From: an uncultured Fibrobacter sp.
GTDB lineage: Bacteria > Fibrobacterota > Fibrobacteria > Fibrobacterales > Fibrobacteraceae
DNA: 64,000 bases
Reading direction: 5' to 3'
NCBI RefSeq assembly: GCF_947166265.1
Contig: NZ_CAMVDO010000008.1
Span: 1-64,000, forward strand
Shown here: piece after piece, positions 1 to 64,000 of the stretch
How the letters are laid out: each line of letters opens with the position of its first letter
Numbering within the stretch: the first letter of the stretch is position 1
Translations under genes and position numbers: made by a program
The notes under the pieces: model-generated
The model's database searches: none
What the model was told of the DNA's origin: nothing
What the model saw: the letters and a program-made list of their open reading frames with translations, nothing else

Positions 1-106
1 GTTCTTCGGCAGATGCATCGAAGGACTTTTCAATTACCATGTCACCACCACAAGCAGCGAGCATGACTACAAGGCCCAAGAAGGCAAACCATTTTGTAAA
101 AGTCAT
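1..106 (-). CDS. Lipoprotein, 3' part outside window
   Basis: Only the first 35 codons are inside the window. The start ATG (104-106) has a strong Shine-Dalgarno, AAGGAGGAG, just upstream on the minus strand. The peptide begins with Met-Thr-Phe-Thr-Lys, then a short hydrophobic stretch and a lipobox Leu-Ala-Ala-Cys followed by Gly-Gly-Asp, so signal peptidase II cleavage and lipid anchoring are expected. Gly-Gly-Asp after the Cys is acidic at +3, which in enterobacteria can act as inner-membrane retention but is not a reliable sorting rule in this phylum. Function cannot be judged from so little. An AT-rich promoter-like stretch lies at about 130-181. Confidence 0.75.
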   Translation of the reverse strand, partial: MTFTKWFAFLGLVVMLAACGGDMVIEKSFDASAEE

Positions 107-186
107 AACCACTCCTCCTTCTAAAGCAAGGGCATTATCTATTAATATATATTATTTAATAAGAAAAAGCATTTTTCACAACTCAT

Positions 187-214
187 AAAAAATCCCGCAG
201 ATTTCTCCGCGGGA
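187..214 (-). terminator. Rho-independent terminator of ilvE
   Basis: Read on the minus strand, a six-base-pair stem TCCCGC/GCGGGA (193-198 with 209-214) is followed by a run of seven T. It sits 27 bases past the ilvE stop, so it most likely ends the ilvE transcript before the downstream lipoprotein gene. Confidence 0.8.
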
Positions 215-240
215 CTTTTACTTTTTAAAAAGCGCGTCGA

Positions 241-1275
241 TTACAGGTCCACCACTTCAGTCCAGCCGAACGGGTCGGGTGCTTCGCCGAACTGGATAGC
301 GGTGTACTTCGTGAAGAGTTCCGTGCAAACCGGGCCCGGATTCTTGCCGTCACCGTAGGTGAATTCCCTGCCGGCAACCGGATCCACGATCTTCTTGATC
401 GGGGTGATCACAGCGGCGGTACCGCATTCGGCGGTTTCGGAGAATTCAGCGAGTTCTTCGAACGGAACCTGGCGGCGTTCCACAGTGTAGCCGAGGTATT
501 CAGCAAGCTGCTGCAAGCTCTTGTTGGTGATAGACGGCAGAATGGATTCGGACTTCGGGGTCACGTAGGTCTTGCCCTTGATGCCGAAGAAGTTTGCCGG
601 ACCACATTCGTCGATGTACTTCTTTTCCTTTGCGTCCAGGTAAATCGTGCTGGAGTAACCGAGCTTCTTAGCTTCTGCAAGGGACTGGAGGCTAGCGGCG
701 TAGTTACCGCCGACCTTCACCGTACCCGTGCCCTGCGGAGCGGCGCGGTCGTAGTTGCGGCTAATCATCATGTCCACCGGCTTGAACCCGTCCTTGAAGT
801 ACGGACCCACCGGAGTCACGAACATCATGAGCAGGTATTCGTCAGCGGGCTTCACACCGACTTCCGGGCTCATACCGATGAGGAGCGGACGGATGTAGAG
901 CGTTGCACCGTAGCCATACGGTGGAACAAAGCGCTTGTTGGCCTTCACCACGGTGTGGACCATTTCGCGGAACAGTTCAACAGGCGGCACAGCCATGAGT
1001 ACGCGGTTAGCAGTGTTCTGCATGCGCTTGGCGTTTTCGTCGACGCGGAAAATACGGACCTTGCCGTCCTTGCCCGTGTAAGCCTTGAGGCCTTCAAAAC
1101 CTTCCTGGCCGTAATGCAAGCAAGTAGCGGCCATGTGGATGCTGATGTCCTTGGAAGAAGACAGCTCGATCTTGCCCCACTGACCATTGCGGTAGTAGCA
1201 GCGAACGTTGTAATCGGTGTCATAATAACCGAAGGGGAGCGTCTTCCAATCGACAGTATTCAAATCAACTTGCAT
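241..1275 (-). CDS. ilvE: Branched-chain amino acid aminotransferase
   Basis: A class IV PLP-dependent transaminase of 344 residues, the usual length for the long BCAT type. It transfers the amino group between glutamate and the 2-oxo acids of leucine, isoleucine and valine in the cytoplasm. Visible signatures are the PLP lysine in GTVKVGGNYAAS (Lys187), the N-terminal GLKAY segment with FRVDENAKRM, and the class IV block ECGPANFF about 35 residues after the lysine. The gene is monocistronic: a terminator follows and the next gene upstream is divergent. A good TATAAT box lies 67 bases before the ATG on the minus strand. No leader peptide rich in branched-chain codons is evident in the 300-base upstream gap. 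Confidence 0.95.
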   Translation of the reverse strand: MQVDLNTVDWKTLPFGYYDTDYNVRCYYRNGQWGKIELSSSKDISIHMAATCLHYGQEGFEGLKAYTGKDGKVRIFRVDENAKRMQNTANRVLMAVPPVELFREMVHTVVKANKRFVPPYGYGATLYIRPLLIGMSPEVGVKPADEYLLMMFVTPVGPYFKDGFKPVDMMISRNYDRAAPQGTGTVKVGGNYAASLQSLAEAKKLGYSSTIYLDAKEKKYIDECGPANFFGIKGKTYVTPKSESILPSITNKSLQQLAEYLGYTVERRQVPFEELAEFSETAECGTAAVITPIKKIVDPVAGREFTYGDGKNPGPVCTELFTKYTAIQFGEAPDPFGWTEVVDL

Positions 1276-1341
1276 AGTATTAACCTTTTTTGCAATGGTG
1301 CATTTTTAAAGGTATCATTCGGTACCGCACAGAAAAATACA

Positions 1342-1347
1342 ATTATA
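1342..1347 (-). promoter_or_regulatory. Possible -10 box for ilvE
   Basis: On the minus strand TATAAT is a perfect -10 hexamer, 67 bases from the ilvE start; no clear -35 is seen at 17 bases. The remaining gap to the gene at 1575 also holds a GGGAG-cataa-CTCCC hairpin followed by T's at about 1425-1449 (plus strand), with no gene before it, so its role is unclear. Confidence 0.35.
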
Positions 1348-1519
1348 AACGTCGTTTTGGCTTGTTCCGCATTAAAAATTATCGAAAAAAAGTACCCCGC
1401 GAAAAAAACGGGAGCAATATTCCCTACGGGAGCATAACTCCCATTTTTCTAGCGCCCCTATAAGGCCCTTTCAAAAGAGAATTGCCCTTTTTTATCGAAA
1501 AAAGCCATTTTGCGCAATA

Positions 1520-1535
1520 TTGGCATAAGATTTGC
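1520..1535 (+). promoter_or_regulatory. -24/-12 (sigma-54 type) promoter
   Basis: The sequence TTGGCATAAGATTTGC matches the sigma-54 layout exactly: GG at 1522-1523 and GC at 1534-1535 with ten bases between, and TTGGCA and TTTGC flanks. Predicted start of transcription is about 1547, 28 bases before the ATG of the gene at 1575. A near-identical element lies before spoVG (14150). Whether the genome has rpoN is not visible here. Confidence 0.6.
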
Positions 1536-1574
1536 TTTTACTGGGGCAAACATCTTTAACTAACGAGGTACAAA

Positions 1575-2165
1575 ATGAAAAACAAACTCATTCCTGCATT
1601 GGCTCTGTCCGTCATGGGATTTTTCGCCACCACCACCTTCGCCCAGGAAGAATCCGTTCCTGTAGCAGATGAATCCGTCGCAGAGGAAGTCGTTACAGAC
1701 GAAACCACAAGCGATTCCAAGGACGTTTCTAAAAAGGCGGACAAGGAAGACCCCAGGGCAGACCGTGGCAAGGAGCGCCATGAACGCAAGGCCGCCAAGA
1801 AAGCCGAAATAGCAAACCACAAGGCCGAAAAGAAGGCTCTGAAAGAAGAACGTAACGCCGAACGTGCCGAAAAGAAGGAAGCCAAGAAGGCTGAAAAGGA
1901 AAACCGGAAGGCTGAAATGAAGGCCCTGAAGGAAGAACGCGAAGCTGCCCGTGCCGAACAGAAAGAAGCCAAGAAGGCAGAAAAGGAAAGTCGAAAGGCA
2001 GAAAAGAAGGCACTAAAGGAAGAACGCGACGCCGAACGCGCAGAACAGAAAGAAGCCAAGAAGGCAGAAAAGGAAAGCCAGAAGGCCGAATCGAAAGAAG
2101 AACGCAAGGCCGAAAAGAATGCGCAAAAAGAAGAGCGCAAGGCAAGCAAGAGCCGCAACCACTAA
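1575..2165 (+). CDS. Secreted Lys/Glu/Ala-rich coiled-coil repeat protein
   Basis: 196 residues. The ATG is preceded by GAGGT. Residues 1-23 form a signal peptide ending in Thr-Phe-Ala before Gln-Glu-Glu, so it is exported, probably to the periplasm. Residues 24-60 are acidic; from 60 on the protein is almost only Lys, Glu, Ala, Arg and Gln. Three tandem copies of a 29-residue unit beginning KALKEER occupy residues 87-115, 116-144 and 145-173. This composition predicts a single long charged alpha-helix or coiled coil, and there is no Cys and no catalytic motif. No family was recognised; a structural spacer, a cell-wall or DNA/anion-binding role are all possible. The -24/-12 promoter upstream suggests activator-dependent expression. 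A terminator follows. Confidence 0.8.
   Translation: MKNKLIPALALSVMGFFATTTFAQEESVPVADESVAEEVVTDETTSDSKDVSKKADKEDPRADRGKERHERKAAKKAEIANHKAEKKALKEERNAERAEKKEAKKAEKENRKAEMKALKEEREAARAEQKEAKKAEKESRKAEKKALKEERDAERAEQKEAKKAEKESQKAESKEERKAEKNAQKEERKASKSRNH
1833..2093 (+). repeat. Three 87-bp tandem coding repeats
   Basis: Each 87-base copy encodes one 29-residue KALKEER unit. The copies differ at scattered positions (for example Asn/Glu/Asp after KEER), so they have diverged and are not a recent expansion. Confidence 0.75.
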
Positions 2166-2186
2166 TCAGCCAAAAATTAGGTACAG

Positions 2187-2214
2187 AAAGGGCGCGAGAC
2201 ATCGCGCCCTTTAC
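2187..2214. terminator. Bidirectional terminator
   Basis: A ten-base-pair perfect stem AAAGGGCGCG/CGCGCCCTTT (2187-2196 with 2203-2212) lies between two convergent genes (stops at 2165 and 2220) and has T's on both sides, so it can serve both. Confidence 0.8.
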
Positions 2215-2219
2215 GTATC

Positions 2220-3296
2220 CTAAATATCCCACTTGACGCCCGTTTTCAACTGCGAATAGAAACTGCTTTGTGGATATCCGGTTTCGTAATCCGCCGGAAG
2301 CACATAATAGCGATAGAACTGTTCCGCCCCGATAAACAAGCCAAAAGCCCCCGGTTTCCACGAAACCGTAAGCCCCCAGGAACCGCTGAACTTTTCAACC
2401 GTCTCATACTCCGCATCAGGACCATCCACGACAAATCCGTAAAACAGATTCATCTTCGCGTCAACGGAAATATCCGTCCTGAACCTGTACGAGAACGAAG
2501 GCTTGAACGACGGGCCAAACCATTTGAGCCAATAGGGCGTACTGATAGAATCGGCCTCGAATCGCGCCCCCAGATAGACGGAACTTTTCCACCCGTACTT
2601 CACGAACCTATGCCAAGAAGCGTAGGCCGTAACGAACAAGGGACCGTCAAAGCTGTCATAGCCCATAAACGCGGCGCCCACCTTCTGCGAGCCGATTCGA
2701 ACAAAGTATTTTTCAAGCCAAGCGTAAAAATCGGGAACCCAGCCCTCGTCTTCCGAGACATTCAAGTTCGCGCCGACATCCAGCACCAGGGAATTCCCCA
2801 AAAGGCTATACCCCACGCCAAACGATCCTTCCCAGGCGCTCGTATCCAGGCTCGGCATATCCTCCTTGTCCACAAACCAGTCCCCCGACGCATTGACTTC
2901 AAAGGAGTGGCTCCAGACCATCGATTCATATTCCAGAGAAGCGCTTATCGAAGACGACAGTTCGCTCCCCGTTTCGGCCTCGGAAACATCGCTCCTCTTG
3001 TAGCGCAGCCCAATATAGCTAACGTTCCCGAAGGTATGAAATTTCCAAGGGCTTTCCGCCGAAGCCAGAGAATCGTCAGCGGTTTCACCCAAGGCACCAT
3101 GGTATTCATCTACAATTTCCTGGATTTCTGCGGTATAGGGGCCAGGCTCTGCCACGGCGGATTCGAACAGTTCCAGCGCACGTGCAATATCACCCGCCTC
3201 TTCGGCCTTTAGCGCACGGTAATAAAGATCCTCCTGGGACTCCGCCATCGCAAGAGAAAATAAAAGCAGAAAAAAGATTGCCAGATACCGCGCCAT
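2220..3296 (-). CDS. Outer-membrane beta-barrel protein with N-terminal helical repeat
   Basis: 358 residues from the ATG at 3294-3296, chosen because a clean signal peptide (Met-Ala-Arg-Tyr... Leu-Ala-Met-Ala) follows; the frame stays open further upstream but that part lacks a signal sequence and would run into the mqnC promoter area. After cleavage there is a TPR-like helical stretch (about residues 20-60, YYRALKAEEAGDIARALELF), then from about residue 85 alternating aromatic beta-strands typical of an outer-membrane barrel, ending in Trp-Asp-Ile. The overall plan resembles outer-membrane porin-like proteins with a periplasmic TPR, but no specific family was recognised. It is divergent from mqnC and convergent with the KALKEER-repeat gene, so it is probably a single-gene unit. 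Confidence 0.7.
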   Translation of the reverse strand: MARYLAIFFLLLFSLAMAESQEDLYYRALKAEEAGDIARALELFESAVAEPGPYTAEIQEIVDEYHGALGETADDSLASAESPWKFHTFGNVSYIGLRYKRSDVSEAETGSELSSSISASLEYESMVWSHSFEVNASGDWFVDKEDMPSLDTSAWEGSFGVGYSLLGNSLVLDVGANLNVSEDEGWVPDFYAWLEKYFVRIGSQKVGAAFMGYDSFDGPLFVTAYASWHRFVKYGWKSSVYLGARFEADSISTPYWLKWFGPSFKPSFSYRFRTDISVDAKMNLFYGFVVDGPDAEYETVEKFSGSWGLTVSWKPGAFGLFIGAEQFYRYYVLPADYETGYPQSSFYSQLKTGVKWDI

Positions 3297-3376
3297 CACC
3301 CCTAAATATATTAAAAGATTTATTCTACCGGTATCTCCACCGTGACCAATTTCACAATTTGTTATTTTATACCCCG

Positions 3377-4411
3377 ATGAATTCCCTGTTGCAAAAATCG
3401 ATTGACGGAAACCGCCTGACTCCATCAGAAGCCCTCGACTTATTGAAAAACGCCCCGTGGACAGAAGTCGCCCAGGCGGCCAACACCGTACGGCACCGGA
3501 TCAACCCCGGCAACAAGGTGGGCTACACGGCGTTTCGCATCGTGAACTATACGAACGTCTGCGAAATCACGTGCAGCTTTTGCAGTTTCTGCCGCCCCGC
3601 GCACAGCGCAGACGCCTACGTGCTTAGCCTGGACGAAATCCGCCAAAAGACGCTCGAAGCCAAGGCCAGGGGCGCCGACCAGATTTTTTTGCAGGGGGGC
3701 GTCAACAAGGATATTCCGCTGAGCTACTACACCGATGTCCTGAAAATGCTTACACAGGAAATGGGCGTAAAAGTTCGCGGTTTTTCGCCAGTGGAACTGG
3801 TGCGCATCGCCGAATTCAACGGAATTTCGCTCGACGAGCTGCTAGATATTCTTAAGGACGCAGGTCTCAGTTCCGTTCCGGGAGCCGGAGCCGAAATCCT
3901 TTCCGACCGCATGCGCCAAATGCTAAGCCCCCAAAAGCTCCCCGCGCAAAAGTGGTGCGACACACTTGCCGCCTGCCACAAGAAGGGGCTCCCGGGGAGC
4001 GCGAACATCGTCTTTGGCAGCATCGAGACCCCCGAAGAAATCATCGAGCACCTGGATTACGTACGCAAGACGCAAGACATTGCGCAGGGATTCAAGAGTT
4101 TCGTGGTGTGGACCTTCCAGCCGCAGACCGACAAGTTCCCCATCCGCCACGTGCGCGGCGACGAATACCTCAAGTTGCTCGCACTTTCCCGCCTGTACCT
4201 CGACAACATCCCGCATATCGAGGTATCACTCCTTGGCATGGGGCTTTCGCTCGGAGAACTCGGACTGCATAGCGGCGCCGACGACATCAACAGCATCGTC
4301 ATCGAAGAAAACGTGCTGAAAAATCACGGACTCACAACCATCGAAGCGGCCGAAAAGTTCATCACCGACGCCGGCTTCACCCCCTACCGCCGTTCTTTAA
4401 ACTTTGATTAA
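3377..4411 (+). CDS. mqnC: Cyclic dehypoxanthinyl futalosine synthase (radical SAM)
   Basis: 344 residues from the ATG at 3377; an upstream extension in frame would overlap the divergent gene and carries no conserved sequence. It contains the radical SAM cluster motif Cys62-x3-Cys66-x2-Cys69 after the block GYTAFRIVNYTN. The segments ADQIFLQGGV, SVPGAGAEIL and especially VVWTFQPQTDKFP are characteristic of MqnC rather than the related MqnE. MqnC cyclises dehypoxanthine futalosine in the futalosine route to menaquinone, fitting fumarate-reducing anaerobes. The other mqn genes are not in the window. No terminator is obvious directly after the stop; an 800-base gap follows. Confidence 0.85.
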   Translation: MNSLLQKSIDGNRLTPSEALDLLKNAPWTEVAQAANTVRHRINPGNKVGYTAFRIVNYTNVCEITCSFCSFCRPAHSADAYVLSLDEIRQKTLEAKARGADQIFLQGGVNKDIPLSYYTDVLKMLTQEMGVKVRGFSPVELVRIAEFNGISLDELLDILKDAGLSSVPGAGAEILSDRMRQMLSPQKLPAQKWCDTLAACHKKGLPGSANIVFGSIETPEEIIEHLDYVRKTQDIAQGFKSFVVWTFQPQTDKFPIRHVRGDEYLKLLALSRLYLDNIPHIEVSLLGMGLSLGELGLHSGADDINSIVIEENVLKNHGLTTIEAAEKFITDAGFTPYRRSLNFD

Positions 4412-4504
4412 GGCGAGAGTCGCAGAAAAATGCTCGCGCAAGCGCCATTTTTCTATGACCGAGCCGTTTCAAAGCGCGCTCCGCAGGAGCGCCACTTTGA
4501 CTAG

Positions 4505-4590
4505 AGATCCAACTCCTTCGAACCTTGCGGCCCTTCGGCAAGCTCAGGGACCTTAGGTTGGTGCACTTCGGCAAGCTCAGGATGACACGC
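4505..4590. repeat. Dispersed intergenic repeat (CTTCGGCAAGCTCAGG type)
   Basis: Contains two copies of CTTCGGCAAGCTCAGG followed by GACCTTA or ATGACA. Related sequences recur at 17690, 21308, 21804 and 28033, always except one in intergenic DNA. No coding potential is seen. Confidence 0.65.
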
Positions 4591-4626
4591 CCCAGGCGCC
4601 TGACACCTGAAACCTGACCCATCAGA

Positions 4627-4663
4627 TAAAAAAAACACCGGTTCGCTTGTTCAGCGTAACCGG
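4627..4663 (-). terminator. Terminator of the 20-residue ORF transcript
   Basis: On the minus strand CCGGTTaCGCT pairs with AGCGaACCGG around a short loop (4636-4663), and eight T's follow directly. It lies 40 bases after the stop codon of the micro-ORF and no other minus-strand gene precedes it, so it supports a short independent transcript. Confidence 0.8.
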
Positions 4664-4702
4664 CGATAACCATAGAGAGAGAAAAACAGCTTTTGCGGCT
4701 AA

Positions 4703-4765
4703 TTAGGCGCGCTTAGCGTGCTTCTTGAAGCTCTTGATCAGGAGGGCAGCGAGAATGCAGTACAT
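4703..4765 (-). CDS. Micro-ORF, 20-residue amphipathic cationic peptide
   Basis: Reads MYCILAALLIKSFKKHAKRA: a ten-residue hydrophobic N-terminus and a basic C-terminus (five Lys/Arg plus His). The start is preceded by AAAGG and AAAAGG stretches (within about 4768-4780), a promoter-like pair lies at 4822-4850, and a strong terminator follows, so every signal of an expressed gene is present in about 220 bases. The peptide shape is like small membrane-associated proteins, type I toxin peptides or leader peptides; it has no Gly-Gly leader and no signal peptidase site. It could instead be a regulatory RNA whose ORF is incidental. No homologue was recognised. Confidence 0.55.
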   Translation of the reverse strand: MYCILAALLIKSFKKHAKRA

Positions 4766-4821
4766 ATTACCTTTTATCCTTTATTTTCGACGTTTTATCG
4801 TCTTTTTGAAATAGCGCGCCA

Positions 4822-4850
4822 AATTTAACAAAATTTTACTAACGTTTCAA
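4822..4850 (-). promoter_or_regulatory. Predicted sigma-70 type promoter for the micro-ORF
   Basis: On the minus strand TTGAAA (4845-4850) and TAAATT (4822-4827) are separated by exactly 17 bases. The -10 match is four of six. It lies about 57 bases ahead of the micro-ORF start, with a ribosome site between. Confidence 0.45.
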
Positions 4851-5025
4851 GGGGAAAAAGAATATATTTTGTCACTTTTTGGATTATCGCTTCGCTCAAA
4901 TCCCAAATGCTAGCCTCGGTCATGCCAAAACAAGTTTTGTCGCGACTCTCGGCCTACGCATTTGTCTTACACGGCCGCCCTGAATCCCATTTTTCCTCCG
5001 CATTGCTCCGAGAATGACTTTTAAG

Positions 5026-5140
5026 TAGAGATCCTTCGACTACAAGCCTAACGGCTCTCCGCTCAGGATGACATAACTAGTAGAGTCATCCTCAACCAAC
5101 TCTGAAGCGTAGCGATAGAGGCGGGAGGGGATCCATCAAT
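5026..5140. repeat. Dispersed intergenic repeat (GTCATCCT / GGGGATCCA type)
   Basis: Holds the inverted units AGGATGACA and GTCATCCTC with GATCCTTCGACT and GGAGGGGATCC between and around them. The same words recur at 12616 and 28033. The rest of the gap 4866-5025 shows no gene and no clear structure. Confidence 0.6.
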
Positions 5141-5231
5141 ACTTTTCCCTAACCACCAACCACTAATCACAACCTACTGTCTACCATCTCCATATTTGTC
5201 TTTTCTGTTAAATTTTCGTAAATTTGGGGAC

Positions 5232-7040
5232 ATGAAACGATTTATCTTATTTTGCCTAGCCGCTGCCCTGTGCGTATCTGCACGGCCGTCCCTGCAAGTG
5301 GACCGGGAACGCATCGAATCGGGCAAGACTTTTGGACTCCAGCTCGTATTTCCGCTTTCTGATCTCCCCGAAAACCGTAGCGATTTGCAAATCGAAACCG
5401 CAAACGGTTTTTCGCTCGTGAAGCTCGACAGTGCCGACCAGGTGATGCGTCCCGACATCGACGACATGTTCAATTCCTTCTTTGGCGGAGGCCGAAACAG
5501 GGGCGGTTACAAGGCCCGCGTCTACACCTTCACGCTAAAGGCACCGAAAAAGACAGGCCGTATGAGCGTCGGGCAGATTTTCCTGACCATTGACGGGCAA
5601 AAGCGCAACATCACGGGCGATGTACCGGTCAACATCCAGCGCGCCTTCACCGACGACGCCCTTTCGGTAAGCCTCACCCCGAGCAAGAAATCCATTTACG
5701 AAGGCGAACAGTTCAGCGTGACGCTCGGTTTCCACACCTACGAACACTTCGAGGGTGGCCTCCAGGCAACCGACATGAACACCGGCGACGACTTTATTGT
5801 ACACCGCAGCGACCTTTCCAACATGAAATTCGAACCCGTGGAAGGTAGCCGCCGCGAAATGCAGGCTAGCGCCAAGTTCGCCTGGCTCAGCCCCACCAAG
5901 AGCGGAAACCTTCAAATTCCGCCGTTCAAGTTCAAGTACACCAAGCTCGGCGAGCCCAAAGTGGTCGAAGAAAACAAGCAGATGGGCGGCATGACGTTCT
6001 CGAGCCGAAGCGTCAAGCAGGAATCCGTCGAATCTGAAGCCCAGACCCCCACCGTGAACATCACCGTAAAGCCGCTCCCCGCCGAAGGAAAACCCGCGAA
6101 CTTCAGCGGCATGGTCGGCAGCTACAGCTTTAGTGCCGATTTCGACCGCACAAGCCTCAAGGTCGGCGAGGCGATGACGCTATCCATAAGCATCAAGGGC
6201 GACGGTCTCCCCGGTTCCATAACCGACCCCAAGCTCCCCGATTTCGGCGAATTCCGCTCCGTGCCCCCCGAAAACGAACTCAACAAGAAAGTGGTCGGAA
6301 ACAAGGTGGTTACCACCAAGAACATCCGTGTGTTCCTTTACCCCAAGAAGAAGGGCGAATTCACCATCCCCGAAATCACCTACTCCTGGTTCAACCCTGC
6401 AAAAAAGAAGTACGAAACCGCAAAGGCAGGCCCCTGGAACGTCACCGTCGAAAAGGGTGAAGCCGCCCCCGAAGCCATTTTCCAGGCACCGGTCGCCCAA
6501 GGCCCCGCCGCCGTCCAGAAGCAGGAAATCGAATCTCTCGGCTCTGATATCCGCTTTATCCACAAGGTGAACGACAACCGCGACAACACCGCCCCCTACA
6601 GGAACATTCTCTACTGGGTGATTTTTGCCGCCGCAATCCCGTTCTATTTGATTGTGACCGCAGCTGTCCGCAGCCGCCGCAAGCACAACAGCGACGCCGC
6701 CCTCGTGCGAAAGGGCAAGGCCGACAAGATGCTCAAGGCCCGCTTTGCCGACGCCCGCGAAGCCCTTAAGAAGGGTGACGCCAAGGCACTCTACGCCGCC
6801 CTCGAAAACGGACTCATCAACTACCTGAGCGACAAGACGAACCTGGAATTCAAAGGCATGACCCGCCCGCAAATGAAGGAAGAACTCGCAAAGTTCGGCG
6901 TGAAAGACGAAACGATTGCGGCCATCGACAGTTGGCTCGAAAAGTGCGCGTTCGCACGGTACGCACCGGTGAACCCCACCAAGGACGAACAGGAACAAAT
7001 GTTGAAGGATGTCGAGAAACTTTGCGGAGGTTTGAAATGA
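5232..7040 (+). CDS. batD: BatD-like protein
   Basis: 602 residues from the ATG at 5232, chosen for the signal peptide (MKRFILFCLAAALCVSA) that follows. The mature part is a large periplasmic region of stacked beta-sandwich domains typical of the BatD/oxygen-tolerance family, including a Gly-rich insert FFGGGRNRGG near residue 80. One transmembrane segment lies at about residues 458-478, with a basic cytoplasmic helical tail after it. It overlaps batE by four bases (ATGA), so the two are translationally coupled. Bat proteins form envelope complexes with von Willebrand A proteins; the matching batA-batB pair is 21 kb away at 28253-30397. The exact cellular role of Bat proteins is unsettled. 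Confidence 0.85.
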   Translation: MKRFILFCLAAALCVSARPSLQVDRERIESGKTFGLQLVFPLSDLPENRSDLQIETANGFSLVKLDSADQVMRPDIDDMFNSFFGGGRNRGGYKARVYTFTLKAPKKTGRMSVGQIFLTIDGQKRNITGDVPVNIQRAFTDDALSVSLTPSKKSIYEGEQFSVTLGFHTYEHFEGGLQATDMNTGDDFIVHRSDLSNMKFEPVEGSRREMQASAKFAWLSPTKSGNLQIPPFKFKYTKLGEPKVVEENKQMGGMTFSSRSVKQESVESEAQTPTVNITVKPLPAEGKPANFSGMVGSYSFSADFDRTSLKVGEAMTLSISIKGDGLPGSITDPKLPDFGEFRSVPPENELNKKVVGNKVVTTKNIRVFLYPKKKGEFTIPEITYSWFNPAKKKYETAKAGPWNVTVEKGEAAPEAIFQAPVAQGPAAVQKQEIESLGSDIRFIHKVNDNRDNTAPYRNILYWVIFAAAIPFYLIVTAAVRSRRKHNSDAALVRKGKADKMLKARFADAREALKKGDAKALYAALENGLINYLSDKTNLEFKGMTRPQMKEELAKFGVKDETIAAIDSWLEKCAFARYAPVNPTKDEQEQMLKDVEKLCGGLK

Positions 7041-7804
7041 AAAAATTTTCGCTTATCTTGATGGCTTTGATCGTCGCATGCGCCACGATGAGTTTTGCAG
7101 CCGAACATTGCAACGGGATCGATGCGGGCGCCAAGGCCTACAACGAAGGAGACTTCGACCGCGCCGTCGACGAATGGCGCACCTGCGCAGACAACGGCAT
7201 CGAGAACGCCGACCTCTACTACAACCTGGGCAACGCCTACTTCAGGGGCGGCAAGCTCGGCTTCGCCATCTACTATTACAAGTCGGCACTCCGCCTCGAC
7301 CCAAGCAACGACGATATCCTGCACAACCTCAAGTACGCACAGGCCATGACCCGCGACAAGGTGGAAGAAGACGGCGAAGAAAACCCGCTTCTCGCAGGCC
7401 TTTTCAAGGCGCACCATGCGCTTTCCCTAAAGGCGCAGATGTGGACGCTCCTCGGAATCTTCTGGGTAATCGCGTTACTGGCCATCGCTAGACGCATCAG
7501 CCGCAGCGGACGCACCAAGAACGCACTGATTGGTAGCATGTTCGCGCTCTCCAGCATTTTCTGCATCATCGCGATGAGTGCCGGCTACAAGGTCTTTGTC
7601 GCCGAAACCGAAATTACGGGAGTCGTCACCGCCAAGGACGCCGACGTAACGAGCGCCCCAAGCGACAGGTCCCAGACGCTCAACACGCTTTCCGAAGGCA
7701 CCTCTTTCGAAGTGCTTAGCGAACAGGGCAACTTCGCCGAAATCCGCCTGGGCGAAAAAGTCCGCGGATTCGTGAAACTTTCCGACGTGGGCGTCGTAAA
7801 ATAG
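7037..7804 (+). CDS. batE: BatE-like TPR/SH3 membrane protein
   Basis: 255 residues; the ATG overlaps the batD stop. Residues 1-21 are a signal peptide. A TPR pair follows (about 28-100, with AKAYNEGDFDRAVDEW and NLGNAYFRGGKLGFAIYYYKSALRLDP). Two transmembrane helices lie at about 135-151 and 161-183, then a C-terminal bacterial SH3-like domain (about 190-255). This TPR-TM-TM-SH3 plan is that of BatE. No moxR or DUF58 gene, which usually accompany Bat genes in Bacteroidota, is next to it. Confidence 0.85.
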   Translation: MKKFSLILMALIVACATMSFAAEHCNGIDAGAKAYNEGDFDRAVDEWRTCADNGIENADLYYNLGNAYFRGGKLGFAIYYYKSALRLDPSNDDILHNLKYAQAMTRDKVEEDGEENPLLAGLFKAHHALSLKAQMWTLLGIFWVIALLAIARRISRSGRTKNALIGSMFALSSIFCIIAMSAGYKVFVAETEITGVVTAKDADVTSAPSDRSQTLNTLSEGTSFEVLSEQGNFAEIRLGEKVRGFVKLSDVGVVK

Positions 7805-7819
7805 CTATATAAGAATAAG

Positions 7820-7864
7820 AAGGAGATTCCCGCCGGAGCATGCCGAATGGGCGGGAATGACAGA
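7820..7864. repeat. Dispersed palindromic intergenic repeat (GGAGATTCCCG...CGGGAATGAC)
   Basis: AAGGAGATTCCCGCC and GGCGGGAATGACA form an imperfect inverted repeat between batE and the acetyltransferase gene. The same unit occurs inside scpA at 21541 and, as GTCATGCCCG...CGGGCATCTCCT, at 25124. Confidence 0.7.
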
Positions 7865-7881
7865 AACAAGAATTTCGGAAC

Positions 7882-8511
7882 ATGGAAAACTTCGACGATT
7901 TTTTCACCGAGACCTTCGAGACCGCCACCTTGGCCAACAACCTGGTGACGCTCAGGGGCCTGCGCGAAACGGCCACGGGGCCGTCGTCGCCGGAATCCAT
8001 CTTGCAGGCAATCGAGGAATCGCGCGAACACCTCACGGAGCACCTTCCCTGGATACGGGACACCGACATTTTCGACATCAAGAAGCGAATCCGTTCGTGG
8101 ATCCTGAACGAAAAATTTAGGCAGGGCGGCTGCTGGCTTATCTACAAGAACCCCGACGGGGAGATTTCGACAGATTCCACGACTCCCGTTGCCGGCGCCA
8201 TCATGATGGACGTGAACATCCGTAACCATTCCGCGACACTAAGCTACTGGTTACGCAAGGGCTACACGGGTCAGGGGATCATGACCGAGGCGGTCAAGCT
8301 CATTTCGGCCTTTTCCTTTGCAACGCTCAAGCTCAACCGTCTGGAAATCCTGGTTTCCGTAGACAACCCCAAAAGTGCGGCCGTCGCCAAGCGTTGCGGC
8401 TTTACCGAAGAGGGCATAAATCGCGATTTCGAGCTCATAAACGGCAAATTCGTAGACCACAGGCGTTTTTCGCTCCTCGCCCGGGATGTTTACAGTTGTT
8501 TACCCGAGTAA
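7882..8511 (+). CDS. GNAT-family N-acetyltransferase (RimJ/RimL type)
   Basis: 209 residues. The N-terminal strand VTLRGLRE and helix EESREHLTEHLPW are typical of the RimJ/RimL branch, which acetylates N-termini of ribosomal proteins or small amines using acetyl-CoA. The acetyl-CoA binding loop is LRKGYTGQGIMTEAV (about residues 123-137; consensus Arg/Gln-x-x-Gly-x-Gly/Ala) and the C-terminal NPKSAAVAKRCGFTEEG block is the conserved beta-bulge. The true substrate cannot be told. There is no strong Shine-Dalgarno; a dispersed repeat ends 17 bases upstream of the ATG. Confidence 0.85.
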   Translation: MENFDDFFTETFETATLANNLVTLRGLRETATGPSSPESILQAIEESREHLTEHLPWIRDTDIFDIKKRIRSWILNEKFRQGGCWLIYKNPDGEISTDSTTPVAGAIMMDVNIRNHSATLSYWLRKGYTGQGIMTEAVKLISAFSFATLKLNRLEILVSVDNPKSAAVAKRCGFTEEGINRDFELINGKFVDHRRFSLLARDVYSCLPE

Positions 8512-8567
8512 ACGAGAATCATCAACTTTTTTTGCTTTTTTAGGCTCAAGACTTCTATTTTTATGTT

Positions 8568-9416
8568 ATGGAAATCGAAGAAAAGCAAAAACTCGTAGAA
8601 CCGGATATCCTGCAGTACACAAACTACAGGGTTTTCCTGCGCGACTACTACGAATACAAGAAGAAGACGACCAGCGCCTTCAGTTTGCGCTTCTTTGCCG
8701 AAAAGGCAGGCCTTTCCAGCCACGCCCACCTAAAACTCGCTATCGACGGCAAGCGCAACATTACCAAGAACACGGTCACTAAGCTTATTCACGGCCTGGG
8801 ACTTGAAAACCAGCGCGCCGCCTATTTCGAAAGCCTCGTATTCTTCAACCAGGCGCAGACCGACGCCGACAAGCAAATCTACTACGCCCAGCTCATCAAG
8901 GCAAGCCCAAGGTCCAAGTTGCACAAGATGGACAAGGCTCAGTTCCGCATTTTCCAGGAATGGCACCACTCCGTCATTCTGGAAATGGTGGGGCTCAAGG
9001 ATTTCAGGCCTATTCCGGACCAGATATCCAAGAAACTCCGCGGCCTTGTCACTCCCGCCCAGGTCACCGAATCGCTCAACCTTTTGCTGGAACTGGGCCT
9101 CCTGGTCAAGACCGCAAACGGGTACCGCCAGCACGACCCCCTGATTACCACCGATGATGAAGTCCAGGACATGATGGTCAAGCTCTATCATTTCCAGATG
9201 CTAAAACTGTCGGCCACCATGCTTAGCGACCTTCCAGGAGCAGAAAGGGACGTTTCGGCGCTCACCTTCGGAATTAAGCGCTCAGATTTCCCCAATTTGA
9301 AAAAACACTTACAACTAATGCGAAAAGAACTACTAGATTTCTCTGCAAAAGCTGGAGAAGCGGAGGATGTCGTACAGATCAACATCCAGCTTTTCCCACT
9401 TACCCGAGGAGTGTGA
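8568..9416 (+). CDS. TIGR02147-family putative regulator
   Basis: 282 residues. Starts with an acidic segment, then YTNYRVFLRDYYEYKK and SLRFFAEKAGLSSHAHLKLAIDGKRNITKNTVTKL, which reads as a helix-turn-helix like region, followed by an alpha-helical body with a second winged-helix like part (QVTESLNLLLELGLLVKTANGYRQ). This is the pattern of the TIGR02147 / DUF4423 family, which I recall as a large paralogous set in Fibrobacter succinogenes. It is probably a DNA-binding regulator, but this is inferred from fold-like features. The stop codon overlaps the start of the following lipoprotein gene, and in this family such pairing suggests the regulator acts on, or together with, that lipoprotein. 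No Shine-Dalgarno is visible before the ATG. Confidence 0.75.
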   Translation: MEIEEKQKLVEPDILQYTNYRVFLRDYYEYKKKTTSAFSLRFFAEKAGLSSHAHLKLAIDGKRNITKNTVTKLIHGLGLENQRAAYFESLVFFNQAQTDADKQIYYAQLIKASPRSKLHKMDKAQFRIFQEWHHSVILEMVGLKDFRPIPDQISKKLRGLVTPAQVTESLNLLLELGLLVKTANGYRQHDPLITTDDEVQDMMVKLYHFQMLKLSATMLSDLPGAERDVSALTFGIKRSDFPNLKKHLQLMRKELLDFSAKAGEAEDVVQINIQLFPLTRGV

Positions 9417-10732
9417 TGAAATTCTTTTTGCCCATAGCGATGATTGCCGCCTGTGCGTTTTCAGCACTATCCTTGGTTGCGTGTTCCAAGGAGGATTCCA
9501 CTGCTGGCATCGAAATAGGCAATCCGAACCTAGCCGATCAAGATACTGTGGCAAGCGACACAGCGAACAAGAAACAGCCGGCGCTCCCGCTGGTCGCCGA
9601 TTTTTCTGTTGACTATTCCGAAATTTCAAAAAAGGGACTCGCAAAGGCGGTTCCCCAGGACGAACCGGTCTTGCTAGACAGCTTTGCACTTGTCTTGACC
9701 GAGGTGCGTTCGTTCTCCAGCTACTACTCCAGCGTTTCGGTCGACCCCGTACTGGGCCTCCAGCTTTGGCCTTACGAAGACGATCCCGACGAAGAAATCA
9801 ACATCGAATTTGCAGGTGGTTCCGCCGTCGAAGACGCCTTCAGGAACATCGATTTGCAGGAAGAAGGCTACCTCAAGGAAATGGGCGTCAGTTTCCGCCC
9901 CGCGAAGAAAAACTCCATCTACGGCCATGTCCTTATCGGGAAAAAATACCAGCCATTCGTTTATAGTCTATCCCATTTCCAGTCGCTCATGCTCCGCTAC
10001 CACTATTCTCAAATAGACACCGCGGACGGAAAGGCTAATTTGTCTGTGATATTCCGTGTCAAGCAATGGATAAAGGATATTGATCTTGCTTCGGCCCAGA
10101 TTGGCACCGACGGAATTCTCCATCTTGACCCCAATTCCAATATCGACATTTGGGAAAAGCTGAACGAAAACTTTGTGCCGAGTTTCCAGCCGCTGCGCTA
10201 TGACTACACGACCTCCGAAGGAGTCAATTCCTCGGAATACGTGATCGACATCTGGGAAGGGATCGCAGCGGACGTCAAGGAAAACACGATCATCAACGGG
10301 AATTTCCAATCTCCGTTCACGACCGACTGGATTTTGATGAACCAGTTCGGCGGACATGCGGACACCTCGGTCATTATCGAGAACAAAAAAGACCGCATCA
10401 TGAAGGTGGAAGTGACCCAGGGAGGCACCCGCTCCTACAGCGTCCAGCTCATCCAGGAAAACGTGGCTCTCATCAAGGATGTCGAATACCAGTGCGTATT
10501 CACCATCTGGTCCGACGTCGAGGACTCAATCACAGCAAGAATCGGTTCGTACAACACCTACGAAACCGAAGGATTCCAGCAGCACGTGTTCGTTCACAAG
10601 ACAGGGCATTCCGTCGCCATCACCTTCACGGCCAAAGTGAGCGATCCCTTTGCACGATTCGAACTCAACCTTGGCGGAAAGGTTCGCACCTTCTGGATCA
10701 AGGAAGTGCAAGTGATAAGACTTTCGAAGTAA
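9416..10732 (+). CDS. Lipoprotein with GIEIGNP motif and CBM4/9-like C-terminus
   Basis: 438 residues from the ATG that overlaps the upstream stop by one base; a GTG one codon earlier is an alternative. A CGAGGAG ribosome site is present. The lipobox is Leu-Val-Ala-Cys with Cys at residue 23. Just after it comes GIEIGNPNLA, a motif I associate with Fibrobacter surface lipoproteins. Residues 60-270 are unrecognised. From about residue 290, NGNFQSPFTTDW followed by a jelly-roll pattern and a final WIKEVQVIRL resembles the CBM4/9 carbohydrate-binding fold. It is likely a surface or periplasmic binder produced under the control of the preceding regulator. The binding target is unknown. Confidence 0.7.
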   Translation: MKFFLPIAMIAACAFSALSLVACSKEDSTAGIEIGNPNLADQDTVASDTANKKQPALPLVADFSVDYSEISKKGLAKAVPQDEPVLLDSFALVLTEVRSFSSYYSSVSVDPVLGLQLWPYEDDPDEEINIEFAGGSAVEDAFRNIDLQEEGYLKEMGVSFRPAKKNSIYGHVLIGKKYQPFVYSLSHFQSLMLRYHYSQIDTADGKANLSVIFRVKQWIKDIDLASAQIGTDGILHLDPNSNIDIWEKLNENFVPSFQPLRYDYTTSEGVNSSEYVIDIWEGIAADVKENTIINGNFQSPFTTDWILMNQFGGHADTSVIIENKKDRIMKVEVTQGGTRSYSVQLIQENVALIKDVEYQCVFTIWSDVEDSITARIGSYNTYETEGFQQHVFVHKTGHSVAITFTAKVSDPFARFELNLGGKVRTFWIKEVQVIRLSK

Positions 10733-10775
10733 CGTCCCTGTAACCTTCTGGTTACTTTTCTACATTTGTGTCATT

Positions 10776-12506
10776 ATGGCAACTATTCCAACTCGTAAAG
10801 ACAATCTCGTCATCGAAAACATTCGCCCCCAGATCGAAGGTGGGCGTTTTATGCTCAAGCGCGAACCGGGCGACACCGTCACGCTCACTGCGGACATTTT
10901 CCGCCACAGCCACGAAAAGTATGACGCGGCGATTTTCTACCGCCACGACTCCAAGAAAAAATGGGAAAAGGCTCCCATGCACTTTGTCGATAACGACCAG
11001 TGGGAAGGTTCCTTCACGGTCAACAATATCGGCTACTACGAATACAAGATTTGCGCCTGGACCGTGGAACCCAAGGACGAACCGACCGAAAGCCCCGTGA
11101 TGAAGCTCCGCGTGGATCCGTCTTACGCACGCATCGGTACGTGGTACGAAATGTGGCCGAAGAGCCAGGGTACCGACCCGAAGAAGAGCGCAACCTGGAA
11201 GGATTGCGAGAACCAGCTCGACTACATTGCAAACCTCGGCTTCGACACCGTCTACCTGGTGCCGATTCATCCGATCGGTGTTACGAACCGCAAGGGCGCA
11301 AACAACGCCCTGCATGCCAAGGTCGACAAGAAGGGCAAACCGCTTGAACCGGGTTGCCCGTATGCCGTGGGTAACAAGAACGGCGGCCACTACGATGTGG
11401 ACCCCGAACTTGGTTCCATGAAGGACTTTGAACATTTTGCGAAGGCAGCCCGCAAGAAGGGACTCCGCCTTGCTCTCGATATCGCGCTCAACTGCAGCCC
11501 CGACCACCCGTATGTGAAGTCGCACCCGGAATGGTTCTACCACGAACCGGATGGCAGCATCAAGTTTGCCGAAAACCCGCCCAAGAAGTACGAAGACATC
11601 TACCCGTTCGACTACTACAACAAGAACTACAAGGCTCTGTGGCAGGAAATCGAGAACATCATCCTGTTCTGGGCCGACAAGGGCATTGAAATTTTCCGTA
11701 TCGACAACCCGCACACCAAGCCCTTCCCGTTCTGGGAATGGCTGATTGCAGACGTCAAGGAAAAGCGTCCGGAACTCGTGTTCCTCGCCGAAGCGTTCAC
11801 CCGCCCGAAGATGATGCATCGTCTGGCAAAGTCCGGTTTCGACATGAGCTACACCTATTTCGCCTGGCGCTCTGCCAAGTGGGAATTCGAACAGTACCTC
11901 AAGGAACTCACGCAGTCCGACGCCAAGGAATACATGCGCGGAATCTTCTTCCCGACGACTCCGGACATTTTCCCGAAGTACCTCGCCTACAAGGGACCGA
12001 ACGCCTTCAAGCAGCGCTACTTCCTCGCCGGTACGCTTTCTAGCCTTACCGGCATGTACAACGGCTACGAACTCTGCGAAAACATTCCGAGCCCCATCAA
12101 GGAAGAACTGCAAGACAGCGAAAAGTACCAGTACAAGGTCCACAACTGGAGTGGCCCGGGCATCCAGGACTTCGTGCGCCGCGTGAACACCGCCCGTCAG
12201 GAACACGTCGCCCTGCAGGAATACGACAACCTCGACTTCCACTACTGCGCCAACGACCAGCTGATGGTTTACTCCAAGAAGTCTGGCGAAGACGTGATCC
12301 TCTGCGTGTGCAACATGGACATGGACAACGCCCAGGAAGGCATGGTGGAACTGGACATGGCTAAACTCGGCCTCAACCAGGATTCCTTCTTCTTCTTGCG
12401 CGACTTGATTACCGACGAAAGCTTTGTATGGCGTGGCAACAAGAACTTTGTGCGCCTCGACCCCGCCAAGGCTCCCGGCCACTTGCTGGTGCTCAAGAAG
12501 ATCTAG
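10776..12506 (+). CDS. glgE: GlgE-type maltosyltransferase (GH13_3)
   Basis: 576 residues. Transfers maltosyl units from alpha-maltose 1-phosphate to the non-reducing end of alpha-1,4-glucans. The N-terminal Ig-like domain (about 10-115) precedes a GH13 barrel. The catalytic nucleophile is Asp310 in IFRIDNPHTKPFPFWEW and the acid/base Glu339 in FLAEAFTRPKMM; their spacing of 29 equals that known for Streptomyces GlgE. GFDTVYLVPIHPIG and NGGHYDVDP are also family blocks. It is about 90 residues shorter than actinobacterial GlgE. No treS, pep2/mak or glgM lies beside it, so the source of maltose 1-phosphate is not shown here. Fibrobacter stores much glycogen, which fits. Confidence 0.9.
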   Translation: MATIPTRKDNLVIENIRPQIEGGRFMLKREPGDTVTLTADIFRHSHEKYDAAIFYRHDSKKKWEKAPMHFVDNDQWEGSFTVNNIGYYEYKICAWTVEPKDEPTESPVMKLRVDPSYARIGTWYEMWPKSQGTDPKKSATWKDCENQLDYIANLGFDTVYLVPIHPIGVTNRKGANNALHAKVDKKGKPLEPGCPYAVGNKNGGHYDVDPELGSMKDFEHFAKAARKKGLRLALDIALNCSPDHPYVKSHPEWFYHEPDGSIKFAENPPKKYEDIYPFDYYNKNYKALWQEIENIILFWADKGIEIFRIDNPHTKPFPFWEWLIADVKEKRPELVFLAEAFTRPKMMHRLAKSGFDMSYTYFAWRSAKWEFEQYLKELTQSDAKEYMRGIFFPTTPDIFPKYLAYKGPNAFKQRYFLAGTLSSLTGMYNGYELCENIPSPIKEELQDSEKYQYKVHNWSGPGIQDFVRRVNTARQEHVALQEYDNLDFHYCANDQLMVYSKKSGEDVILCVCNMDMDNAQEGMVELDMAKLGLNQDSFFFLRDLITDESFVWRGNKNFVRLDPAKAPGHLLVLKKI

Positions 12507-12615
12507 GCAACTCTGGATCCTCCCCATTCGGGGACCATGCGCACTAAGGTTACAAGTAACCAAGTGCTGTCCGCCGTCGGTCCTTCGGACCTCCAAGATG
12601 GCGGTTTCATATAAT

Positions 12616-12645
12616 GTCATCCTCGACCGAAGGGAGGGGATCCAC
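12616..12645 (+). repeat. Dispersed intergenic repeat (GTCATCCTCGA...GGGGATCCA)
   Basis: GTCATCCTCGACCGAAGGGA followed by GGGGATCCAC resembles the unit at 5087-5137. It lies in the 197-base gap between glgE and the thioesterase gene, which otherwise holds only the terminator below. Confidence 0.6.
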
Positions 12646-12662
12646 AGATACATTTGTACAGA

Positions 12663-12688
12663 AGACTGCTCCCACGGCAGTCTTTTTT
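12663..12688 (+). terminator. Rho-independent terminator after glgE
   Basis: AGACTGC pairs with GCAGTCT (12663-12669 with 12676-12682), followed by T's. It ends only about 16 bases before the thioesterase start codon, so that gene's transcript either begins in this hairpin region or depends on readthrough. Confidence 0.75.
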
Positions 12689-12703
12689 ATTTATATTGAA
12701 AGT

Positions 12704-13459
12704 ATGATTGATATTTATTCGCTTGCCAAGAATCCGCTGGTATTCCAGAAACAACGCACCATCACCTCGGCCTACATTGACGTGTCGGGAAAAATGGGAA
12801 TCGCACAGACGGTCCTTATGGTGCAGGACAACCTCACCGAAAATTTCGGGGCGCTCAAGATGGACAACTTCTGCGTCAACGAGAAAGGCGGTTACTGGGC
12901 CATCTACAAAGCGAAGTTCAAATTCTTCAAGCGTCCCTTTTGGCGCGACAAGGTGATTACGACATCTTTCCCTGCAGACAATGCGCCTATCCGCACCTAC
13001 GTGAACACCGCCATTACGACCGTCGAAGGCGAGCCGATTATCCTTGCGGCGCAGGAAGCGTGCTGCCTCGATCTGGAAAAGCACCGTCCCATGAAGCTTT
13101 CCGCTGTCGATTTTCCAATGGAAGGAGCCCCGGAGCATTTTCTCGATAGCAAGTTCACGAAGTTCCCCGTACAGAACGAGGAATACCAGGAAGTCTACCG
13201 TCAAAAGGTGCTCCCGCAGCATATCGACATGTCGCACCACATGAACAACATCGAGTACGTGAAACTCGCGCTGAATGTGTTCAGCGCCGAAGATCTGGAA
13301 CTCTGCATTCCCTCGATGCTCGAAGTCCACTTTTTGGGCGAAACCCGCGAAGGTCAGGAAGTCACCATTTTCCGAGCCGACAAGATGGGCGCGACCTATA
13401 TGAAAATCGAAGATGACACGGGTCGTCAGGTCTTCGAGATGAAACTTAAAATGAAGTAA
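12704..13459 (+). CDS. Acyl-ACP thioesterase
   Basis: 251 residues from the ATG at 12704; the in-frame sequence before it spans the terminator and is not coding. It is a tandem hot-dog fold protein of the acyl-ACP thioesterase family (PF01643). The first half carries FWRDKVITTSFPADNAPIRTY; the second half has QHIDMSHHMNNIEYVKLALNVF, the conserved Asp-x-x-x-His-x-Asn block with the catalytic Asn/His region. It would release free fatty acids from acyl carrier protein in the cytoplasm. It stands alone between a terminator and a convergent gene. Bacterial members vary in chain-length choice, which cannot be predicted here. Confidence 0.85.
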   Translation: MIDIYSLAKNPLVFQKQRTITSAYIDVSGKMGIAQTVLMVQDNLTENFGALKMDNFCVNEKGGYWAIYKAKFKFFKRPFWRDKVITTSFPADNAPIRTYVNTAITTVEGEPIILAAQEACCLDLEKHRPMKLSAVDFPMEGAPEHFLDSKFTKFPVQNEEYQEVYRQKVLPQHIDMSHHMNNIEYVKLALNVFSAEDLELCIPSMLEVHFLGETREGQEVTIFRADKMGATYMKIEDDTGRQVFEMKLKMK

Positions 13460-13485
13460 GCGCGCGGAACTCTACCGCGGCAAAA

Positions 13486-14034
13486 CTAGAACTGCAGAAA
13501 GAATTCCGGCCGGTGAAAATCCGGCTTTTCTGTTTCTACGGGGAAAGCGCTCAGGTAATGGGGCGTTTTCGCCTTGTCGGCGCACTTGTAGAGGTTTCCC
13601 TTCAGCGTAACGCCCTCGAAACTCTTGATGCCAAGAAGCGATGCAGGAATTTGTATGGACATTCCCCAACAAACTAAATTACCAGCGACACTCGCCAACT
13701 GCTTGGTACGCACCACCGAATCGATTTCTGCCTGAGAAAGCTTGGTGCGGTTGCTCCGATCGGGGCCCCTCGCTGCCAAGAGGTAGCCGCGGCTAGTCGT
13801 TTCGAAGTTGAAGTACTCCGCAGGATTTGTCGGATTCTGCAAGAAAATCTCGACGCAGGAATCTTCCCAGCTTGAACCATTGTCTTCCTTGACTTCGGCG
13901 CGAAAACAGTCCGAAGGTTCCTCGACAGAAAAATGGACAGTTAAAAATTCGGGCGAAAGATCCGCTTCGGCAAGGACCGTCGGGAGCGCAATTCCCTGGT
14001 TCTGTATCCAGTTCATATTCGGTTTTAACAGCAT
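13486..14034 (-). CDS. CBM9-like carbohydrate-binding protein
   Basis: 182 residues from the ATG at 14032-14034; a TTG two codons upstream is possible but weaker. The blocks SSWEDSCVEIFLQNP, AEYFNFETTSRGYLLAARGP and the final PEFFLQF match the CBM9-like family (PF16011) that is found alone or on sugar-acting enzymes. It lacks a signal peptide, so as a stand-alone protein it would be cytoplasmic; a related small set exists in Bacteroidota with unclear role. It is divergent from spoVG and shares with it a 200-base region that holds phased TGATTAATCA sites 20 bases from this start codon. No good Shine-Dalgarno is seen. Confidence 0.75.
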   Translation of the reverse strand: MLLKPNMNWIQNQGIALPTVLAEADLSPEFLTVHFSVEEPSDCFRAEVKEDNGSSWEDSCVEIFLQNPTNPAEYFNFETTSRGYLLAARGPDRSNRTKLSQAEIDSVVRTKQLASVAGNLVCWGMSIQIPASLLGIKSFEGVTLKGNLYKCADKAKTPHYLSAFPVETEKPDFHRPEFFLQF

Positions 14035-14052
14035 GTTCAAAAGTTAGTAAAA

Positions 14053-14086
14053 GTGATTAATCACTGATTAATCAGTGATTAATCAG
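14053..14086. repeat. Three phased palindromic sites (TGATTAATCA, 11-bp period)
   Basis: TGATTAATCA occurs at 14054, 14065 and 14076, exactly 11 bases apart, each a perfect 10-base palindrome. The spacing puts all three on one face of the helix. They lie about 20 bases from the CBM9-like start codon and about 65 bases upstream of the spoVG -24/-12 promoter, so they look like an operator for cooperative binding of a dimeric regulator to either or both genes. Confidence 0.7.
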
Positions 14087-14149
14087 TAACCAGAATTTTT
14101 CATCTGTTTAAAAATGGCGATTTCAGGCAAATTTCGCCACATTTTCGGC

Positions 14150-14166
14150 TTGGCATACTAATTGCA
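14150..14166 (+). promoter_or_regulatory. -24/-12 (sigma-54 type) promoter of spoVG-comM
   Basis: TTGGCATACTAATTGCA has GG (14152-14153) and GC (14164-14165) separated by exactly ten bases, with full TTGGCA and TTGCA flanks. The 5' leader that follows (about 14177-14238) contains a hairpin with paired GCAGG/CCTGC and GGTG/CACC (14182-14209) before an AGGAG ribosome site. Confidence 0.65.
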
Positions 14167-14238
14167 TATAAAGGGGCAACCGCAGGGTGGTGATTTACAC
14201 CGCTCCTGCAAGAATCACATACAAACTAGGAGACCTTT

Positions 14239-14562
14239 ATGGCCGAAGAAAAAAAGAAAAAGGAATGGAATGCGACGGGCGCCTTTGACTGCCTCGCCGT
14301 CACCAGCGTACAGGTTTACCCTTTCAAGGAAGGACCTTCCATGGGGCACATCAAGGGAATGGCATCCGTCGTTCTCAATGACCAGTTCCTGGTGCGCGGG
14401 CTGCGTATCACGGAAGGCGAAAACGGGATGTTTGTCGGGTACCCGATTGACCCGTTCTTCAAGGGCGAAGACTACCGTAGCGTCTGTTGCCCGATGGCAC
14501 GCAATCTGCGCGAACATATCGAAAACTGCGTCCTGGAAAAATACCAGGCGGCAATCGCCTAA
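14239..14562 (+). CDS. spoVG: SpoVG-family RNA/DNA-binding regulator
   Basis: 107 residues. The core VTSVQVYPFKEGPSMGHIKGMASVVLNDQFLVRGLRITEGENGMFVGYP matches SpoVG in pattern (strand, Gly-x-Ile/Lys turn, ASVVLND, RITEG-NG-FV-YP), and the C-terminus LREHIENCVLEKYQAAIA is the family's closing helix. SpoVG proteins bind nucleic acids and affect cell division, exopolysaccharide or sporulation genes; in non-sporulating bacteria such as spirochetes they are site-specific nucleic-acid binders. The insert GEDYRSVCCPMARN replaces the usual Arg-rich loop. It is nine bases ahead of yifB/comM and clearly co-transcribed with it. Confidence 0.85.
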   Translation: MAEEKKKKEWNATGAFDCLAVTSVQVYPFKEGPSMGHIKGMASVVLNDQFLVRGLRITEGENGMFVGYPIDPFFKGEDYRSVCCPMARNLREHIENCVLEKYQAAIA

Positions 14563-14571
14563 GGAGTTCCG

Positions 14572-16107
14572 ATGTTCCGACGAATCCGCTCTTATTGCTT
14601 GTTTGGAATAAAGGCTGTCCCCGTGAGTGTCGAAGTCGATGCGTCGCAGGGACTGCCGGGGTTCACCTTGGTAGGGTTACCCGACAATGCGGTAAGAGAA
14701 TCTAGGGAGCGCGTCATTTCAGCCATACGCTCCGTAGACAAGGTGGTGACAGGTTTCCGTACCACGGTAAACCTGTCACCCGCGGATTTGCGGAAAGAAG
14801 GAAGCGCCCTGGATTTACCGCTCGCCATCGGGTTATTGACGGCTACCGGCGAAATCGAAATCCCCGAGTTGGAAAGCCTCGTCTTTGTCGGGGAACTTTC
14901 ACTCGACGGCCAGCTGAAACCTATCCGGGGCGCCCTTTCCATTGCTATGAGTTTATCCGAAAAGCGCAAGGATATCTTGGTGATTCCCTACGCGAACGAA
15001 AGCGAAGTTTCTCTTGTCGAAGGAATCCGTTACGTATGCGCCGATTCCCTTAAGGAGTGTATTGAAAAGATGGAATCCGGAGCTGCAAACAACGCCGTAT
15101 GGGCAGCGGGATTCAGGAATCAGAAACGTTTATCGAACACCATTCGGGATGTTCCCGACTTTAGAAATGTCGTCGGGATGGAGGGCGTCAAGCGGGCGCT
15201 AGAAGTGGCCGCCGCGGGTGCCCATAATTTTCTGCTCGTAGGCTCGCCCGGAGCGGGCAAGACTTTGTGCGCAAAGTGCCTGCCGGGAATTTTACCCGAA
15301 ATGACCGAGACCGAAATCCTGGAGACCACACGCATTCATTCTTGCGCACGGACCGCCGGAGATTCCGAAGAATTCAAGCCCGTCATGATCCGCCCGTTCC
15401 GCAGCCCCCACCACAGCGCTTCAATGGTTTCGTTAGTGGGGGGTGGCACCCGGCTAAAGCCGGGTGAAGCGAGCCTCGCGCACAACGGTGTGCTGTTCCT
15501 GGACGAACTTCCGGAATTCAACCGCAGCGTCCTAGAGGCGTTGCGCGAGCCGATGGAAGAAGGCGCCATTTCAGTCAGCCGAGCAAGCGGCACCGTCACC
15601 TGGCCCGCACGTTTTATGATGGGTGCCGCCATGAATCCCTGCCCCTGCGGCTACGCGATGGACCCTAAACGCAGCTGCACCTGCCTCCCCGAAGCCCGCA
15701 AACGGTACCAGGAAAAAATTTCAGGACCGCTCCTCGACCGCATCGACATCCAGGTAAGCGTACCGCCCATCGACGCCTCTCAATTTGCAAAGTGCACTCA
15801 GGCCGAGTCCTCGGCAGATATCCGCAAGCGGGTCTGCAGCGCCCGCGAAATTCAGCGCAAAAGATTCAAGGGGACCCGATTCAAGACAAACGCCGAAATG
15901 ACATCCGAATTCGCCAAGGAAAGCTGCAAGCTCTCACCTGCCACCGAAAGATTCGCCATCAACGCCGCCGACCGAATGAACCTGAGCGCCCGCGGCTACT
16001 ATAGACTGTTAAAGGTCGGACGCACTATCGCCGACCTCCGTAATGCCGAACCTGTAGAAATAATGGACCTCTCCGAAGCCCTGCGCTACCGCGCCTTCAG
16101 GAGCTAG
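14572..16107 (+). CDS. comM: YifB/ComM-family Mg-chelatase-like AAA+ ATPase
   Basis: 511 residues, full length for the family. An N-terminal Lon-like fold domain (about 1-165, GLPGFTLVGLPDNAVRESRERV) precedes the AAA+ core with Walker A GSPGAGKT at 224-231, a Walker B block NGVLFLDELPEF and a C-terminal MG-chelatase helical part (DRMNLSARGYYRLLKVGRTIADL). ComM in Vibrio is a hexameric helicase that extends heteroduplex joints during natural transformation. A good AAGGAG ribosome site is present. Being second in a spoVG operon with a -24/-12 promoter, it may be induced under specific conditions. Confidence 0.9.
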   Translation: MFRRIRSYCLFGIKAVPVSVEVDASQGLPGFTLVGLPDNAVRESRERVISAIRSVDKVVTGFRTTVNLSPADLRKEGSALDLPLAIGLLTATGEIEIPELESLVFVGELSLDGQLKPIRGALSIAMSLSEKRKDILVIPYANESEVSLVEGIRYVCADSLKECIEKMESGAANNAVWAAGFRNQKRLSNTIRDVPDFRNVVGMEGVKRALEVAAAGAHNFLLVGSPGAGKTLCAKCLPGILPEMTETEILETTRIHSCARTAGDSEEFKPVMIRPFRSPHHSASMVSLVGGGTRLKPGEASLAHNGVLFLDELPEFNRSVLEALREPMEEGAISVSRASGTVTWPARFMMGAAMNPCPCGYAMDPKRSCTCLPEARKRYQEKISGPLLDRIDIQVSVPPIDASQFAKCTQAESSADIRKRVCSAREIQRKRFKGTRFKTNAEMTSEFAKESCKLSPATERFAINAADRMNLSARGYYRLLKVGRTIADLRNAEPVEIMDLSEALRYRAFRS

Positions 16108-16110
16108 GAC

Positions 16111-16476
16111 CTAGCGGATTACCTTGATGCTAGATTCGGCGCCGGCGCTTTGCGGGATTGCCAGGGGCTTGCGGACAGAAACTTCTGCCGCGACGGTCTT
16201 CGGGTAGTGGTTCAAGATATGCTTGGCGGTTTCCAGCACCAAAGTTTCTTCTAACTGAAAACGGGACTTGCAAACGAAGTCCTGTACGTCATCAGCCAGC
16301 TGGACATAATCAATGGAATGGGCTAGGTCTTCGTTACGGGCGGCAAGGGTAAAGTCAAGCCACACGGAAATATTCATGACGATCGGCTGCTCATTTTCAC
16401 GTTCGAAAGGGAGCGTTCCAATGATGCAGCTGAATTCCAAATCCCGTATAGAGATTTTACCCGTCTCGACTACCAT
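16111..16476 (-). CDS. folB: Dihydroneopterin aldolase
   Basis: 121 residues, the usual FolB length. KISIRDLEFSCIIGTLPFERENEQPIVMNISVWLDF matches the N-terminal FolB block, with the substrate-anchoring Glu in the ETLVLETAKHIL helix and the conserved Lys in VRKPLAIP. It converts 7,8-dihydroneopterin to 6-hydroxymethyl-dihydropterin in folate synthesis. Its ATG overlaps the end of the upstream gene (16470-17504) by seven bases, so the two are one transcript. Its stop is four bases from the convergent comM stop, with no room for a separate terminator. Confidence 0.9.
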   Translation of the reverse strand: MVVETGKISIRDLEFSCIIGTLPFERENEQPIVMNISVWLDFTLAARNEDLAHSIDYVQLADDVQDFVCKSRFQLEETLVLETAKHILNHYPKTVAAEVSVRKPLAIPQSAGAESSIKVIR

Positions 16477-17504
16477 ACGAAGAGAACGACTGCACCGGCG
16501 ATAGCGGCGGCAGAAATACCGAACCAGATGTTACGGCCGGTTGCATAGGAGTCATGCGTCTTCTTGTTTTCGGCCATGCGTTCCTGCACATTGGCGAGGG
16601 TCCACATGCCGTCCATACCTTCCATCTGCGCCTTATCGTGCATAATCGCTTCGCAAGAGGGATTTCCGGCACATTCAGACAGAATCAGCTCGTTCAGCTC
16701 GTTCAGGTCGTCGTAAGCGTCCTGAGCTTCGGTAGCCTTGCTGTGCTGCATGATACCGATAACGGCACCCGTAACAGCGAGAGCGGAAAGACCGACAGCC
16801 GTCCAGAAACGAACTTCGTCAGCAATACCGAAACGGTCACCCACATCGCGGGCTGCATCGCTTGCGGCGTAGTCGCGATCATCGGCGGTGTTGTCTACCG
16901 GAGCGGAAGTCTTATAGGAAGAAAGATCTTCATCGTCATCATCTTCGCAATCCGGATCGTATTCGTCACATTCTTCACCCTTGCTAGAGGCAACGGCAGG
17001 TTCGGCTGCAGCCACGGTTTCCTCTTCTTCAGCAGCAGGGGCATCGCCCTTGAGCGTCACCGGAGAACCATCGATAAAGACGACCGCAGTCGTAAGACCG
17101 GGGGCATAAACTGCCTTGCCATCGAAGTAAACCTTTTCGACATCTTCGTCGGCCGGCATACCGCGGCGGGCATAAAGCTTAGCGGAAACCAGCTTGGAGT
17201 AATCAACACCGTCGGCAGTCATCGCCGTCATGGAGCTCAAGTCGCCGGCACCGCCCTGATAAAGCTGGTAGGAAGTTTCGGATTCGCCGAACGGATCTTC
17301 GAACTTTTGACGGACAACCAGGCGGCCATCCTGGAGAGATTCAACTTCGTCTGCAGGAGCAACCTTGAGTGTTCCACCAAATTCGGCAACGATATAGTCA
17401 TCGGGAGCACCGGCGTCCTTCGCGGTGAATTCCTCGATATCATAGACTCCGGCAAAGGCGGATACTACGGAAAGGCAGAGAACCATCAAAAGTGAACGTT
17501 TCAT
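16470..17504 (-). CDS. Exported acidic protein with two C-terminal membrane segments
   Basis: 344 residues. Signal peptide at 1-18 (ends Ala-Phe-Ala). Residues 20-150 look beta-rich. Residues 150-215 are very acidic, with a run of Asp after Cys-Glu-Asp and paired Cys residues (CDEYDPDCEDDDDEDL), which could bind a divalent cation but has no recognised domain. Transmembrane segments follow at about 234-251 and 322-343, the latter ending the protein in Phe-Val-Trp. Between them is a helical region with two Cys. The layout (beta domain, acidic linker, two helices) is unlike any family I recognise and may be specific to Fibrobacter. It heads the folB transcript, possibly by chance. Confidence 0.65.
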   Translation of the reverse strand: MKRSLLMVLCLSVVSAFAGVYDIEEFTAKDAGAPDDYIVAEFGGTLKVAPADEVESLQDGRLVVRQKFEDPFGESETSYQLYQGGAGDLSSMTAMTADGVDYSKLVSAKLYARRGMPADEDVEKVYFDGKAVYAPGLTTAVVFIDGSPVTLKGDAPAAEEEETVAAAEPAVASSKGEECDEYDPDCEDDDDEDLSSYKTSAPVDNTADDRDYAASDAARDVGDRFGIADEVRFWTAVGLSALAVTGAVIGIMQHSKATEAQDAYDDLNELNELILSECAGNPSCEAIMHDKAQMEGMDGMWTLANVQERMAENKKTHDSYATGRNIWFGISAAAIAGAVVLFVW

Positions 17505-17689
17505 TTATCACTCCAAAATGTCTAATTTTTTCGGGAAATATATAAAAAAAAAGCAATATTTGCACAAACATAATGCATTTGTAACATACAAACACAAACT
17601 TTGTTCATCATGCGTCCTCTTTTGTTAAGCAATATTTACAAGCATCACGGAAAATTGCAGGCGGGGCGTTACGGGGCCGGCGCCTGAGG

Positions 17690-17745
17690 CCCCGTTCGAA
17701 GGGGTAGCGCCCTTCGACAGGCTCAGGGACCTATGTTCCTGAGGA
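17690..17745. repeat. Dispersed intergenic repeat (CCCTTCGACAGGCTCAGGGACCT)
   Basis: CCCTTCGACAGGCTCAGGGA followed by CCTATGTTCCTGAGGATG matches the CTTCGGCAAGCTCAGG family seen at 4505, 21804 and 28033. Confidence 0.65.
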
Positions 17746-18038
17746 TGGCGATGGAAGCGAGGGGGAGGCGTCTCCCTACCCTTTATAGGTTACTATTTAC
17801 TATATGGCGTTCTTTCAGAACGCATATAATACGGCTCGGCTATGCCAAAAAACATACGTTTTTTGACGTCTTCGACGTCCGTGGCTGCGGCTAGAAAATG
17901 CAAAAAAGTTTTTTGCGCTTTCTAGCTTTGCACACTTTTGTCGCAGCACTCGCCTTTGACGCTCTTTGAGCGTCTTTTGCTGGGCTCAAAAATGAATCTG
18001 CAAGCAGCTTCGCTTTGTTCGCCCTACGCAAAAGTTAC

Positions 18039-18044
18039 TATATT
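18039..18044 (+). promoter_or_regulatory. Possible -10 box for pgk
   Basis: TATATT lies 42 bases before the pgk ATG; a TTGTTC at about 18 bases spacing may be a weak -35. An AAAGAGG ribosome site follows. Confidence 0.3.
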
Positions 18045-18085
18045 TTCCCCCGTAAAATTTTAACCTAAAAAAGAGGATTGCTATA

Positions 18086-19342
18086 ATGGCAAAGCTTTCT
18101 ATCGAAGATCTCGAACTCGCCGGCAAGCGCGTGTTCATCCGTGTTGACTTCAACGTTCCGCAGGACAAGGTGACTGGCGAAATCACCAACACCAAGCGTA
18201 TCGAAGCCGCTCTCCCGACCATCCAGTACGCTCTCGACAAGGGTGCAGCCGTCGTGCTCGCTTCCCACCTGGGCCGTCCGAATGGCGAAAAGAACATGAA
18301 GTACACGCTCGCTCCGGTTGCTAAGAAGCTCGAAGAACTCATCAAGAAGCCGGTGAAGTTCCTCCCTGACTGCGTTGGTCCGGAAGTTGAAGCCGCCTGC
18401 GCCGCTATCAAGCCGGGTGAAATCATCCTCCTCGAAAACCTCCGCTTCCACATCGAAGAAGAAGGCAAGCGCAAGATCAAGAACGCCGATGGCACCGAAA
18501 CTAAGGAAAAGGCCGACAAGGAAGCCGTGAAGGCCTTCCGCGCAAGCCTCACCAAGCTCGCTGACGTTTATGTGAACGACGCTTTCGGTACCGCTCACCG
18601 CGACCACTCTTCCATGACTGGTGTTGAACTGCCGCAGCGTGCTGCTGGCTTCCTCATGAACAAGGAACTCAAGGCATTCGACCAGGTGCTCAACAATCCT
18701 CCGCGTCCGTTCCTCGCCATCCTCGGCGGTGCAAAGGTCGCTGACAAGATCCAGCTCATCAACAACCTCCTCGACAAGGCCGACAAGATCATCATCGGCG
18801 GTGGCATGGCTTTCACCTTCAAGAAGGTTCTCAACAACATCGAAATCGGTTCTTCTTTGTTTGACGAAGAAGGTGCCAAGCTCGTTCCGGATCTGATGGC
18901 CAAGGCTAAGGCTGCTGGCAAGGAAATCATCCTCCCGGTTGACTACATCGCTGCTGACAAGTTCGCTGCCGACGCTGCTACCAAGGCTGTCTCTGACGCC
19001 GAAGGCATTCCGGCTGGCTGGATGGGCCTCGATGTGGGCGCTGAATCCACCAAGCTCTTCGTGAACGCTATCAAGTCCGCCAAGACCATCGTTTGGAACG
19101 GTCCTGCAGGCGTGTTCGAATTCGAAGCCTTCGAAAAGGCCACCAAGGCTATGGCCGACGCTATCGTCGAAGCTACCGCTGCTGGCGCAATCACCGTGAT
19201 CGGTGGTGGCGATACCGCTACGGCTGCCAAGAAGTACGGCGCAGACAAGAAGGTAACCCACACCTCTACGGGTGGTGGCGCTTCCCTCGAACTCCTGGAA
19301 GGTAAGGTGCTTCCGGGCGTTGCCGTCCTCACCGACAAGTAA
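18086..19342 (+). CDS. pgk: Phosphoglycerate kinase
   Basis: 418 residues, with AAAGAGG ahead of the ATG. It transfers phosphate from 1,3-bisphosphoglycerate to ADP in glycolysis. The signature [14 protein letters not shown] is at residues 17-30, the substrate-binding [13 protein letters not shown], hinge [17 protein letters not shown] and the C-terminal [13 protein letters not shown] nucleotide loop are all intact. Codon choice is strongly biased to few codons, typical of a highly expressed gene. The neighbours are unrelated and long intergenic regions flank it, so it is a single-gene unit. Confidence 0.97.
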
Positions 19343-19371
19343 TTCGTCGATAAACTTCGCAATACTGCGTC

Positions 19372-19418
19372 ACGCGAGCTCTCGCTGTATGTCTTATACA
19401 GCTTCGGCTCGCGTTTCT
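19372..19418 (+). terminator. Hairpin after pgk
   Basis: ACGCGAGC (19372-19379) pairs with GCTCGCGT (19407-19414), and inside it GCTGTAT (19384-19390) pairs with ATACAGC (19396-19402). It lies 30 bases after the pgk stop; T content after the stem is modest (TTTCTTG), so termination is plausible but not certain. Confidence 0.55.
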
Positions 19419-19507
19419 TGTCTTGCTCGTTTCTAGACGAATTACGGTTTATTAATTAAATAAAGGCTTCCGTCTGCATTCGTTCGCAACTAACCAAAAA
19501 TACGTAG

Positions 19508-19569
19508 GGCTCAGTTGCGCGAAAACTTGTTTTCGCATAACTGAGCCCAGAATTTTGCGCATGCGCAAA
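19508..19569. repeat. Long inverted repeat plus 16-bp palindrome
   Basis: GGGCTCAGTT...GCGAAAAC and GTTTTCGC...AACTGAGCCC (19508-19547) form a nearly perfect stem of about 18 pairs. Immediately after comes TTTGCGCATGCGCAAA (19554-19569), a perfect 16-base palindrome. Together with the terminator below this gives three stacked secondary structures without a gene. Confidence 0.65.
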
Positions 19570-19583
19570 TTCCTGACTTTTGT

Positions 19584-19615
19584 AAAGACTCTGCATTTTG
19601 CAGAGTCTTTTTTTT
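19584..19615 (+). terminator. Strong rho-independent terminator
   Basis: AAAGACTCTGCA and TGCAGAGTCTTT form a 12-pair perfect stem with a three-base loop, followed by T's. It ends 15 bases before the next start codon. It could end the pgk transcript or a short RNA encoded between 19420 and 19580. Confidence 0.85.
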
Positions 19616-19629
19616 GTAACATTGACCTT

Positions 19630-20166
19630 ATGAAAATCATTTGCCTGTTTTTTATTTTCTTTGTGGCTCTTTTGGCGCATGCCCAGGAGATGAATTCCAC
19701 GTATGTTCAGGCAGTTTACAACACCCCGGCCCTGGAAAATGACAGTATCGCAAGGATTTTGCACAACTACGAACGTGCTACCAAAATAGGGAATCGTCAT
19801 AAGAATCTCGGGACAGGGCTGATTATTGCAGGGGGCGTGGGCCTGTGTGCTGGTGCTGTCGTTACCGCCTATGCAATAAAAAACCATATTGATTACGAAC
19901 ACGATGCAGAAAAGTATTCGTATGAAGAAGGTGACAGCGGTAGCGCGTATCTCTTTTTGTTGGGAGGCAGCAGCATATTCGTTGGTGGAGCCTCCATCAT
20001 AACGGGCATTATCTTCAGGTCCAATGGACAGAAAAGGTTAGACCGAGCCAACGGTTACGAAGAGCAGCTTAGACAATACAACCAGCGTTCGACGAGCTTG
20101 AGCATTGTCCCCTTGATAAATCCCATAGGACAGGCTTTCGGCGGCAATCTGTTGCTTAATTTTTAA
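19630..20166 (+). CDS. Small exported membrane protein, unknown
   Basis: 178 residues from the ATG at 19630, chosen because the in-frame part before it spans the terminator. Signal peptide at 1-19 (MKIICLFFIFFVALLAHA). Two hydrophobic stretches (about 62-82 GTGLIIAGGVGLCAGAVVTAYA and 107-128 AYLFLLGGSSIFVGGASIITGII) are Gly-rich membrane helices, each followed by basic residues. The polar part between carries an acidic YEHDAEKYSYEEGD. No family was recognised. This plan (signal sequence, two glycine-rich helices, short tail) is common for Fibrobacter and Bacteroidota hypothetical membrane proteins. No terminator or Shine-Dalgarno is obvious. Confidence 0.6.
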   Translation: MKIICLFFIFFVALLAHAQEMNSTYVQAVYNTPALENDSIARILHNYERATKIGNRHKNLGTGLIIAGGVGLCAGAVVTAYAIKNHIDYEHDAEKYSYEEGDSGSAYLFLLGGSSIFVGGASIITGIIFRSNGQKRLDRANGYEEQLRQYNQRSTSLSIVPLINPIGQAFGGNLLLNF

Positions 20167-20287
20167 AATATGTCTAAGCCAAACGGTTCTGACAAGACGG
20201 TATTCCTGAATGGGCGAATCAGATTTTAAACAAGATTAAAAGATAGAAAGTCAGCGGAAGCCCCTTTTTTTCTACATTTTCCTTGTA

Positions 20288-21793
20288 ATGACCGAAGTCG
20301 AAGAACAGGAAGAATACGAAGTCCGCATTGGGGCGTTTAATGGCCCGATGGACTTGCTGGTGTATCTTGTCCAGAAGAAGGAAGTTCCTCTGGAGCAGAT
20401 TTCGATTGCTGAGATTGCAGACCAATTCCTAAAGTGGGTGAACGAGTACGAGGGTACCGACCTGTCAAAGGCGGGCGATTTCTTGTACATGGCGAGCCGA
20501 CTGATGGCTCTCAAGGTGCAGGAACTTTTGCCGGCCGAACAGCGCGACCCCGAGATGGTAGCGGAATACAACGAAGACCGCGAACAGTTGATGAAGGAAA
20601 TGCTGGAATACCAGCGATTCAAGCAGGTCGCGAGCGGTCTTCAGGAAATGGAAGGCGAGAACTTCGGTACGTATTCCCGCGGTCGCCTGGAAAAGACGCA
20701 GACTGACGAAGAGACTTTGGCCGATGCGAACATCTGGCAGCTTTTCCGCGCCTACCAGAAGAGCCTGAAGACAAAGATTTCGGAAACGATTCACCACATC
20801 GAACTCGACTACGTGACGATTCAGGACCGTCAGCAGGCCATCAACAACTACCTGTCGGTGAATGGCCGCGCCCTGTTCGAAGACTTGCTCGACAACGATT
20901 CTCACCCGATTGTGGCGGCAGTGACCTTCATGGCCATGCTCGAAATGATCAAGACCGATGAAATCGTGTTCCGCCAGAGCGAACTGTTCGGCCCCATTTG
21001 GATTTACCGCAAGAAGAACAACGCCGACTACGCCGAAGAAATGGCGCACGAGACCGTGTTCTTCAGCAAGGATCCGGACGTGAAACCGGGCCTTGTGGAA
21101 GCGATTCGCAACCAGGCGCTCGCACGTTCCAAGGAACAGAGCGTGGGCGACCTTGCCGCCGTGATGCGCGAAGCCGTGCTGTGGACCAGCCGCGGCAGGA
21201 ACGTGACCGAAGACGACCTGACAGCCATGCTCGAAGGCCGCGAAGACTTGAGCGAAGTGCAGGAAAACCCGTTCGCCGAGATGATGAAGGAAGACGATGC
21301 GGCAGATGGTTCGACAGGCTCACCAACCCTATCAGCAACCGAATCACCTACCGATTCCACTCCGGCAGAGAATGCGCCGGTTCAAGCGGAGAATACACCG
21401 ACAACAGAAACGATTGCGGAAGCAACCTCTGTGTCTGAGGAAGCACCCGTCGAAGAAATCGTTGCGCCTGTTACGGATGTCATTCCGGCTGCCGAGCCGG
21501 AACCTCCCTTGTACAATACAGAAGATGTTGCATCAGTAGAAAAGGAGATTCCCGATCAAGTCGGGAATGACAATTCCTCGGTAGAAGAGCCAGTCGATGA
21601 GTCTCCCGCTGAAGAGCAGCAGCCGTCTGACGGTTCGAATAACGAGCCTAACATGACGGACGAGGAATTCGAAGCGTTCATGAAAAAGGCCCAGGCGTTC
21701 TATGACTCCCAGGCTTCTGAAAATTCTGACGACTCCGACAGCTCTGACGACGATGACGACTTCCCGTCTATCGAAGTCCACTCAAACGATTAA
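20288..21793 (+). CDS. scpA: Segregation and condensation protein ScpA with long C-terminal tail
   Basis: 501 residues; the kleisin ScpA is normally about 230-270. The first 260 or so are typical: YEVRIGAFNGPMDLLVYLVQKKEVPLEQISIAEIADQFLKW, FLYMASRLMALKVQELLP, and the C-terminal winged helix AAVTFMAMLEMIKTDEIVFRQSELFGPIWI. ScpA bridges SMC heads during chromosome condensation. From about residue 330 on it is a low-complexity tail rich in Glu, Pro, Ser, Thr and Asp, ending in an Asp/Ser run. Two stretches of this tail are translated copies of the intergenic repeats of this genome. No scpB lies beside it. A charged tail is probably disordered. Confidence 0.9.
   Translation: MTEVEEQEEYEVRIGAFNGPMDLLVYLVQKKEVPLEQISIAEIADQFLKWVNEYEGTDLSKAGDFLYMASRLMALKVQELLPAEQRDPEMVAEYNEDREQLMKEMLEYQRFKQVASGLQEMEGENFGTYSRGRLEKTQTDEETLADANIWQLFRAYQKSLKTKISETIHHIELDYVTIQDRQQAINNYLSVNGRALFEDLLDNDSHPIVAAVTFMAMLEMIKTDEIVFRQSELFGPIWIYRKKNNADYAEEMAHETVFFSKDPDVKPGLVEAIRNQALARSKEQSVGDLAAVMREAVLWTSRGRNVTEDDLTAMLEGREDLSEVQENPFAEMMKEDDAADGSTGSPTLSATESPTDSTPAENAPVQAENTPTTETIAEATSVSEEAPVEEIVAPVTDVIPAAEPEPPLYNTEDVASVEKEIPDQVGNDNSSVEEPVDESPAEEQQPSDGSNNEPNMTDEEFEAFMKKAQAFYDSQASENSDDSDSSDDDDDFPSIEVHSND
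21308..21328 (+). repeat. Intergenic-repeat fragment inside scpA (GGTTCGACAGGCTCACCAACC)
   Basis: This 21-base word matches the GGTTCGACAAACTCACGC core seen in the intergenic repeat at about 28108 and the CCCTTCGACAGGCTCAGG unit at 17705. It is read in frame as Gly-Ser-Thr-Gly-Ser-Pro-Thr within the disordered tail. Confidence 0.55.
21541..21575 (+). repeat. Palindromic intergenic repeat inside scpA (GGAGATTCCCG...CGGGAATGAC)
   Basis: AAAGGAGATTCCCGATCAAG followed by TCGGGAATGACAATT is the same unit as at 7820 and (inverted) at 25124. Here it stays in frame and encodes Lys-Glu-Ile-Pro-Asp-Gln-Val-Gly-Asn-Asp-Asn. Confidence 0.7.
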
Positions 21794-21803
21794 TTCATAT
21801 CGG

Positions 21804-21832
21804 CCCTTCGGCAGGCTCAGGGACCTTACAAG
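21804..21832. repeat. Dispersed intergenic repeat (CCCTTCGGCAGGCTCAGGGACCTTA)
   Basis: Lies between the convergent scpA and zinc-protease genes; same family as at 4505 and 17690. Confidence 0.65.
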
Positions 21833-21850
21833 GTTGGTACTCCCTTCGTA

Positions 21851-22567
21851 TCAGTCTCGCCGACTGCCGCCAATTAATCCGGCGCGGTACGCCCAATAGA
21901 GCAACTGCATAATGGAGCCGATGGCGGCTGCCACATAGGTAAGCCCTGCGGCAAACAGCACCCCCGAAACCGTATTGTATTCGCGGCCCTGCGCCACGAT
22001 GTCGAGGCGAGCAAGCACCTTCTTGGCACGGGACGAAGCATCGAATTCCACCGGCACGGTCACCAGCGTAAAGAGCGTTGCAATGCCGAACAGCACCACG
22101 CCCGCAACAGCGAGGGAATAACCGAGAGCGCGGCCCGCGCTCATCAGCACGATACCCAGAATCACAAGCCACGGACCAAGATTCGAACCGAGGTTTGCCG
22201 CCGGCACAATAAAGGAACGCAGCCACAGCGGGAAGTACCCTTGCGCATGCTGAATGGCGTGACCCACTTCGTGAGCGGCAACGCCCGCGGCAGACGCGTT
22301 ACGGCCGTTATAAACTTCGGGAGACAAGTTCAGAGTCTTGTTCAGCGGATTGTAATGGTCCGACAGGAATCCATGATGCTGCAAGACCTTCACGTCGGTA
22401 ATGCCAGCATCCATGAGGATTGCCTTTGCGACATCGGCACCGGTAAGGCCGCTGGAAATGCCGACTTTCTGGCCTGCGCTAAAACGAGACTTGACCATCC
22501 AGGAAACACCCCCCGAAAGGGCGAGCGTCACCAAAAGAATCATCATGTATAAAGGATCGAACATCAT
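21851..22567 (-). CDS. Membrane zinc metallopeptidase (YugP / PF04298 type)
   Basis: 238 residues. An N-terminal membrane helix (about 6-24) is followed by a cytoplasmic or periplasmic metallopeptidase part with His99-Glu100-x-x-His103 (AAHEVGHAIQHA), preceded by HHGFLSDHYNPLNKTLNLSPEVY, both typical of this family. Two or three further hydrophobic segments follow (about 125-143, 148-168, 198-220), and VPVEFDASSRAKKVL supplies the likely third zinc ligand (Glu). The start ATG is preceded by GGAGG five bases away; a second ATG follows immediately. Family members are conserved but poorly studied. It is a single-gene unit divergent from nothing and separated from the efflux operon by 110 bases. 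Confidence 0.85.
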   Translation of the reverse strand: MMFDPLYMMILLVTLALSGGVSWMVKSRFSAGQKVGISSGLTGADVAKAILMDAGITDVKVLQHHGFLSDHYNPLNKTLNLSPEVYNGRNASAAGVAAHEVGHAIQHAQGYFPLWLRSFIVPAANLGSNLGPWLVILGIVLMSAGRALGYSLAVAGVVLFGIATLFTLVTVPVEFDASSRAKKVLARLDIVAQGREYNTVSGVLFAAGLTYVAAAIGSIMQLLYWAYRAGLIGGSRRD

Positions 22568-22680
22568 AGGCGCCTCCGGCGCAGTTATAAGTAAACAGGG
22601 TTTATTTTCCTGTTATAATATACAAAAGTAGACGGTAATAAACCTCAAAGGTGCGTTGCACCGAGCTCAAAACCTCATAC

Positions 22681-23871
22681 CTACATGTCGCCGGTTTTCA
22701 GTTTGCTTCCGTCGCGGAGATTCGTGAGCACGAGCCCGAGCAACAGGTAGAATACCGCCTGCATAGCGAGCGGCAACAGAAGCGATGCCGCATCGTAAAT
22801 GTCGGCGCCACGCTGTTCAATCGCAAGCCATGCCGGAATGGCAAATGTCGAGGGCAACAGGCAAGAGAAACCCTTCATCCAGGCCGGAATCAGTTCGGTG
22901 GGCCAGCTAAAGTTCGAAAGGAACAGAATCGGGATGCTCATGTACAGGAACAGTTGCATGCTCGTTTCGCGGCGCAGGAATACCTGCGAAAGCACCATCC
23001 CGAAATTGATGACCGAGAACAGGAACACGATCGCAAAGGCCACCATCGGCAAAATTTCGCCGCGGCGCGGGAATTCGAACACGTTGTACACCACAAAGTG
23101 GTAGAACAAGATAAAGCTGCAGTAATGCAAGAAGTACGCAAGCGAGCGGCCAAAGTAGCGGTAAGGCATCAGCTCATTTTCGACGGAGCTGTCGCGTTGC
23201 AATTTGCGGAACTTGCGGTGAGCACGAGCTCCGCCCAGAATGCAAATGCCAATCACCAGCGTCTGCTGTAAAATCAGTACGAGTACGCTCGGCACCACAT
23301 AGTTGGAGTAGCTACCCGTGTTGTTGTACATGGTCTGCACACTGATGGGAATCGGGTCGCGCATGGCAATTGCCTTGGCCGCAGGGACTTTCTTGCCGAG
23401 GGCTATTCGCTTGACTTTGGTGGTGGCACCGACGGTGAGGGCGCAGGTCGCAAAGCCTGTCCCGATGTTTCCGTGGAGCATCACGTAGGCACCGTGCGTG
23501 AACACGTTCACGTTCGCCTTGCCGCCGTTGCGGAGCGTCTTTTCCATGTCCTTGGGAATTACCATGAAACCGTAGATTTTTTCGTTCGCTAGGGCGTCTT
23601 CGGCCTCGCGGATATCCGAAAATACATAGCGCACATCAATTTGCTGGGCCGCGGCAGACATCTGCGTGAGTTCGCGGGACATAACGGTATGGTCCAAGTC
23701 GACAACGGCTACGGGAATTTTCGACGCGGTTTGGTTCATGTAAGGAGTCGGATAATAGAAGGCATAAAGTACGCCTGCCACTACCAACAACAGCACTGCC
23801 GCAGGGTCGGTGTAGAAAAGTTTCCATTCGGCGAACGCCACCTTGAAAAGTCGCTTAAAGAGGTCAATCAT
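22681..23871 (-). CDS. ABC-2 type transporter permease (last gene of efflux operon)
   Basis: 396 residues. One N-terminal membrane helix (about 21-40), a large extracytoplasmic domain (about 45-215) with IPVAVVDLDHTVMSRELTQ, typical of the YhhJ/YbhR-like ABC-2 permeases, then five C-terminal helices. Its ATG overlaps the stop of the upstream permease gene by four bases. With the preceding genes it forms a TolC-HlyD-permease-permease operon. Such pairs export drugs or envelope components. No ATP-binding subunit is encoded in the operon, so one must be supplied elsewhere or the ABC-2 proteins use another energiser. It ends with Lys-Thr-Gly-Asp-Met. Confidence 0.85.
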   Translation of the reverse strand: MIDLFKRLFKVAFAEWKLFYTDPAAVLLLVVAGVLYAFYYPTPYMNQTASKIPVAVVDLDHTVMSRELTQMSAAAQQIDVRYVFSDIREAEDALANEKIYGFMVIPKDMEKTLRNGGKANVNVFTHGAYVMLHGNIGTGFATCALTVGATTKVKRIALGKKVPAAKAIAMRDPIPISVQTMYNNTGSYSNYVVPSVLVLILQQTLVIGICILGGARAHRKFRKLQRDSSVENELMPYRYFGRSLAYFLHYCSFILFYHFVVYNVFEFPRRGEILPMVAFAIVFLFSVINFGMVLSQVFLRRETSMQLFLYMSIPILFLSNFSWPTELIPAWMKGFSCLLPSTFAIPAWLAIEQRGADIYDAASLLLPLAMQAVFYLLLGLVLTNLRDGSKLKTGDM

Positions 23872-25115
23872 TTGCGCCCCCTTTCAGCCATATCAGAAGC
23901 GACCGCCTTGCGAATGCTTAAGTCCGAATAGACTGCGTCAGCAACATTCTTCAACTTATCCTTAAGGTGCAACTTTTCGCGGGCTTCCCAGTCCGCCTCT
24001 TTTTCTTCGGCGACTTTCCAGCGAAGCATCAAAAGCTTGGCAGCGAGCAAATGCCAGAATAAAGCCATGCACAAAAGCACCACAATCGATTCCCAGGCAT
24101 GGGCCTTGCCGACCGAGCCCAAGAGCATGGTAGACTGCACCTTCAAAATATGCGTGAGCGGAAGCAGGAATGCAAAACCGCGCACCACCAAGGGCATCGC
24201 CATCACCGGGAATGTCTGGCCTGCAAACGCAAACGCGGGGCCGGCGATAACGCCCGCCACGCTCGAAGACATACGCATGTTACCCGTGATGCCCACAAAG
24301 GCGGCCCCCGCTCCGGAACAAGCGAGAATCATCGCCAACTGCCCTGCAGACACCACCACAAATTCATCGAACGTCATCGGGGTAAGCGCACGGCGAGCAT
24401 ACGCATACACCGCCACCATCGACAGCCACTGAATCACGACCAGCGGCAAAACCGTCGCAGCGCCAAGCACCACGCGCGAGCCGCCCGCCGCCTGCAAAAA
24501 TTCGCGGACGCGGTGATCGCGGAACGGGAAACTGAAAAGGTAGACCGCCGCAAGGATTCCTGCCAGGTGGTAGATCGCCGTCACAAGACCGAGCCCCAAA
24601 AATCCCTGGTAGTTTCCGCTGAGGTTTCCGACCGACTTGAGTTCCACGCGAACGGGATCGTCCATCTGTTTGGTAAACATGTTCGCCCCGATTGTAGAAA
24701 TGACGGAACGGATTTCCTTTACGGCAAACGTATTCGTGAGGTAGTTCTGCCCGCTAGAATAAACGGGGATTACCGGCGCCTCCAGGCGAAGGGCACGGTG
24801 TTCCATATCGTAAGGGAGAACGATAAACGCCTGCAGGTCGCCACGGATTACGGCATGTTCGCAGTCGCTCCTATCTTCACATTCCAGGGCCACTTCCAGA
24901 ACCGGGTCCGCCTTGAGCGCCATCGTAATTTCGTCAGCAAGTTGCGATCGGTCCTGCTTTAAAATTCCAATGGGCACATGCTGGATGATTTCTGCCGAGA
25001 AAAAATTCACCATGAACGTAGAAGTGAACAGGGGCAAAATCAGGAGTACCAGCCACAGCACGATGTTGTGACTGACATAGATTTTCTTTACTGCTTTAAA
25101 AAACGATAAAAACAA
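23868..25115 (-). CDS. ABC-2 type transporter permease
   Basis: 415 residues with the same plan as its downstream neighbour: N-terminal helix (about 19-37), extracytoplasmic domain with VPIGILKQDRSQLADEI (about 46-175), and five to six C-terminal helices, then a charged cytoplasmic tail of about 60 residues. The start is odd. No ATG fits; the frame is closed by a stop just upstream, and TTG at 25113-25115 is the first possible start. It lies eight bases after a dispersed repeat, so the native upstream end may have been displaced. No Shine-Dalgarno is visible. The permease pair is expected to make a heterodimer. Confidence 0.8.
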   Translation of the reverse strand: MFLSFFKAVKKIYVSHNIVLWLVLLILPLFTSTFMVNFFSAEIIQHVPIGILKQDRSQLADEITMALKADPVLEVALECEDRSDCEHAVIRGDLQAFIVLPYDMEHRALRLEAPVIPVYSSGQNYLTNTFAVKEIRSVISTIGANMFTKQMDDPVRVELKSVGNLSGNYQGFLGLGLVTAIYHLAGILAAVYLFSFPFRDHRVREFLQAAGGSRVVLGAATVLPLVVIQWLSMVAVYAYARRALTPMTFDEFVVVSAGQLAMILACSGAGAAFVGITGNMRMSSSVAGVIAGPAFAFAGQTFPVMAMPLVVRGFAFLLPLTHILKVQSTMLLGSVGKAHAWESIVVLLCMALFWHLLAAKLLMLRWKVAEEKEADWEAREKLHLKDKLKNVADAVYSDLSIRKAVASDMAERGRK

Positions 25116-25123
25116 ACCGAATT

Positions 25124-25153
25124 GTCATGCCCGATTTAGTCGGGCATCTCCTG
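25124..25153. repeat. Palindromic intergenic repeat (GTCATGCCCGA...TCGGGCATCTCCT)
   Basis: ATGCCCGATTTAGTCGGGCAT is a near-perfect palindrome within a GTCA...TCTCCTG frame. It sits in the 52-base gap between the HlyD and first permease genes, just before the latter's TTG start. Confidence 0.7.
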
Positions 25154-25167
25154 TTCTAGAAGAAAAT

Positions 25168-26166
25168 TTATTGTATCTGTTCCACCGGGAAAAGGACGCT
25201 CATGCCCGGGCGCAGGTTTTCGATTTTCTGCTTCGGACGCAGGCGCACCTCGAAACTCTTGAGATCGAAACCGCCGCTTTCCTTGGAGCTGCGCCAGGTG
25301 GCATAGTCGCCTACCGAGGCTATGTAGCTGACTTCCATTTCGACATTCTTGTCGAGTGCCGGAATGAAAACGCTGAAGGATTTTCCCTTGGTGATGTTCT
25401 TGAGCAGGTCTTCGCGCAGGTGGAATACCGCCCAGGAATCGTCGAGGTCCGTGATGGCGACCACCGGCATGCCGGAGCCTACGACTTCGCCTTCTTCGAC
25501 GAGTTTGACGGAAACTTCGCCGGCGATGGGCGCGCGGATTTTCGTTTCTTCGAGGTAGGCGTCGACCTCGGCGTTGGCGCCCTTCGCCTGGAGCACCAGG
25601 GCGTTTGCGGCGGCGCGGTCTTCGGTGCGGGCACCGGCAAGGGCCTGTGAATACTGGGCCTTGGCCGCGTCAGCGGCAGACTGCGACGCCTTCATCTGCG
25701 TTTCAGCCTCGTCACGCTTCTGGAGCGGGAGTACACCCTCATTAAAAAGCTTCTGCACACGGTCGTAGGTATTCTTTGCAAGGTTCGCCGCTTCCTGGGC
25801 ACGGTCAGCCATCGCCTTTAACGCCGTAATGTCTTCGGAACGCGCCCCGTTCTTCGCCTTGTTCGCCTGGGCGCGAGCCGCTCCTAGGGCACCCTGGGCC
25901 TGAATCTTTTTTGCCTCGATTTCGGGACTACTGATAAGGGCAACAATGGCACCCTTTTCAACCACGTCCCCTTCGCGGAAGAAGAGGTTTTCGACACGGC
26001 CAGGAACCTTGCCCGCCACAAGCACGCGACGAGCTTCCATTTGTCCCTGCAGGTAAGCGTTTCGCGGTTCCGTCGCGAACTTCTGCAAGGTGACGATACC
26101 AAGGACAATCAAGGCAATCAATGCCAAGACGACCAGAATTTTACCGATTGCTTTTAAAACGTTCAT
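25168..26166 (-). CDS. HlyD-family membrane fusion protein
   Basis: 332 residues. An N-terminal membrane helix (about 8-26) anchors it in the inner membrane. VLVAGKVPGRVENLFFREGDVVEKGAIVALI starts the lipoyl/barrel-sandwich part, followed by a coiled coil rich in Ala, Lys and Gln (about 85-190), the second lipoyl half (KIRAPIAGEVSVKLVEEGEVVGSGMPVVAI) and a beta-barrel. It bridges the permeases to the TolC-like protein across the periplasm. It lies 48 bases after the tolC-like gene on the same strand. Confidence 0.9.
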   Translation of the reverse strand: MNVLKAIGKILVVLALIALIVLGIVTLQKFATEPRNAYLQGQMEARRVLVAGKVPGRVENLFFREGDVVEKGAIVALISSPEIEAKKIQAQGALGAARAQANKAKNGARSEDITALKAMADRAQEAANLAKNTYDRVQKLFNEGVLPLQKRDEAETQMKASQSAADAAKAQYSQALAGARTEDRAAANALVLQAKGANAEVDAYLEETKIRAPIAGEVSVKLVEEGEVVGSGMPVVAITDLDDSWAVFHLREDLLKNITKGKSFSVFIPALDKNVEMEVSYIASVGDYATWRSSKESGGFDLKSFEVRLRPKQKIENLRPGMSVLFPVEQIQ

Positions 26167-26214
26167 GGTTGACTCCAGTTAAAAAGTAGGAAGTTGGCAG
26201 TAGGACGAAGTCCG

Positions 26215-27930
26215 TTAGTGGTTAGGGAGTGCGGGGTTCGCCGTATCAGCAGGTGTAGGCTCAGCAATCTTTGCCGAATCGGCAACCGGTGCGGCAGCGG
26301 GAACAGCAACGGGTTCGGCGGGCTTCGGTTCCTCAACCTTCGTTTCCTCTACCGGTTTTACATCCTTAATCATTTCACCGGCGTTCGCCACCTCGCCGCT
26401 CGCTTCCAGAAGTCCAAGCCATGCAAGCACGGCATCGTAATGGGCCTTAAGGTCAGCCACCTGCAAGCGCGAAAGGGCTAGTTCGGCATCGACCACATCG
26501 AGGCCTGTCGCAAGCCCCGCCTCGTAGGCCAAAGTCTGACTACGGTGAGCCTCTTCGGCAAGTTCACGGGTTTTCTTCAAGCTTTCAAGGCGACTCTTGG
26601 CATGTTCCATTTCGCGCCAACGCTTTTCCACGAGGAGCCCGATGTTATCCATCGTCTGTTCTTCCATGCTTGAAAGCGAACGGTCAAGAGCCTTTGCGTT
26701 ACTCACCTTAGAACGTGTTTCGCCGCCCTTGAACAAGTCCCACTGCATCTTGGCACCCACGGCCCAGTCCGGTTCCAAGAGAGTCAAGTCTCGGGTATAG
26801 AGTTCCTTGTAAGCAAACAGGGCCACCGTCGGGTAGTAATCGGCACGGGCTGCACTCACGGCATCCTGGCTACGCTTGCGCTCGGTACGCAACTGGCGCA
26901 ATCCCGGATGTCTGTCTAAGGCAAGGCGCTTATACTCGTCCATGTCGATTGTCTGCTCCGGCGCCATCACCGGCGTAATTGCAGTGATGTTCGTATCGGT
27001 ATGCAACAGGCTTGCAAGGGCAAGCTTCGCGAGCGTCTGATCGCGATAGGAATCTTCCAGGGCGTTTTCAGCTTCCGCCAAGGCGACTTCGGCACGCAGG
27101 CGTTCCGCCTTGCTGATCTGGCCACCTTCTTCGAGTTTCTTGGAACGCGCCAGGTGTTCTTCCAGATTTTTCCTGGTGCTTTCACGAAGCACCGTCAACT
27201 CTTCCGCCAAGCGGAGCGTAAAATACTTGGTCGCCACATCCATCAGGATTGTATTTTGCGCCATGTCGAACGCCGCCTTTTTCGCATTCACGTTCTCCTT
27301 GGCCGCATCGTAGGCAGAATAAATCTTGAAACCCGTAAAAATCGGCCAAATGGCCGTCAGGCGCGCATTGAAAAACACGTCATCCTGGACCTTCATCCTA
27401 AAATCGGCATCGTCTATCTGCGACTTGGCACCTTCTAACTGCAGCCGAGTTTCAGCCTCGTACTTGTCCGCATTTTCTTGCGCAATTTCCTTCGCCGACT
27501 TTCCACCTAGTTTATCGCTAGCAAAAGCTGCCGCCTGTTCGTCGGAAAGTCCCTTGGCCTTAGCCCCCTGATAAGCCTGCTGATAGCCCGCATCCGCCTT
27601 GTTGTAGGCATCGATATACGCCTTGGAATAGGCTGCGGCAGGCCCCACCGTTGCAAGGCCGCCAGCAAGGCCACTCATGGCATTCTGAATTTCGCCCAGG
27701 TCAATGTAAATAGGGTCGTTAATCTTTGTAACGCTAGCCGACAACGTCAACTGAGGCATAAAACGTGACAAAGCCTCGGATTGTCCGCTTTCAGCCATAT
27801 CGACCTTTGCCCTTTCGGCCTTAATCTGCGAATTCCCCGCTTTCGCCATACTAATGGCATCGGAAAGCGAAATGGGCGCAGCAGAAACAGCGACACACGT
27901 CGCCAAACCCAAAATCACGCACTTTTTCAT
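26215..27930 (-). CDS. TolC-family outer-membrane efflux protein
   Basis: 571 residues. Signal peptide at 1-17. The body has the two repeated helical-hairpin blocks of TolC proteins (ISLSDAISMAKAGNSQIKAERAKVDMAESG at the start and RADYYPTVALFAY in the second half). Residues 60-190 contain an unusual extra helical insert with AAAYSKAYIDAYNKADAGYQQAYQGAKAKG. The last 60 residues form a Pro/Ala/Glu/Val-rich tail that is probably disordered. It is the first gene of the four-gene efflux operon and is divergent from batA. A TolC trimer would provide the outer-membrane channel. Confidence 0.9.
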   Translation of the reverse strand: MKKCVILGLATCVAVSAAPISLSDAISMAKAGNSQIKAERAKVDMAESGQSEALSRFMPQLTLSASVTKINDPIYIDLGEIQNAMSGLAGGLATVGPAAAYSKAYIDAYNKADAGYQQAYQGAKAKGLSDEQAAAFASDKLGGKSAKEIAQENADKYEAETRLQLEGAKSQIDDADFRMKVQDDVFFNARLTAIWPIFTGFKIYSAYDAAKENVNAKKAAFDMAQNTILMDVATKYFTLRLAEELTVLRESTRKNLEEHLARSKKLEEGGQISKAERLRAEVALAEAENALEDSYRDQTLAKLALASLLHTDTNITAITPVMAPEQTIDMDEYKRLALDRHPGLRQLRTERKRSQDAVSAARADYYPTVALFAYKELYTRDLTLLEPDWAVGAKMQWDLFKGGETRSKVSNAKALDRSLSSMEEQTMDNIGLLVEKRWREMEHAKSRLESLKKTRELAEEAHRSQTLAYEAGLATGLDVVDAELALSRLQVADLKAHYDAVLAWLGLLEASGEVANAGEMIKDVKPVEETKVEEPKPAEPVAVPAAAPVADSAKIAEPTPADTANPALPNH

Positions 27931-28032
27931 AACACTCTAAAGATACATAAAAAAAAGGAATTAAGCCACCCGTTTCATAATTTCTTTTTACATACATTGA
28001 AAAATGGTAGAAAAGAGACCTAGACACGAACG

Positions 28033-28173
28033 TGTCATCCTGGAGCGAAATCACGAAGTGATGGAGTCGAAGAATCTCTAGTTGAATGAGGTTCCTGCCT
28101 GCACTGTGGTTCGACAAACTCACGCTTCGCAGGCTCGCTAACCTTACTAAGGTCCCTGAGCTTGCCGAAGGGC
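28033..28173. repeat. Composite dispersed intergenic repeat
   Basis: Contains GTCATCCTGGAGCGAAATCA, then GATGGAGTCGAAGAATCTCT, GTGGTTCGACAAACTCACGC, TTCGCAGGCTCG, and GGTCCCTGAGCTTGCCGAAG. It is the most complete copy of the repeat family in the window and occupies nearly half of the 320-base gap between the divergent tolC-like gene and batA. Confidence 0.7.
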
Positions 28174-28252
28174 CAAAGCAAAGTCGCAATTCTCCTTTTT
28201 TTGTATATTCTTCCGCGAAAAGATTTAATTTTTGCGTTTTTTCGGAGATTTT

Positions 28253-29356
28253 ATGGATTTAGGTGCACTTCATTTTCAGAATCCCGAGGCCTTCTGGCTC
28301 CTACTTTTGGTCCCTGTTTTAGTCGGTTGGTACGTCTATCGTGAACACCGCCGCAAGAGTACCATCAAATTTCCGGCCCTTTCGATTGCCAAACGCGCCG
28401 TCCCGAGCAGACGCGTCCGTTTCCGCCATATCGTGCCGATTTTGCGCCTTGCCGCCCTTGTGTGCTTTGTCATGGCACTTGCCCGTCCACAGAACGCCAT
28501 GGAGGTGGAATACACCTCTACCGATGGAGTCGACATCATGCTCGCACTCGACGTTTCCGGCTCCATGGGCACGCTCGACATGCTCACCCGCATGGAACAG
28601 GCGAAACTCGGCGTCATGAACGCCGAACGCCTCCTGAAATCCGGCGACTACTGGAAATACAGCCGCCTGGGTTACGCCCAGCAGGTGATTGCAGACTTTA
28701 TCCAGAAACGCCACAGCGACCGAATCGGCCTTTCCGCTTTCGGAGCCCGCTCCATTACGCAGTGCCCGCTCACGCTCGATTACGGCTCGCTGCTTGAAAT
28801 TCTGAAAGCCACCGACGACCTCGCCCGCGATTCCATTATGAACAGCCGTACCGCCATTGGCGACGGCCTGATGAACGCCCTTGCAAGGCTCCAGAAATCC
28901 GAAGCCAAGTCCAAGGTGGTGGTGCTCTTGACCGACGGTCGCGACAACGCAAGCCTCGTGCCCCCGATGCGTGCCGCCGACGTAGCGCAGTCGCTGGGAG
29001 TCAAGGTCTACACGGTCGGTGTAGGCAAGAAAAGCGGCAAGATTCTCGCCTTCCAGCAGAATCCGTGGACTGGCGATATTTCCTGGGGCGAACGCGACAT
29101 CACTCCCGAAGAAGGCATCGACGAGAGTGTGCTGAAATCCGTTGCCCAAAAGACCGGAGGCCGCTTCTACCGCGCCGAGAACAAGGAAGAACTCGAAAAG
29201 ATCTATTCCGAAATTGACGAACTCGAAAAGACTGAAATCGAGACAGTCGCCTACGCCCGCTACGCCGAAAAGTTCTACCCGTGGCTTTTGGCAGGCGCCC
29301 TGCTCATTTTACTTGAACTGTTGCTTGCGAATACGCGCTTCGTGCGCATTCCGTAA
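28253..29356 (+). CDS. batA: BatA-like von Willebrand A membrane protein
   Basis: 367 residues from the ATG at 28253, which has CGGAG ahead of it. Two N-terminal hydrophobic segments (about 12-27 and 61-77) hold it in the inner membrane, followed by LARPQ, a mark of Bat proteins. The VWA domain carries the MIDAS motif Asp100-x-Ser102-x-Ser104 (ALDVSGSMG) and TDGRDN further on. One C-terminal membrane helix is at about 342-362. It is 12 bases from batB. With batD/batE it would form a Bat complex, but here the two pairs are 21 kb apart. Confidence 0.88.
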   Translation: MDLGALHFQNPEAFWLLLLVPVLVGWYVYREHRRKSTIKFPALSIAKRAVPSRRVRFRHIVPILRLAALVCFVMALARPQNAMEVEYTSTDGVDIMLALDVSGSMGTLDMLTRMEQAKLGVMNAERLLKSGDYWKYSRLGYAQQVIADFIQKRHSDRIGLSAFGARSITQCPLTLDYGSLLEILKATDDLARDSIMNSRTAIGDGLMNALARLQKSEAKSKVVVLLTDGRDNASLVPPMRAADVAQSLGVKVYTVGVGKKSGKILAFQQNPWTGDISWGERDITPEEGIDESVLKSVAQKTGGRFYRAENKEELEKIYSEIDELEKTEIETVAYARYAEKFYPWLLAGALLILLELLLANTRFVRIP

Positions 29357-29368
29357 TGGAGGTGTTGA

Positions 29369-30397
29369 ATGCGATTTGCTGAACCGATGTTCCTGTGGGG
29401 ACTCTTAACGCTCCCCCTGTTTGCGCTCCTTTTTGTGTATGCCTATCACCGTCGCAAGAAGCTTGCCGCCCGCTTTGTTTCGCTTTCGATGTTGCCCAAG
29501 CTTTCGACATCCGTTTCGCCGTGGCGCCGCCTTGCGAAAGTAACGCTGCTTCTTTTTGCGATAGCCTTCCTGTTCGTCGCCCTTGCACGCCCGCAATGGG
29601 GACGCAAGATGGAACACATCGAGCGCCGCGGCCTTGACCTGGTGCTGTTGCAGGACATTTCTCTTTCGATGCTCGCCGAGGACGTGAAGCCGAACCGACT
29701 CACCCGTAGCCGCCACGAAATTTCTTCGTTCCTGGAATCGCTTTCGGGCGACCGCGTGGGACTTGTGGCATTCTCCGGTGAAGCCCAGGTGATGGTACCA
29801 CTCACCCTCGATTACGGCACCGTGCAGATGATGCTCCGTGAACTTACTCCGGGCTGGCTCATGCCGGGAACGAACCTCGAAAACGCTATCCGCAAGGGAA
29901 TGTCCCTTTACAAGAATTCCGGTAGCGCAGGGCAGTATTCCGTGATGATCCTGATGAGCGACGGCGAAGAACTCGAAGCCGCCGCCGTCAACGCCGCGAA
30001 GGAAGCCGCCGAGATGGGCATCCGCATCTACACCATCGGCATAGGCTCCCGCGAAGGCGTGCCTATTCCCGTACCTTCGAAGAATGGCGAAGTCGCCTAC
30101 AAGAAGGACATGCAGGGAAACATCGTCACGACCCGCCTCGAAGACGGCACACTGCAAGAAATCGCAAGCGTCACCGGTGGCCTGTATTTTTACGCAAGCC
30201 CCGGCGAATTCCAGTTGCAGAAGGTGCTGACTGAAATTGCAAGCCTCGAAAAAAAGGACCAGGCATCCGACCGCATGGAAAATTACCAGGACCGTTACCA
30301 GATTTTCCTCGGACTGGCCGCCCTCCTGTTCCTGATCGAAGCGCTCGTGTCTGAAAGGGGCCGCAAGCGTCGCATCGGAGCCGGACGATTCAACTAA
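29369..30397 (+). CDS. batB: BatB-like von Willebrand A membrane protein
   Basis: 342 residues. The gene starts after GGAGGT. Similar plan to BatA: membrane segments at about 9-26 and 58-72, then LARPQWGRK and a VWA domain with the MIDAS residues Asp96-x-Ser98-x-Ser100 (LQDISLSM). A second conserved segment is AGQYSVMILMSDGEELE. A C-terminal helix lies at about 307-325. A terminator-like hairpin follows about 50 bases later. Confidence 0.88.
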   Translation: MRFAEPMFLWGLLTLPLFALLFVYAYHRRKKLAARFVSLSMLPKLSTSVSPWRRLAKVTLLLFAIAFLFVALARPQWGRKMEHIERRGLDLVLLQDISLSMLAEDVKPNRLTRSRHEISSFLESLSGDRVGLVAFSGEAQVMVPLTLDYGTVQMMLRELTPGWLMPGTNLENAIRKGMSLYKNSGSAGQYSVMILMSDGEELEAAAVNAAKEAAEMGIRIYTIGIGSREGVPIPVPSKNGEVAYKKDMQGNIVTTRLEDGTLQEIASVTGGLYFYASPGEFQLQKVLTEIASLEKKDQASDRMENYQDRYQIFLGLAALLFLIEALVSERGRKRRIGAGRFN

Positions 30398-30443
30398 AGT
30401 TACACGCTATTTGCACGTTTGATTAAAATGCAAAAATCTTTTT

Positions 30444-30466
30444 AGGTGCATTTCTACACCTTTTTT
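30444..30466 (+). terminator. Terminator after batB
   Basis: AGGTG (30444-30448) pairs with CACCT (30457-30461), and T's follow. The stem is only five pairs long, so the strength is moderate. Confidence 0.5.
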
Positions 30467-30637
30467 GCTATTATTCCAACATGGTGTAAAAAAATAGGGT
30501 GGAATTCCCCCGAATCCCCCTATTTAAATAGGTTAGTTTGGTTTTTGTTCATCCAATTTTACACAAATAGGTATTAAATTTACTCCTTATTAAAGTAAAT
30601 TTTGGGTGAAAAGAAAAAGTTAACCAACGGAGTATCT
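30467..30637 (+). other. AT-rich upstream region of the DUF4956 operon
   Basis: Very AT-rich compared with the flanking genes. It contains AAATTTAC...GTAAATTT (30578-30605) as an inverted repeat about 30 bases before the predicted start, and several TATTAAA and TTTAAATA stretches that could hold a promoter. No convincing -35/-10 pair was fixed. Confidence 0.4.
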
Positions 30638-31321
30638 ATGCTCGACCTATTAGCCGTCCAGTCCGGCACCGCCAATGCCTCCCTTATTACATTGGCGTAC
30701 ACTTTGATCCTTACGTTTATCCTGTCCTCGATTATCGCCTGGACCTACGAAAAGACGTTCCTCGGACTTTCGTATTCGCGCAATTTTGTGCAGGCAATCG
30801 TGCTGAGTGCCGTGGTCGCCGCAACGGTGATGCAGGCCATTGGCGACAACGTGGGCCGCGGTCTCGGTATGATGGGCGCTCTTTCCGTGGTTCGCTTCAG
30901 AACAAGCTTTAAGGACCCGCGCGACATCATGTTCGTGTTCGCATCGCTCGGCGCCGGTATCGGTTGCGGCGTGTACGCCTGGGGAGCCGCCGTCGGCGGA
31001 ACAATCGCCTTCAGCATCGTCGCCTTCCTGCTTTCGCGCACGGGACTTGGAACCAAGCACTTCTTTGACGGCATGCTCCGTTTTGCTCTCCCGAACGAGC
31101 CCAAGGTTCGCGGCCAGATCGAAGACATCATGAAAAGCAGCCTCAAGACATTCATCTTGATTACGATGCGCGAAGTGGACGGCGGTGCCCGCCTCGATGT
31201 CGCCTACCAGATTCGCCTGCGCGCCACCAAGCCGGCAGCAGAAATCCTGAGTGATCTTTCCAAGATCGAGGGCATCTCGGACGTGCAGTTCATGATGCAG
31301 GACGCCACGACGGAAATGTAA
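30638..31321 (+). CDS. DUF4956 membrane protein
   Basis: 227 residues from the ATG at 30638 (preceded by CGGAG). Four membrane helices (about 18-36, 54-71, 94-112, 118-136) with GRGLGMMGALSVVRFRTSFKDPRDIMFVFASLGAGIGCGVY, the family's most conserved block, and a soluble C-terminal part resembling a ferredoxin-like sensor (SLKTFILITMREVDGG ... LSDLSKIEGISDVQFMM). Members of this family are often encoded next to VTC-domain polyphosphate polymerases, as here. It is first in an operon of five genes. The biochemical activity is unknown. Confidence 0.85.
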   Translation: MLDLLAVQSGTANASLITLAYTLILTFILSSIIAWTYEKTFLGLSYSRNFVQAIVLSAVVAATVMQAIGDNVGRGLGMMGALSVVRFRTSFKDPRDIMFVFASLGAGIGCGVYAWGAAVGGTIAFSIVAFLLSRTGLGTKHFFDGMLRFALPNEPKVRGQIEDIMKSSLKTFILITMREVDGGARLDVAYQIRLRATKPAAEILSDLSKIEGISDVQFMMQDATTEM

Positions 31322-31331
31322 GGGAGACCGT

Positions 31332-32396
31332 ATGAACAAGCTTAGTGATATGCTCGATAATTTTTGGAACACGCACAAGTCTAACGCCGGCGTCGCCTAC
31401 GTTTACGGACACAAGCTTTCAATCGCCTGGATCCTTTGCGTCATCATCGCGATTGTCCTTGGGTTCATGTACCAGGGCAAGATTGCGACCTTCCAGGGAA
31501 TTGCGGAAGCCGCCGAAACGACGATCAGCGTACCGAGCCCGACCGAAGTGGTCAAGGTGCACGTGATGCCGGGTCAGGCCATCGAAGCCGGAGACACCAT
31601 CGTTGAACTCAACCGCCCGGACCTGACGCTGCGCATCGCCGAAGTGACCCGCGAACTGGACGCAAGTGCAGGCCGCAGCAATCTTTCCGCCGCAGACATC
31701 GACCAGAAGGTCGCAGCGGTCAAGGCAGAACTTGCCACAAAGACTCTCACGCTCAAGTCCGAAATCAACAGACTCGAAGCCGAGTACAAGAAGAACAAGG
31801 AAATTGCCTCCAAGCTCAAGAGCCTGAAGGGTTCCAGCGCCGATAGCGACGGCAAGGACGCCATGGCCATGCAAATCAAGAGCTTGAAAAACGAACTGGC
31901 TGTCGCAAACGCTAACGCGAACGAACAGATCAAGCTCCTGAAGAGCAGCAACCGCCTGCAGAAGGATGCCGGCAAGAGCGAAGTCGAGAACCTGAAGAAG
32001 GAACTCGAAGAACTCAAGAAGCAGCAAGAAGAACTGGTACAGATTGCCAAGGAAAGCTGGGTCGTGGGTTCCGTGAACGTCCATGACGGCGAAAAGGTTT
32101 CAAGCTTTGCTCCCATTGTCACCCTCACCCACAAGTCCCCGACGCTTGTGCGCGGCTACATTCACGAAAAGATGCACCAGCGCATGGATATCGGCGAAAA
32201 GGTCAAGGTGAAAACCCTGAGCGGAACCGGCAAGGCAATCAAGGGCAAGGTGGTCGGTCTTTCTAGCCGCATCGTGGAATTCCCGGTGCGTATGTGGAAA
32301 ATGCCCGAAATGCCAATCCACGGCCGCGAAGTCATCATTACGATTCCTGCCGAAAATCCGTTCCTTCTGGGAGAAATGGTCACTATTTCGGAGTAA
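31332..32396 (+). CDS. HlyD-like periplasmic adaptor
   Basis: 354 residues; an AGGGAGA ribosome site lies just before the ATG, ten bases after the previous stop. One membrane helix is at about 30-46. The barrel-sandwich halves are AETTISVPSPTEVVKVHVMPGQAIEAGDTIVELNRP (about 60-95) and the C-terminal SVNVHDGEKVSSFAPIVTL (about 240-258). Between them a long coiled coil (about 110-235) contains KALKNELAVAN-like heptads and a KKELEELKKQQEELV end. The last 100 residues fit the barrel and membrane-proximal domains. It is much like an efflux adaptor but is placed between a DUF4956 protein and a TolC-like protein with no transporter, which is unusual. Confidence 0.8.
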   Translation: MNKLSDMLDNFWNTHKSNAGVAYVYGHKLSIAWILCVIIAIVLGFMYQGKIATFQGIAEAAETTISVPSPTEVVKVHVMPGQAIEAGDTIVELNRPDLTLRIAEVTRELDASAGRSNLSAADIDQKVAAVKAELATKTLTLKSEINRLEAEYKKNKEIASKLKSLKGSSADSDGKDAMAMQIKSLKNELAVANANANEQIKLLKSSNRLQKDAGKSEVENLKKELEELKKQQEELVQIAKESWVVGSVNVHDGEKVSSFAPIVTLTHKSPTLVRGYIHEKMHQRMDIGEKVKVKTLSGTGKAIKGKVVGLSSRIVEFPVRMWKMPEMPIHGREVIITIPAENPFLLGEMVTISE

Positions 32397-32406
32397 GTTC
32401 CATTAA

Positions 32407-32442
32407 CGTCATTGCGAGCACCGTAGAGTGCGAAGCAATCTA
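32407..32442. repeat. Dispersed repeat (CGTCATTGCGAGC...GAAGCAATCTA)
   Basis: CGTCATTGCGAGCACCGTAG followed by AGTGCGAAGCAATC forms an imperfect inverted repeat. Repeats of this wording are found in many unrelated bacterial genomes. It ends four bases from the ATG of the next gene and so removes any normal ribosome site. Confidence 0.7.
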
Positions 32443-32446
32443 TTGA

Positions 32447-33859
32447 ATGAAATACTTTATGAATCGCTTTGCTTTTATGTCTTTGTTTGTCGCAGCTCCC
32501 TTGATGGCCGCTCCCTTGACTTGGGAAACGCTTGTCCAGTCTGCAGACCAGGATGTGCGTTATCAGGCTTCTCAAAAGCGTGCAAACATTGCGACCTCCC
32601 GCAACACCAAGTTGTGGGAAAAGCTTGAACTCCGTTACAAGCTCGACGGCTTCAGCTTTGCAAGCCACGACTTTGAACTCCGCGTCACCCCGAAGGCATT
32701 CGGCGAAGGGGCTGCAGACCGCGCCCATTACGAGGCCCAGATGGCATACGCGAACGCGCACCTTGCCGAAGACCGCGCCATACTGCTTTACGACCGTTAC
32801 GAGCGCGCCATTCACTACGTCTTGCGCAAGCGCATCAACCAGCTGAACGCAGAACTCCTGCAGGTGAACTCTGACCGCATCGAAGTCCTCCACATGAAAG
32901 CCGGTTCCGCCAGTTTCAATCCGCAAGACCTGATGTCCGCTCTCGAAAAGGAAGCCTCCATCAAGGCAGCCCTCATTAACGACACCAACTCGCTCAAGTA
33001 CTCCGAATCAAAACTCCACCTGTTCGCAGGGGATTTCGACAGCATCGAACTCGATACCAGCTGGCTTCCGACCATGGAAGAAATCGAGGCTCAGCTGAAA
33101 GACGGTGTAGAAGTCAATGACAAGTTCCCGCTGCTCGCCAAGGCGAAAAGCAGGATGGATTCCGAAAAGGCACGCGGCAAGCAGGACGTCGCTAGCCGCC
33201 GCGACTACATTTCGCATATCGGAATCGGATATTCCATGAAGATCGAGTCCTTGATGAAAAAGTACAAGGACATCAGCTACAAGGATGTAACGGCAGGCGA
33301 CTACACCGACTTCTACGACGAATACATGCAAAGCGGCGGTTGCGACGGCGATTACGAAAACTCCGTCTGTAAGGGTTCCTACGCAAACGACTACCTGCTC
33401 GAAGCGCTCGTCGACGACAAGGATGGCCGCCGTACCCGCGACAAGTTCTTTGCAAACGTCGCCATCAAGCTTCCGTTCTTTGATTCGAACAAGGACAATG
33501 ACCTGCGCAACCAGGTGGCTGACCTCGATGCCGAAGGCGACTACATGGACGAAGTCCGCGACGTGAACCAGAAGGTCGGAAAGATCGTAGAACAAATTAA
33601 CGTTCTCATGGCCCAGTGGAAGGTGCAGAAGGAATTCGTCGAAAAGGTGAACGCCGGAAGCATTTTCGAACAGTTTGCAAAGGACGCCGGTTCCGATCCG
33701 CTGCTCCTGCTGCGTGCACGTGAAAGCGCCATTGAAAGCGAACTGAGCGCCACCAAGCTCGAAGACGACATTTTCAGCCTGTACCTGGAACTCTTGCAGT
33801 ATGCGGGAGTGCTTTCCCAGGAAGGTGTGCAGAACCACCTAGTAAGGGGGCTCAAGTAG
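32447..33859 (+). CDS. TolC-like outer-membrane protein
   Basis: 470 residues if the first ATG (32447) is used; the second in-frame Met at 32459 (MNRFAFMSLFVAAPLMA) gives the cleaner signal peptide. Neither start has a Shine-Dalgarno. The body is alpha-helical with two similar halves: MSALEKEASIKAALINDTNSLKYSESKLHLFAG and the later VEKVNAGSIFEQFAKDAGSDPLLLLRARESAIE, which correspond to the hairpin repeats of TolC. Residues 260-330 are an insert with a Cys pair (GGCDGDYENSVCKG), possibly a surface loop. It would form an outer-membrane channel connected by the preceding adaptor. Confidence 0.75.
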   Translation: MKYFMNRFAFMSLFVAAPLMAAPLTWETLVQSADQDVRYQASQKRANIATSRNTKLWEKLELRYKLDGFSFASHDFELRVTPKAFGEGAADRAHYEAQMAYANAHLAEDRAILLYDRYERAIHYVLRKRINQLNAELLQVNSDRIEVLHMKAGSASFNPQDLMSALEKEASIKAALINDTNSLKYSESKLHLFAGDFDSIELDTSWLPTMEEIEAQLKDGVEVNDKFPLLAKAKSRMDSEKARGKQDVASRRDYISHIGIGYSMKIESLMKKYKDISYKDVTAGDYTDFYDEYMQSGGCDGDYENSVCKGSYANDYLLEALVDDKDGRRTRDKFFANVAIKLPFFDSNKDNDLRNQVADLDAEGDYMDEVRDVNQKVGKIVEQINVLMAQWKVQKEFVEKVNAGSIFEQFAKDAGSDPLLLLRARESAIESELSATKLEDDIFSLYLELLQYAGVLSQEGVQNHLVRGLK

Positions 33860-33860
33860 T

Positions 33861-34709
33861 ATGGCCGAAGCCCGCGGATTCAGTCTTCTCGAAAGGTTCG
33901 AACTCAAGTACCACATTCCCGTGGAATGGGCGGACCGTATCGGCGCATTCCTCGCCCCCTACTGCGAAGAAGACTATTACTCCAAGATAACCCCGGGCGG
34001 TTTCTACTGGATTACGAACCTCTACCTGGACTCGCCCACCTGGACTTTCCTCGGCTGGAAAAAGAAACAGCTCCTGGACCGTTTCAACATGCGCATCCGC
34101 ACCTACGGCGAACACCCCGCCCAGGAAGGAACGTTCCATTTCGAATGCAAGCGGAAAATCAAGAATATCTGCTACAAGAGCCGCGGAACCGTCAAGGGGA
34201 TTAACCCCGGCGAAGTCTGGCACATGAAACCCGAGGACTGGCCGTGCAAGGGCGAAAAGGACCGCAAGTACGTCAAGGATTTCCTGTATAAGACCGAACT
34301 CTACAACGCCCACCCGCGCCTTTTGACGCAATACAAGCGTCGCGCCTGGTTCGGACTCCGCGAAGAGTACTCGCGTGTAACGATCGACACCGGAATGCGC
34401 TTTAGGGAAGAAAACGGATTCGACTACACGGTAGACCCGCACTACATGCATTCCACAGGAATTCCCCGCTTTTTCCAGCCCGGTTGCGACGCCGTGCTCG
34501 AACTCAAGTGTCCGTGTTCGCAGGTGCCGTACTGGATGTTCGACCTCATCAAGTTCCTGAACCTGAAACACGCCGCGTTCTCGAAATTTGGCAATGCAGC
34601 CGCCGAATGGAAACGCGTGTACGAAAATCCGAGACGTTTCAAGACCCCCTATTGGACAAAACTCGGATTACCGATCGAAGAAAATTTGTTAAATAGAGAA
34701 TGTGTATAA
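33861..34709 (+). CDS. VTC-domain polyphosphate polymerase
   Basis: 282 residues. The family blocks are all present: LLERFELKYHIP (basic tunnel entrance), YWITNLYLDSP, DRFNMRIRTYGE (about residues 74-85), FHFECKRKI, LLTQYKRRAWFGLREEYSRVTIDTGMRFR and VLELKCP. Lys and Arg residues in these strands line the ATP and polyphosphate tunnel in the characterised yeast Vtc4 enzyme, which makes polyphosphate from ATP; the Glu residues bind metal. It has no membrane segment, so it acts on the cytoplasmic side and probably docks on the DUF4956 protein. AAGGGGG lies ten bases before the ATG, only one base after the previous stop. Confidence 0.9.
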   Translation: MAEARGFSLLERFELKYHIPVEWADRIGAFLAPYCEEDYYSKITPGGFYWITNLYLDSPTWTFLGWKKKQLLDRFNMRIRTYGEHPAQEGTFHFECKRKIKNICYKSRGTVKGINPGEVWHMKPEDWPCKGEKDRKYVKDFLYKTELYNAHPRLLTQYKRRAWFGLREEYSRVTIDTGMRFREENGFDYTVDPHYMHSTGIPRFFQPGCDAVLELKCPCSQVPYWMFDLIKFLNLKHAAFSKFGNAAAEWKRVYENPRRFKTPYWTKLGLPIEENLLNRECV

Positions 34710-34723
34710 CAAAGGATACCTCT

Positions 34724-36319
34724 ATGGATATCAAAAAATTATTTGCAATGGGTCTCGGAGTATCCGCAATGGCATTCTTTGCGGCCTGTTCCGACGACAG
34801 CTCCTCTGCAACGGAACCTGAAGCAGATTCCTCCGAAAGCAGCGAACCCGCCTCCTCCGGGGAAACGATAACGGCGATGGCCATTACCGAAATCATGTAC
34901 AACGCGCCCAAGGGTTCGGAACTCGAATGGGTGGAAGTCACCATCGCAAGCGGCCCCGACCTCAAGAGCATGCTCGCCATGAACATGCGCCTGGACGGAG
35001 CAGTCAGCTTCGCATTCCCCGACGAACCGCTTGCCAAGGGCGAATACATCGTCGTCACGAACAACAGGGACCTGTTCAAGGAAACCTATCCCGACTTTAA
35101 CGGAAGACTTTTCGGTCCCTGGGACAACGACCCCTCCACGGGATCGGTCGCCAAGCTTTCGAACGAAGGCGACGTGATTGACGTGAAACTTTCGAACAAA
35201 GGTGACATCAGCTGTTCGTACAGCAAGGATCCTCCGTGGCCCTCTCTTGCAAACGGCAAGGGACGTACCCTGGTGTACAAGGGCGGTAACGCCGCGCAGG
35301 CGGCGTCCTGGGGAGCAAGCGCAGAACCCAACGGAAAGCCTGGCGTCGGAGACGACAAGTGGCTTACGACCTCTAACATCCGCCTGAACGAAATCATGCC
35401 GACGACCACGACTTCGGATGCGTGGGTTGAACTTTACAACGCCGGTTCCGAACCGGTTGACGTGACCGGCTGGGTATTCGAATCGAAAATCCGCGATCAG
35501 AAGCTTTCTATTAAGGAAGGCACCGTTCCCGCAGGCGGATACCTTGTCCTGGAAGCCAAGACCAGCTTTGACGAAGAACTGATCGTAAGCGACATCGGCG
35601 GCGCCTATTACCTGTACGGTGCCACCGACGGTGACGAATCCAGTCTGTTGCTTCCGTCCAGCAAGCTTTCGAGCGGTGTTGTGGACCTGAGCGACGGTTC
35701 TACGGCACAGGGCGCCCTGAAGACCGCCACCAAGGGCGAAGCGAACTCCGCGCTCTACATCGGAAGCCTTATCATCAACGAAATCCAGTACCACCCGAAC
35801 GCAGACGATCCGAACCAGGTGGAATTCCTGGAACTCAAGAACACGTCGGATGCAGCTATAGTGCCCTACGAAAAATTGACGAGCGGTGACGTCAGAGGCT
35901 GGAAAGTGGAAGGTATCAACTTCGAATTCGCAAATACCGACACCATTCCTGCCGGAGGCCTTGCCGTGCTGTTCCCTGAATCGCTCAAGACCGTCCTCGG
36001 CGAAGACGTGATTCGCAGCCGCTATTCGATCGGAAACGAAGTCAAGGTCAAGTTCTACAGCGGCAAGCTTTCGAACCGTGGCGAAACAATCGCCGTGAAA
36101 AAGCCCTACTTCCACCAGAAAGATGCAAGCAATCCGCTGAACGACCAGTGGTTCTACGACTGGTCCGATGCGACTCTCTATAGCGATAACTGGAGCGGTA
36201 ACGGAATCGACTACAAGCGCGCAGACGGTTACGGATACAGTCTACAGCGCAAAGACACGAGCACCATGGGCTACGAAGCCTCCGCGTGGACCGTAGGAGA
36301 ACCGACCCCCGGAAAGTAA
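34724..36319 (+). CDS. Lipoprotein with three lamin-tail-like domains
   Basis: 531 residues from the ATG at 34724 with AAAGGA ahead. The lipobox is Phe-Ala-Ala-Cys with Cys at residue 24, followed by an acidic Ser/Glu linker. Three LTD-like beta-sandwich domains follow: about 50-180 (AITEIMYNAPKGSELEWVEV), 215-340 (IRLNEIMPTTTTSDAWVELYNAG) and 350-510 (IINEIQYHPNADDPNQVEFLELKN). LTD domains on bacterial surface proteins are often near CotH-kinase and VTC genes. It is the last gene of the operon, 14 bases after the polymerase. It probably sits on the outer-membrane surface or periplasmic face and binds a partner. Confidence 0.85.
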   Translation: MDIKKLFAMGLGVSAMAFFAACSDDSSSATEPEADSSESSEPASSGETITAMAITEIMYNAPKGSELEWVEVTIASGPDLKSMLAMNMRLDGAVSFAFPDEPLAKGEYIVVTNNRDLFKETYPDFNGRLFGPWDNDPSTGSVAKLSNEGDVIDVKLSNKGDISCSYSKDPPWPSLANGKGRTLVYKGGNAAQAASWGASAEPNGKPGVGDDKWLTTSNIRLNEIMPTTTTSDAWVELYNAGSEPVDVTGWVFESKIRDQKLSIKEGTVPAGGYLVLEAKTSFDEELIVSDIGGAYYLYGATDGDESSLLLPSSKLSSGVVDLSDGSTAQGALKTATKGEANSALYIGSLIINEIQYHPNADDPNQVEFLELKNTSDAAIVPYEKLTSGDVRGWKVEGINFEFANTDTIPAGGLAVLFPESLKTVLGEDVIRSRYSIGNEVKVKFYSGKLSNRGETIAVKKPYFHQKDASNPLNDQWFYDWSDATLYSDNWSGNGIDYKRADGYGYSLQRKDTSTMGYEASAWTVGEPTPGK

Positions 36320-36357
36320 TCCCGGCTTTTCTAGCTCAAACGGCGCCTTAAGTCAGG

Positions 36358-37479
36358 CTATCGCATCATGTCGCAGATTTCCTGACCGATGGCGCCATTT
36401 TGTATGGTCGTCATCAGCAGGCGCTGTTCAATTTCGGCAGGAGGATCGAAGGTTCCCTTAAACGGGATTTCTCCTTTCGATTCGCAATAATCAAGCAGAA
36501 GGCGTTCGCCTAGTGCAGCATGCAAGGCAAGACTTGTGTCGATGTACTTCAGGTGAGTAGGCTCTTCCAGCTTAAAATTCAGCGGGGCCTTTCCGTTAAG
36601 CACACGCGACTTGGGAACGATTTCGCCAAATTCGTCTTCGACACCCATATTGGCAACGACCAGTTTCGGCTTTGCAAGAATCGCCGAGATGGCGGCCCAA
36701 GTCAGGGCACTCTTTACGCCCGTCGCCGTCACCAAAAAATCAGCCTCGGCAATCGCTTTCGAGACCGCATTGTCGTCCATGAAGTTTTCGATTCGAACAT
36801 CATTGTTCGAAAGCGTTCCGCTAAAATCCGAAGCCGTATTCACCACGCGCGTATCGGTAATGGCGCAAACTTCCATACCACGGCGCACTCCCTGGAGCGC
36901 AATACCGCAGCCGACCTTGCCACTTCCAAATACCACAAGGCGCTTGCCTTCGAACTGGCCATAGCCCGACATTTCCAGGCCGCGGAAAAAGCCGTCACCC
37001 GTTCCAAGCACTGTCTCGACGCGCTTTACGATTCCGCTATCCGCGACATACACCGGAAGTTCCGACTTTTCATAGAACTGAACGCCGCTACGTGTCAGTT
37101 CGACAAAGCCCTTTTTCGGCTTGCAGAAAGAAAACTGACCCGCACAATCCAGAATCAGGTCGAAATCGTCCTTGACCGTTCCATTACGGATATCCATGTC
37201 CGTAATCACGGCAATGCCATTCTTACGAATCAGGTCAATCACCTTCTGGTCGTGGGGAACCGACGCGGCCCCGTCGCACTCGGCATAGCCCACCGTCAAG
37301 TGCGCACCACCGGCCAGAAGTGCCATGTACTGCACCAAAGTATTCCTAAAAATCGGCGTGCCCACGAGAATTTTCAGGCCCTCGAAAGGACGGGTCGAAA
37401 TCCACTGGTCGGCAAGTAAAGCTAAAGCGGGATATTCCCTAGGATCGTAATTTTCGCTGATGATATCCGAAAAAAGCAT
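36358..37479 (-). CDS. Adenosylhomocysteinase-like protein (divergent)
   Basis: 373 residues from the ATG at 37477-37479, about 60 shorter than true SAH hydrolases. The middle HLTVGYAECDGAASVPHDQKVIDLI and VITDMDIRNGTVKDDFDLILDCAG and the Rossmann loop GSGKVGCG (185-192) with its AVxxGxxG-like helix fit the SAHH fold. The catalytic block that in true enzymes reads Ser-Lys-Phe-Asp-Asn-Leu-Tyr is here SGIVKRVETVLGTGDG (Lys152, then Glu in place of the Asp), so the canonical SAHH reaction is doubtful. It could be an inactive or changed relative. It stands after a terminator and lacks methionine-cycle neighbours. Confidence 0.65.
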   Translation of the reverse strand: MLFSDIISENYDPREYPALALLADQWISTRPFEGLKILVGTPIFRNTLVQYMALLAGGAHLTVGYAECDGAASVPHDQKVIDLIRKNGIAVITDMDIRNGTVKDDFDLILDCAGQFSFCKPKKGFVELTRSGVQFYEKSELPVYVADSGIVKRVETVLGTGDGFFRGLEMSGYGQFEGKRLVVFGSGKVGCGIALQGVRRGMEVCAITDTRVVNTASDFSGTLSNNDVRIENFMDDNAVSKAIAEADFLVTATGVKSALTWAAISAILAKPKLVVANMGVEDEFGEIVPKSRVLNGKAPLNFKLEEPTHLKYIDTSLALHAALGERLLLDYCESKGEIPFKGTFDPPAEIEQRLLMTTIQNGAIGQEICDMMR

Positions 37480-37491
37480 GGCGACAAATTT

Positions 37492-37529
37492 AAAAAAAGC
37501 CCACTCCCATGGCAAACAAGAGAGCGGGC
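37492..37529 (-). terminator. Terminator after the M16 peptidase gene
   Basis: On the minus strand GCCCGCTCTC...GGGAGTGGGC folds to a stem of about nine pairs and is followed by seven T's. It lies between the M16 peptidase stop and the SAHH-like start. Confidence 0.75.
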
Positions 37530-37542
37530 ATGCAAAATTGAT

Positions 37543-39027
37543 TTACTTATTTTTCAGCAAGAAACCGGCAACGGACTTTTCGCGGACAAATGTTTTCTGC
37601 GCCGCTGCCTGCACGTCGGCGGCACTTACCTGGTTCAGGCGATCGGCCCACTTCAGGAAAATGCGGTAGTCACCAAACATTTCGTACCATGCAAGCATCG
37701 TGGCCACGTTTTCCATATCGGTCAGGCTACGCACAAGGCCCGCATAGGCGCGGTTTTTCACCTTCTGGAAATCACGTTCGGAAACCGTTTCGGTCTTGAG
37801 CTTTTCCAGTTCTTCCCATACAACCTTTTCGACCTTTGCCGGATCGGCATCGGGCCGCATGTTCACCGTCACGCCGAATTCCGAAATGTACTTGTTCGGG
37901 CTATTGCTTGCAGACACGCTCACGGCAAGCTTTTCCTGTTCTACCAGGCGCTTGTAGAGCCTGCCGGAACGGCCGTTCAATACCCCTTCGGCGATGTCGA
38001 GCGGATAGAGGATGCTGTCGCCCACTTCGGGGGTCTTAAAGGTCAGCGTATACATATTCGGCGCATCGGGACGTTTCACCGTCAGGCGCTTTTCGCCAGC
38101 CTGCTCCGGATCGCGAATGGTAAGCGGCGGGAAAGCCTCCCCGGTCGGAATCGGGCCGAAATACTTTTTCACCATTTCCATCGTCTCGGCCGTGTCGAGG
38201 TCACCTGCAAGCACCAGAATCGCATTGCGCGGCTTGTAATACTTGCGGTAATGTTCATCGGCCATTTCACGCGTGAGGTTCATGATGTCGCTTGGCCAGC
38301 CGATTGTCGGTACGCGGTAGGGGAAAGCCTCGTAAATCATTGAATTGAGCGTCTCGGAGAACCGGCCTGTCGGACGGTCGTCGTAGCGCATACGGCGTTC
38401 TTCGCGCACCACCATGCGTTCGGAATAGAATTCACGCAGCACCGCATTTTGCATACGGTCGGATTCCAGCCACATGAAAAGCTCAACCTTATTTTTGGGA
38501 AGGGTCACGATGTAGGCCGTCATCAAGTCGGTTGTAAAGGCGTTCAGACCCGTGCCCCCTGCCGACTGGTAGGCGCTCCAAAGTTCGTCCTTCACAAAAA
38601 TCTTGCGGTGTTCATTCAGCACGGAATCGTGTTCGGCGGTGAGCTTTTTCACCGTTGCCGTGTCACCGGCCAAAATAGCAGGGCGAATAAGGGCCTGCAG
38701 GCTATCCTGCGTCGCCATGAACTTGGCATCGGCAATGCTGTCGGTAATGCCGACTTTCTTGGAACCCTTGAAAAGTTCATGTTCCAGAATATGGGCAAGA
38801 CCGGACTTTCCCGGAACCTCGTGCACGGAACCCGTCACATAGAACAGGCGGCAGCTCACCGTAGGAGCCTGCTTGTTTGGATGCAAAAGAACCGTGAGCC
38901 CGTTAGGAAGAACTTCCTTATGGACATTCAAATTCACTTCGGCCTGCGCCGGCACCATCAAGGAAAGAGCCCCGAAAAGGACCAGGCCCAGCCACGAAAA
39001 TTTCCGATTCAAATTCTTGCACTGCAT
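37543..39027 (-). CDS. M16 family zinc metallopeptidase
   Basis: 494 residues. Signal peptide at 1-29 (Ala-Gln-Ala end), so it acts in the periplasm or outside. The inverted zinc motif is His79-x-x-Glu82-His83 (SGLAHILEHELFKGS), and the second-half Glu ligand is in the following helix. VVREERRMRYDDRPTGRFSETLNSMIYEAFPYR and LAGDLDTAETMEMVKKYFGPIP are usual in the pitrilysin family. An extra segment of about 45 residues with a helical hairpin separates the zinc motif from the third ligand. It is 14 bases after the unknown gene below, suggesting one transcript. Confidence 0.88.
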   Translation of the reverse strand: MQCKNLNRKFSWLGLVLFGALSLMVPAQAEVNLNVHKEVLPNGLTVLLHPNKQAPTVSCRLFYVTGSVHEVPGKSGLAHILEHELFKGSKKVGITDSIADAKFMATQDSLQALIRPAILAGDTATVKKLTAEHDSVLNEHRKIFVKDELWSAYQSAGGTGLNAFTTDLMTAYIVTLPKNKVELFMWLESDRMQNAVLREFYSERMVVREERRMRYDDRPTGRFSETLNSMIYEAFPYRVPTIGWPSDIMNLTREMADEHYRKYYKPRNAILVLAGDLDTAETMEMVKKYFGPIPTGEAFPPLTIRDPEQAGEKRLTVKRPDAPNMYTLTFKTPEVGDSILYPLDIAEGVLNGRSGRLYKRLVEQEKLAVSVSASNSPNKYISEFGVTVNMRPDADPAKVEKVVWEELEKLKTETVSERDFQKVKNRAYAGLVRSLTDMENVATMLAWYEMFGDYRIFLKWADRLNQVSAADVQAAAQKTFVREKSVAGFLLKNK

Positions 39028-39041
39028 AAACTCAACCTTTC

Positions 39042-39956
39042 CTACCCTTCCGCAAACTTCGCTATTTCCTGACCGATTTCGCGAGCCTTCTGCGGATTTT
39101 CGTTGTAGATAGCATCAATCTTTTGGCAACCGAGTTCCAGAAGTCTGCGGGCAGTCGCCGAATCACGCTTTGCACGCAAGTCGCGGAGCGCAAGGTCAAT
39201 CAACTTGACATCGGCCTGCACCGGGTAGCCCTTCATGAATTCATAAAACAATTTGATCTGTTCCTTGTACTGTTCCTCGGTTTCGAGAGCAAGCAAAAAC
39301 GGAATCACGCGCGTATTCAGGAGCGTACCTAAATCGCCCATGAAAGTATTCAGCGTGACCCCCTTCGGGAATAGTTCCTCGGAATCTTTCTGCAAGTCGT
39401 CGGTGTCCACGAATTCGCCCGTTTCAAGCTGCGAAAGCGCATCGTTCAAGAAATCCATTTCCTTTTTGCGGGCCTGTTCACGGAATCGCGCCTGGTAATA
39501 AATCGGGAGTGTCGTAAGGCAGAAATGCGCCTGCCCCGCACCGATAAATTCACCGATGTAATAGATGTCGGCATCTTCGGCGAGAATGTCCTCTTCGCGG
39601 GTAAAGTTTCCAATCTTTGCCGGAATCGGGATGACTTCCATGCTCGAAAGTTCATGCAGGCGTTCACGCACAGTATCAACATCCATATCGGGCGGAAGTT
39701 CCACGCCGTCGGCCTGCATCGATTCCAGCATGTCGTTGATTTTGTCGTCGACAGCTCGGTCAATCGCCTTCTTGCTAGGTACACGCGGCGAGAACATACG
39801 GAAATCCCCTTCGAGCGCCAAGAGCCCGTTCTTGATCATGTCATCGAACGGGGAGCCACTTTCCTGTTCATCGGGGTTTGGCAAAATCTTGGCGTAGGCA
39901 ATCATGCGCCCGCACAGGTTATCGTCGTTTCCTTTTTTCTGCTCAATACCTAACAT
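39042..39956 (-). CDS. Conserved hypothetical protein, no recognised domain
   Basis: 304 residues from the ATG at 39954-39956; longer forms with an in-frame Met are possible. There is no signal peptide and no membrane segment. The first 100 residues are acidic with VPSKKAIDRAVDDKINDMLESMQADGVELPPDMDVDTVRERL, then YYIGEFIGAGQAHFCLTTLPIYYQARFREQARKKEMDFL and a helical repeat-like C-terminus (LIDLALRDLRAKRDSATARRLLELGCQKIDAIYNENPQKAREIGQEIAKFAEG). I do not recognise the family. It is the first gene of the transcript that contains the M16 protease. Confidence 0.55.
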   Translation of the reverse strand: MLGIEQKKGNDDNLCGRMIAYAKILPNPDEQESGSPFDDMIKNGLLALEGDFRMFSPRVPSKKAIDRAVDDKINDMLESMQADGVELPPDMDVDTVRERLHELSSMEVIPIPAKIGNFTREEDILAEDADIYYIGEFIGAGQAHFCLTTLPIYYQARFREQARKKEMDFLNDALSQLETGEFVDTDDLQKDSEELFPKGVTLNTFMGDLGTLLNTRVIPFLLALETEEQYKEQIKLFYEFMKGYPVQADVKLIDLALRDLRAKRDSATARRLLELGCQKIDAIYNENPQKAREIGQEIAKFAEG

Positions 39957-40040
39957 ACAGGGAGCAATATAGTAAATCCACAAAAGAACGGGCTACGCCC
40001 TACAGACGAGAGACGAAAGACGAGAGAAAAACCGGACGAG

Positions 40041-42137
40041 TCATTTCACGCGGATGATTTGATGACGGAATACGGAGCCGTAGCCCTTCTGCATCAAATA
40101 CAAGCCCGGAGCAAGATTTTCCGTCTCTAGCGAAGCTCCTTCGCGCAGCAACTGTCCCGTCAAAGTAAACAGCCGCACGCGAGTTGTCGGATTTCGCTGC
40201 AGAGTAGGCGTTGCAAGCCCGCGAATTGACGTGGTTTCGTCCGCCTTGATTAGCTTCAGTTCCAGCTGATCGAGGTTAGGGCCGTCGTTACCGCCAATGG
40301 TCGCAAACGTCATGTAGCTTGCACCCTGGGGAAGTTTCGTATCGAGCGAAAGCGTTTCCCAGGTTGTCCAGTTGGCCGTCGCCTCGAAAGTCAATGTTTC
40401 GGCATCTTCGCAACCGTCAATTCCGGCAGAGCAAGTTCCTGGAGCGGCCACCGCGAGACTACGGGCCTTGCCACTTCCATTCGCATAGCGTACCACAACT
40501 TCGTACTGGCCCCCCACCTCGGCATAAACAGGAACCAAGACCATACTGAGGTCTCCCGCCCCATAGTTCACAAAGCCGTTTCCGTTAAAGCCCGCATTGT
40601 TGCTTTCTGCAGCGGCATTCGTAATGATTCCGTCTTCCACCTGGAACACCGTCGTTCCCTCTGCTGAAAAACTCGGGATAAGTTCGATGTCGCCCATTGC
40701 CGTGATTTCGACCGAGGCTTCGCCTGCATCAATCAAGCTAGCGCTCTTTCCGCTCCAGCCCGCAAAAGCCCAACCTTCGTTCGGCTTCGCTGTGAATGTC
40801 GCAGTTTTACCTTCTGCCACCTTGCTTCCCGAAAGCGAGGTTTCCACCTTGCCGCCAATGGCATCACCAAGCGTTACCTTGTAGTAATTCACATTCGCTT
40901 CAACAGTTTCAACTTCGTTCGAATAGGCACCGAGGCCACCCACGCTGTTCGCTGCACGCACCGTAATCTTGGAACCCGTCGCAACGCCATCAAGCGAGAA
41001 ACTCGGCGTAATGACATTCGCCTTGTACTTGCCGTTTACGAACACAACCCAGGCGCGAGCATTATCGTCATTGTTCCAGACAATTTCGGCGCCCTCCTGT
41101 TCAATTTTCGGAGCACTCACCTGAGCCGTCAACTGGGTCGGATCCCAATCATCGCTTCCCTTGAGGACATTTGCGAGCGTGTAGTTGGCAGCATCGTTTG
41201 CGTTCCAAACCGTCTTGAGCGTAGTCGCCGTCGATTTGTCTTTACCGCCGTTAAAGTAAGTTTTGCGCCAGCTTGTATTTACCGCATTGCCGTTACCATC
41301 CTTGCTGTTGTATTCGCCAAATACCTGCGGAGCGGAATTCATATCTTCGGCCCAGCCTTCGCCCTTGGGCTGCGCAATCATCTTCGTATTCAAAAAGACC
41401 GTTTTTGCATGTCCCCAGGAACGTCCCAAATAGAAAGTCCCATTGAATCCGCCATTGCTTACGGTAATGATCGCGTTGTTGAATACGTACCCCCAATTCC
41501 CCGGATTCTGCGAAGCGGTAATGTAGCCGCCGTCTCGCGTCATCACGAGCTTGGTTCCTTCAAAGAACACATCGCCACCACCGCAGATAAAGTCTACCGT
41601 GCCATCGATTTCGCCGCCTTCCCAATAGGTGCGTCCCTTCTTGGTGTAGTAGGTATCCTGGCCACTCAGCAGCCGCACATTCTTGAAGACAAACTTGTCG
41701 CCTTCGTTCTGTTGCAGAGCCACCTGCCTACAAGCACTTTGTCCGCAAGCAGTGCTCCTATTCTGCAGGGTAATATCCTGCATGTACATATTATTGTTTT
41801 TAGGGAAATAAAGCGTCGCCGTGGTGCTGATGCCTTCGGAGTCCGTCGTATTCCAGATAATCGTCTTGTCTACCGATTGTCCAACGATAGAGACGTTTGA
41901 AGCGTCAAAAACCGATTTGCCGTTTCCATCACCCGTCACGGGCCTAATATTATATTCGCCATCGGGAACAAAAATAACGAAGCGGTTGCTTTCAGATGCG
42001 CCCGAACTTTTTGCAGCCGCAAGCGCTGCCTTGAAGTCACCATCGACACCAAGCACAAAATTGATTTTCTTTTTTTCGACAGCGGATACGGAGATCGCCA
42101 CGCCCAAAGTGGCACAAAGAAAAACTTTATTCAACAT
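40041..42137 (-). CDS. Pectinesterase (CE8) with InlB-type repeat, CBM and C-terminal sorting tail
   Basis: 698 residues, secreted (signal peptide 1-20). The CE8 beta-helix holds GQDTYYTKKG, the catalytic Asp in EIDGTVDFICGGGD and the Arg in FYLGRSWGHAK. It removes methyl esters from pectin. After the enzyme come a short Fn3-like part (about 350-420), a divergent InlB-type repeat (ATFTAKPNEGWAFAGWSG), a CBM6/35-like domain (FQVEDGIITNAAAESNNAGFNGNGFVNYG) and a terminal segment with LFTLTGQLLREG ... LAPGLYLMQKG, resembling a type IX secretion sorting domain. It lies one base after the pectate lyase gene. Confidence 0.88.
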   Translation of the reverse strand: MLNKVFLCATLGVAISVSAVEKKKINFVLGVDGDFKAALAAAKSSGASESNRFVIFVPDGEYNIRPVTGDGNGKSVFDASNVSIVGQSVDKTIIWNTTDSEGISTTATLYFPKNNNMYMQDITLQNRSTACGQSACRQVALQQNEGDKFVFKNVRLLSGQDTYYTKKGRTYWEGGEIDGTVDFICGGGDVFFEGTKLVMTRDGGYITASQNPGNWGYVFNNAIITVSNGGFNGTFYLGRSWGHAKTVFLNTKMIAQPKGEGWAEDMNSAPQVFGEYNSKDGNGNAVNTSWRKTYFNGGKDKSTATTLKTVWNANDAANYTLANVLKGSDDWDPTQLTAQVSAPKIEQEGAEIVWNNDDNARAWVVFVNGKYKANVITPSFSLDGVATGSKITVRAANSVGGLGAYSNEVETVEANVNYYKVTLGDAIGGKVETSLSGSKVAEGKTATFTAKPNEGWAFAGWSGKSASLIDAGEASVEITAMGDIELIPSFSAEGTTVFQVEDGIITNAAAESNNAGFNGNGFVNYGAGDLSMVLVPVYAEVGGQYEVVVRYANGSGKARSLAVAAPGTCSAGIDGCEDAETLTFEATANWTTWETLSLDTKLPQGASYMTFATIGGNDGPNLDQLELKLIKADETTSIRGLATPTLQRNPTTRVRLFTLTGQLLREGASLETENLAPGLYLMQKGYGSVFRHQIIRVK

Positions 42138-42138
42138 G

Positions 42139-43875
42139 TCATCTCGCTCCGTTCACGCGGAAAATTTTGCCGTTCTTGCGTTGCAGATAAACGCCTGCAC
42201 TTGCACCACCCACGCGACCAAAGACAATGTAATAGCGGTCCTTCGCCGGCTGAACAGAACGGAAGCCGCGCGCACCAATCGCAGTTGTACTATCTCCCAG
42301 CTCCGACAAATCCACCTTACCAGCGTACAAGTCCTCGCTCATCCAGCCAATGTAATCGATGTTCGCCATACCATCACTCGAGAGGCTTGTAAACTTGAGT
42401 TCGCTGTAGCCCGTATCAAGATCGATTTCCACCGACTGCGTTTTCCAGGACGTCCAGGCACCGGTCGATTCCATGCTACCGTCGGTCAAAAGTTCCTTGT
42501 CACCCACGCTAATGCTGTAGCCACGAGCATCTGTTTTCCCATTTGCAAAGTTGATGTACAGCGTGTACTTACCCGCCTTCGCAGCCGTTACACCGTAAGT
42601 TACGAAGCTACCCTTTTCGTTATCCACGTTGGCATAACCCTCGCCCACAAAACCCGAATTTGTCGTTTCCCTGACGCCCTTGATATCTACAAAGCTCACG
42701 CCATCGATGAATGACTTGCAGGAATCACTCCCGCAAAGTGCCGCCGGCGGAGGCGGCTCCACATAAGTGCCCGTCGCCTTTTCAAGCGCTTCCAAATATG
42801 CAGCTTCCGTCGAAAGGATTGCGCTGCCGTAGTCGCCCGCCCACTGGTAACCCGTGCGGCGATCTTCGCTAATTTTACTGAAGTCCTGCGTCTTGGTGCT
42901 TGCGCCACCGCGGTCGCAGTAGAAGTAGTCGTCGCTATTCACTTCATAAAAGCGGAACCACAGCGAAGAGCCCGACTTGTCTACAACGCCGGCCGTCTTG
43001 CTAAAGGCCTTGTCTTTCAACCTGTTTTTCTTGTACCAAGCAATGGCGCCCTTGACTGCATTCTGAATCGCTTCGGTCTGTTTCGGCCAGTTCATCAGGA
43101 ACCACACTACGCCCATCGATTCGTTGCCGGACTTGCTCGGGAGTTCGTAGGCGCGGGCACCTACCGGAGCGAGGCTGTTCGTGTCATGCTGGGCGCACCA
43201 CACCGTCAGATTCCCGTTGTTCACAATCTGTGCCTTGAGCAAGTAGTCAATCGCCTTGTCCAGCGCGCCCTGCATCTTGCTGCGAGTAGCCTCGTCAATA
43301 ATGTCGCTATCGAAAGGCGAAGTCTTGTTCGCGATGTCCATCATGGTGACCATTGCACGAATCATGGCGTTGTCGTTCAGCGTAATCTGGTCCGAATAGT
43401 TACCGCGCTTGGGCCACACCTGCGGAAGCCCGCCCTTGGAACGCTGCATGGTCAGCAAAAAGTTCACTGCCTTGTTGAAGCTCGTCTTAAAAGCGACCTT
43501 GTAATTGTTGTTAGTCGTCTCCTTGTAACGCACTGCAAGCAAGCGCATTTCTTGAATAGTCGCGTTGTTGTCGATTGTGCCGAGGTCGCTGCCATCCTTG
43601 GCGCGCCATTCCGACTTTTGTCCGCCGGAGTAGGCACTCTTGTACTTGTCGGCCATCGCCTTGTAAAAACCGCCGTTGCTTATTTGCCACGTGGTCATGT
43701 TGTAGGTGTACTGGTCGATATCCATGCTGCCCGCGGCTTTGGTAAGCTCCGAATAACCGCGATAAGAATTAATCTTCGAAACAGCCGTCGAAGGGGGAAC
43801 ATAATCCGCCGCAAACGACGACAACGCTAAACCGAGCACGCCCAATACCGGCGCCGACCATTTCCAAACACTCAT
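42139..43875 (-). CDS. Pectate lyase (PL10 type) with carbohydrate-binding module
   Basis: 578 residues with a signal peptide at 1-22. The (alpha/alpha)-toroid catalytic part (about 25-380) contains WCAQHDTNSLAPVGARAYELPSKSGNES and VWPKRGNYSDQITLNDNAM, blocks of PL10. It cleaves polygalacturonate by beta-elimination with calcium. A Pro linker then leads to a CBM35-like domain (about 395-520; SGFVGEGYANVDNEKGSFVTYG) and a C-terminal tail with GVYLQRKNGKIFRVNG. It is the first gene of the pectin operon: the lyase comes first, then the esterase that makes its substrate. An AT-rich 5' region (43876-44000) probably holds the promoter. Confidence 0.88.
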   Translation of the reverse strand: MSVWKWSAPVLGVLGLALSSFAADYVPPSTAVSKINSYRGYSELTKAAGSMDIDQYTYNMTTWQISNGGFYKAMADKYKSAYSGGQKSEWRAKDGSDLGTIDNNATIQEMRLLAVRYKETTNNNYKVAFKTSFNKAVNFLLTMQRSKGGLPQVWPKRGNYSDQITLNDNAMIRAMVTMMDIANKTSPFDSDIIDEATRSKMQGALDKAIDYLLKAQIVNNGNLTVWCAQHDTNSLAPVGARAYELPSKSGNESMGVVWFLMNWPKQTEAIQNAVKGAIAWYKKNRLKDKAFSKTAGVVDKSGSSLWFRFYEVNSDDYFYCDRGGASTKTQDFSKISEDRRTGYQWAGDYGSAILSTEAAYLEALEKATGTYVEPPPPAALCGSDSCKSFIDGVSFVDIKGVRETTNSGFVGEGYANVDNEKGSFVTYGVTAAKAGKYTLYINFANGKTDARGYSISVGDKELLTDGSMESTGAWTSWKTQSVEIDLDTGYSELKFTSLSSDGMANIDYIGWMSEDLYAGKVDLSELGDSTTAIGARGFRSVQPAKDRYYIVFGRVGGASAGVYLQRKNGKIFRVNGAR

Positions 43876-46441
<2,566 letters not shown>

Positions 46442-46518
46442 TTCGCACTCCGCAAAATGCGCGACCACTTCAAGGTGGTCGCACATAATGCGTCTAATGC
46501 GTCGAAACATTTAATAGT

Positions 46519-46554
46519 AAAGCCGCCGACAGAAACCTGTCGGCGGCTTTTTAA
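46519..46554. terminator. Bidirectional terminator between icd and gltA
   Basis: AAAGCCGCCGACAG and CTGTCGGCGGCTTT (46519-46532 with 46537-46550) make a 14-pair perfect stem with T's after it. A second hairpin, GCGACCACttcaaGGTGGTCGC, lies at 46460-46483. Confidence 0.88.
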
Positions 46555-46597
46555 TTTATCGCAAATCGCAATTATGATTTATGCGACAGCCAAATAC

Positions 46598-47887
46598 CTA
46601 TCGCTTGTCGCGGTCGACCCAGGCGCGAGCCGTGTGGCCCGTGTAAATCTGGCGCGGACGGTTGATCTTGGAATTCGGATCGTCGTGCATTTCCTTCCAG
46701 TGGGCGATCCAGCCGGGGAGTCGGCCGATGGCGAACATCACCGTAAGCATGTTCGTCGGAATGCCCATGGCGCGGTAGAGAATGCCCGAGTAGAAGTCCA
46801 CATTCGGGTAGAGCTTGCGTTCGATGAAGTAGTCGTCCTTGAGGGCGGCTTCTTCGAGCTTGAGCGCGATGTCCAGCAGCGGATCGTGGAAATGTTCACG
46901 TTCGAACACCTGGTACATGAGTTTCTTGAGAACCTTCGCGCGCGGATCGTAGCTCTTGTACACGCGGTGGCCGAAACCGGAAAGACGGAACGGATCGTTC
47001 TTGTCCTTAGCCTTGTCCATCACCTGTTCGATGGTCATGCCGCTCTGCTGGATGCGCAGGAGCGTTTCGAGCACGGCCTGGTTTGCACCACCATGGAGCG
47101 GGCCCCACAGGGCGCAAATGCCCGCGCAGATACTTGCATACAGGTTAGCGTGAGAGCTACCCACCATACGCACCGTAGACGTAGAGCAGTTCTGCTCGTG
47201 GTCGGCGTGTACAATCAGAAGCGTGTTCAGCGCCTTTTCCATGATCGGATCGGGGTGGTAGGAACGCGCCTTGCTGCTGAACATCATGTTCAGGAAGTTG
47301 CTGCAGTAGCTGCGTTCCGCTTCGGGGTACACGAACGGTTCGCCGATGCTCGCCTTGTAAGAGAAGGCGGCAATCGTGCGGATCTTCGAAATCAGGCTTG
47401 CAGTCGTGAGGTCGAACACGTCGGCGATGTTTTCGTCGTCGTAGAAACGCGGCGTAAACAGACCCACGGCGTTCACGATAGAGCTCAGAATGCCCATCGG
47501 GTGGGCGCTCGGCGGCATCTGCCTAAAGAAGTGCAGAAGGTTTTCGTGGAGGAGGGCGTTTTCGGTCAACAACGTGCGGAAACGCGCCAGCTGCTGCTGA
47601 GTCGGCAGTTCACCGTAAATCAGGAGCCAGGCGGTTTCGGGGAAGGTCGCCTTTTCGGCAAGGTCTTCGATACTGTAGCCGCGGTAACGCAAGATTCCCT
47701 TTTCGCCGTCCACGTAAGTGATAGCGCTACGGGTGCTACCGGTGTTCAGGTAGCCGTAATCCAAGGTCACCAGGCCGGTTTCCTTGCGGAGTTTGCAGAT
47801 GTCGAGACCGTGTTCGTTTTCAGCACCTTCAACAACAGGGAGCTCGACGCTCTTTCCGTTGTAACTTAAAATGGCGTTGTCGGACAT
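46598..47887 (-). CDS. gltA: Citrate synthase
   Basis: 429 residues, with GGAGGAAT before the ATG. The type II citrate synthase blocks are clear: the His in PSAHPMGILSS, GPLHGGANQAVLE and FGHRVYKSYDPRAK, plus the arginine in DYFIERKLYPNVDFYSG. It condenses acetyl-CoA with oxaloacetate. The N-terminal domain beginning ILSYNGKSVELPVVEGAENEHGLDI is typical of hexameric gram-negative enzymes. It is separated from the aminotransferase by about 100 bases. An antisense open frame exists on the plus strand but is a by-product of codon bias. Confidence 0.95.
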   Translation of the reverse strand: MSDNAILSYNGKSVELPVVEGAENEHGLDICKLRKETGLVTLDYGYLNTGSTRSAITYVDGEKGILRYRGYSIEDLAEKATFPETAWLLIYGELPTQQQLARFRTLLTENALLHENLLHFFRQMPPSAHPMGILSSIVNAVGLFTPRFYDDENIADVFDLTTASLISKIRTIAAFSYKASIGEPFVYPEAERSYCSNFLNMMFSSKARSYHPDPIMEKALNTLLIVHADHEQNCSTSTVRMVGSSHANLYASICAGICALWGPLHGGANQAVLETLLRIQQSGMTIEQVMDKAKDKNDPFRLSGFGHRVYKSYDPRAKVLKKLMYQVFEREHFHDPLLDIALKLEEAALKDDYFIERKLYPNVDFYSGILYRAMGIPTNMLTVMFAIGRLPGWIAHWKEMHDDPNSKINRPRQIYTGHTARAWVDRDKR

Positions 47888-47985
47888 TATTCCTCCAATG
47901 AGTGGTTAGTGATTAGTGGTTGGTGGTTAGGAACGCTAAAGAAAATTTCAATTTGCGTACCTGCTCACTGTTTACTAACCACTGT

Positions 47986-49278
47986 TTACTTCATCTTCAA
48001 AATGCAATTATAGATATTGTCGAACAGCTTGGGAAGCTTTTCAGTCGGCACGGCAGAGAATGCGAGGCGAATCAGGCCAGAAAGCATGATCGTACCGGTG
48101 CTGTAGTCCTTGATGAGCTTTTCGCGGAGCTGTTCTGCGTCAACGCCCTTCGGCTTGATGCACATAAAGTAACCGCTGTTGCACGGCATCGGGTCAAAGG
48201 CGTCCTTGTATTCCGGATGGACGGCCAAGACTTCCTTGATGATGTCGTAGCGCTTCTTGAGGGTAGCGTACTTTTCAGCCTTCTGCTTGGCGTATTCTTC
48301 GCTCTGGTAAGCGGCGAGCAGGATCTTCTGGCTGATGCTCGGGGCGTTGGAGATGTTGCCACGGACGGTACCGGCGGCCTTGTCTTCGAGAGCCTTGAGC
48401 TGTGCTTCGGTAGCACCCTTGAAGCCGAAGCTCACGAAGCCCACGCGGAAGCCCCATACATAATCTTCCTTGGTCGGACCGTCGAGCTTGACGGCGAGGA
48501 GGTTTTCGTGAGCGTCCACGAGCTTCACGAACAGGGATTCCTTGGTCACGCCTTCTTCGTACACGAGTCCGAAGTAAGCATCGTCGAGGAGGGCCACCAC
48601 CTTGTTGCCCTTGGCTGCGCATTCGGTGAGGATCTTGGCGATCTCGACAGCTTCAGTTTCGGTAGCGGTGTAACCGGTCGGGTTGTTCGGGAAGTTCAGG
48701 AGAACGACCTTCTTGTCGCCCTTGCTGGCTTCGAGAGCGGCCTTGAGGGCTTCAGTGTCGAAGCCGCCGTTTTTGAAGGTGTTGAAAGTCTTGATCTTGG
48801 CACCGCGGGCGTTTTCGAACACGAGTTCGTAGTTGTCCCAGTACAGGTCCGGGATAATCACTTCGTCGCCAGCGTCGAGGAACATGTAACCAGCGCAGCT
48901 GATGGCGTGAGTGAGGGCGCAGGTCACGACCGGGTTGCTGAAGCTCTTCTGCTTGAGGGTCGGGTTCTTGATGATGACCTGTTCCTTCCAGGCCTTGCGG
49001 AGGTCCGGGTTACCGAAGCTCGGGGCATACAAGAAAGAAGTCTTCGGGAGGTTCAAGGACTTGAGAACGCAATCCAGCACCAACGGGCTGCCATCGTCTT
49101 CGAGGGCGGTACCGATCGTAGCATTGATCTCGGAGCCCTTGGCTTCGGCGCCTTGGCCCAAGATTCCCTTGCGGGGGAAGAAGATTGCCTTGCCCTGTTC
49201 AGAGAGCATGTCGAGAACTTTGCAGCCGTTGGCAGAAAGTTCGGCGTTGAGAGCCTGTGCTAAAGGATTGTAGTTCAT
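47986..49278 (-). CDS. Class I/II aminotransferase
   Basis: 430 residues. PLP fold type I: the nucleotide-like LLNFPNNPTGYTATETEAVEIAK, VVALLDDAYFGLVYEEG (Asp and Tyr at the pyridine) and the lysine in DGPTKEDYVWGFRVGF, where Lys should form the Schiff base and the following Arg binds phosphate. The substrate side cannot be identified; the length and PRKGILGQG segment resemble an aspartate/aromatic type. No neighbouring pathway gene helps. An AAGGAC ribosome site is present. A GC-rich inverted repeat (49368-49395) lies upstream. Confidence 0.85.
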   Translation of the reverse strand: MNYNPLAQALNAELSANGCKVLDMLSEQGKAIFFPRKGILGQGAEAKGSEINATIGTALEDDGSPLVLDCVLKSLNLPKTSFLYAPSFGNPDLRKAWKEQVIIKNPTLKQKSFSNPVVTCALTHAISCAGYMFLDAGDEVIIPDLYWDNYELVFENARGAKIKTFNTFKNGGFDTEALKAALEASKGDKKVVLLNFPNNPTGYTATETEAVEIAKILTECAAKGNKVVALLDDAYFGLVYEEGVTKESLFVKLVDAHENLLAVKLDGPTKEDYVWGFRVGFVSFGFKGATEAQLKALEDKAAGTVRGNISNAPSISQKILLAAYQSEEYAKQKAEKYATLKKRYDIIKEVLAVHPEYKDAFDPMPCNSGYFMCIKPKGVDAEQLREKLIKDYSTGTIMLSGLIRLAFSAVPTEKLPKLFDNIYNCILKMK

Positions 49279-49434
49279 AGTGGTGTCCTTTTAAATTTTT
49301 GCGGGTGCAAAGATAGAAAAAAGCGAGTGCAGCGCAAGGGCTAGCTTGCTAGAACTTGCATTGCCGAGCTGCCCTATCTTGCCCTTTAGGGCAGCGATAG
49401 AAAAAATCACCTGTTTTTTCTAATTGCAAATTGC

Positions 49435-52035
49435 TTACACTTCGCCTATGCGGACCATTTTAAGGAGCGGCATACCGGCATCGCGACATTCGGCAAGATT
49501 CACTTCGAAATCGATGCTCCAGTCGTTGAAATCTTCTTCGTCCTGCAGCATCTGCTGAACGTACATGATTTCGCCTTCGTAGGTGACAATCGTATGGTGC
49601 AGCGAGCGGCCCTCGACATCGAGGCGGAAATTGTGATGTTCCGCGGTGTAAGCCGCCATGATTTCCATAAGGCCGTTTTCAGTCCAAGGTTTCCCTTCGC
49701 CGTCCACGAGCATCTGACCTTCGGCAAGGTCGTCGGCAAGCATATCAAGCACATCGCCGTAGGCCCGTTTCTGCAAGGCCGACATCAGCTGGAAAATGCG
49801 CTGGCGCACCATGACAATAAAATGTTTCTTATCGTAGGTGATGTCAGCGGCCACCTTGTCTGCACCAAAAGCTGTTTCGAGTTCTGTAGCCCCCGCCGCT
49901 TCCAGGCGCTTCTGGTAATCTTCGGGGTGCGCCATCTTTTCCCATTCCTCGAGCAAGCTCGAATCGGTGCGGCGAATCATGTCGCCGAGGTAGTCCTGCA
50001 TATCGAGGAGTTCCTCGTTCTTGTAACCATCGGGAACCGTCTGCGAAAGCACCTTGTAAACGCTATTCAGGTGACGCAGCAAAATCGCTTCCATGCGCTG
50101 CAAGCCGTACTGCTTCACGTAGCCGCTGAAGGTGCTGAAGTTCTCAAACATTTCGCGCACGATGCTCTTGGGCTCAATGTTCACGTCGACCCACGGGTGT
50201 TCTTCGGCAAAGGCGTTGTAGGTGTCGTAAATGAAATCGCGAAGCGGCTTGGGGTATTCCACCTTCTCGATTTCTTCCATGCGCTGGTTGAATTCCATTC
50301 CCTGCGCCTTGAGTTCATCGAGGCGGGCGTTTCGTGCCTTGTTCTGCTGGATTCGCAGAATCGCTTCGGGATTTTCGACGATACTTTCGCACAAAGTAAT
50401 TACATCGAGAGCGTATTCGGGACTTTCACGGTCTAGCTTCGGGAGCGTATCGACCAAGTACAGCGAAAGCGGCTGGTTCATCGAAAAGTCGTCCTGCAAG
50501 TCCATATTCACGCGGAGCTTGCTATAACCCGGCGCAATCGGCGTCACGAATTCGATGATATTCTTCTTGACGAGACTCTTGAAAAGCTGGAAGGCACGAT
50601 GCTGCAACTGCTTTTTGCTGGCGGCGCTTTCGTGGCAATCCTTGAGCAAGTTTCGCATGGCAACGCAACCATCCGTAGGACGGCTCAGAATGTTCAAAAG
50701 CATTCCATGATTCACCTGGAAACTCGATGTCAGCGGTTCCGGCGAAGCGGCAATCAATCGTTTGTATGTACTTTCGTCAAAGGGAACGTAACCATGTTCA
50801 GGCGGTTTCTTCTTTTGGAACTTTTTACCCGTTTGTTTCGTTTTCGCTTCGAGTTTCAAGTTCTCGATGACATGTTCGGGAGCCTGCGCCACCACGTAGC
50901 CGATATCGTCAAAGCCCTTGCGGCCCGCACGGCCTGCAATCTGGTGGAAATCACGAGCGGTCAGAATCGCCGTCTTGTCACCACTGTACTTGCAGAGCTG
51001 CGTAAACAGCACCGTTCGAATGGGCACGTTGACGCCAACGCCCAGCGTATCGGTACCGCAAATAACCTTGAGCAAGCCCTTTTGCGCGAGTTTTTCGCAG
51101 AGAATGCGGTACTTGGGCAAAAGTCCCGCATGATGCAGACCGATACCCTGCTTAAGCCAACGCTTGACTTCGGGGCCGTAGGGGCTACTGAATCGGACTT
51201 CCTTGATTGCGTCGTTAATCGCCTGTTTTTCTTCCTTGGTGCAAAGGTCCAGACTCATGAAATTCTGCGCATTGGTCGCCGCGGCCGCCTGCGTAAAATG
51301 CACCACGTAAACGGGCGCCTTTCCGCCCGAAACAAGCTTCTGCACCGTATTCGAAATTTCGGTTTCTGAATAGCTGAAATCAAGCGGAACAGGACGCTGC
51401 GAAGAGCGCACCGTCACCGATTCGCGGCCCGTATGCTTCGTCATGTCGCGTTCGAAAAATTCCGTAGCGCCAACAGTGGCGCTCATCAGCAGAAAACGCG
51501 ACTGCGGAAGCGTCAACAGAGGCACCTGCCAAGCGACACCACGTTCTTTGTCGGAATAGTAATGGAATTCATCCATCACCACATCGGTAATCGTAAGCTG
51601 TTCGCCTTCGTTCAGCGCCATGTTGCTTAAAATTTCCGCCGTGCAGCAAAGAATCGGGGCATCGTGATTGACCGTTGCATCGCCCGTAGAAAGGCCCACG
51701 TTTTCAGCACCGAATTCCTTGCAGAGAGCCATCCACTTTTCGTTCACCAAGGCCTTGATGGGGCACGTGTAAACGCTACGACGGCCATGGGCCAAGCTGT
51801 CGAAGTGGAGAGCCAAAGCGACCATCGACTTTCCGGAACCCGTAGGCGTATTCAGGATAACGTTTTTCCCATCCAACAATTCCAGGATAGCCTCTTCCTG
51901 TGCAGGGTAAAGAGTTGTCCCGCGAGCCTCGGCCCACGACAAGAACGACTCCAACAGTACCTCGGCGCCATCCCCGCTACCAAGCGGAGTTTTAGGTAAG
52001 AAATCCTTAAGAATTGCACGGGCGTTTTCACTCAT
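49435..52035 (-). CDS. Ski2-like DEAD/DEAH RNA helicase with DUF3516 C-terminus
   Basis: 866 residues. N-terminal helicase core with Walker A TPTGSGKS (63-70), DEFH (155-158; Walker B), SAT (185-187), and in the second lobe [23 protein letters not shown] and the motif [15 protein letters not shown]. Beyond about residue 410 the DUF3516-type helical part follows, with an acidic C-terminal segment. Such proteins are Ski2/Mtr4-like RNA helicases that in bacteria may serve RNA decay or ribosome work; partners are not in the window. It is divergent from the Wzc-type gene. Confidence 0.88.
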
Positions 52036-52114
52036 AATGCCAAAGATAGATTTTTTACGGGCTTTGCGTTTTTTCTAAATTTTGCACCACATTGTGTTAG
52101 AGGACAACCATTTT

Positions 52115-54211
52115 ATGGCGACAAAGAAAAAAGAAGAAACCGATATTAACGAACTAATAAAAGAACTGGCTAAAAACTGGTACATCATGGTACCTTGTTT
52201 ATTTCTAGCCGGAATCGTAGGACTCTTTGTCGCCATGTGGATTCGCCCCGTCTACCAGGTAGACGCACTCTTGCAGATAGAATCCAAGAACGACAAAACC
52301 GGTGGACTTATCGGTGGACTCGGCAGCCTGTTTGCAACAAGCAGCCCCGCCGAAACCGAAATGGAACTCATCAAGAGCCGCCAGGTCATGGGCTCCGCCG
52401 TCGAGAAAATGCGCCTCGATATAAATGCCGAGCCGCTGAACAAACTCGATCGACTCCTCCATAGGGAAGGCCGCGTCGAACTCAGCAACTTCAACTACAA
52501 TAAAGACAACCTGCCTTCCGACTTCCGCGAAGAGCCCTGGATTCTGGTCATCAAGGACACCCTGGGCAATTTCGATTTGCACGACTACAAAGATAGTCTC
52601 GTTCTTTCGGGCGAAGTCGCCAAGACCTATCACTTCACTTATGCCGGTGATTCCGCCTCGTTCGGAATCCTCAAGGCCGAAGTCCGCGAAGGTCAACGTT
52701 TCGCTGTCACCAAGAGCAAGCGCCTTGACGCCATCGACAGATTCCGCGCGGCATTCGATGTCCACGAAAAAGGCAAAAAGACAGGCATTCTCGAATTTTC
52801 GTACCAGGACATCTATCCGGACCGTGGCGTCGAAATCCTGAACGAAGTCGCTTCGTCCTACCTGCGCCAGAACGTCGAAGAACGCAACGCCGAAGCCCAA
52901 AAGACGCTTGAATTCTTGGAAAAGCAATTGCCCGACGTCAAGGCCCAAATGGACTCCTCTTTGCTGAACCTCAACACCTACCGCAACCGCGTGGGTTCGG
53001 TCGACATCAATGCAGAAACACAATTGGTGCTGCAACGCCGCATGAAATTGCAACAGGACATTCTTAACCTGCAGCAAAGAAAGCAAGAAGCCATTCGCCT
53101 GTTCCACGCCGAGCACCCCTCCGTAAAGACCCTCGAAGACCAGGAAAATGCCCTGAAGCGTGAACTCGCCGGCACTTCCAACGAAGTCCGCAAGTTGCCC
53201 GCAACCCAGCAAGAAGTTCTCAAGCTGCAGAACGAAGTTGAACTCACCAAGGTGATGTACACCTCTCTCCTCAACAACATCCAGCAGCTAAGGCTCGTTT
53301 CAGCAGGCGAAGTTGGCTCCGTCAGAATCGTCGACTTCGCCGAAGAAGTCTCCAAGCCGACAAAGCCCAAAAAGCGCATGATTCTAAGCATCGCCCTGTT
53401 CATCGGATTCCTGCTCGGAGCATCCATCGTTTCGATCAAGTCCAAGCTCAGCAGCGGTGTCAAGAGCGCAAACTTCATCGAAAAGGAAACGGGCTACACC
53501 GTGTACGCCAAGGTCCCCAAGGGAAATCCGAAAGGAACCAAGGGAACAAGACCGCTTGCCGTGGTGGAACCCGACGACGTCGCCGTGGAAGCCCTGCGAG
53601 CCCTGCGTTCTTCTCTCGAATTCTCGATGATGGACGAAAGCAGCTCCGTCATTGGCGTAAGTGGACTTATCCCCGGTGTGGGCAAGAGCTTTATCTCCGT
53701 GAACCTCGCCGCCCTGTTCTCCGGGCTCGGTAAAAAAGTTCTCCTGATCGACGCAGACCTGCGCAAGGGCCGCCTCCACAAGGAATTCGGCATCAAGCGA
53801 AACAAGGGCCTTTCGCAGGTCCTGCTCCGCGAGGTCAAGGCCGAAGACGTCATCTTCGCCACCGAAGTCGAAAACCTGTTCGTCATGCCGTGCGGAAACG
53901 TTCCCGCAAACCCGGCAGAACTCCTCGGTTCAAAGCACTACGCCGAACTCATCGAAAAATTCAAGAGCGAATATGACCTAGTCATTGTGGACACGCCACC
54001 CATTATGCTGGTGACCGACGCAGCCCTTGCTTGTCGCGTTGCCGCCCAGGTGGTGATGGTCATCGAATACAACAAGCATTCGATCGAAGCTATCAAGGAC
54101 GGTATGTCGCAGATTCTCAAGGGCAACAGCACCGCCCACGCATCGTTCGTCATCAACAAATATGAACACAGCCGCACTGAAGGGTATGGCTACAAGTACG
54201 GAAAGTACTAA
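52115..54211 (+). CDS. Wzc-type polysaccharide co-polymerase with BY-kinase domain
   Basis: 698 residues from the ATG at 52115. A Wzz/chain-length domain (membrane helix about 25-44, then coiled coil about 260-385) and a second helix at about 420-441 are followed by a cytoplasmic BY-kinase with Walker [10 protein letters not shown] (517-525), Walker A' [17 protein letters not shown] and Walker B LVIVDTPP. The C-terminus is a Tyr cluster (Gly-Tyr-Gly-Tyr-Lys-Tyr-Gly-Lys-Tyr), the usual autophosphorylation site that controls exopolysaccharide or capsule polymerisation. No Wzb phosphatase or Wza is beside it. rfbA follows after 25 bases. Confidence 0.9.
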
Positions 54212-54236
54212 CAGAATTAACCGACGAAGGAGAAAT

Positions 54237-55124
54237 ATGAAAGGAATCGTTCTCGCCGGGGGCTCCGGCACTAGGCTTTACCCGCTCACCATGGTGACGT
54301 CCAAACAGCTTCTGCCTGTTTACGACAAGCCCATGATCTACTACCCGCTTTCGACACTCATGCTCGCGGGCATCAGGGACATCCTTATCATTTCTACCCC
54401 GACGGACCTGCCGAACTTTGAACGTCTGCTCGGCGACGGTTCCGCCATGGGTCTGAACCTTTCATACAAAGTACAGCCCAGCCCCGACGGACTTGCCCAG
54501 GCATTCATCCTCGGCGAAGAATTCATCGGGAAAGATTGCTGCGCCATGGTACTCGGCGACAACATCTTCTACGGCAACGGTTTCAGCCCGCTTTTGAAGG
54601 CAGCCGTCAAGAACGCCGAAGAAAAAGGTCGCGCAAGCGTATTCGGCTATTACGTAGAAGACCCCGAACGTTTCGGCGTCGTGGAATTCGACGAAAGTGG
54701 CAAGGTCATTTCGGTCGAAGAAAAGCCGAAGGAACCCAAGAGCAACTACGCCATCACGGGCCTCTATTTCTACGACAACCGCGTATCGGGTTTTGCAAAG
54801 AACCAGAAGCCCAGCGCCCGCGGCGAACTTGAAATCACCGACCTGAACCGCGTCTACCTGGACAAGGGCGAACTCGACGTGAAACTCCTGGGCCGCGGAT
54901 TTGCATGGCTCGACACCGGAACCATGGACAGCCTCATCGAAGCAGGCGAATTCGTGAAGATGGTCGAAAACCGCCAGGGCATTCAGATTAGCGCCGTCGA
55001 AGAAATCGCCTACATCAACGGATGGATCAGCAAGGAAAAGCTTTTGGAATCCGCCGCCAAGTACGGCAAGTCCCCCTACGGCCAGCACCTGCGCAAGGTC
55101 GCCGAAGGCAAAATCCGCTACTAA
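54237..55124 (+). CDS. rfbA: Glucose-1-phosphate thymidylyltransferase
   Basis: 295 residues from the ATG at 54237 (GAAGGAG ahead). The signature [17 protein letters not shown] is at residues 2-18, followed by [30 protein letters not shown] and [20 protein letters not shown]. It forms dTDP-glucose from glucose 1-phosphate and dTTP, the first step to dTDP-L-rhamnose. The other rml genes are not in this window. Its position after the Wzc gene suggests surface polysaccharide synthesis. A terminator follows 40 bases later. Confidence 0.95.
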
Positions 55125-55164
55125 GCAACAAGCCTCAACCCATTCAAAAGACTATACGCAAAAG

Positions 55165-55194
55165 CGAGCCGCATAAACGCGACTCGTTTTTTTT
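55165..55194 (+). terminator. Terminator of the wzc-rfbA transcript
   Basis: CGAGCCGC pairs with GCGACTCG (one mismatch) around a short loop, followed by eight T's. Confidence 0.8.
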
Positions 55195-55231
55195 AAAGAG
55201 AAACCCCGCCTCGCAAAAAATGCGGGCGGGG
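55195..55231 (-). terminator. Terminator after the giant PilX-type gene
   Basis: CCCCGCC (55204-55210) and GGCGGGG (55225-55231) pair. On the minus strand a short TTTCTCTTT follows. It lies 20 bases past the stop of the 2507-codon gene. Confidence 0.65.
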
Positions 55232-55251
55232 CTCTACTGATTTAAGAAAGG

Positions 55252-58200
55252 TTAGTACACAGTTACAGTCTTCGAACAGATTCTCGTTGCTTCTGGAGCT
55301 TGTCCTTGCGTACAAACAACACTAAATGTCGTTGTTGAATTAACTGTATAATTCAATGTTTTCGTAGTAAAGTTCTGGTTTTGGTCATTATTCAGCCAAT
55401 TTCCATTTATCTTAAATCCGCAGGAATTCGATTGGGCTCCATAATTTGTATTTGCTGTACCCGAGAAGGTGATTTGTGTACCTGCAGCGACATTCTCTTC
55501 AGAAATGCTACAGCTAACAGGAGGTACAACATAGAACGTAGGCAATGTTTTACAAGGATTAAAGCCGTCCTTTTGGAAAGAACATATATACTTTCCAGGT
55601 GTGGAAGGCGCCGTAAAATTAACATCATCACAGGAACCACCCGTTCTACACAAAGGTTCTGCCAACGTTTGGTTTGCACAAATCATAGGAATCTTTACGT
55701 CACTAGTCGGTGCAGGTTTCATTCCTGAAACACTTAATTTAAGATTCGTTTCACCCACCATAACACTATCCTTATTATTGTTATTACGAACCTTACACGT
55801 TGCATTTCCTCCACCAGTATTACCGGCATCATACACAACCGAGCAATCATGAGAGGTTGTTCCAGATTCATTTGTCAATTCAACAGTATAGCTCTTGGTT
55901 CCTGCAGTAGTTACAGTATTGTCAGTAAACGCTGTCAAAGCGCCACTCTTGTACGCCGTCCCTGTCACACTGGTACCACCAATTGCATAGCTACAATCGT
56001 TTTCATTTTCATCACATCCAGTAACGCTTCCTAAAGTAAACGTCACAGGATCCCCAATTGTAACACCCACTGCGGTCGGGCACGAAAAACTAGGTTTATT
56101 TATGGACATTGCCACAGAACAATCTGTCGCTTCACCATTCAACCACAACACATATGTGCCATAACCTGTAAAATCAAAATTATAGCTTGCATTGCCAAGA
56201 TTCTGTCCAGACGCCCCAGACAAAGAGGTTGTAGTACCCTTATATGTTTTCTTCACCTGATACGCACAGGCATTATTTTGACAGGGGTTTGCTACATCAA
56301 TATGGAAGCTTCCATTATTTGAACAAGTCAATCCAATGTCCGCAACCGAGGTTGTTGCTGTGCAAGAAGTCTGGTAGTTTTGATCATTGTCTTTCACATA
56401 CAGCACAAACGATTCAGACTTTACAGTAAGCGCACCAGAAATATTGATCGATTCATTGGATCCACAACTGGTTCTTCCTTCAGCAACTTTATCTGTTCCG
56501 CGCATCAATTTATAATCTCGGTTGCAGATGTTGATACCCTTTTCATTCACAGAGAATCTGAATGTCGCCTGGGCACCAGGCTGAGACACAGCGGCATCGA
56601 ACGCACATTCCGTTCTCACATCGTCATTCGTGACAGTCTTTTCTTCGATTTCAAAAGTTGCACTACATTCAGGGAATGGCGCAGACGATCCCTCTGGGCT
56701 TCGCACCGTATAGGTGTACGTTCCCGCAGGGTAATTATCCGTTTCCGTATTTCCCGCAGGGGTTTTGTTCACCGTAACATTCTTACTATTTCCGGAGCAA
56801 TCGTTTACAGAAGAACAATCGTTTAGCTTTTGAGTAGAATTCAGATAAATGTCATAATCACATCCTGCTTCCGGGCAACCGCTATGCGTAAAGGAGAATT
56901 GCGGCAAACCCTCTCCTTGCTTTTTCTTCGCAGGAGTTACACTGCAACTTGCATAAATAGAACTGATTGGATCCGGAGAAACAGAGCAAGCTGTCGCCGT
57001 TTCTGTACCGGCCTTATTACGTACAGACACAGACACCTTGTAAGATTTTCCCTGATTACCTGCATAAGGGTTATCCGCCTTGGTGAATTTCGCTCGATTT
57101 CCATCACCTTCCCAGGTTGGCGTTGCAGATGTAGAAGGAATGCTCCACCCTGTACCTTCTTCCACAACGGCATTGACAGCATAAGCGGTCACCTTGTCTT
57201 TATTGACAATTTCAGCTAAGATTTCCCATTGACCGTCATCGTTTTTATAAGTTGCCTTACATTCCGAAACGCCCACTGTATTTTTACAATTGGCAACGAC
57301 CTGCTTCACAACAACATTCGTCGCGGTTCCCAAATTCTTGAAAACAAGCTTTCCAACCTTTTCAGGGTCAAAGCCATCGGCGCCGGCAGTCATTTCAGCA
57401 TTGACATCAAAACCGCCCACATTCGTTTTCATCAACGCGGATTGGCTCTTAATAAATCCCTTGAAATCAATCCAGTTCGTTTCAAATTCTCCATCATGTT
57501 TACTTTCCAACCATATTTCAATTTCGTTGTTATAATTATTTTCCAACAAAATATTCAATGTCGTTGCACGCAAATTTACTGGAGGGTCAAACGTAACCGT
57601 CGATTCCAAATTCGAGCCCAATTCCAGATCTTCACTCAACAAATTGGCGTCTTCTACACATTCATCAAACTTACCCGTCCAGAAAGCTCCGCAATGAGCA
57701 CTATTTTCGGGAGTCGCAGTAGTCCAAGCATTTTCCTGTTGCGGTAAATGGCAATCAATCCAGGCACGGGCTGTTTTTATATCCTTTTCGTTCGCATTAA
57801 CGTAACCGTGCGGGCCCGCACCAGCATCCGCAAATTTATAGTTTCCATTACATGTCGCAATAGAATTGTCCGAAGCACCGCAAGCATCCGAGCCGTTCTG
57901 GTAATAGTATGTTTTAGAACAATTATATTCTTTGCTATCAAACCAAGCGGAGTGACCTATCCACGGTTCCACGAGAGTATCAGTCTTAATATAACCATCG
58001 ATTGCTTTTGCTGCAAAGGAACATTTTATCGTAGGATAGGTGTCATGACATTCAGACGAGTAAGATTCGCTCGCCCAGCCAATTCCGTATAGTTTCATAT
58101 TCGGATCCGCAAGACTGAAACCAACGAATTCATGAGCCTCATCCGCATACTTATAAGTAAACTCATTCAAGTCAAATTCATGGACATATTCTTCAGTTGC

Positions 58201-61200
58201 TGTTGCCAACGAAGAATAATAGTTTCCCGTGAAAGCGGATACCCGAAGTTTACTATCCGTGGAAAGAGTAGCAGTCATCATTACCATATTGGAGGTAGAG
58301 ACATAAGCGGGATTTTTATAACTATTGGTAGGTTCAGCCGTTTTGCAATCGAGTTTTGAATTGTGTTTCGAACAGACTTGAGCTTCTAGCTTTCCAGACA
58401 CATTGACATACAGATTAAGCATCAAGAATTCAGTAGCTTTATTATTGGTATGCAGCAAGAAACCGGAATTCTGGATATTTGCAGCAGTATGCGGGTAACT
58501 AGACGTTTCTCTCGGCAACTGCATTAGAGCCTTTAAGGTTCCATAAACACCGGCATTGACTGTACTAAGTACAACTACAGGCTTCTTACCCTTATCGCTA
58601 GCACTCTTATCAATAGAAATATTACCCGAATAAAGAATGATATCGTTAAGTGTACCATTTATCAAGGCCCACTTGGAAGATCCTGCAGCACCGTCTATCG
58701 AAGAACACACTGTTTCCGAAGAAGGTGATTGTGCACCGCAATCATCTATACAATATTCCGATTCGGTGGAACCACAAGCGACAGAGCCAGAATTAAATTC
58801 TTCAAAGAAGCAGTGTTTATCTTTTTCGTTAAAGTGAGCATAAACAACCGTATTGTCGTCCTTGACAGTGAACGGTTCATAATTTTCGCTGCTAATGGAT
58901 TCCTCTACAGGGCAGCTTTCTCCAGAACAATTCCAATAGCTGAAATTATTATAGGAGCTTCTATTCACGGATAACGACACTAGTTCTCCTGCAAATGCAG
59001 AGACATAGCATGCTTTTTCGTCTTCATCATTAAAGCTACTATATTCGCAACTTGACGTTTTTCCAGCAACATCAATCGCAATAACCGGATCGTTGGTGAT
59101 ATCCTCTCCAACAAAAGCAACCTTGATCGTATGTTTCTTAGCCTTGAGGCTTGCGCGTAACGAATACGACGTATTGGATTCGAGCTCGGAAATATCATAC
59201 GAATTATCGTCTGTAGGAATAATGGTCACACAGTTGGCTATATTCTTACCCGCCAATTTCATAGTACCCGTTCCGCCCACAACGATAGACCAAGACTGGT
59301 TCTTTACAACAGGGGCAAACGATATTCCCGACGGTTCCACCCAAGTCTCACTCGTGGTACAATTGGGCCAAGTACTCCGTTCATCTTCAGGCGGGCAACT
59401 ACTTTCATGATTTTGGCAATAGGCGGTAATATCCTCTGACGTAACCTCCTCGCGGTTGAGGGTCGCGCTTGTCGCCATCTTAACAGTAGATGTAAACGGG
59501 CTACCAATCACATACGCTTCGCTTTCCAAAAGCTGATACGTAATCGAGCCGTGTGTAGCACTATTATCAGGACTTACCGTAAACAACGTTACCATGATAT
59601 CTGACGAGGCATCCCCTTGAACGTTGAACAAGCAAACGTTCGATTCTTCGGAATCAAAAGTCTCGCCCTTTGTGATTGTCCAATTTTCAGGAGCTTCGGG
59701 GCAACGAACTCGCAACTGAATCGATGGAGTCGTAGGAGGAATCTTCACGCGAACCTCCTTAGACCCACCCGCAGTAACATCTTGGCTCGGCGTTTCGAAA
59801 ACGATAGGTTCTGCACCACGATGGTTATTTCCAACAACTACCCAGAAGGGGATGTCATCGAAACCACTCGCTTTCGCCTCACATTTGTAGATACCTTTTG
59901 TAAGAGTCGTCCCCTCGAAAAGCGGTCCACTGGTGGGAATAGACCCTATTGTACCCGTACAATAGCCAACGTTCACGTCCGTTTTTTTCAACGCAGCACC
60001 ATTCAAGGGCACCACATTATAATAGTCTTGCAATGTACCATACGGATCCGAAGGCAAGTAAATAACGCGCGGTAAAATGATATAGGACGGAGAAATGGTA
60101 TCTGGCTTTTGGACATTTTCCAATTCCCAGGGAACTATTTCATGCGTATACTTGTTGTATTTTGTTTCATCATTTTCATACTGGGATTCCAAGGACACTC
60201 CCAATTGCGGAGCCATCGAAATATAATACATATCTCGTCCATCCTCAAAGTCCCCTTCTCCCGAGGCAGATGATTCCGCAGTTGAGCTGGAGCTTAATGA
60301 CACGGAGCCTCCGCAAACGGAGCCGTCGTTTTCACAAATCACGCCTGCATTGGACAATTCCTCAACGAGTTCTGGACTATAGGTAAGAGAAGACGACTGC
60401 AATTTTCCAAGACCCGAACAAGATTCCGCGGTTGCATAAAGGGAACCAACCATATTGAACTGGTTACCAGCACCGATTTCACCTTCCGTATAGATGAAAT
60501 AATTTTTAACTTCATCGGCTTTGGTGTCATGCAAAGAACTTGCACCTTTTTTCAAATATAGCAACACGTAGGTTCCATCCCCAGTTGGCGGAAGACTCGT
60601 ATACAGGGGATCCTCGGCAATAATGATAAACTTACCATTTAAGGTTCCTTCAGGATTCGTACTTGTGGAGCCTCCAGAAACATTGACGACCAGATACCCA
60701 TTATAAAGATTATTTTCCTTCTTGACAGGATCATTTTTATTCTCTTGATAGCATGCATTCAACTTTTTCACCAAATCAGTATCATAGTATTTTATATCCT
60801 TGGCACATCCCTTCAGGGCATACGATTCAAACTTGTCTTTAGCAGTAACAAGGACGTCGTCCACCATATAAGACGATCCATCACATCCCGGCTTTTTCTC
60901 CCAAATAGCATCGCATTTTGTCACCACATCTTCGGCACATTTAGTTTTAGTTGACGGTTCAGAATTGGTAACGTTACCATTGGACTTAAACCAGGGCGTC
61001 ACATTACACGTCGGACGATATTTATTCTGTTCATGTCCCGGAGAACCAGGCTGGCTCGTACAATAAGGCGAACCCGTCGCATGTCCATCGCTGTAGTTCA
61101 AGCGTTTACGCGGATGTTGAGATTCGGGGTCATAGCCGTCCCAATAACGTTCTCCATCCACAAAATAAGACGCATAGATTACGCCACCATTTTTCTGTTT

Positions 61201-62775
61201 AGCACAATAGGTCGTGCCAAACGAATTCTTAGCCCATTCTTCGCACCATATCCAAAACGTATCTTCATAGGGGCCGTATGAAACGTCCGTATGTCCCGGG
61301 GGAAGGTAGAAGGAATAATAAAGATTCGGCTTGTCCTTATCATCGCGAGCCGGATACGGAGAATGTTTATTACCATGCCATCTTTCCTCACGTCCCACCA
61401 TACCGTCAGGACCGTAATCACAGTATCCATGCCCTGCAGGGGCCGTCACACCGGGTTTTGCATTACACCGAATAATACCATCTGCAGTCTCCTGGAAATT
61501 TGTCGTTACCTCCTGATGATACTTATAGTCGCTATACGGATGCCCCGTTTTGATGTATACGTTTTTGTCTGTGCCACCAAGAATTATCTTATCATAATTG
61601 TCAAAGTTATCACCGCCATCAATCAGCGTGGTATCGGCACAGGTTTTCAAAGTATAAGTCGCGGTCCCATCCCACATACCATAACGTTCGTTCTTTTTTC
61701 CCGATTCCTTACAATTGACGGTAGTCTTCGGTGCGCACCACCCCATATAACTACACCACACTCGTTCGCACTTACAGCCACTATACTTTACCGTACCATA
61801 CCAAATATTCTTAGTCCCAGGCATCCATACGTCCCCCTGGGTTTCTAAGGTATAGTTGGTCCCCACAGAATGGATACCTGCATCTTCAGCCAAGCACAAA
61901 TTTCCTCTAATAGTCAGGTCTTTCTCATTCTGTACCGTTTTCAAGAGTCCATTTAACGTCACATTTCCCACAACAACAAACTTACCCGCATTAGTTGGAG
62001 AAACATCGCCGTTAAAATAAGCATCTCCAGTCAAGCTATCCACATTTCCAACCATATTCTTTCCGACAAAAAGATCCCTTCCACTCACACCGTTGTTTTC
62101 AGGATTTAAATTGCCACCAACACAGGCAAGATTACCTAAATGGACATTATTACCAGACAAATCGGCATTACCTGTTACAACAAACGTTTGGTCAATCCCC
62201 TGCGGGTTTCCACGCCAGTTTCCATTAATAAGAGCTGACGATATAGTCAAATCGCCAGCACCATCATAGGTTCCTCCAAAATAGGCATAGTCAAAGGGAA
62301 CCTTCTTTTTCGATTTTCCATTAGGAAGGGCAACGCGATACAGGCCGTCCACATTAAAAATGGCAACTTCAGTATGTCTTGACTTATTAAGAGATTCACC
62401 GACGGACAGGATTTTTAATTTATACGTAGAACCACTCGTATTGACACCCGTAAGCCACACATGGTGATTTTGATTCGGACGCTGTAGCGGACGCAGTTGG
62501 GCATCCAAGTTCACCGGCATTTCATTTCCGTCAATATACTGTTTTATCAACGCGCCCACATCATTCGCATGGAAAGTCATCCACGCACGGGCATTTTCAA
62601 CACCCGCAATAGAATTCTGATACGCTTGTTTTTTTAACATTCGACTTGTGCTGGAAAACCCTTCATGGGAAAGCCATTTCCAGGTCGCTGTTGCGGCAAT
62701 TGTTGCCACCAACATAAACAAAAGTACTGCGATTAGCGATACACCGGCTTTATTCAAATTTAAATTATTACGCAT
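55252..62775 (-). CDS. Giant PilX-type minor pilin / surface protein (2507 residues)
   Basis: One unbroken frame of 2508 codons. The N-terminus NNLNLNKAGVSLIAVLLFMLVATIAATATWKW is a prepilin-type helix of the PilX kind (class III signal, Gly before a Val/Ser-Leu start, no Glu5), so it should enter a type IV pilus or pseudopilus. Residues 150-330 are a regular beta-strand series (GNADLSGNNVHLGNLACVGGNLN) as in bactofilin-like or beta-helix regions. A Ser-rich linker is near 820-845. Cys-rich beta modules follow, and from about 1935 six modules of 80-100 residues, each opening with a Cys-containing strand (ASCSVTPA, TECAFDAA, LTCSNNG, FSCPTAV, ATCKVRN, VSCSISE). The usual PilX has about 200 residues, so this is a fused adhesin-like surface protein. 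AGAGG precedes the ATG. Third-position GC is lower than in neighbours. Confidence 0.8.
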   Translation of the reverse strand: MRNNLNLNKAGVSLIAVLLFMLVATIAATATWKWLSHEGFSSTSRMLKKQAYQNSIAGVENARAWMTFHANDVGALIKQYIDGNEMPVNLDAQLRPLQRPNQNHHVWLTGVNTSGSTYKLKILSVGESLNKSRHTEVAIFNVDGLYRVALPNGKSKKKVPFDYAYFGGTYDGAGDLTISSALINGNWRGNPQGIDQTFVVTGNADLSGNNVHLGNLACVGGNLNPENNGVSGRDLFVGKNMVGNVDSLTGDAYFNGDVSPTNAGKFVVVGNVTLNGLLKTVQNEKDLTIRGNLCLAEDAGIHSVGTNYTLETQGDVWMPGTKNIWYGTVKYSGCKCERVWCSYMGWCAPKTTVNCKESGKKNERYGMWDGTATYTLKTCADTTLIDGGDNFDNYDKIILGGTDKNVYIKTGHPYSDYKYHQEVTTNFQETADGIIRCNAKPGVTAPAGHGYCDYGPDGMVGREERWHGNKHSPYPARDDKDKPNLYYSFYLPPGHTDVSYGPYEDTFWIWCEEWAKNSFGTTYCAKQKNGGVIYASYFVDGERYWDGYDPESQHPRKRLNYSDGHATGSPYCTSQPGSPGHEQNKYRPTCNVTPWFKSNGNVTNSEPSTKTKCAEDVVTKCDAIWEKKPGCDGSSYMVDDVLVTAKDKFESYALKGCAKDIKYYDTDLVKKLNACYQENKNDPVKKENNLYNGYLVVNVSGGSTSTNPEGTLNGKFIIIAEDPLYTSLPPTGDGTYVLLYLKKGASSLHDTKADEVKNYFIYTEGEIGAGNQFNMVGSLYATAESCSGLGKLQSSSLTYSPELVEELSNAGVICENDGSVCGGSVSLSSSSTAESSASGEGDFEDGRDMYYISMAPQLGVSLESQYENDETKYNKYTHEIVPWELENVQKPDTISPSYIILPRVIYLPSDPYGTLQDYYNVVPLNGAALKKTDVNVGYCTGTIGSIPTSGPLFEGTTLTKGIYKCEAKASGFDDIPFWVVVGNNHRGAEPIVFETPSQDVTAGGSKEVRVKIPPTTPSIQLRVRCPEAPENWTITKGETFDSEESNVCLFNVQGDASSDIMVTLFTVSPDNSATHGSITYQLLESEAYVIGSPFTSTVKMATSATLNREEVTSEDITAYCQNHESSCPPEDERSTWPNCTTSETWVEPSGISFAPVVKNQSWSIVVGGTGTMKLAGKNIANCVTIIPTDDNSYDISELESNTSYSLRASLKAKKHTIKVAFVGEDITNDPVIAIDVAGKTSSCEYSSFNDEDEKACYVSAFAGELVSLSVNRSSYNNFSYWNCSGESCPVEESISSENYEPFTVKDDNTVVYAHFNEKDKHCFFEEFNSGSVACGSTESEYCIDDCGAQSPSSETVCSSIDGAAGSSKWALINGTLNDIILYSGNISIDKSASDKGKKPVVVLSTVNAGVYGTLKALMQLPRETSSYPHTAANIQNSGFLLHTNNKATEFLMLNLYVNVSGKLEAQVCSKHNSKLDCKTAEPTNSYKNPAYVSTSNMVMMTATLSTDSKLRVSAFTGNYYSSLATATEEYVHEFDLNEFTYKYADEAHEFVGFSLADPNMKLYGIGWASESYSSECHDTYPTIKCSFAAKAIDGYIKTDTLVEPWIGHSAWFDSKEYNCSKTYYYQNGSDACGASDNSIATCNGNYKFADAGAGPHGYVNANEKDIKTARAWIDCHLPQQENAWTTATPENSAHCGAFWTGKFDECVEDANLLSEDLELGSNLESTVTFDPPVNLRATTLNILLENNYNNEIEIWLESKHDGEFETNWIDFKGFIKSQSALMKTNVGGFDVNAEMTAGADGFDPEKVGKLVFKNLGTATNVVVKQVVANCKNTVGVSECKATYKNDDGQWEILAEIVNKDKVTAYAVNAVVEEGTGWSIPSTSATPTWEGDGNRAKFTKADNPYAGNQGKSYKVSVSVRNKAGTETATACSVSPDPISSIYASCSVTPAKKKQGEGLPQFSFTHSGCPEAGCDYDIYLNSTQKLNDCSSVNDCSGNSKNVTVNKTPAGNTETDNYPAGTYTYTVRSPEGSSAPFPECSATFEIEEKTVTNDDVRTECAFDAAVSQPGAQATFRFSVNEKGINICNRDYKLMRGTDKVAEGRTSCGSNESINISGALTVKSESFVLYVKDNDQNYQTSCTATTSVADIGLTCSNNGSFHIDVANPCQNNACAYQVKKTYKGTTTSLSGASGQNLGNASYNFDFTGYGTYVLWLNGEATDCSVAMSINKPSFSCPTAVGVTIGDPVTFTLGSVTGCDENENDCSYAIGGTSVTGTAYKSGALTAFTDNTVTTAGTKSYTVELTNESGTTSHDCSVVYDAGNTGGGNATCKVRNNNNKDSVMVGETNLKLSVSGMKPAPTSDVKIPMICANQTLAEPLCRTGGSCDDVNFTAPSTPGKYICSFQKDGFNPCKTLPTFYVVPPVSCSISEENVAAGTQITFSGTANTNYGAQSNSCGFKINGNWLNNDQNQNFTTKTLNYTVNSTTTFSVVCTQGQAPEATRICSKTVTVY

Positions 62776-62790
62776 AGGAAACCTCTTACC

Positions 62791-64000
62791 TTAATCCCTA
62801 GGACCGTTACTAGGAATTGGAATGATTAGTTCTGATCTTCCTTTCGTAGAAGATCCTCCATTTGCAGCTCCACGACTAACTTGCAAAAGCAGACGCATCG
62901 CTTTCACATTCTTTTTATCCGCCTTATGGGCCTCGGCATCAAAGGGAGGATTGCTAAAGCTATAACTTGAGCTAGCAATCTTCTTTACCTTAAGATCTTC
63001 GATGGAAACCTTTCCCTGGTATACAAGCGGCGAAAAACAGGCAAAGGTAAAAGCTAAGCAAACCCCTTCTATTTTTTGGGAGACCGTAAAGCGCATAGAC
63101 CGAGTGCCACTTCCACCATTTATATCAAGCGGAGGAAAGAAAAAGAAATCGTCAATCAACTTCTTACCTTCAACCTTAGGGAAATCACCTGTACTAATGC
63201 TTCTGAAGCCAACCGACATGTGGTCCACTCCAGGAACAAACGCAAGACTTCTGTTCCGAGCATCATTCGCATATATATCGGTCACGCCAGGAGAGTTGAT
63301 TTTAAACGAAATTTCGTATTCCTGATTTTTTTCCAAAGTGAGATTGCCAAAACTTGTACACACATCGCTCCATACCGGTGTTCCCTCGATTGTTTCGTTT
63401 TTTACAGCAAACACCTGGTTAATTTTTTGATTCGGACCATCATAATAATTTTGAGTTTCTCGGTCATAGTTCGAGAAAAAGTTCGATAACGTAAGAGTCG
63501 TTCCCCCAATTCCAACTTCACCGTTTATATTTACAGACTTAAGGCCAACATACTTAGCATCACCGATTCTAGAAACAAAATTGAAATCTGAATGGTCCGG
63601 ATCCGGGGGGAATATTTGAACAACATCATCGCCCACAGCACTTGGTGTCGCAGGAGCAACCTTAAAGGAGTCCACTCCAGTCGCCATATCCATCGTGTCT
63701 AGATCAGATTCGTTCACCCCAGCGCAAGGTTCATCCATACTAGCAACAAAGCCCGTCTTAACATCAAGTAGCTTACAAGTACGCTTGAGCGTTCTATCTT
63801 TAACAAACCAGTTAATCTCTTCCGTTGCTACATAGTACCCCGATTCATCGTACCGCAAGCGACGGAACTTGATATTGCTAAATTTTTCAGTATCAGTACT
63901 AATCAAAAAAGATGAATAATCATCGTTCAGGGGATCCATGTAGACACTTGAGTGCACTTCCCCAAAGGCATCTCCGTATATAGGACCTCCAGCTGCTTTT
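62791..64000 (-). CDS. PilW-like protein, 5' end outside window
   Basis: The frame stays open to the window edge (it reads Lys-Ala-Ala-Gly-Gly-Pro-Ile-Tyr-Gly-Asp at the cut), so 402 or more residues of a longer protein are present. A GTG at 63955-63957 is a possible start but is not needed. The part seen has EINWFVKDRTLKRTCKLLD and a beta-rich body with several Cys, consistent with the pseudopilin PilW/PulJ type in which a large C-terminal part follows an N-terminal helix. Its stop lies 15 bases before the giant PilX-type gene and is clearly in one operon with it. Upstream genes (PilV, FimT types) would lie outside. Confidence 0.6.
   Translation of the reverse strand, partial: KAAGGPIYGDAFGEVHSSVYMDPLNDDYSSFLISTDTEKFSNIKFRRLRYDESGYYVATEEINWFVKDRTLKRTCKLLDVKTGFVASMDEPCAGVNESDLDTMDMATGVDSFKVAPATPSAVGDDVVQIFPPDPDHSDFNFVSRIGDAKYVGLKSVNINGEVGIGGTTLTLSNFFSNYDRETQNYYDGPNQKINQVFAVKNETIEGTPVWSDVCTSFGNLTLEKNQEYEISFKINSPGVTDIYANDARNRSLAFVPGVDHMSVGFRSISTGDFPKVEGKKLIDDFFFFPPLDINGGSGTRSMRFTVSQKIEGVCLAFTFACFSPLVYQGKVSIEDLKVKKIASSSYSFSNPPFDAEAHKADKKNVKAMRLLLQVSRGAANGGSSTKGRSELIIPIPSNGPRD

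Follow-up and report, generated by a model that had tools for sequence, protein, structure and literature searches.

A four-gene block that places a DUF4956 membrane protein beside a periplasmic adaptor, a TolC-fold outer-membrane channel and a VTC-type polymerase recurs in at least six phyla of two-membrane bacteria, and we give about an even chance (probability roughly 0.5) to the reading that its products act as a trans-envelope polyphosphate machine, which would both make polyphosphate and move the polymer across the envelope. In the window, the whole 64,000-nucleotide stretch of an uncultured Fibrobacter sp. that was analysed, the block is followed by a gene for an LTD lipoprotein, and the resulting five-gene cassette occupies 30638-36319 with all open reading frames on the + strand (Table 1). 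The gene identities given in the preliminary description were borne out by Pfam and, for the channel, by fold. The DUF4956 gene has an in-frame TTG at 30602 as a possible alternative start; its relatives begin at the methionine of MLDLL. The longest reading frame of the LTD gene opens at 34700, inside the VTC gene, and the start that gives the lipoprotein signal (MDIKKLFAM...FFAAC) lies at 34724; this leaves 10, 50, 1 and 14 bases between successive genes, as originally reported. The genome carries one VTC gene and one DUF4956 gene.

Table 1. Genes of the Fibrobacter cassette, with positions in the window.
Product	Position	Strand	Length and features
DUF4956 membrane protein	30638..31321	+	227 aa; ATG start; Pfam PF16316 1.5e-11
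HlyD/EmrA-type periplasmic adaptor	31332..32396	+	354 aa; Pfam HlyD_3 3e-10
TolC-fold outer-membrane channel	32447..33859	+	470 aa; signal peptide
VTC-type polyphosphate polymerase (TTM fold)	33861..34709	+	282 aa; Pfam VTC 1.2e-29
LTD lipoprotein	34724..36319	+	531 aa; Pfam LTD 3.9e-25, three stretches

Neighbourhood scans showed that the DUF4956-adaptor-channel-VTC block is conserved across the Fibrobacterota, and outside this phylum the four genes were found together in 23 of 34 fetched loci, from Desulfobacterota, Calditrichota, Delongbacteria, Nitrospirales, Gammaproteobacteria and Halobacteriovorax; among the 11 loci lacking the full block, 10 run off a contig end. The adaptor and channel genes thus stand beside DUF4956 and VTC in many genomes rather than in this one alone, and with this gene order found again throughout the phylum and beyond it, the arrangement is far beyond chance. 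The four core proteins co-evolve, with correlated pairwise distances (r 0.68-0.92, 0 of 999 permutations). In a concatenated tree the Chitinispirillaceae-type cassettes group with those of Desulfobacterota rather than with those of Fibrobacter, suggesting that the block moves as a unit; a plasmid search returned distant DUF4956 members only, on seven records, and no cassette.

The predicted polymerase matches the VTC domain (PF09359) with 104 bits against a cut-off of 23, and the family profile matches the yeast Vtc4 structure 3g3q at 6.9e-19, although a single-sequence search of the PDB with the window protein gave no real match. All 14 Vtc4 active-site positions that were checked are kept, among them K200, R264, R266 and K281 (K16, R78, R80 and K97 in the window protein) and R361, R373, E426 and K458 (R160, R172, E214 and K242), confirming the full residue set claimed for this enzyme at the outset; R264, R266 and E426 are residues that have been used to kill yeast Vtc4 (PMC9911596). 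The protein is predicted to be soluble, with no signal peptide and no TM segment, and its 282 residues hold the VTC domain only, with neither an SPX domain nor a Vtc1-like TM domain. PPK1 and PPK2 are absent from the host genome, PPK1 was found in 3 of about 80 Fibrobacter genomes, and only 6 of the 23 cassette genomes outside Fibrobacterota carry it.

The DUF4956 product is an MgtC-like inner-membrane protein with about five TM helices and a C-terminal ACT/ferredoxin-type domain, and G77, R86 and R88 are invariant. Its score against the NCBIfam MgtC/SapB family lies below the family cut-off (2.2e-4; 20.9 bits against 214) and Pfam MgtC gave no match, whereas a distant DUF4956 member (G167, locus L074) passes Pfam MgtC (33.2 against 31.4). 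Profile comparison by hhalign supported homology to MgtC over both the membrane core and the C-terminal domain (96.5% over 202 columns; controls about 0.1%). In the low-confidence AF2 model (pLDDT 72, pTM 0.52) only the ACT-type domain was matched, its structural matches including the MgtC C-terminal domain 2lqj, with no full-length fold match for the membrane part; a sequence-profile search of the PDB with the DUF4956 alignment gave nothing significant. The known role of MgtC relatives is regulation, not the passage of polymers, which counts against a conduit role for DUF4956.

The adaptor has one N-terminal TM anchor and is of HlyD type by Pfam (HlyD_3 and HlyD_D23), with an EmrA-like NCBIfam match at 3e-13; its hairpin tip shows no clear R-x3-L-x6-S/T (the RLS/RLT TolC-binding motif), and a conserved LKS lies near the tip. 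The channel matches no Pfam or NCBIfam family, and a sequence-profile search of the PDB with its alignment gave nothing significant, but its AF2 model (pLDDT 86) matches TolC in Foldseek at 4.7e-11 and in VIA with Z 24.1 over 369 residues, against 7.3 for the next unrelated fold. On the modelled structure, therefore, the likeness of this protein to TolC is one of fold and not of sequence family; all AF2 models are of monomers only. The absence of a transporter alongside adaptor and channel, which had been stressed in the preliminary description, held within the cassette itself, where no energised ABC, MFS or RND transporter was found either in the window cassette or in those outside Fibrobacterota. 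In Fibrobacter, however, a complete ABC-2/MFP/OEP operon adjoins the cassette (22681-27930 in this window), described as following it in this genus, which puts a transporter close by.

This operon is one of the observations favouring a regulatory role, in which VTC and the MgtC-like DUF4956 would set cytosolic phosphate or ATP status and thereby switch a surface process, while adaptor and channel would release some other product (a polysaccharide or another polymer of the cell surface), perhaps together with the ABC-2 transporter next door. MgtC of Salmonella acts on phosphate transport through PhoR (PMC6658541), and DUF4956-VTC-CotH sits in Gram-positive Pel loci (PMC7112168, PMC12345266) and also in other polysaccharide clusters (L205 and L215-L221), in line with the tie to CotH noted from the start. 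S. intermedius cells that lose the DUF4956 gene have altered Pel levels, and those that lose the VTC gene show no clear defect (PMC12345266), phenotypes that fit a regulatory role as well. Yet the ABC-2 operon, which already encodes an adaptor and a channel, was met only next to cassettes of Fibrobacter and genus g10; no common transporter or polysaccharide synthase was seen beside the outside cassettes, PelG is absent from this genome, and the evolution of the cassette's channel and adaptor is correlated with that of DUF4956 and VTC. We consider the regulatory role unlikely, though a serious contender.

A link to phosphate appears from three lines of gene-level evidence: neighbouring genes, propeller fusions and a porin alternative. 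In Gammaproteobacteria and Nitrospirales, PiT, Pst, PhoU or phytase-like genes adjoin cassettes or are inserted in them, with PiT between channel and VTC in L158 and L204, the orders VTC-PiT-phytase-like in L122, VTC-phytase-like in L139 and VTC-PstS-PhoU-PstC in L131, and OEP-PhoU_div-PiT in L120 (as OEP-PhoU_div-PHO4 reaching the contig end, L120 being one of the 10 truncated loci); the related operon of L074 has VTC next to a Na/Pi cotransporter. The pattern was noticed post hoc, and of the two loci fetched afterwards (L203 and L204) one fits; cassettes of Fibrobacter itself have no phosphate gene next to them. Many relatives' adaptors carry a phytase-like propeller fused at the C-terminus, which the window adaptor lacks; a reading of these long adaptors as tandem adaptor copies was rejected by split-half comparison and Pfam. 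In an alternative Fibrobacterota operon, VTC-DUF4956 without adaptor or channel, an OprP/O-type porin comes next in 10 of 13 cases, an independent outer-membrane route for this gene pair (a sequence-profile PDB search with the OprP-like alignment gave nothing significant). Together with the yeast precedent, in which VTC couples polyphosphate synthesis to translocation (PMC9911596), these observations lend indirect support to the earlier proposal that polyphosphate crosses the envelope. The same associations with propeller and PiT would also suit scavenging, in which adaptor and channel, or a porin, admit external polyphosphate or pyrophosphate, phosphate is regained by PiT and the phytase-like domain in the periplasm, and VTC runs in reverse or acts as a polyphosphatase; OprP/O-type porins are uptake channels (PMC9769906). 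TolC-adaptor systems, however, are export conduits, the complete polymerase residue set is retained, and propeller and PiT are both missing from the cassettes of Fibrobacter, making scavenging improbable.

The LTD lipoprotein (lipobox FFAAC, followed by SDD) is the conserved last cassette gene in Fibrobacterota, so that its membership, as first proposed, stood within this phylum but did not extend to a universal core: CotH or phosphate-transport genes replace it elsewhere, and LTD is a lineage-specific partner. Since LTD or CotH genes adjoin most Fibrobacterota and Desulfobacterota cassettes, adaptor and channel might secrete these proteins, as in type I secretion. The cassette encodes no ABC exporter, however, the lipoprotein signal gives LTD its own Sec route, and gammaproteobacterial, Nitrospirales and Halobacteriovorax cassettes often have neither gene in the stretches read; in the window no CotH gene lies near the cassette, and nine CotH genes lie elsewhere in this genome. 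Protein secretion is accordingly a very improbable function. That the five genes are functionally unconnected is scarcely credible: same-strand gene strings are common, and no other support was found, but several phyla share the gene order and content, the proteins evolve in a correlated way, and chance clustering was refuted by the neighbourhood scans.

To our knowledge, no export route has been established by which bacteria place polyphosphate on the surface or outside the cell. Under the trans-envelope polyphosphate reading, the likeliest of those considered, VTC, as a cytosolic Vtc4-type polymerase, would use ATP to build polyphosphate at the inner membrane, where DUF4956 would form or gate the passage and perhaps sense phosphate status, its ACT-type domain lying in the cytosol; adaptor and channel would then take the polymer across the periplasm and through the outer membrane. 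Polymerisation itself would push the lengthening chain, as it does in yeast VTC; no pump would therefore be needed, which would explain why none is encoded. On the far side the polymer would be used, anchored or recycled by partners that differ between lineages: the LTD lipoprotein in Fibrobacter, CotH kinase-like proteins in Desulfobacterota, and the phytase-like propeller with the PiT importer in Gammaproteobacteria. The bolder proposal, that pump-free, polymerisation-driven export to the outside turns the envelope into the bacterial equivalent of the polyphosphate vacuole of yeast and takes the place of PPK in many lineages, we advance tentatively, at slightly worse than even odds. A trans-envelope polyphosphate machine, if real, would give DUF4956 a function, account for the joint occurrence of VTC, DUF4956 and CotH in Pel loci and in other loci for surface polymers, and add a tripartite system that has a polymerase, not a pump, as its inner-membrane engine. 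Gonococci carry a surface polyphosphate pseudo-capsule (PMC10237660), and a conserved block that joins a Vtc4-type polymerase to a membrane partner and a full outer-envelope conduit opens the export question to direct testing.

Several known systems resemble the cassette in part. Tripartite efflux and type I secretion systems (HlyD-TolC, EmrA-TolC) likewise encode adaptor and TolC-fold channel in one operon, but the cassette has a polymerase and an MgtC-like protein in place of the ABC, MFS or RND transporter. MgtC/SapB proteins share the membrane core and ACT-type domain at profile level, from which DUF4956 differs by its sub-cut-off score, its conserved RFRT motif and its constant company with VTC. 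The Pel-locus module, the only setting in which DUF4956-VTC-CotH had been described, also has DUF4956 (MgtC plus ACT) beside a VTC polymerase in one operon, with a secreted CotH nearby; the window cassette differs in having no pel genes and no adjoining CotH, and in its added adaptor and TolC-fold channel, a version of which a literature search for VTC with HlyD/TolC found no description. Contrary to the statement in PMC12345266, DUF4956-VTC was found here far outside Pel loci. The yeast VTC complex (Vtc1/Vtc3/Vtc4; PMC9911596) shares the Vtc4-type TTM polymerase, its catalytic residues and a membrane partner, but in the cassette SPX and the Vtc1-type TM domain are missing, the membrane partner is MgtC-like, and an adaptor and outer-membrane channel are added in two-membrane bacteria. 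Some cassette relatives also combine a phosphate importer with a far-side phosphatase-like domain, as the yeast vacuolar phosphate buffer does with Pho91 and polyphosphatases (PMC12668673), and under the polyphosphate reading the cassette would be an envelope counterpart of that buffer of VTC, polyphosphatases and Pho91.

The preliminary description placed five genes (DUF4956, adaptor, channel, VTC polymerase and lamin-tail domain [LTD] lipoprotein) on one strand, and these positions were borne out, with gaps of 10, 50, 1 and 14 bases when the LTD gene starts at 34724, a start that gives the protein a lipoprotein signal. The Pfam families DUF4956, HlyD, VTC and LTD were assigned, while the third gene was without a family match in Pfam and NCBIfam. 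The AF2 model of its product (pLDDT 86) gave a full-length match to TolC (Foldseek 4.7e-11; VIA Z 24.1, 369 residues), the best unrelated fold reaching a VIA Z of 7.3. The adaptor is of the HlyD/EmrA type with one TM anchor, and alignment revealed a C-terminal motif, RIVEYPxRL...GREV...LLGEKV, common to the whole family. Searching the host genome yielded a single VTC, a single DUF4956 and nine CotH genes, all away from the cassette; PPK1, PPK2 and PelG were not found in this search. A tripartite operon with an outer-membrane channel (OEP) lies upstream on the opposite strand in the window, and in most Fibrobacter relatives it lies 3' of the cassette on the same strand. A BatA-type VWA pair, ending about 240 bases 5' of the cassette, is kept beside it in part of Fibrobacter only. 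The window also holds a BatD-type gene and a 2507-codon ORF without any Pfam match.

Features and loci discussed (L-numbers denote fetched loci carrying DUF4956/VTC genes in other genomes)
Sequence	Position	Feature
Window	30638-31321 (+)	DUF4956
Window	31332-32396 (+)	adaptor
Window	32447-33859 (+)	channel
Window	33861-34709 (+)	VTC
Window	34724-36319 (+)	LTD lipoprotein
Window	5196-7040	BatD-type gene
Window	22681-27930 (-)	OEP, adaptor, two ABC-2 permeases
Window	28232-30397 (+)	two BatA-type VWA genes
Window	55252-62775 (-)	2507-codon ORF
L096	12290-13110	VTC as two ORFs
L100	8749-10755	propeller-fused adaptor
L107	9789-10709	phytase-like propeller, adaptor-fused or as separate gene
L139	2540-4507	propeller-fused adaptor
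L120	5005-7412	DUF6502 and DUF5666 lipoprotein genes
L122	4834-7134	DUF6502 and DUF5666 lipoprotein genes
L124	12729-16058	large secreted protein
L127	769-4209, 4411-7857	large secreted proteins
L129	12469-15798	large secreted protein
L169	8001-10623	DUF4956, adaptor, VTC; no channel gene between
L158, L204 (gammaproteobacterial)		PiT (PHO4) between channel and VTC
L122		VTC-PiT-phytase-like
L120		channel-PhoU_div-PiT, as far as contig end
L131		VTC-PstS-PhoU-PstC
L139		VTC-phytase-like
L074		DUF4956-LTD-VTC operon, then Na/Pi cotransporter
L033, L035-L039, L060-L062, L068-L069		VTC-DUF4956, then OprP/OprO-type porin family

VTC was present in 136 of 168 Fibrobacterota genomes, and the neighbourhoods of 60 loci in the phylum fell into two architectures. 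The first, DUF4956-adaptor-channel-VTC-LTD, was carried by Fibrobacter and by numerous further genera from at least three families. The second, VTC-DUF4956, had CotH and Cthe_2159 genes alongside, and for 10 of 13 loci the gene after DUF4956 matched the OprP/OprO-type porin family (Pfam Porin_O_P; best match 2.9e-6). Since the cassette has a channel and the other form this porin, both pair VTC and DUF4956 with outer-membrane passage. A scan of 84,980 species genomes, with DUF4956 from the cassette as query, gave 272 relatives, of which 80 were kept. Outside Fibrobacterota, all four genes lay on one strand in 23 of 34 loci; ten others were cut by a contig end and one, the gammaproteobacterial L169, was without the channel. 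The hosts were Desulfobacterota (including the complete genomes of Desulfonema magnum and Desulfoluna limicola), Calditrichota, Delongbacteria, Nitrospirales, Gammaproteobacteria and Halobacteriovorax/Oligoflexia, with partial loci in Planctomycetota and Campylobacterales. Strong DUF4956 matches were found in 25 of 389 sampled Desulfobacterota genomes, and the cassette was rare in the sampled Gammaproteobacteria (strong DUF4956 matches in 5 of 369 genomes, two being the other form). Two gene orders were seen, with DUF4956 at the start or at the end. Pairwise distances of the four proteins correlated (r 0.68 to 0.92), and in a concatenated tree the Chitinispirillaceae-type cassettes grouped with Desulfobacterota, apart from Fibrobacter, as would be expected if the block had been transferred whole.

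The adjoining surface protein differed by lineage. Almost all Fibrobacterota had LTD 3' of the cassette, most cassettes of Desulfobacterota, Calditrichota and Delongbacteria adjoined CotH or CotH-plus-LTD proteins, and Halobacteriovorax/Oligoflexia loci had secreted proteins of ~1100-1150 residues without Pfam matches. Therefore, the core comprises four genes and the surface partner is variable. In most outside loci a phytase-like propeller was fused at the adaptor C-terminus; in Chitinispirillaceae it is a gene of its own between adaptor and channel.

The VTC family profile matched yeast Vtc4 crystal structures (6.9e-19), and alignment showed that 14 of 14 mapped Vtc4 positions were kept in the window protein (Vtc4/window: R196/R12, K200/K16, R264/R78, R266/R80, K281/K97, K294/K106, R296/R108, R361/R160, R373/R172, D377/D176, E426/E214, K428/K216, S457/S241 and K458/K242). 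Among these are the residues changed in R264A/R266A/E426N, the mutations employed to inactivate yeast Vtc4 (PMC9911596). Domain, TM and signal checks found no SPX, TM or signal peptide in the window protein. In Desulfamplus magnetovallimortis (L096) VTC is split into two ORFs, a broken gene or sequencing error.

As identified by Pfam on neighbour genes, phosphate genes touched 6 of 11 gammaproteobacterial/Nitrospirales cassettes, with a probability of 3e-8 to 6e-6 at an assumed density of 2 to 5% per locus for a pattern noticed before the test; of the later-fetched L203 and L204, one fitted. Divergent DUF6502 and DUF5666 lipoprotein genes lie upstream of two gammaproteobacterial cassettes. PPK1 was rare in Fibrobacter, with 3 genomes carrying it, and 17 of the 23 cassette genomes from outside the phylum were without it, a figure inflated by incomplete assemblies. 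By Fibrobacterota genus, PPK1 was less frequent in cassette genera (5 of 17) than in those with the other form (8 of 10; Fisher p 0.018, a hand tally with relatedness ignored).

G77, R86 and R88 of DUF4956 were invariant across both types in Fibrobacterota. The window protein matched MgtC/SapB at 2.2e-4 (NCBIfam), under the family cut-off, and one distant member passed the Pfam MgtC cut-off. Profile comparison of 79 cassette sequences with MgtC gave 96.5% over 202 columns, versus ~0.1% for unrelated controls. The AF2 model (pLDDT 72, pTM 0.52) has five helices followed by a predicted beta-alpha-beta-beta-alpha-beta domain matching ACT/ferredoxin-type folds, including the M. tuberculosis MgtC C-terminal domain; an MgtC-plus-ACT makeup had already been described for SIR_1592, the homologue in S. 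intermedius (PMC12345266).

DUF4956-VTC-CotH has been described as a Pel-locus accessory (PMC7112168), and SIR_1592/SIR_1594 mutants are altered in Pel and aggregation, in a study whose authors saw this synteny nowhere but in Pel loci (PMC12345266). Our neighbourhood scans placed DUF4956-VTC well away from Pel loci, both with CotH and without it. Nine loci (L205, L206, L215-L221) carry DUF4956 and VTC, often with CotH, without adaptor or channel; several lie amid glycosyltransferase, sugar-epimerase or flippase genes, with no Pel context noticed, and these contexts bear on the claim of Pel-specific synteny. No description of the adaptor/channel form was found in the literature searched, weak evidence given its limited coverage.

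Overall, the cassette is probably best accounted for as polyphosphate synthesis with envelope export, similar to yeast VTC; we infer both export itself and DUF4956 as the conduit. Adaptor and channel would provide the outer-membrane route required by a two-membrane cell, and transport driven by polymerisation would account for the absent pump. Were export demonstrated, the cassette would represent an export system of a new kind. Yeast VTC synthesizes polyphosphate on the cytosolic side and passes it across the membrane, and phosphate is recycled by phosphatases in the lumen together with the Pi transporter Pho91 (PMC9911596; PMC12668673). Similarly, the bacterial polymerase has the same residues, its membrane partner bears conserved arginines, and in some cassette lineages the far side has a phosphatase-like domain as well as a Pi importer. 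Unlike the cassette, the Gram-positive DUF4956-VTC versions are without adaptor and channel (PMC7112168, PMC12345266).
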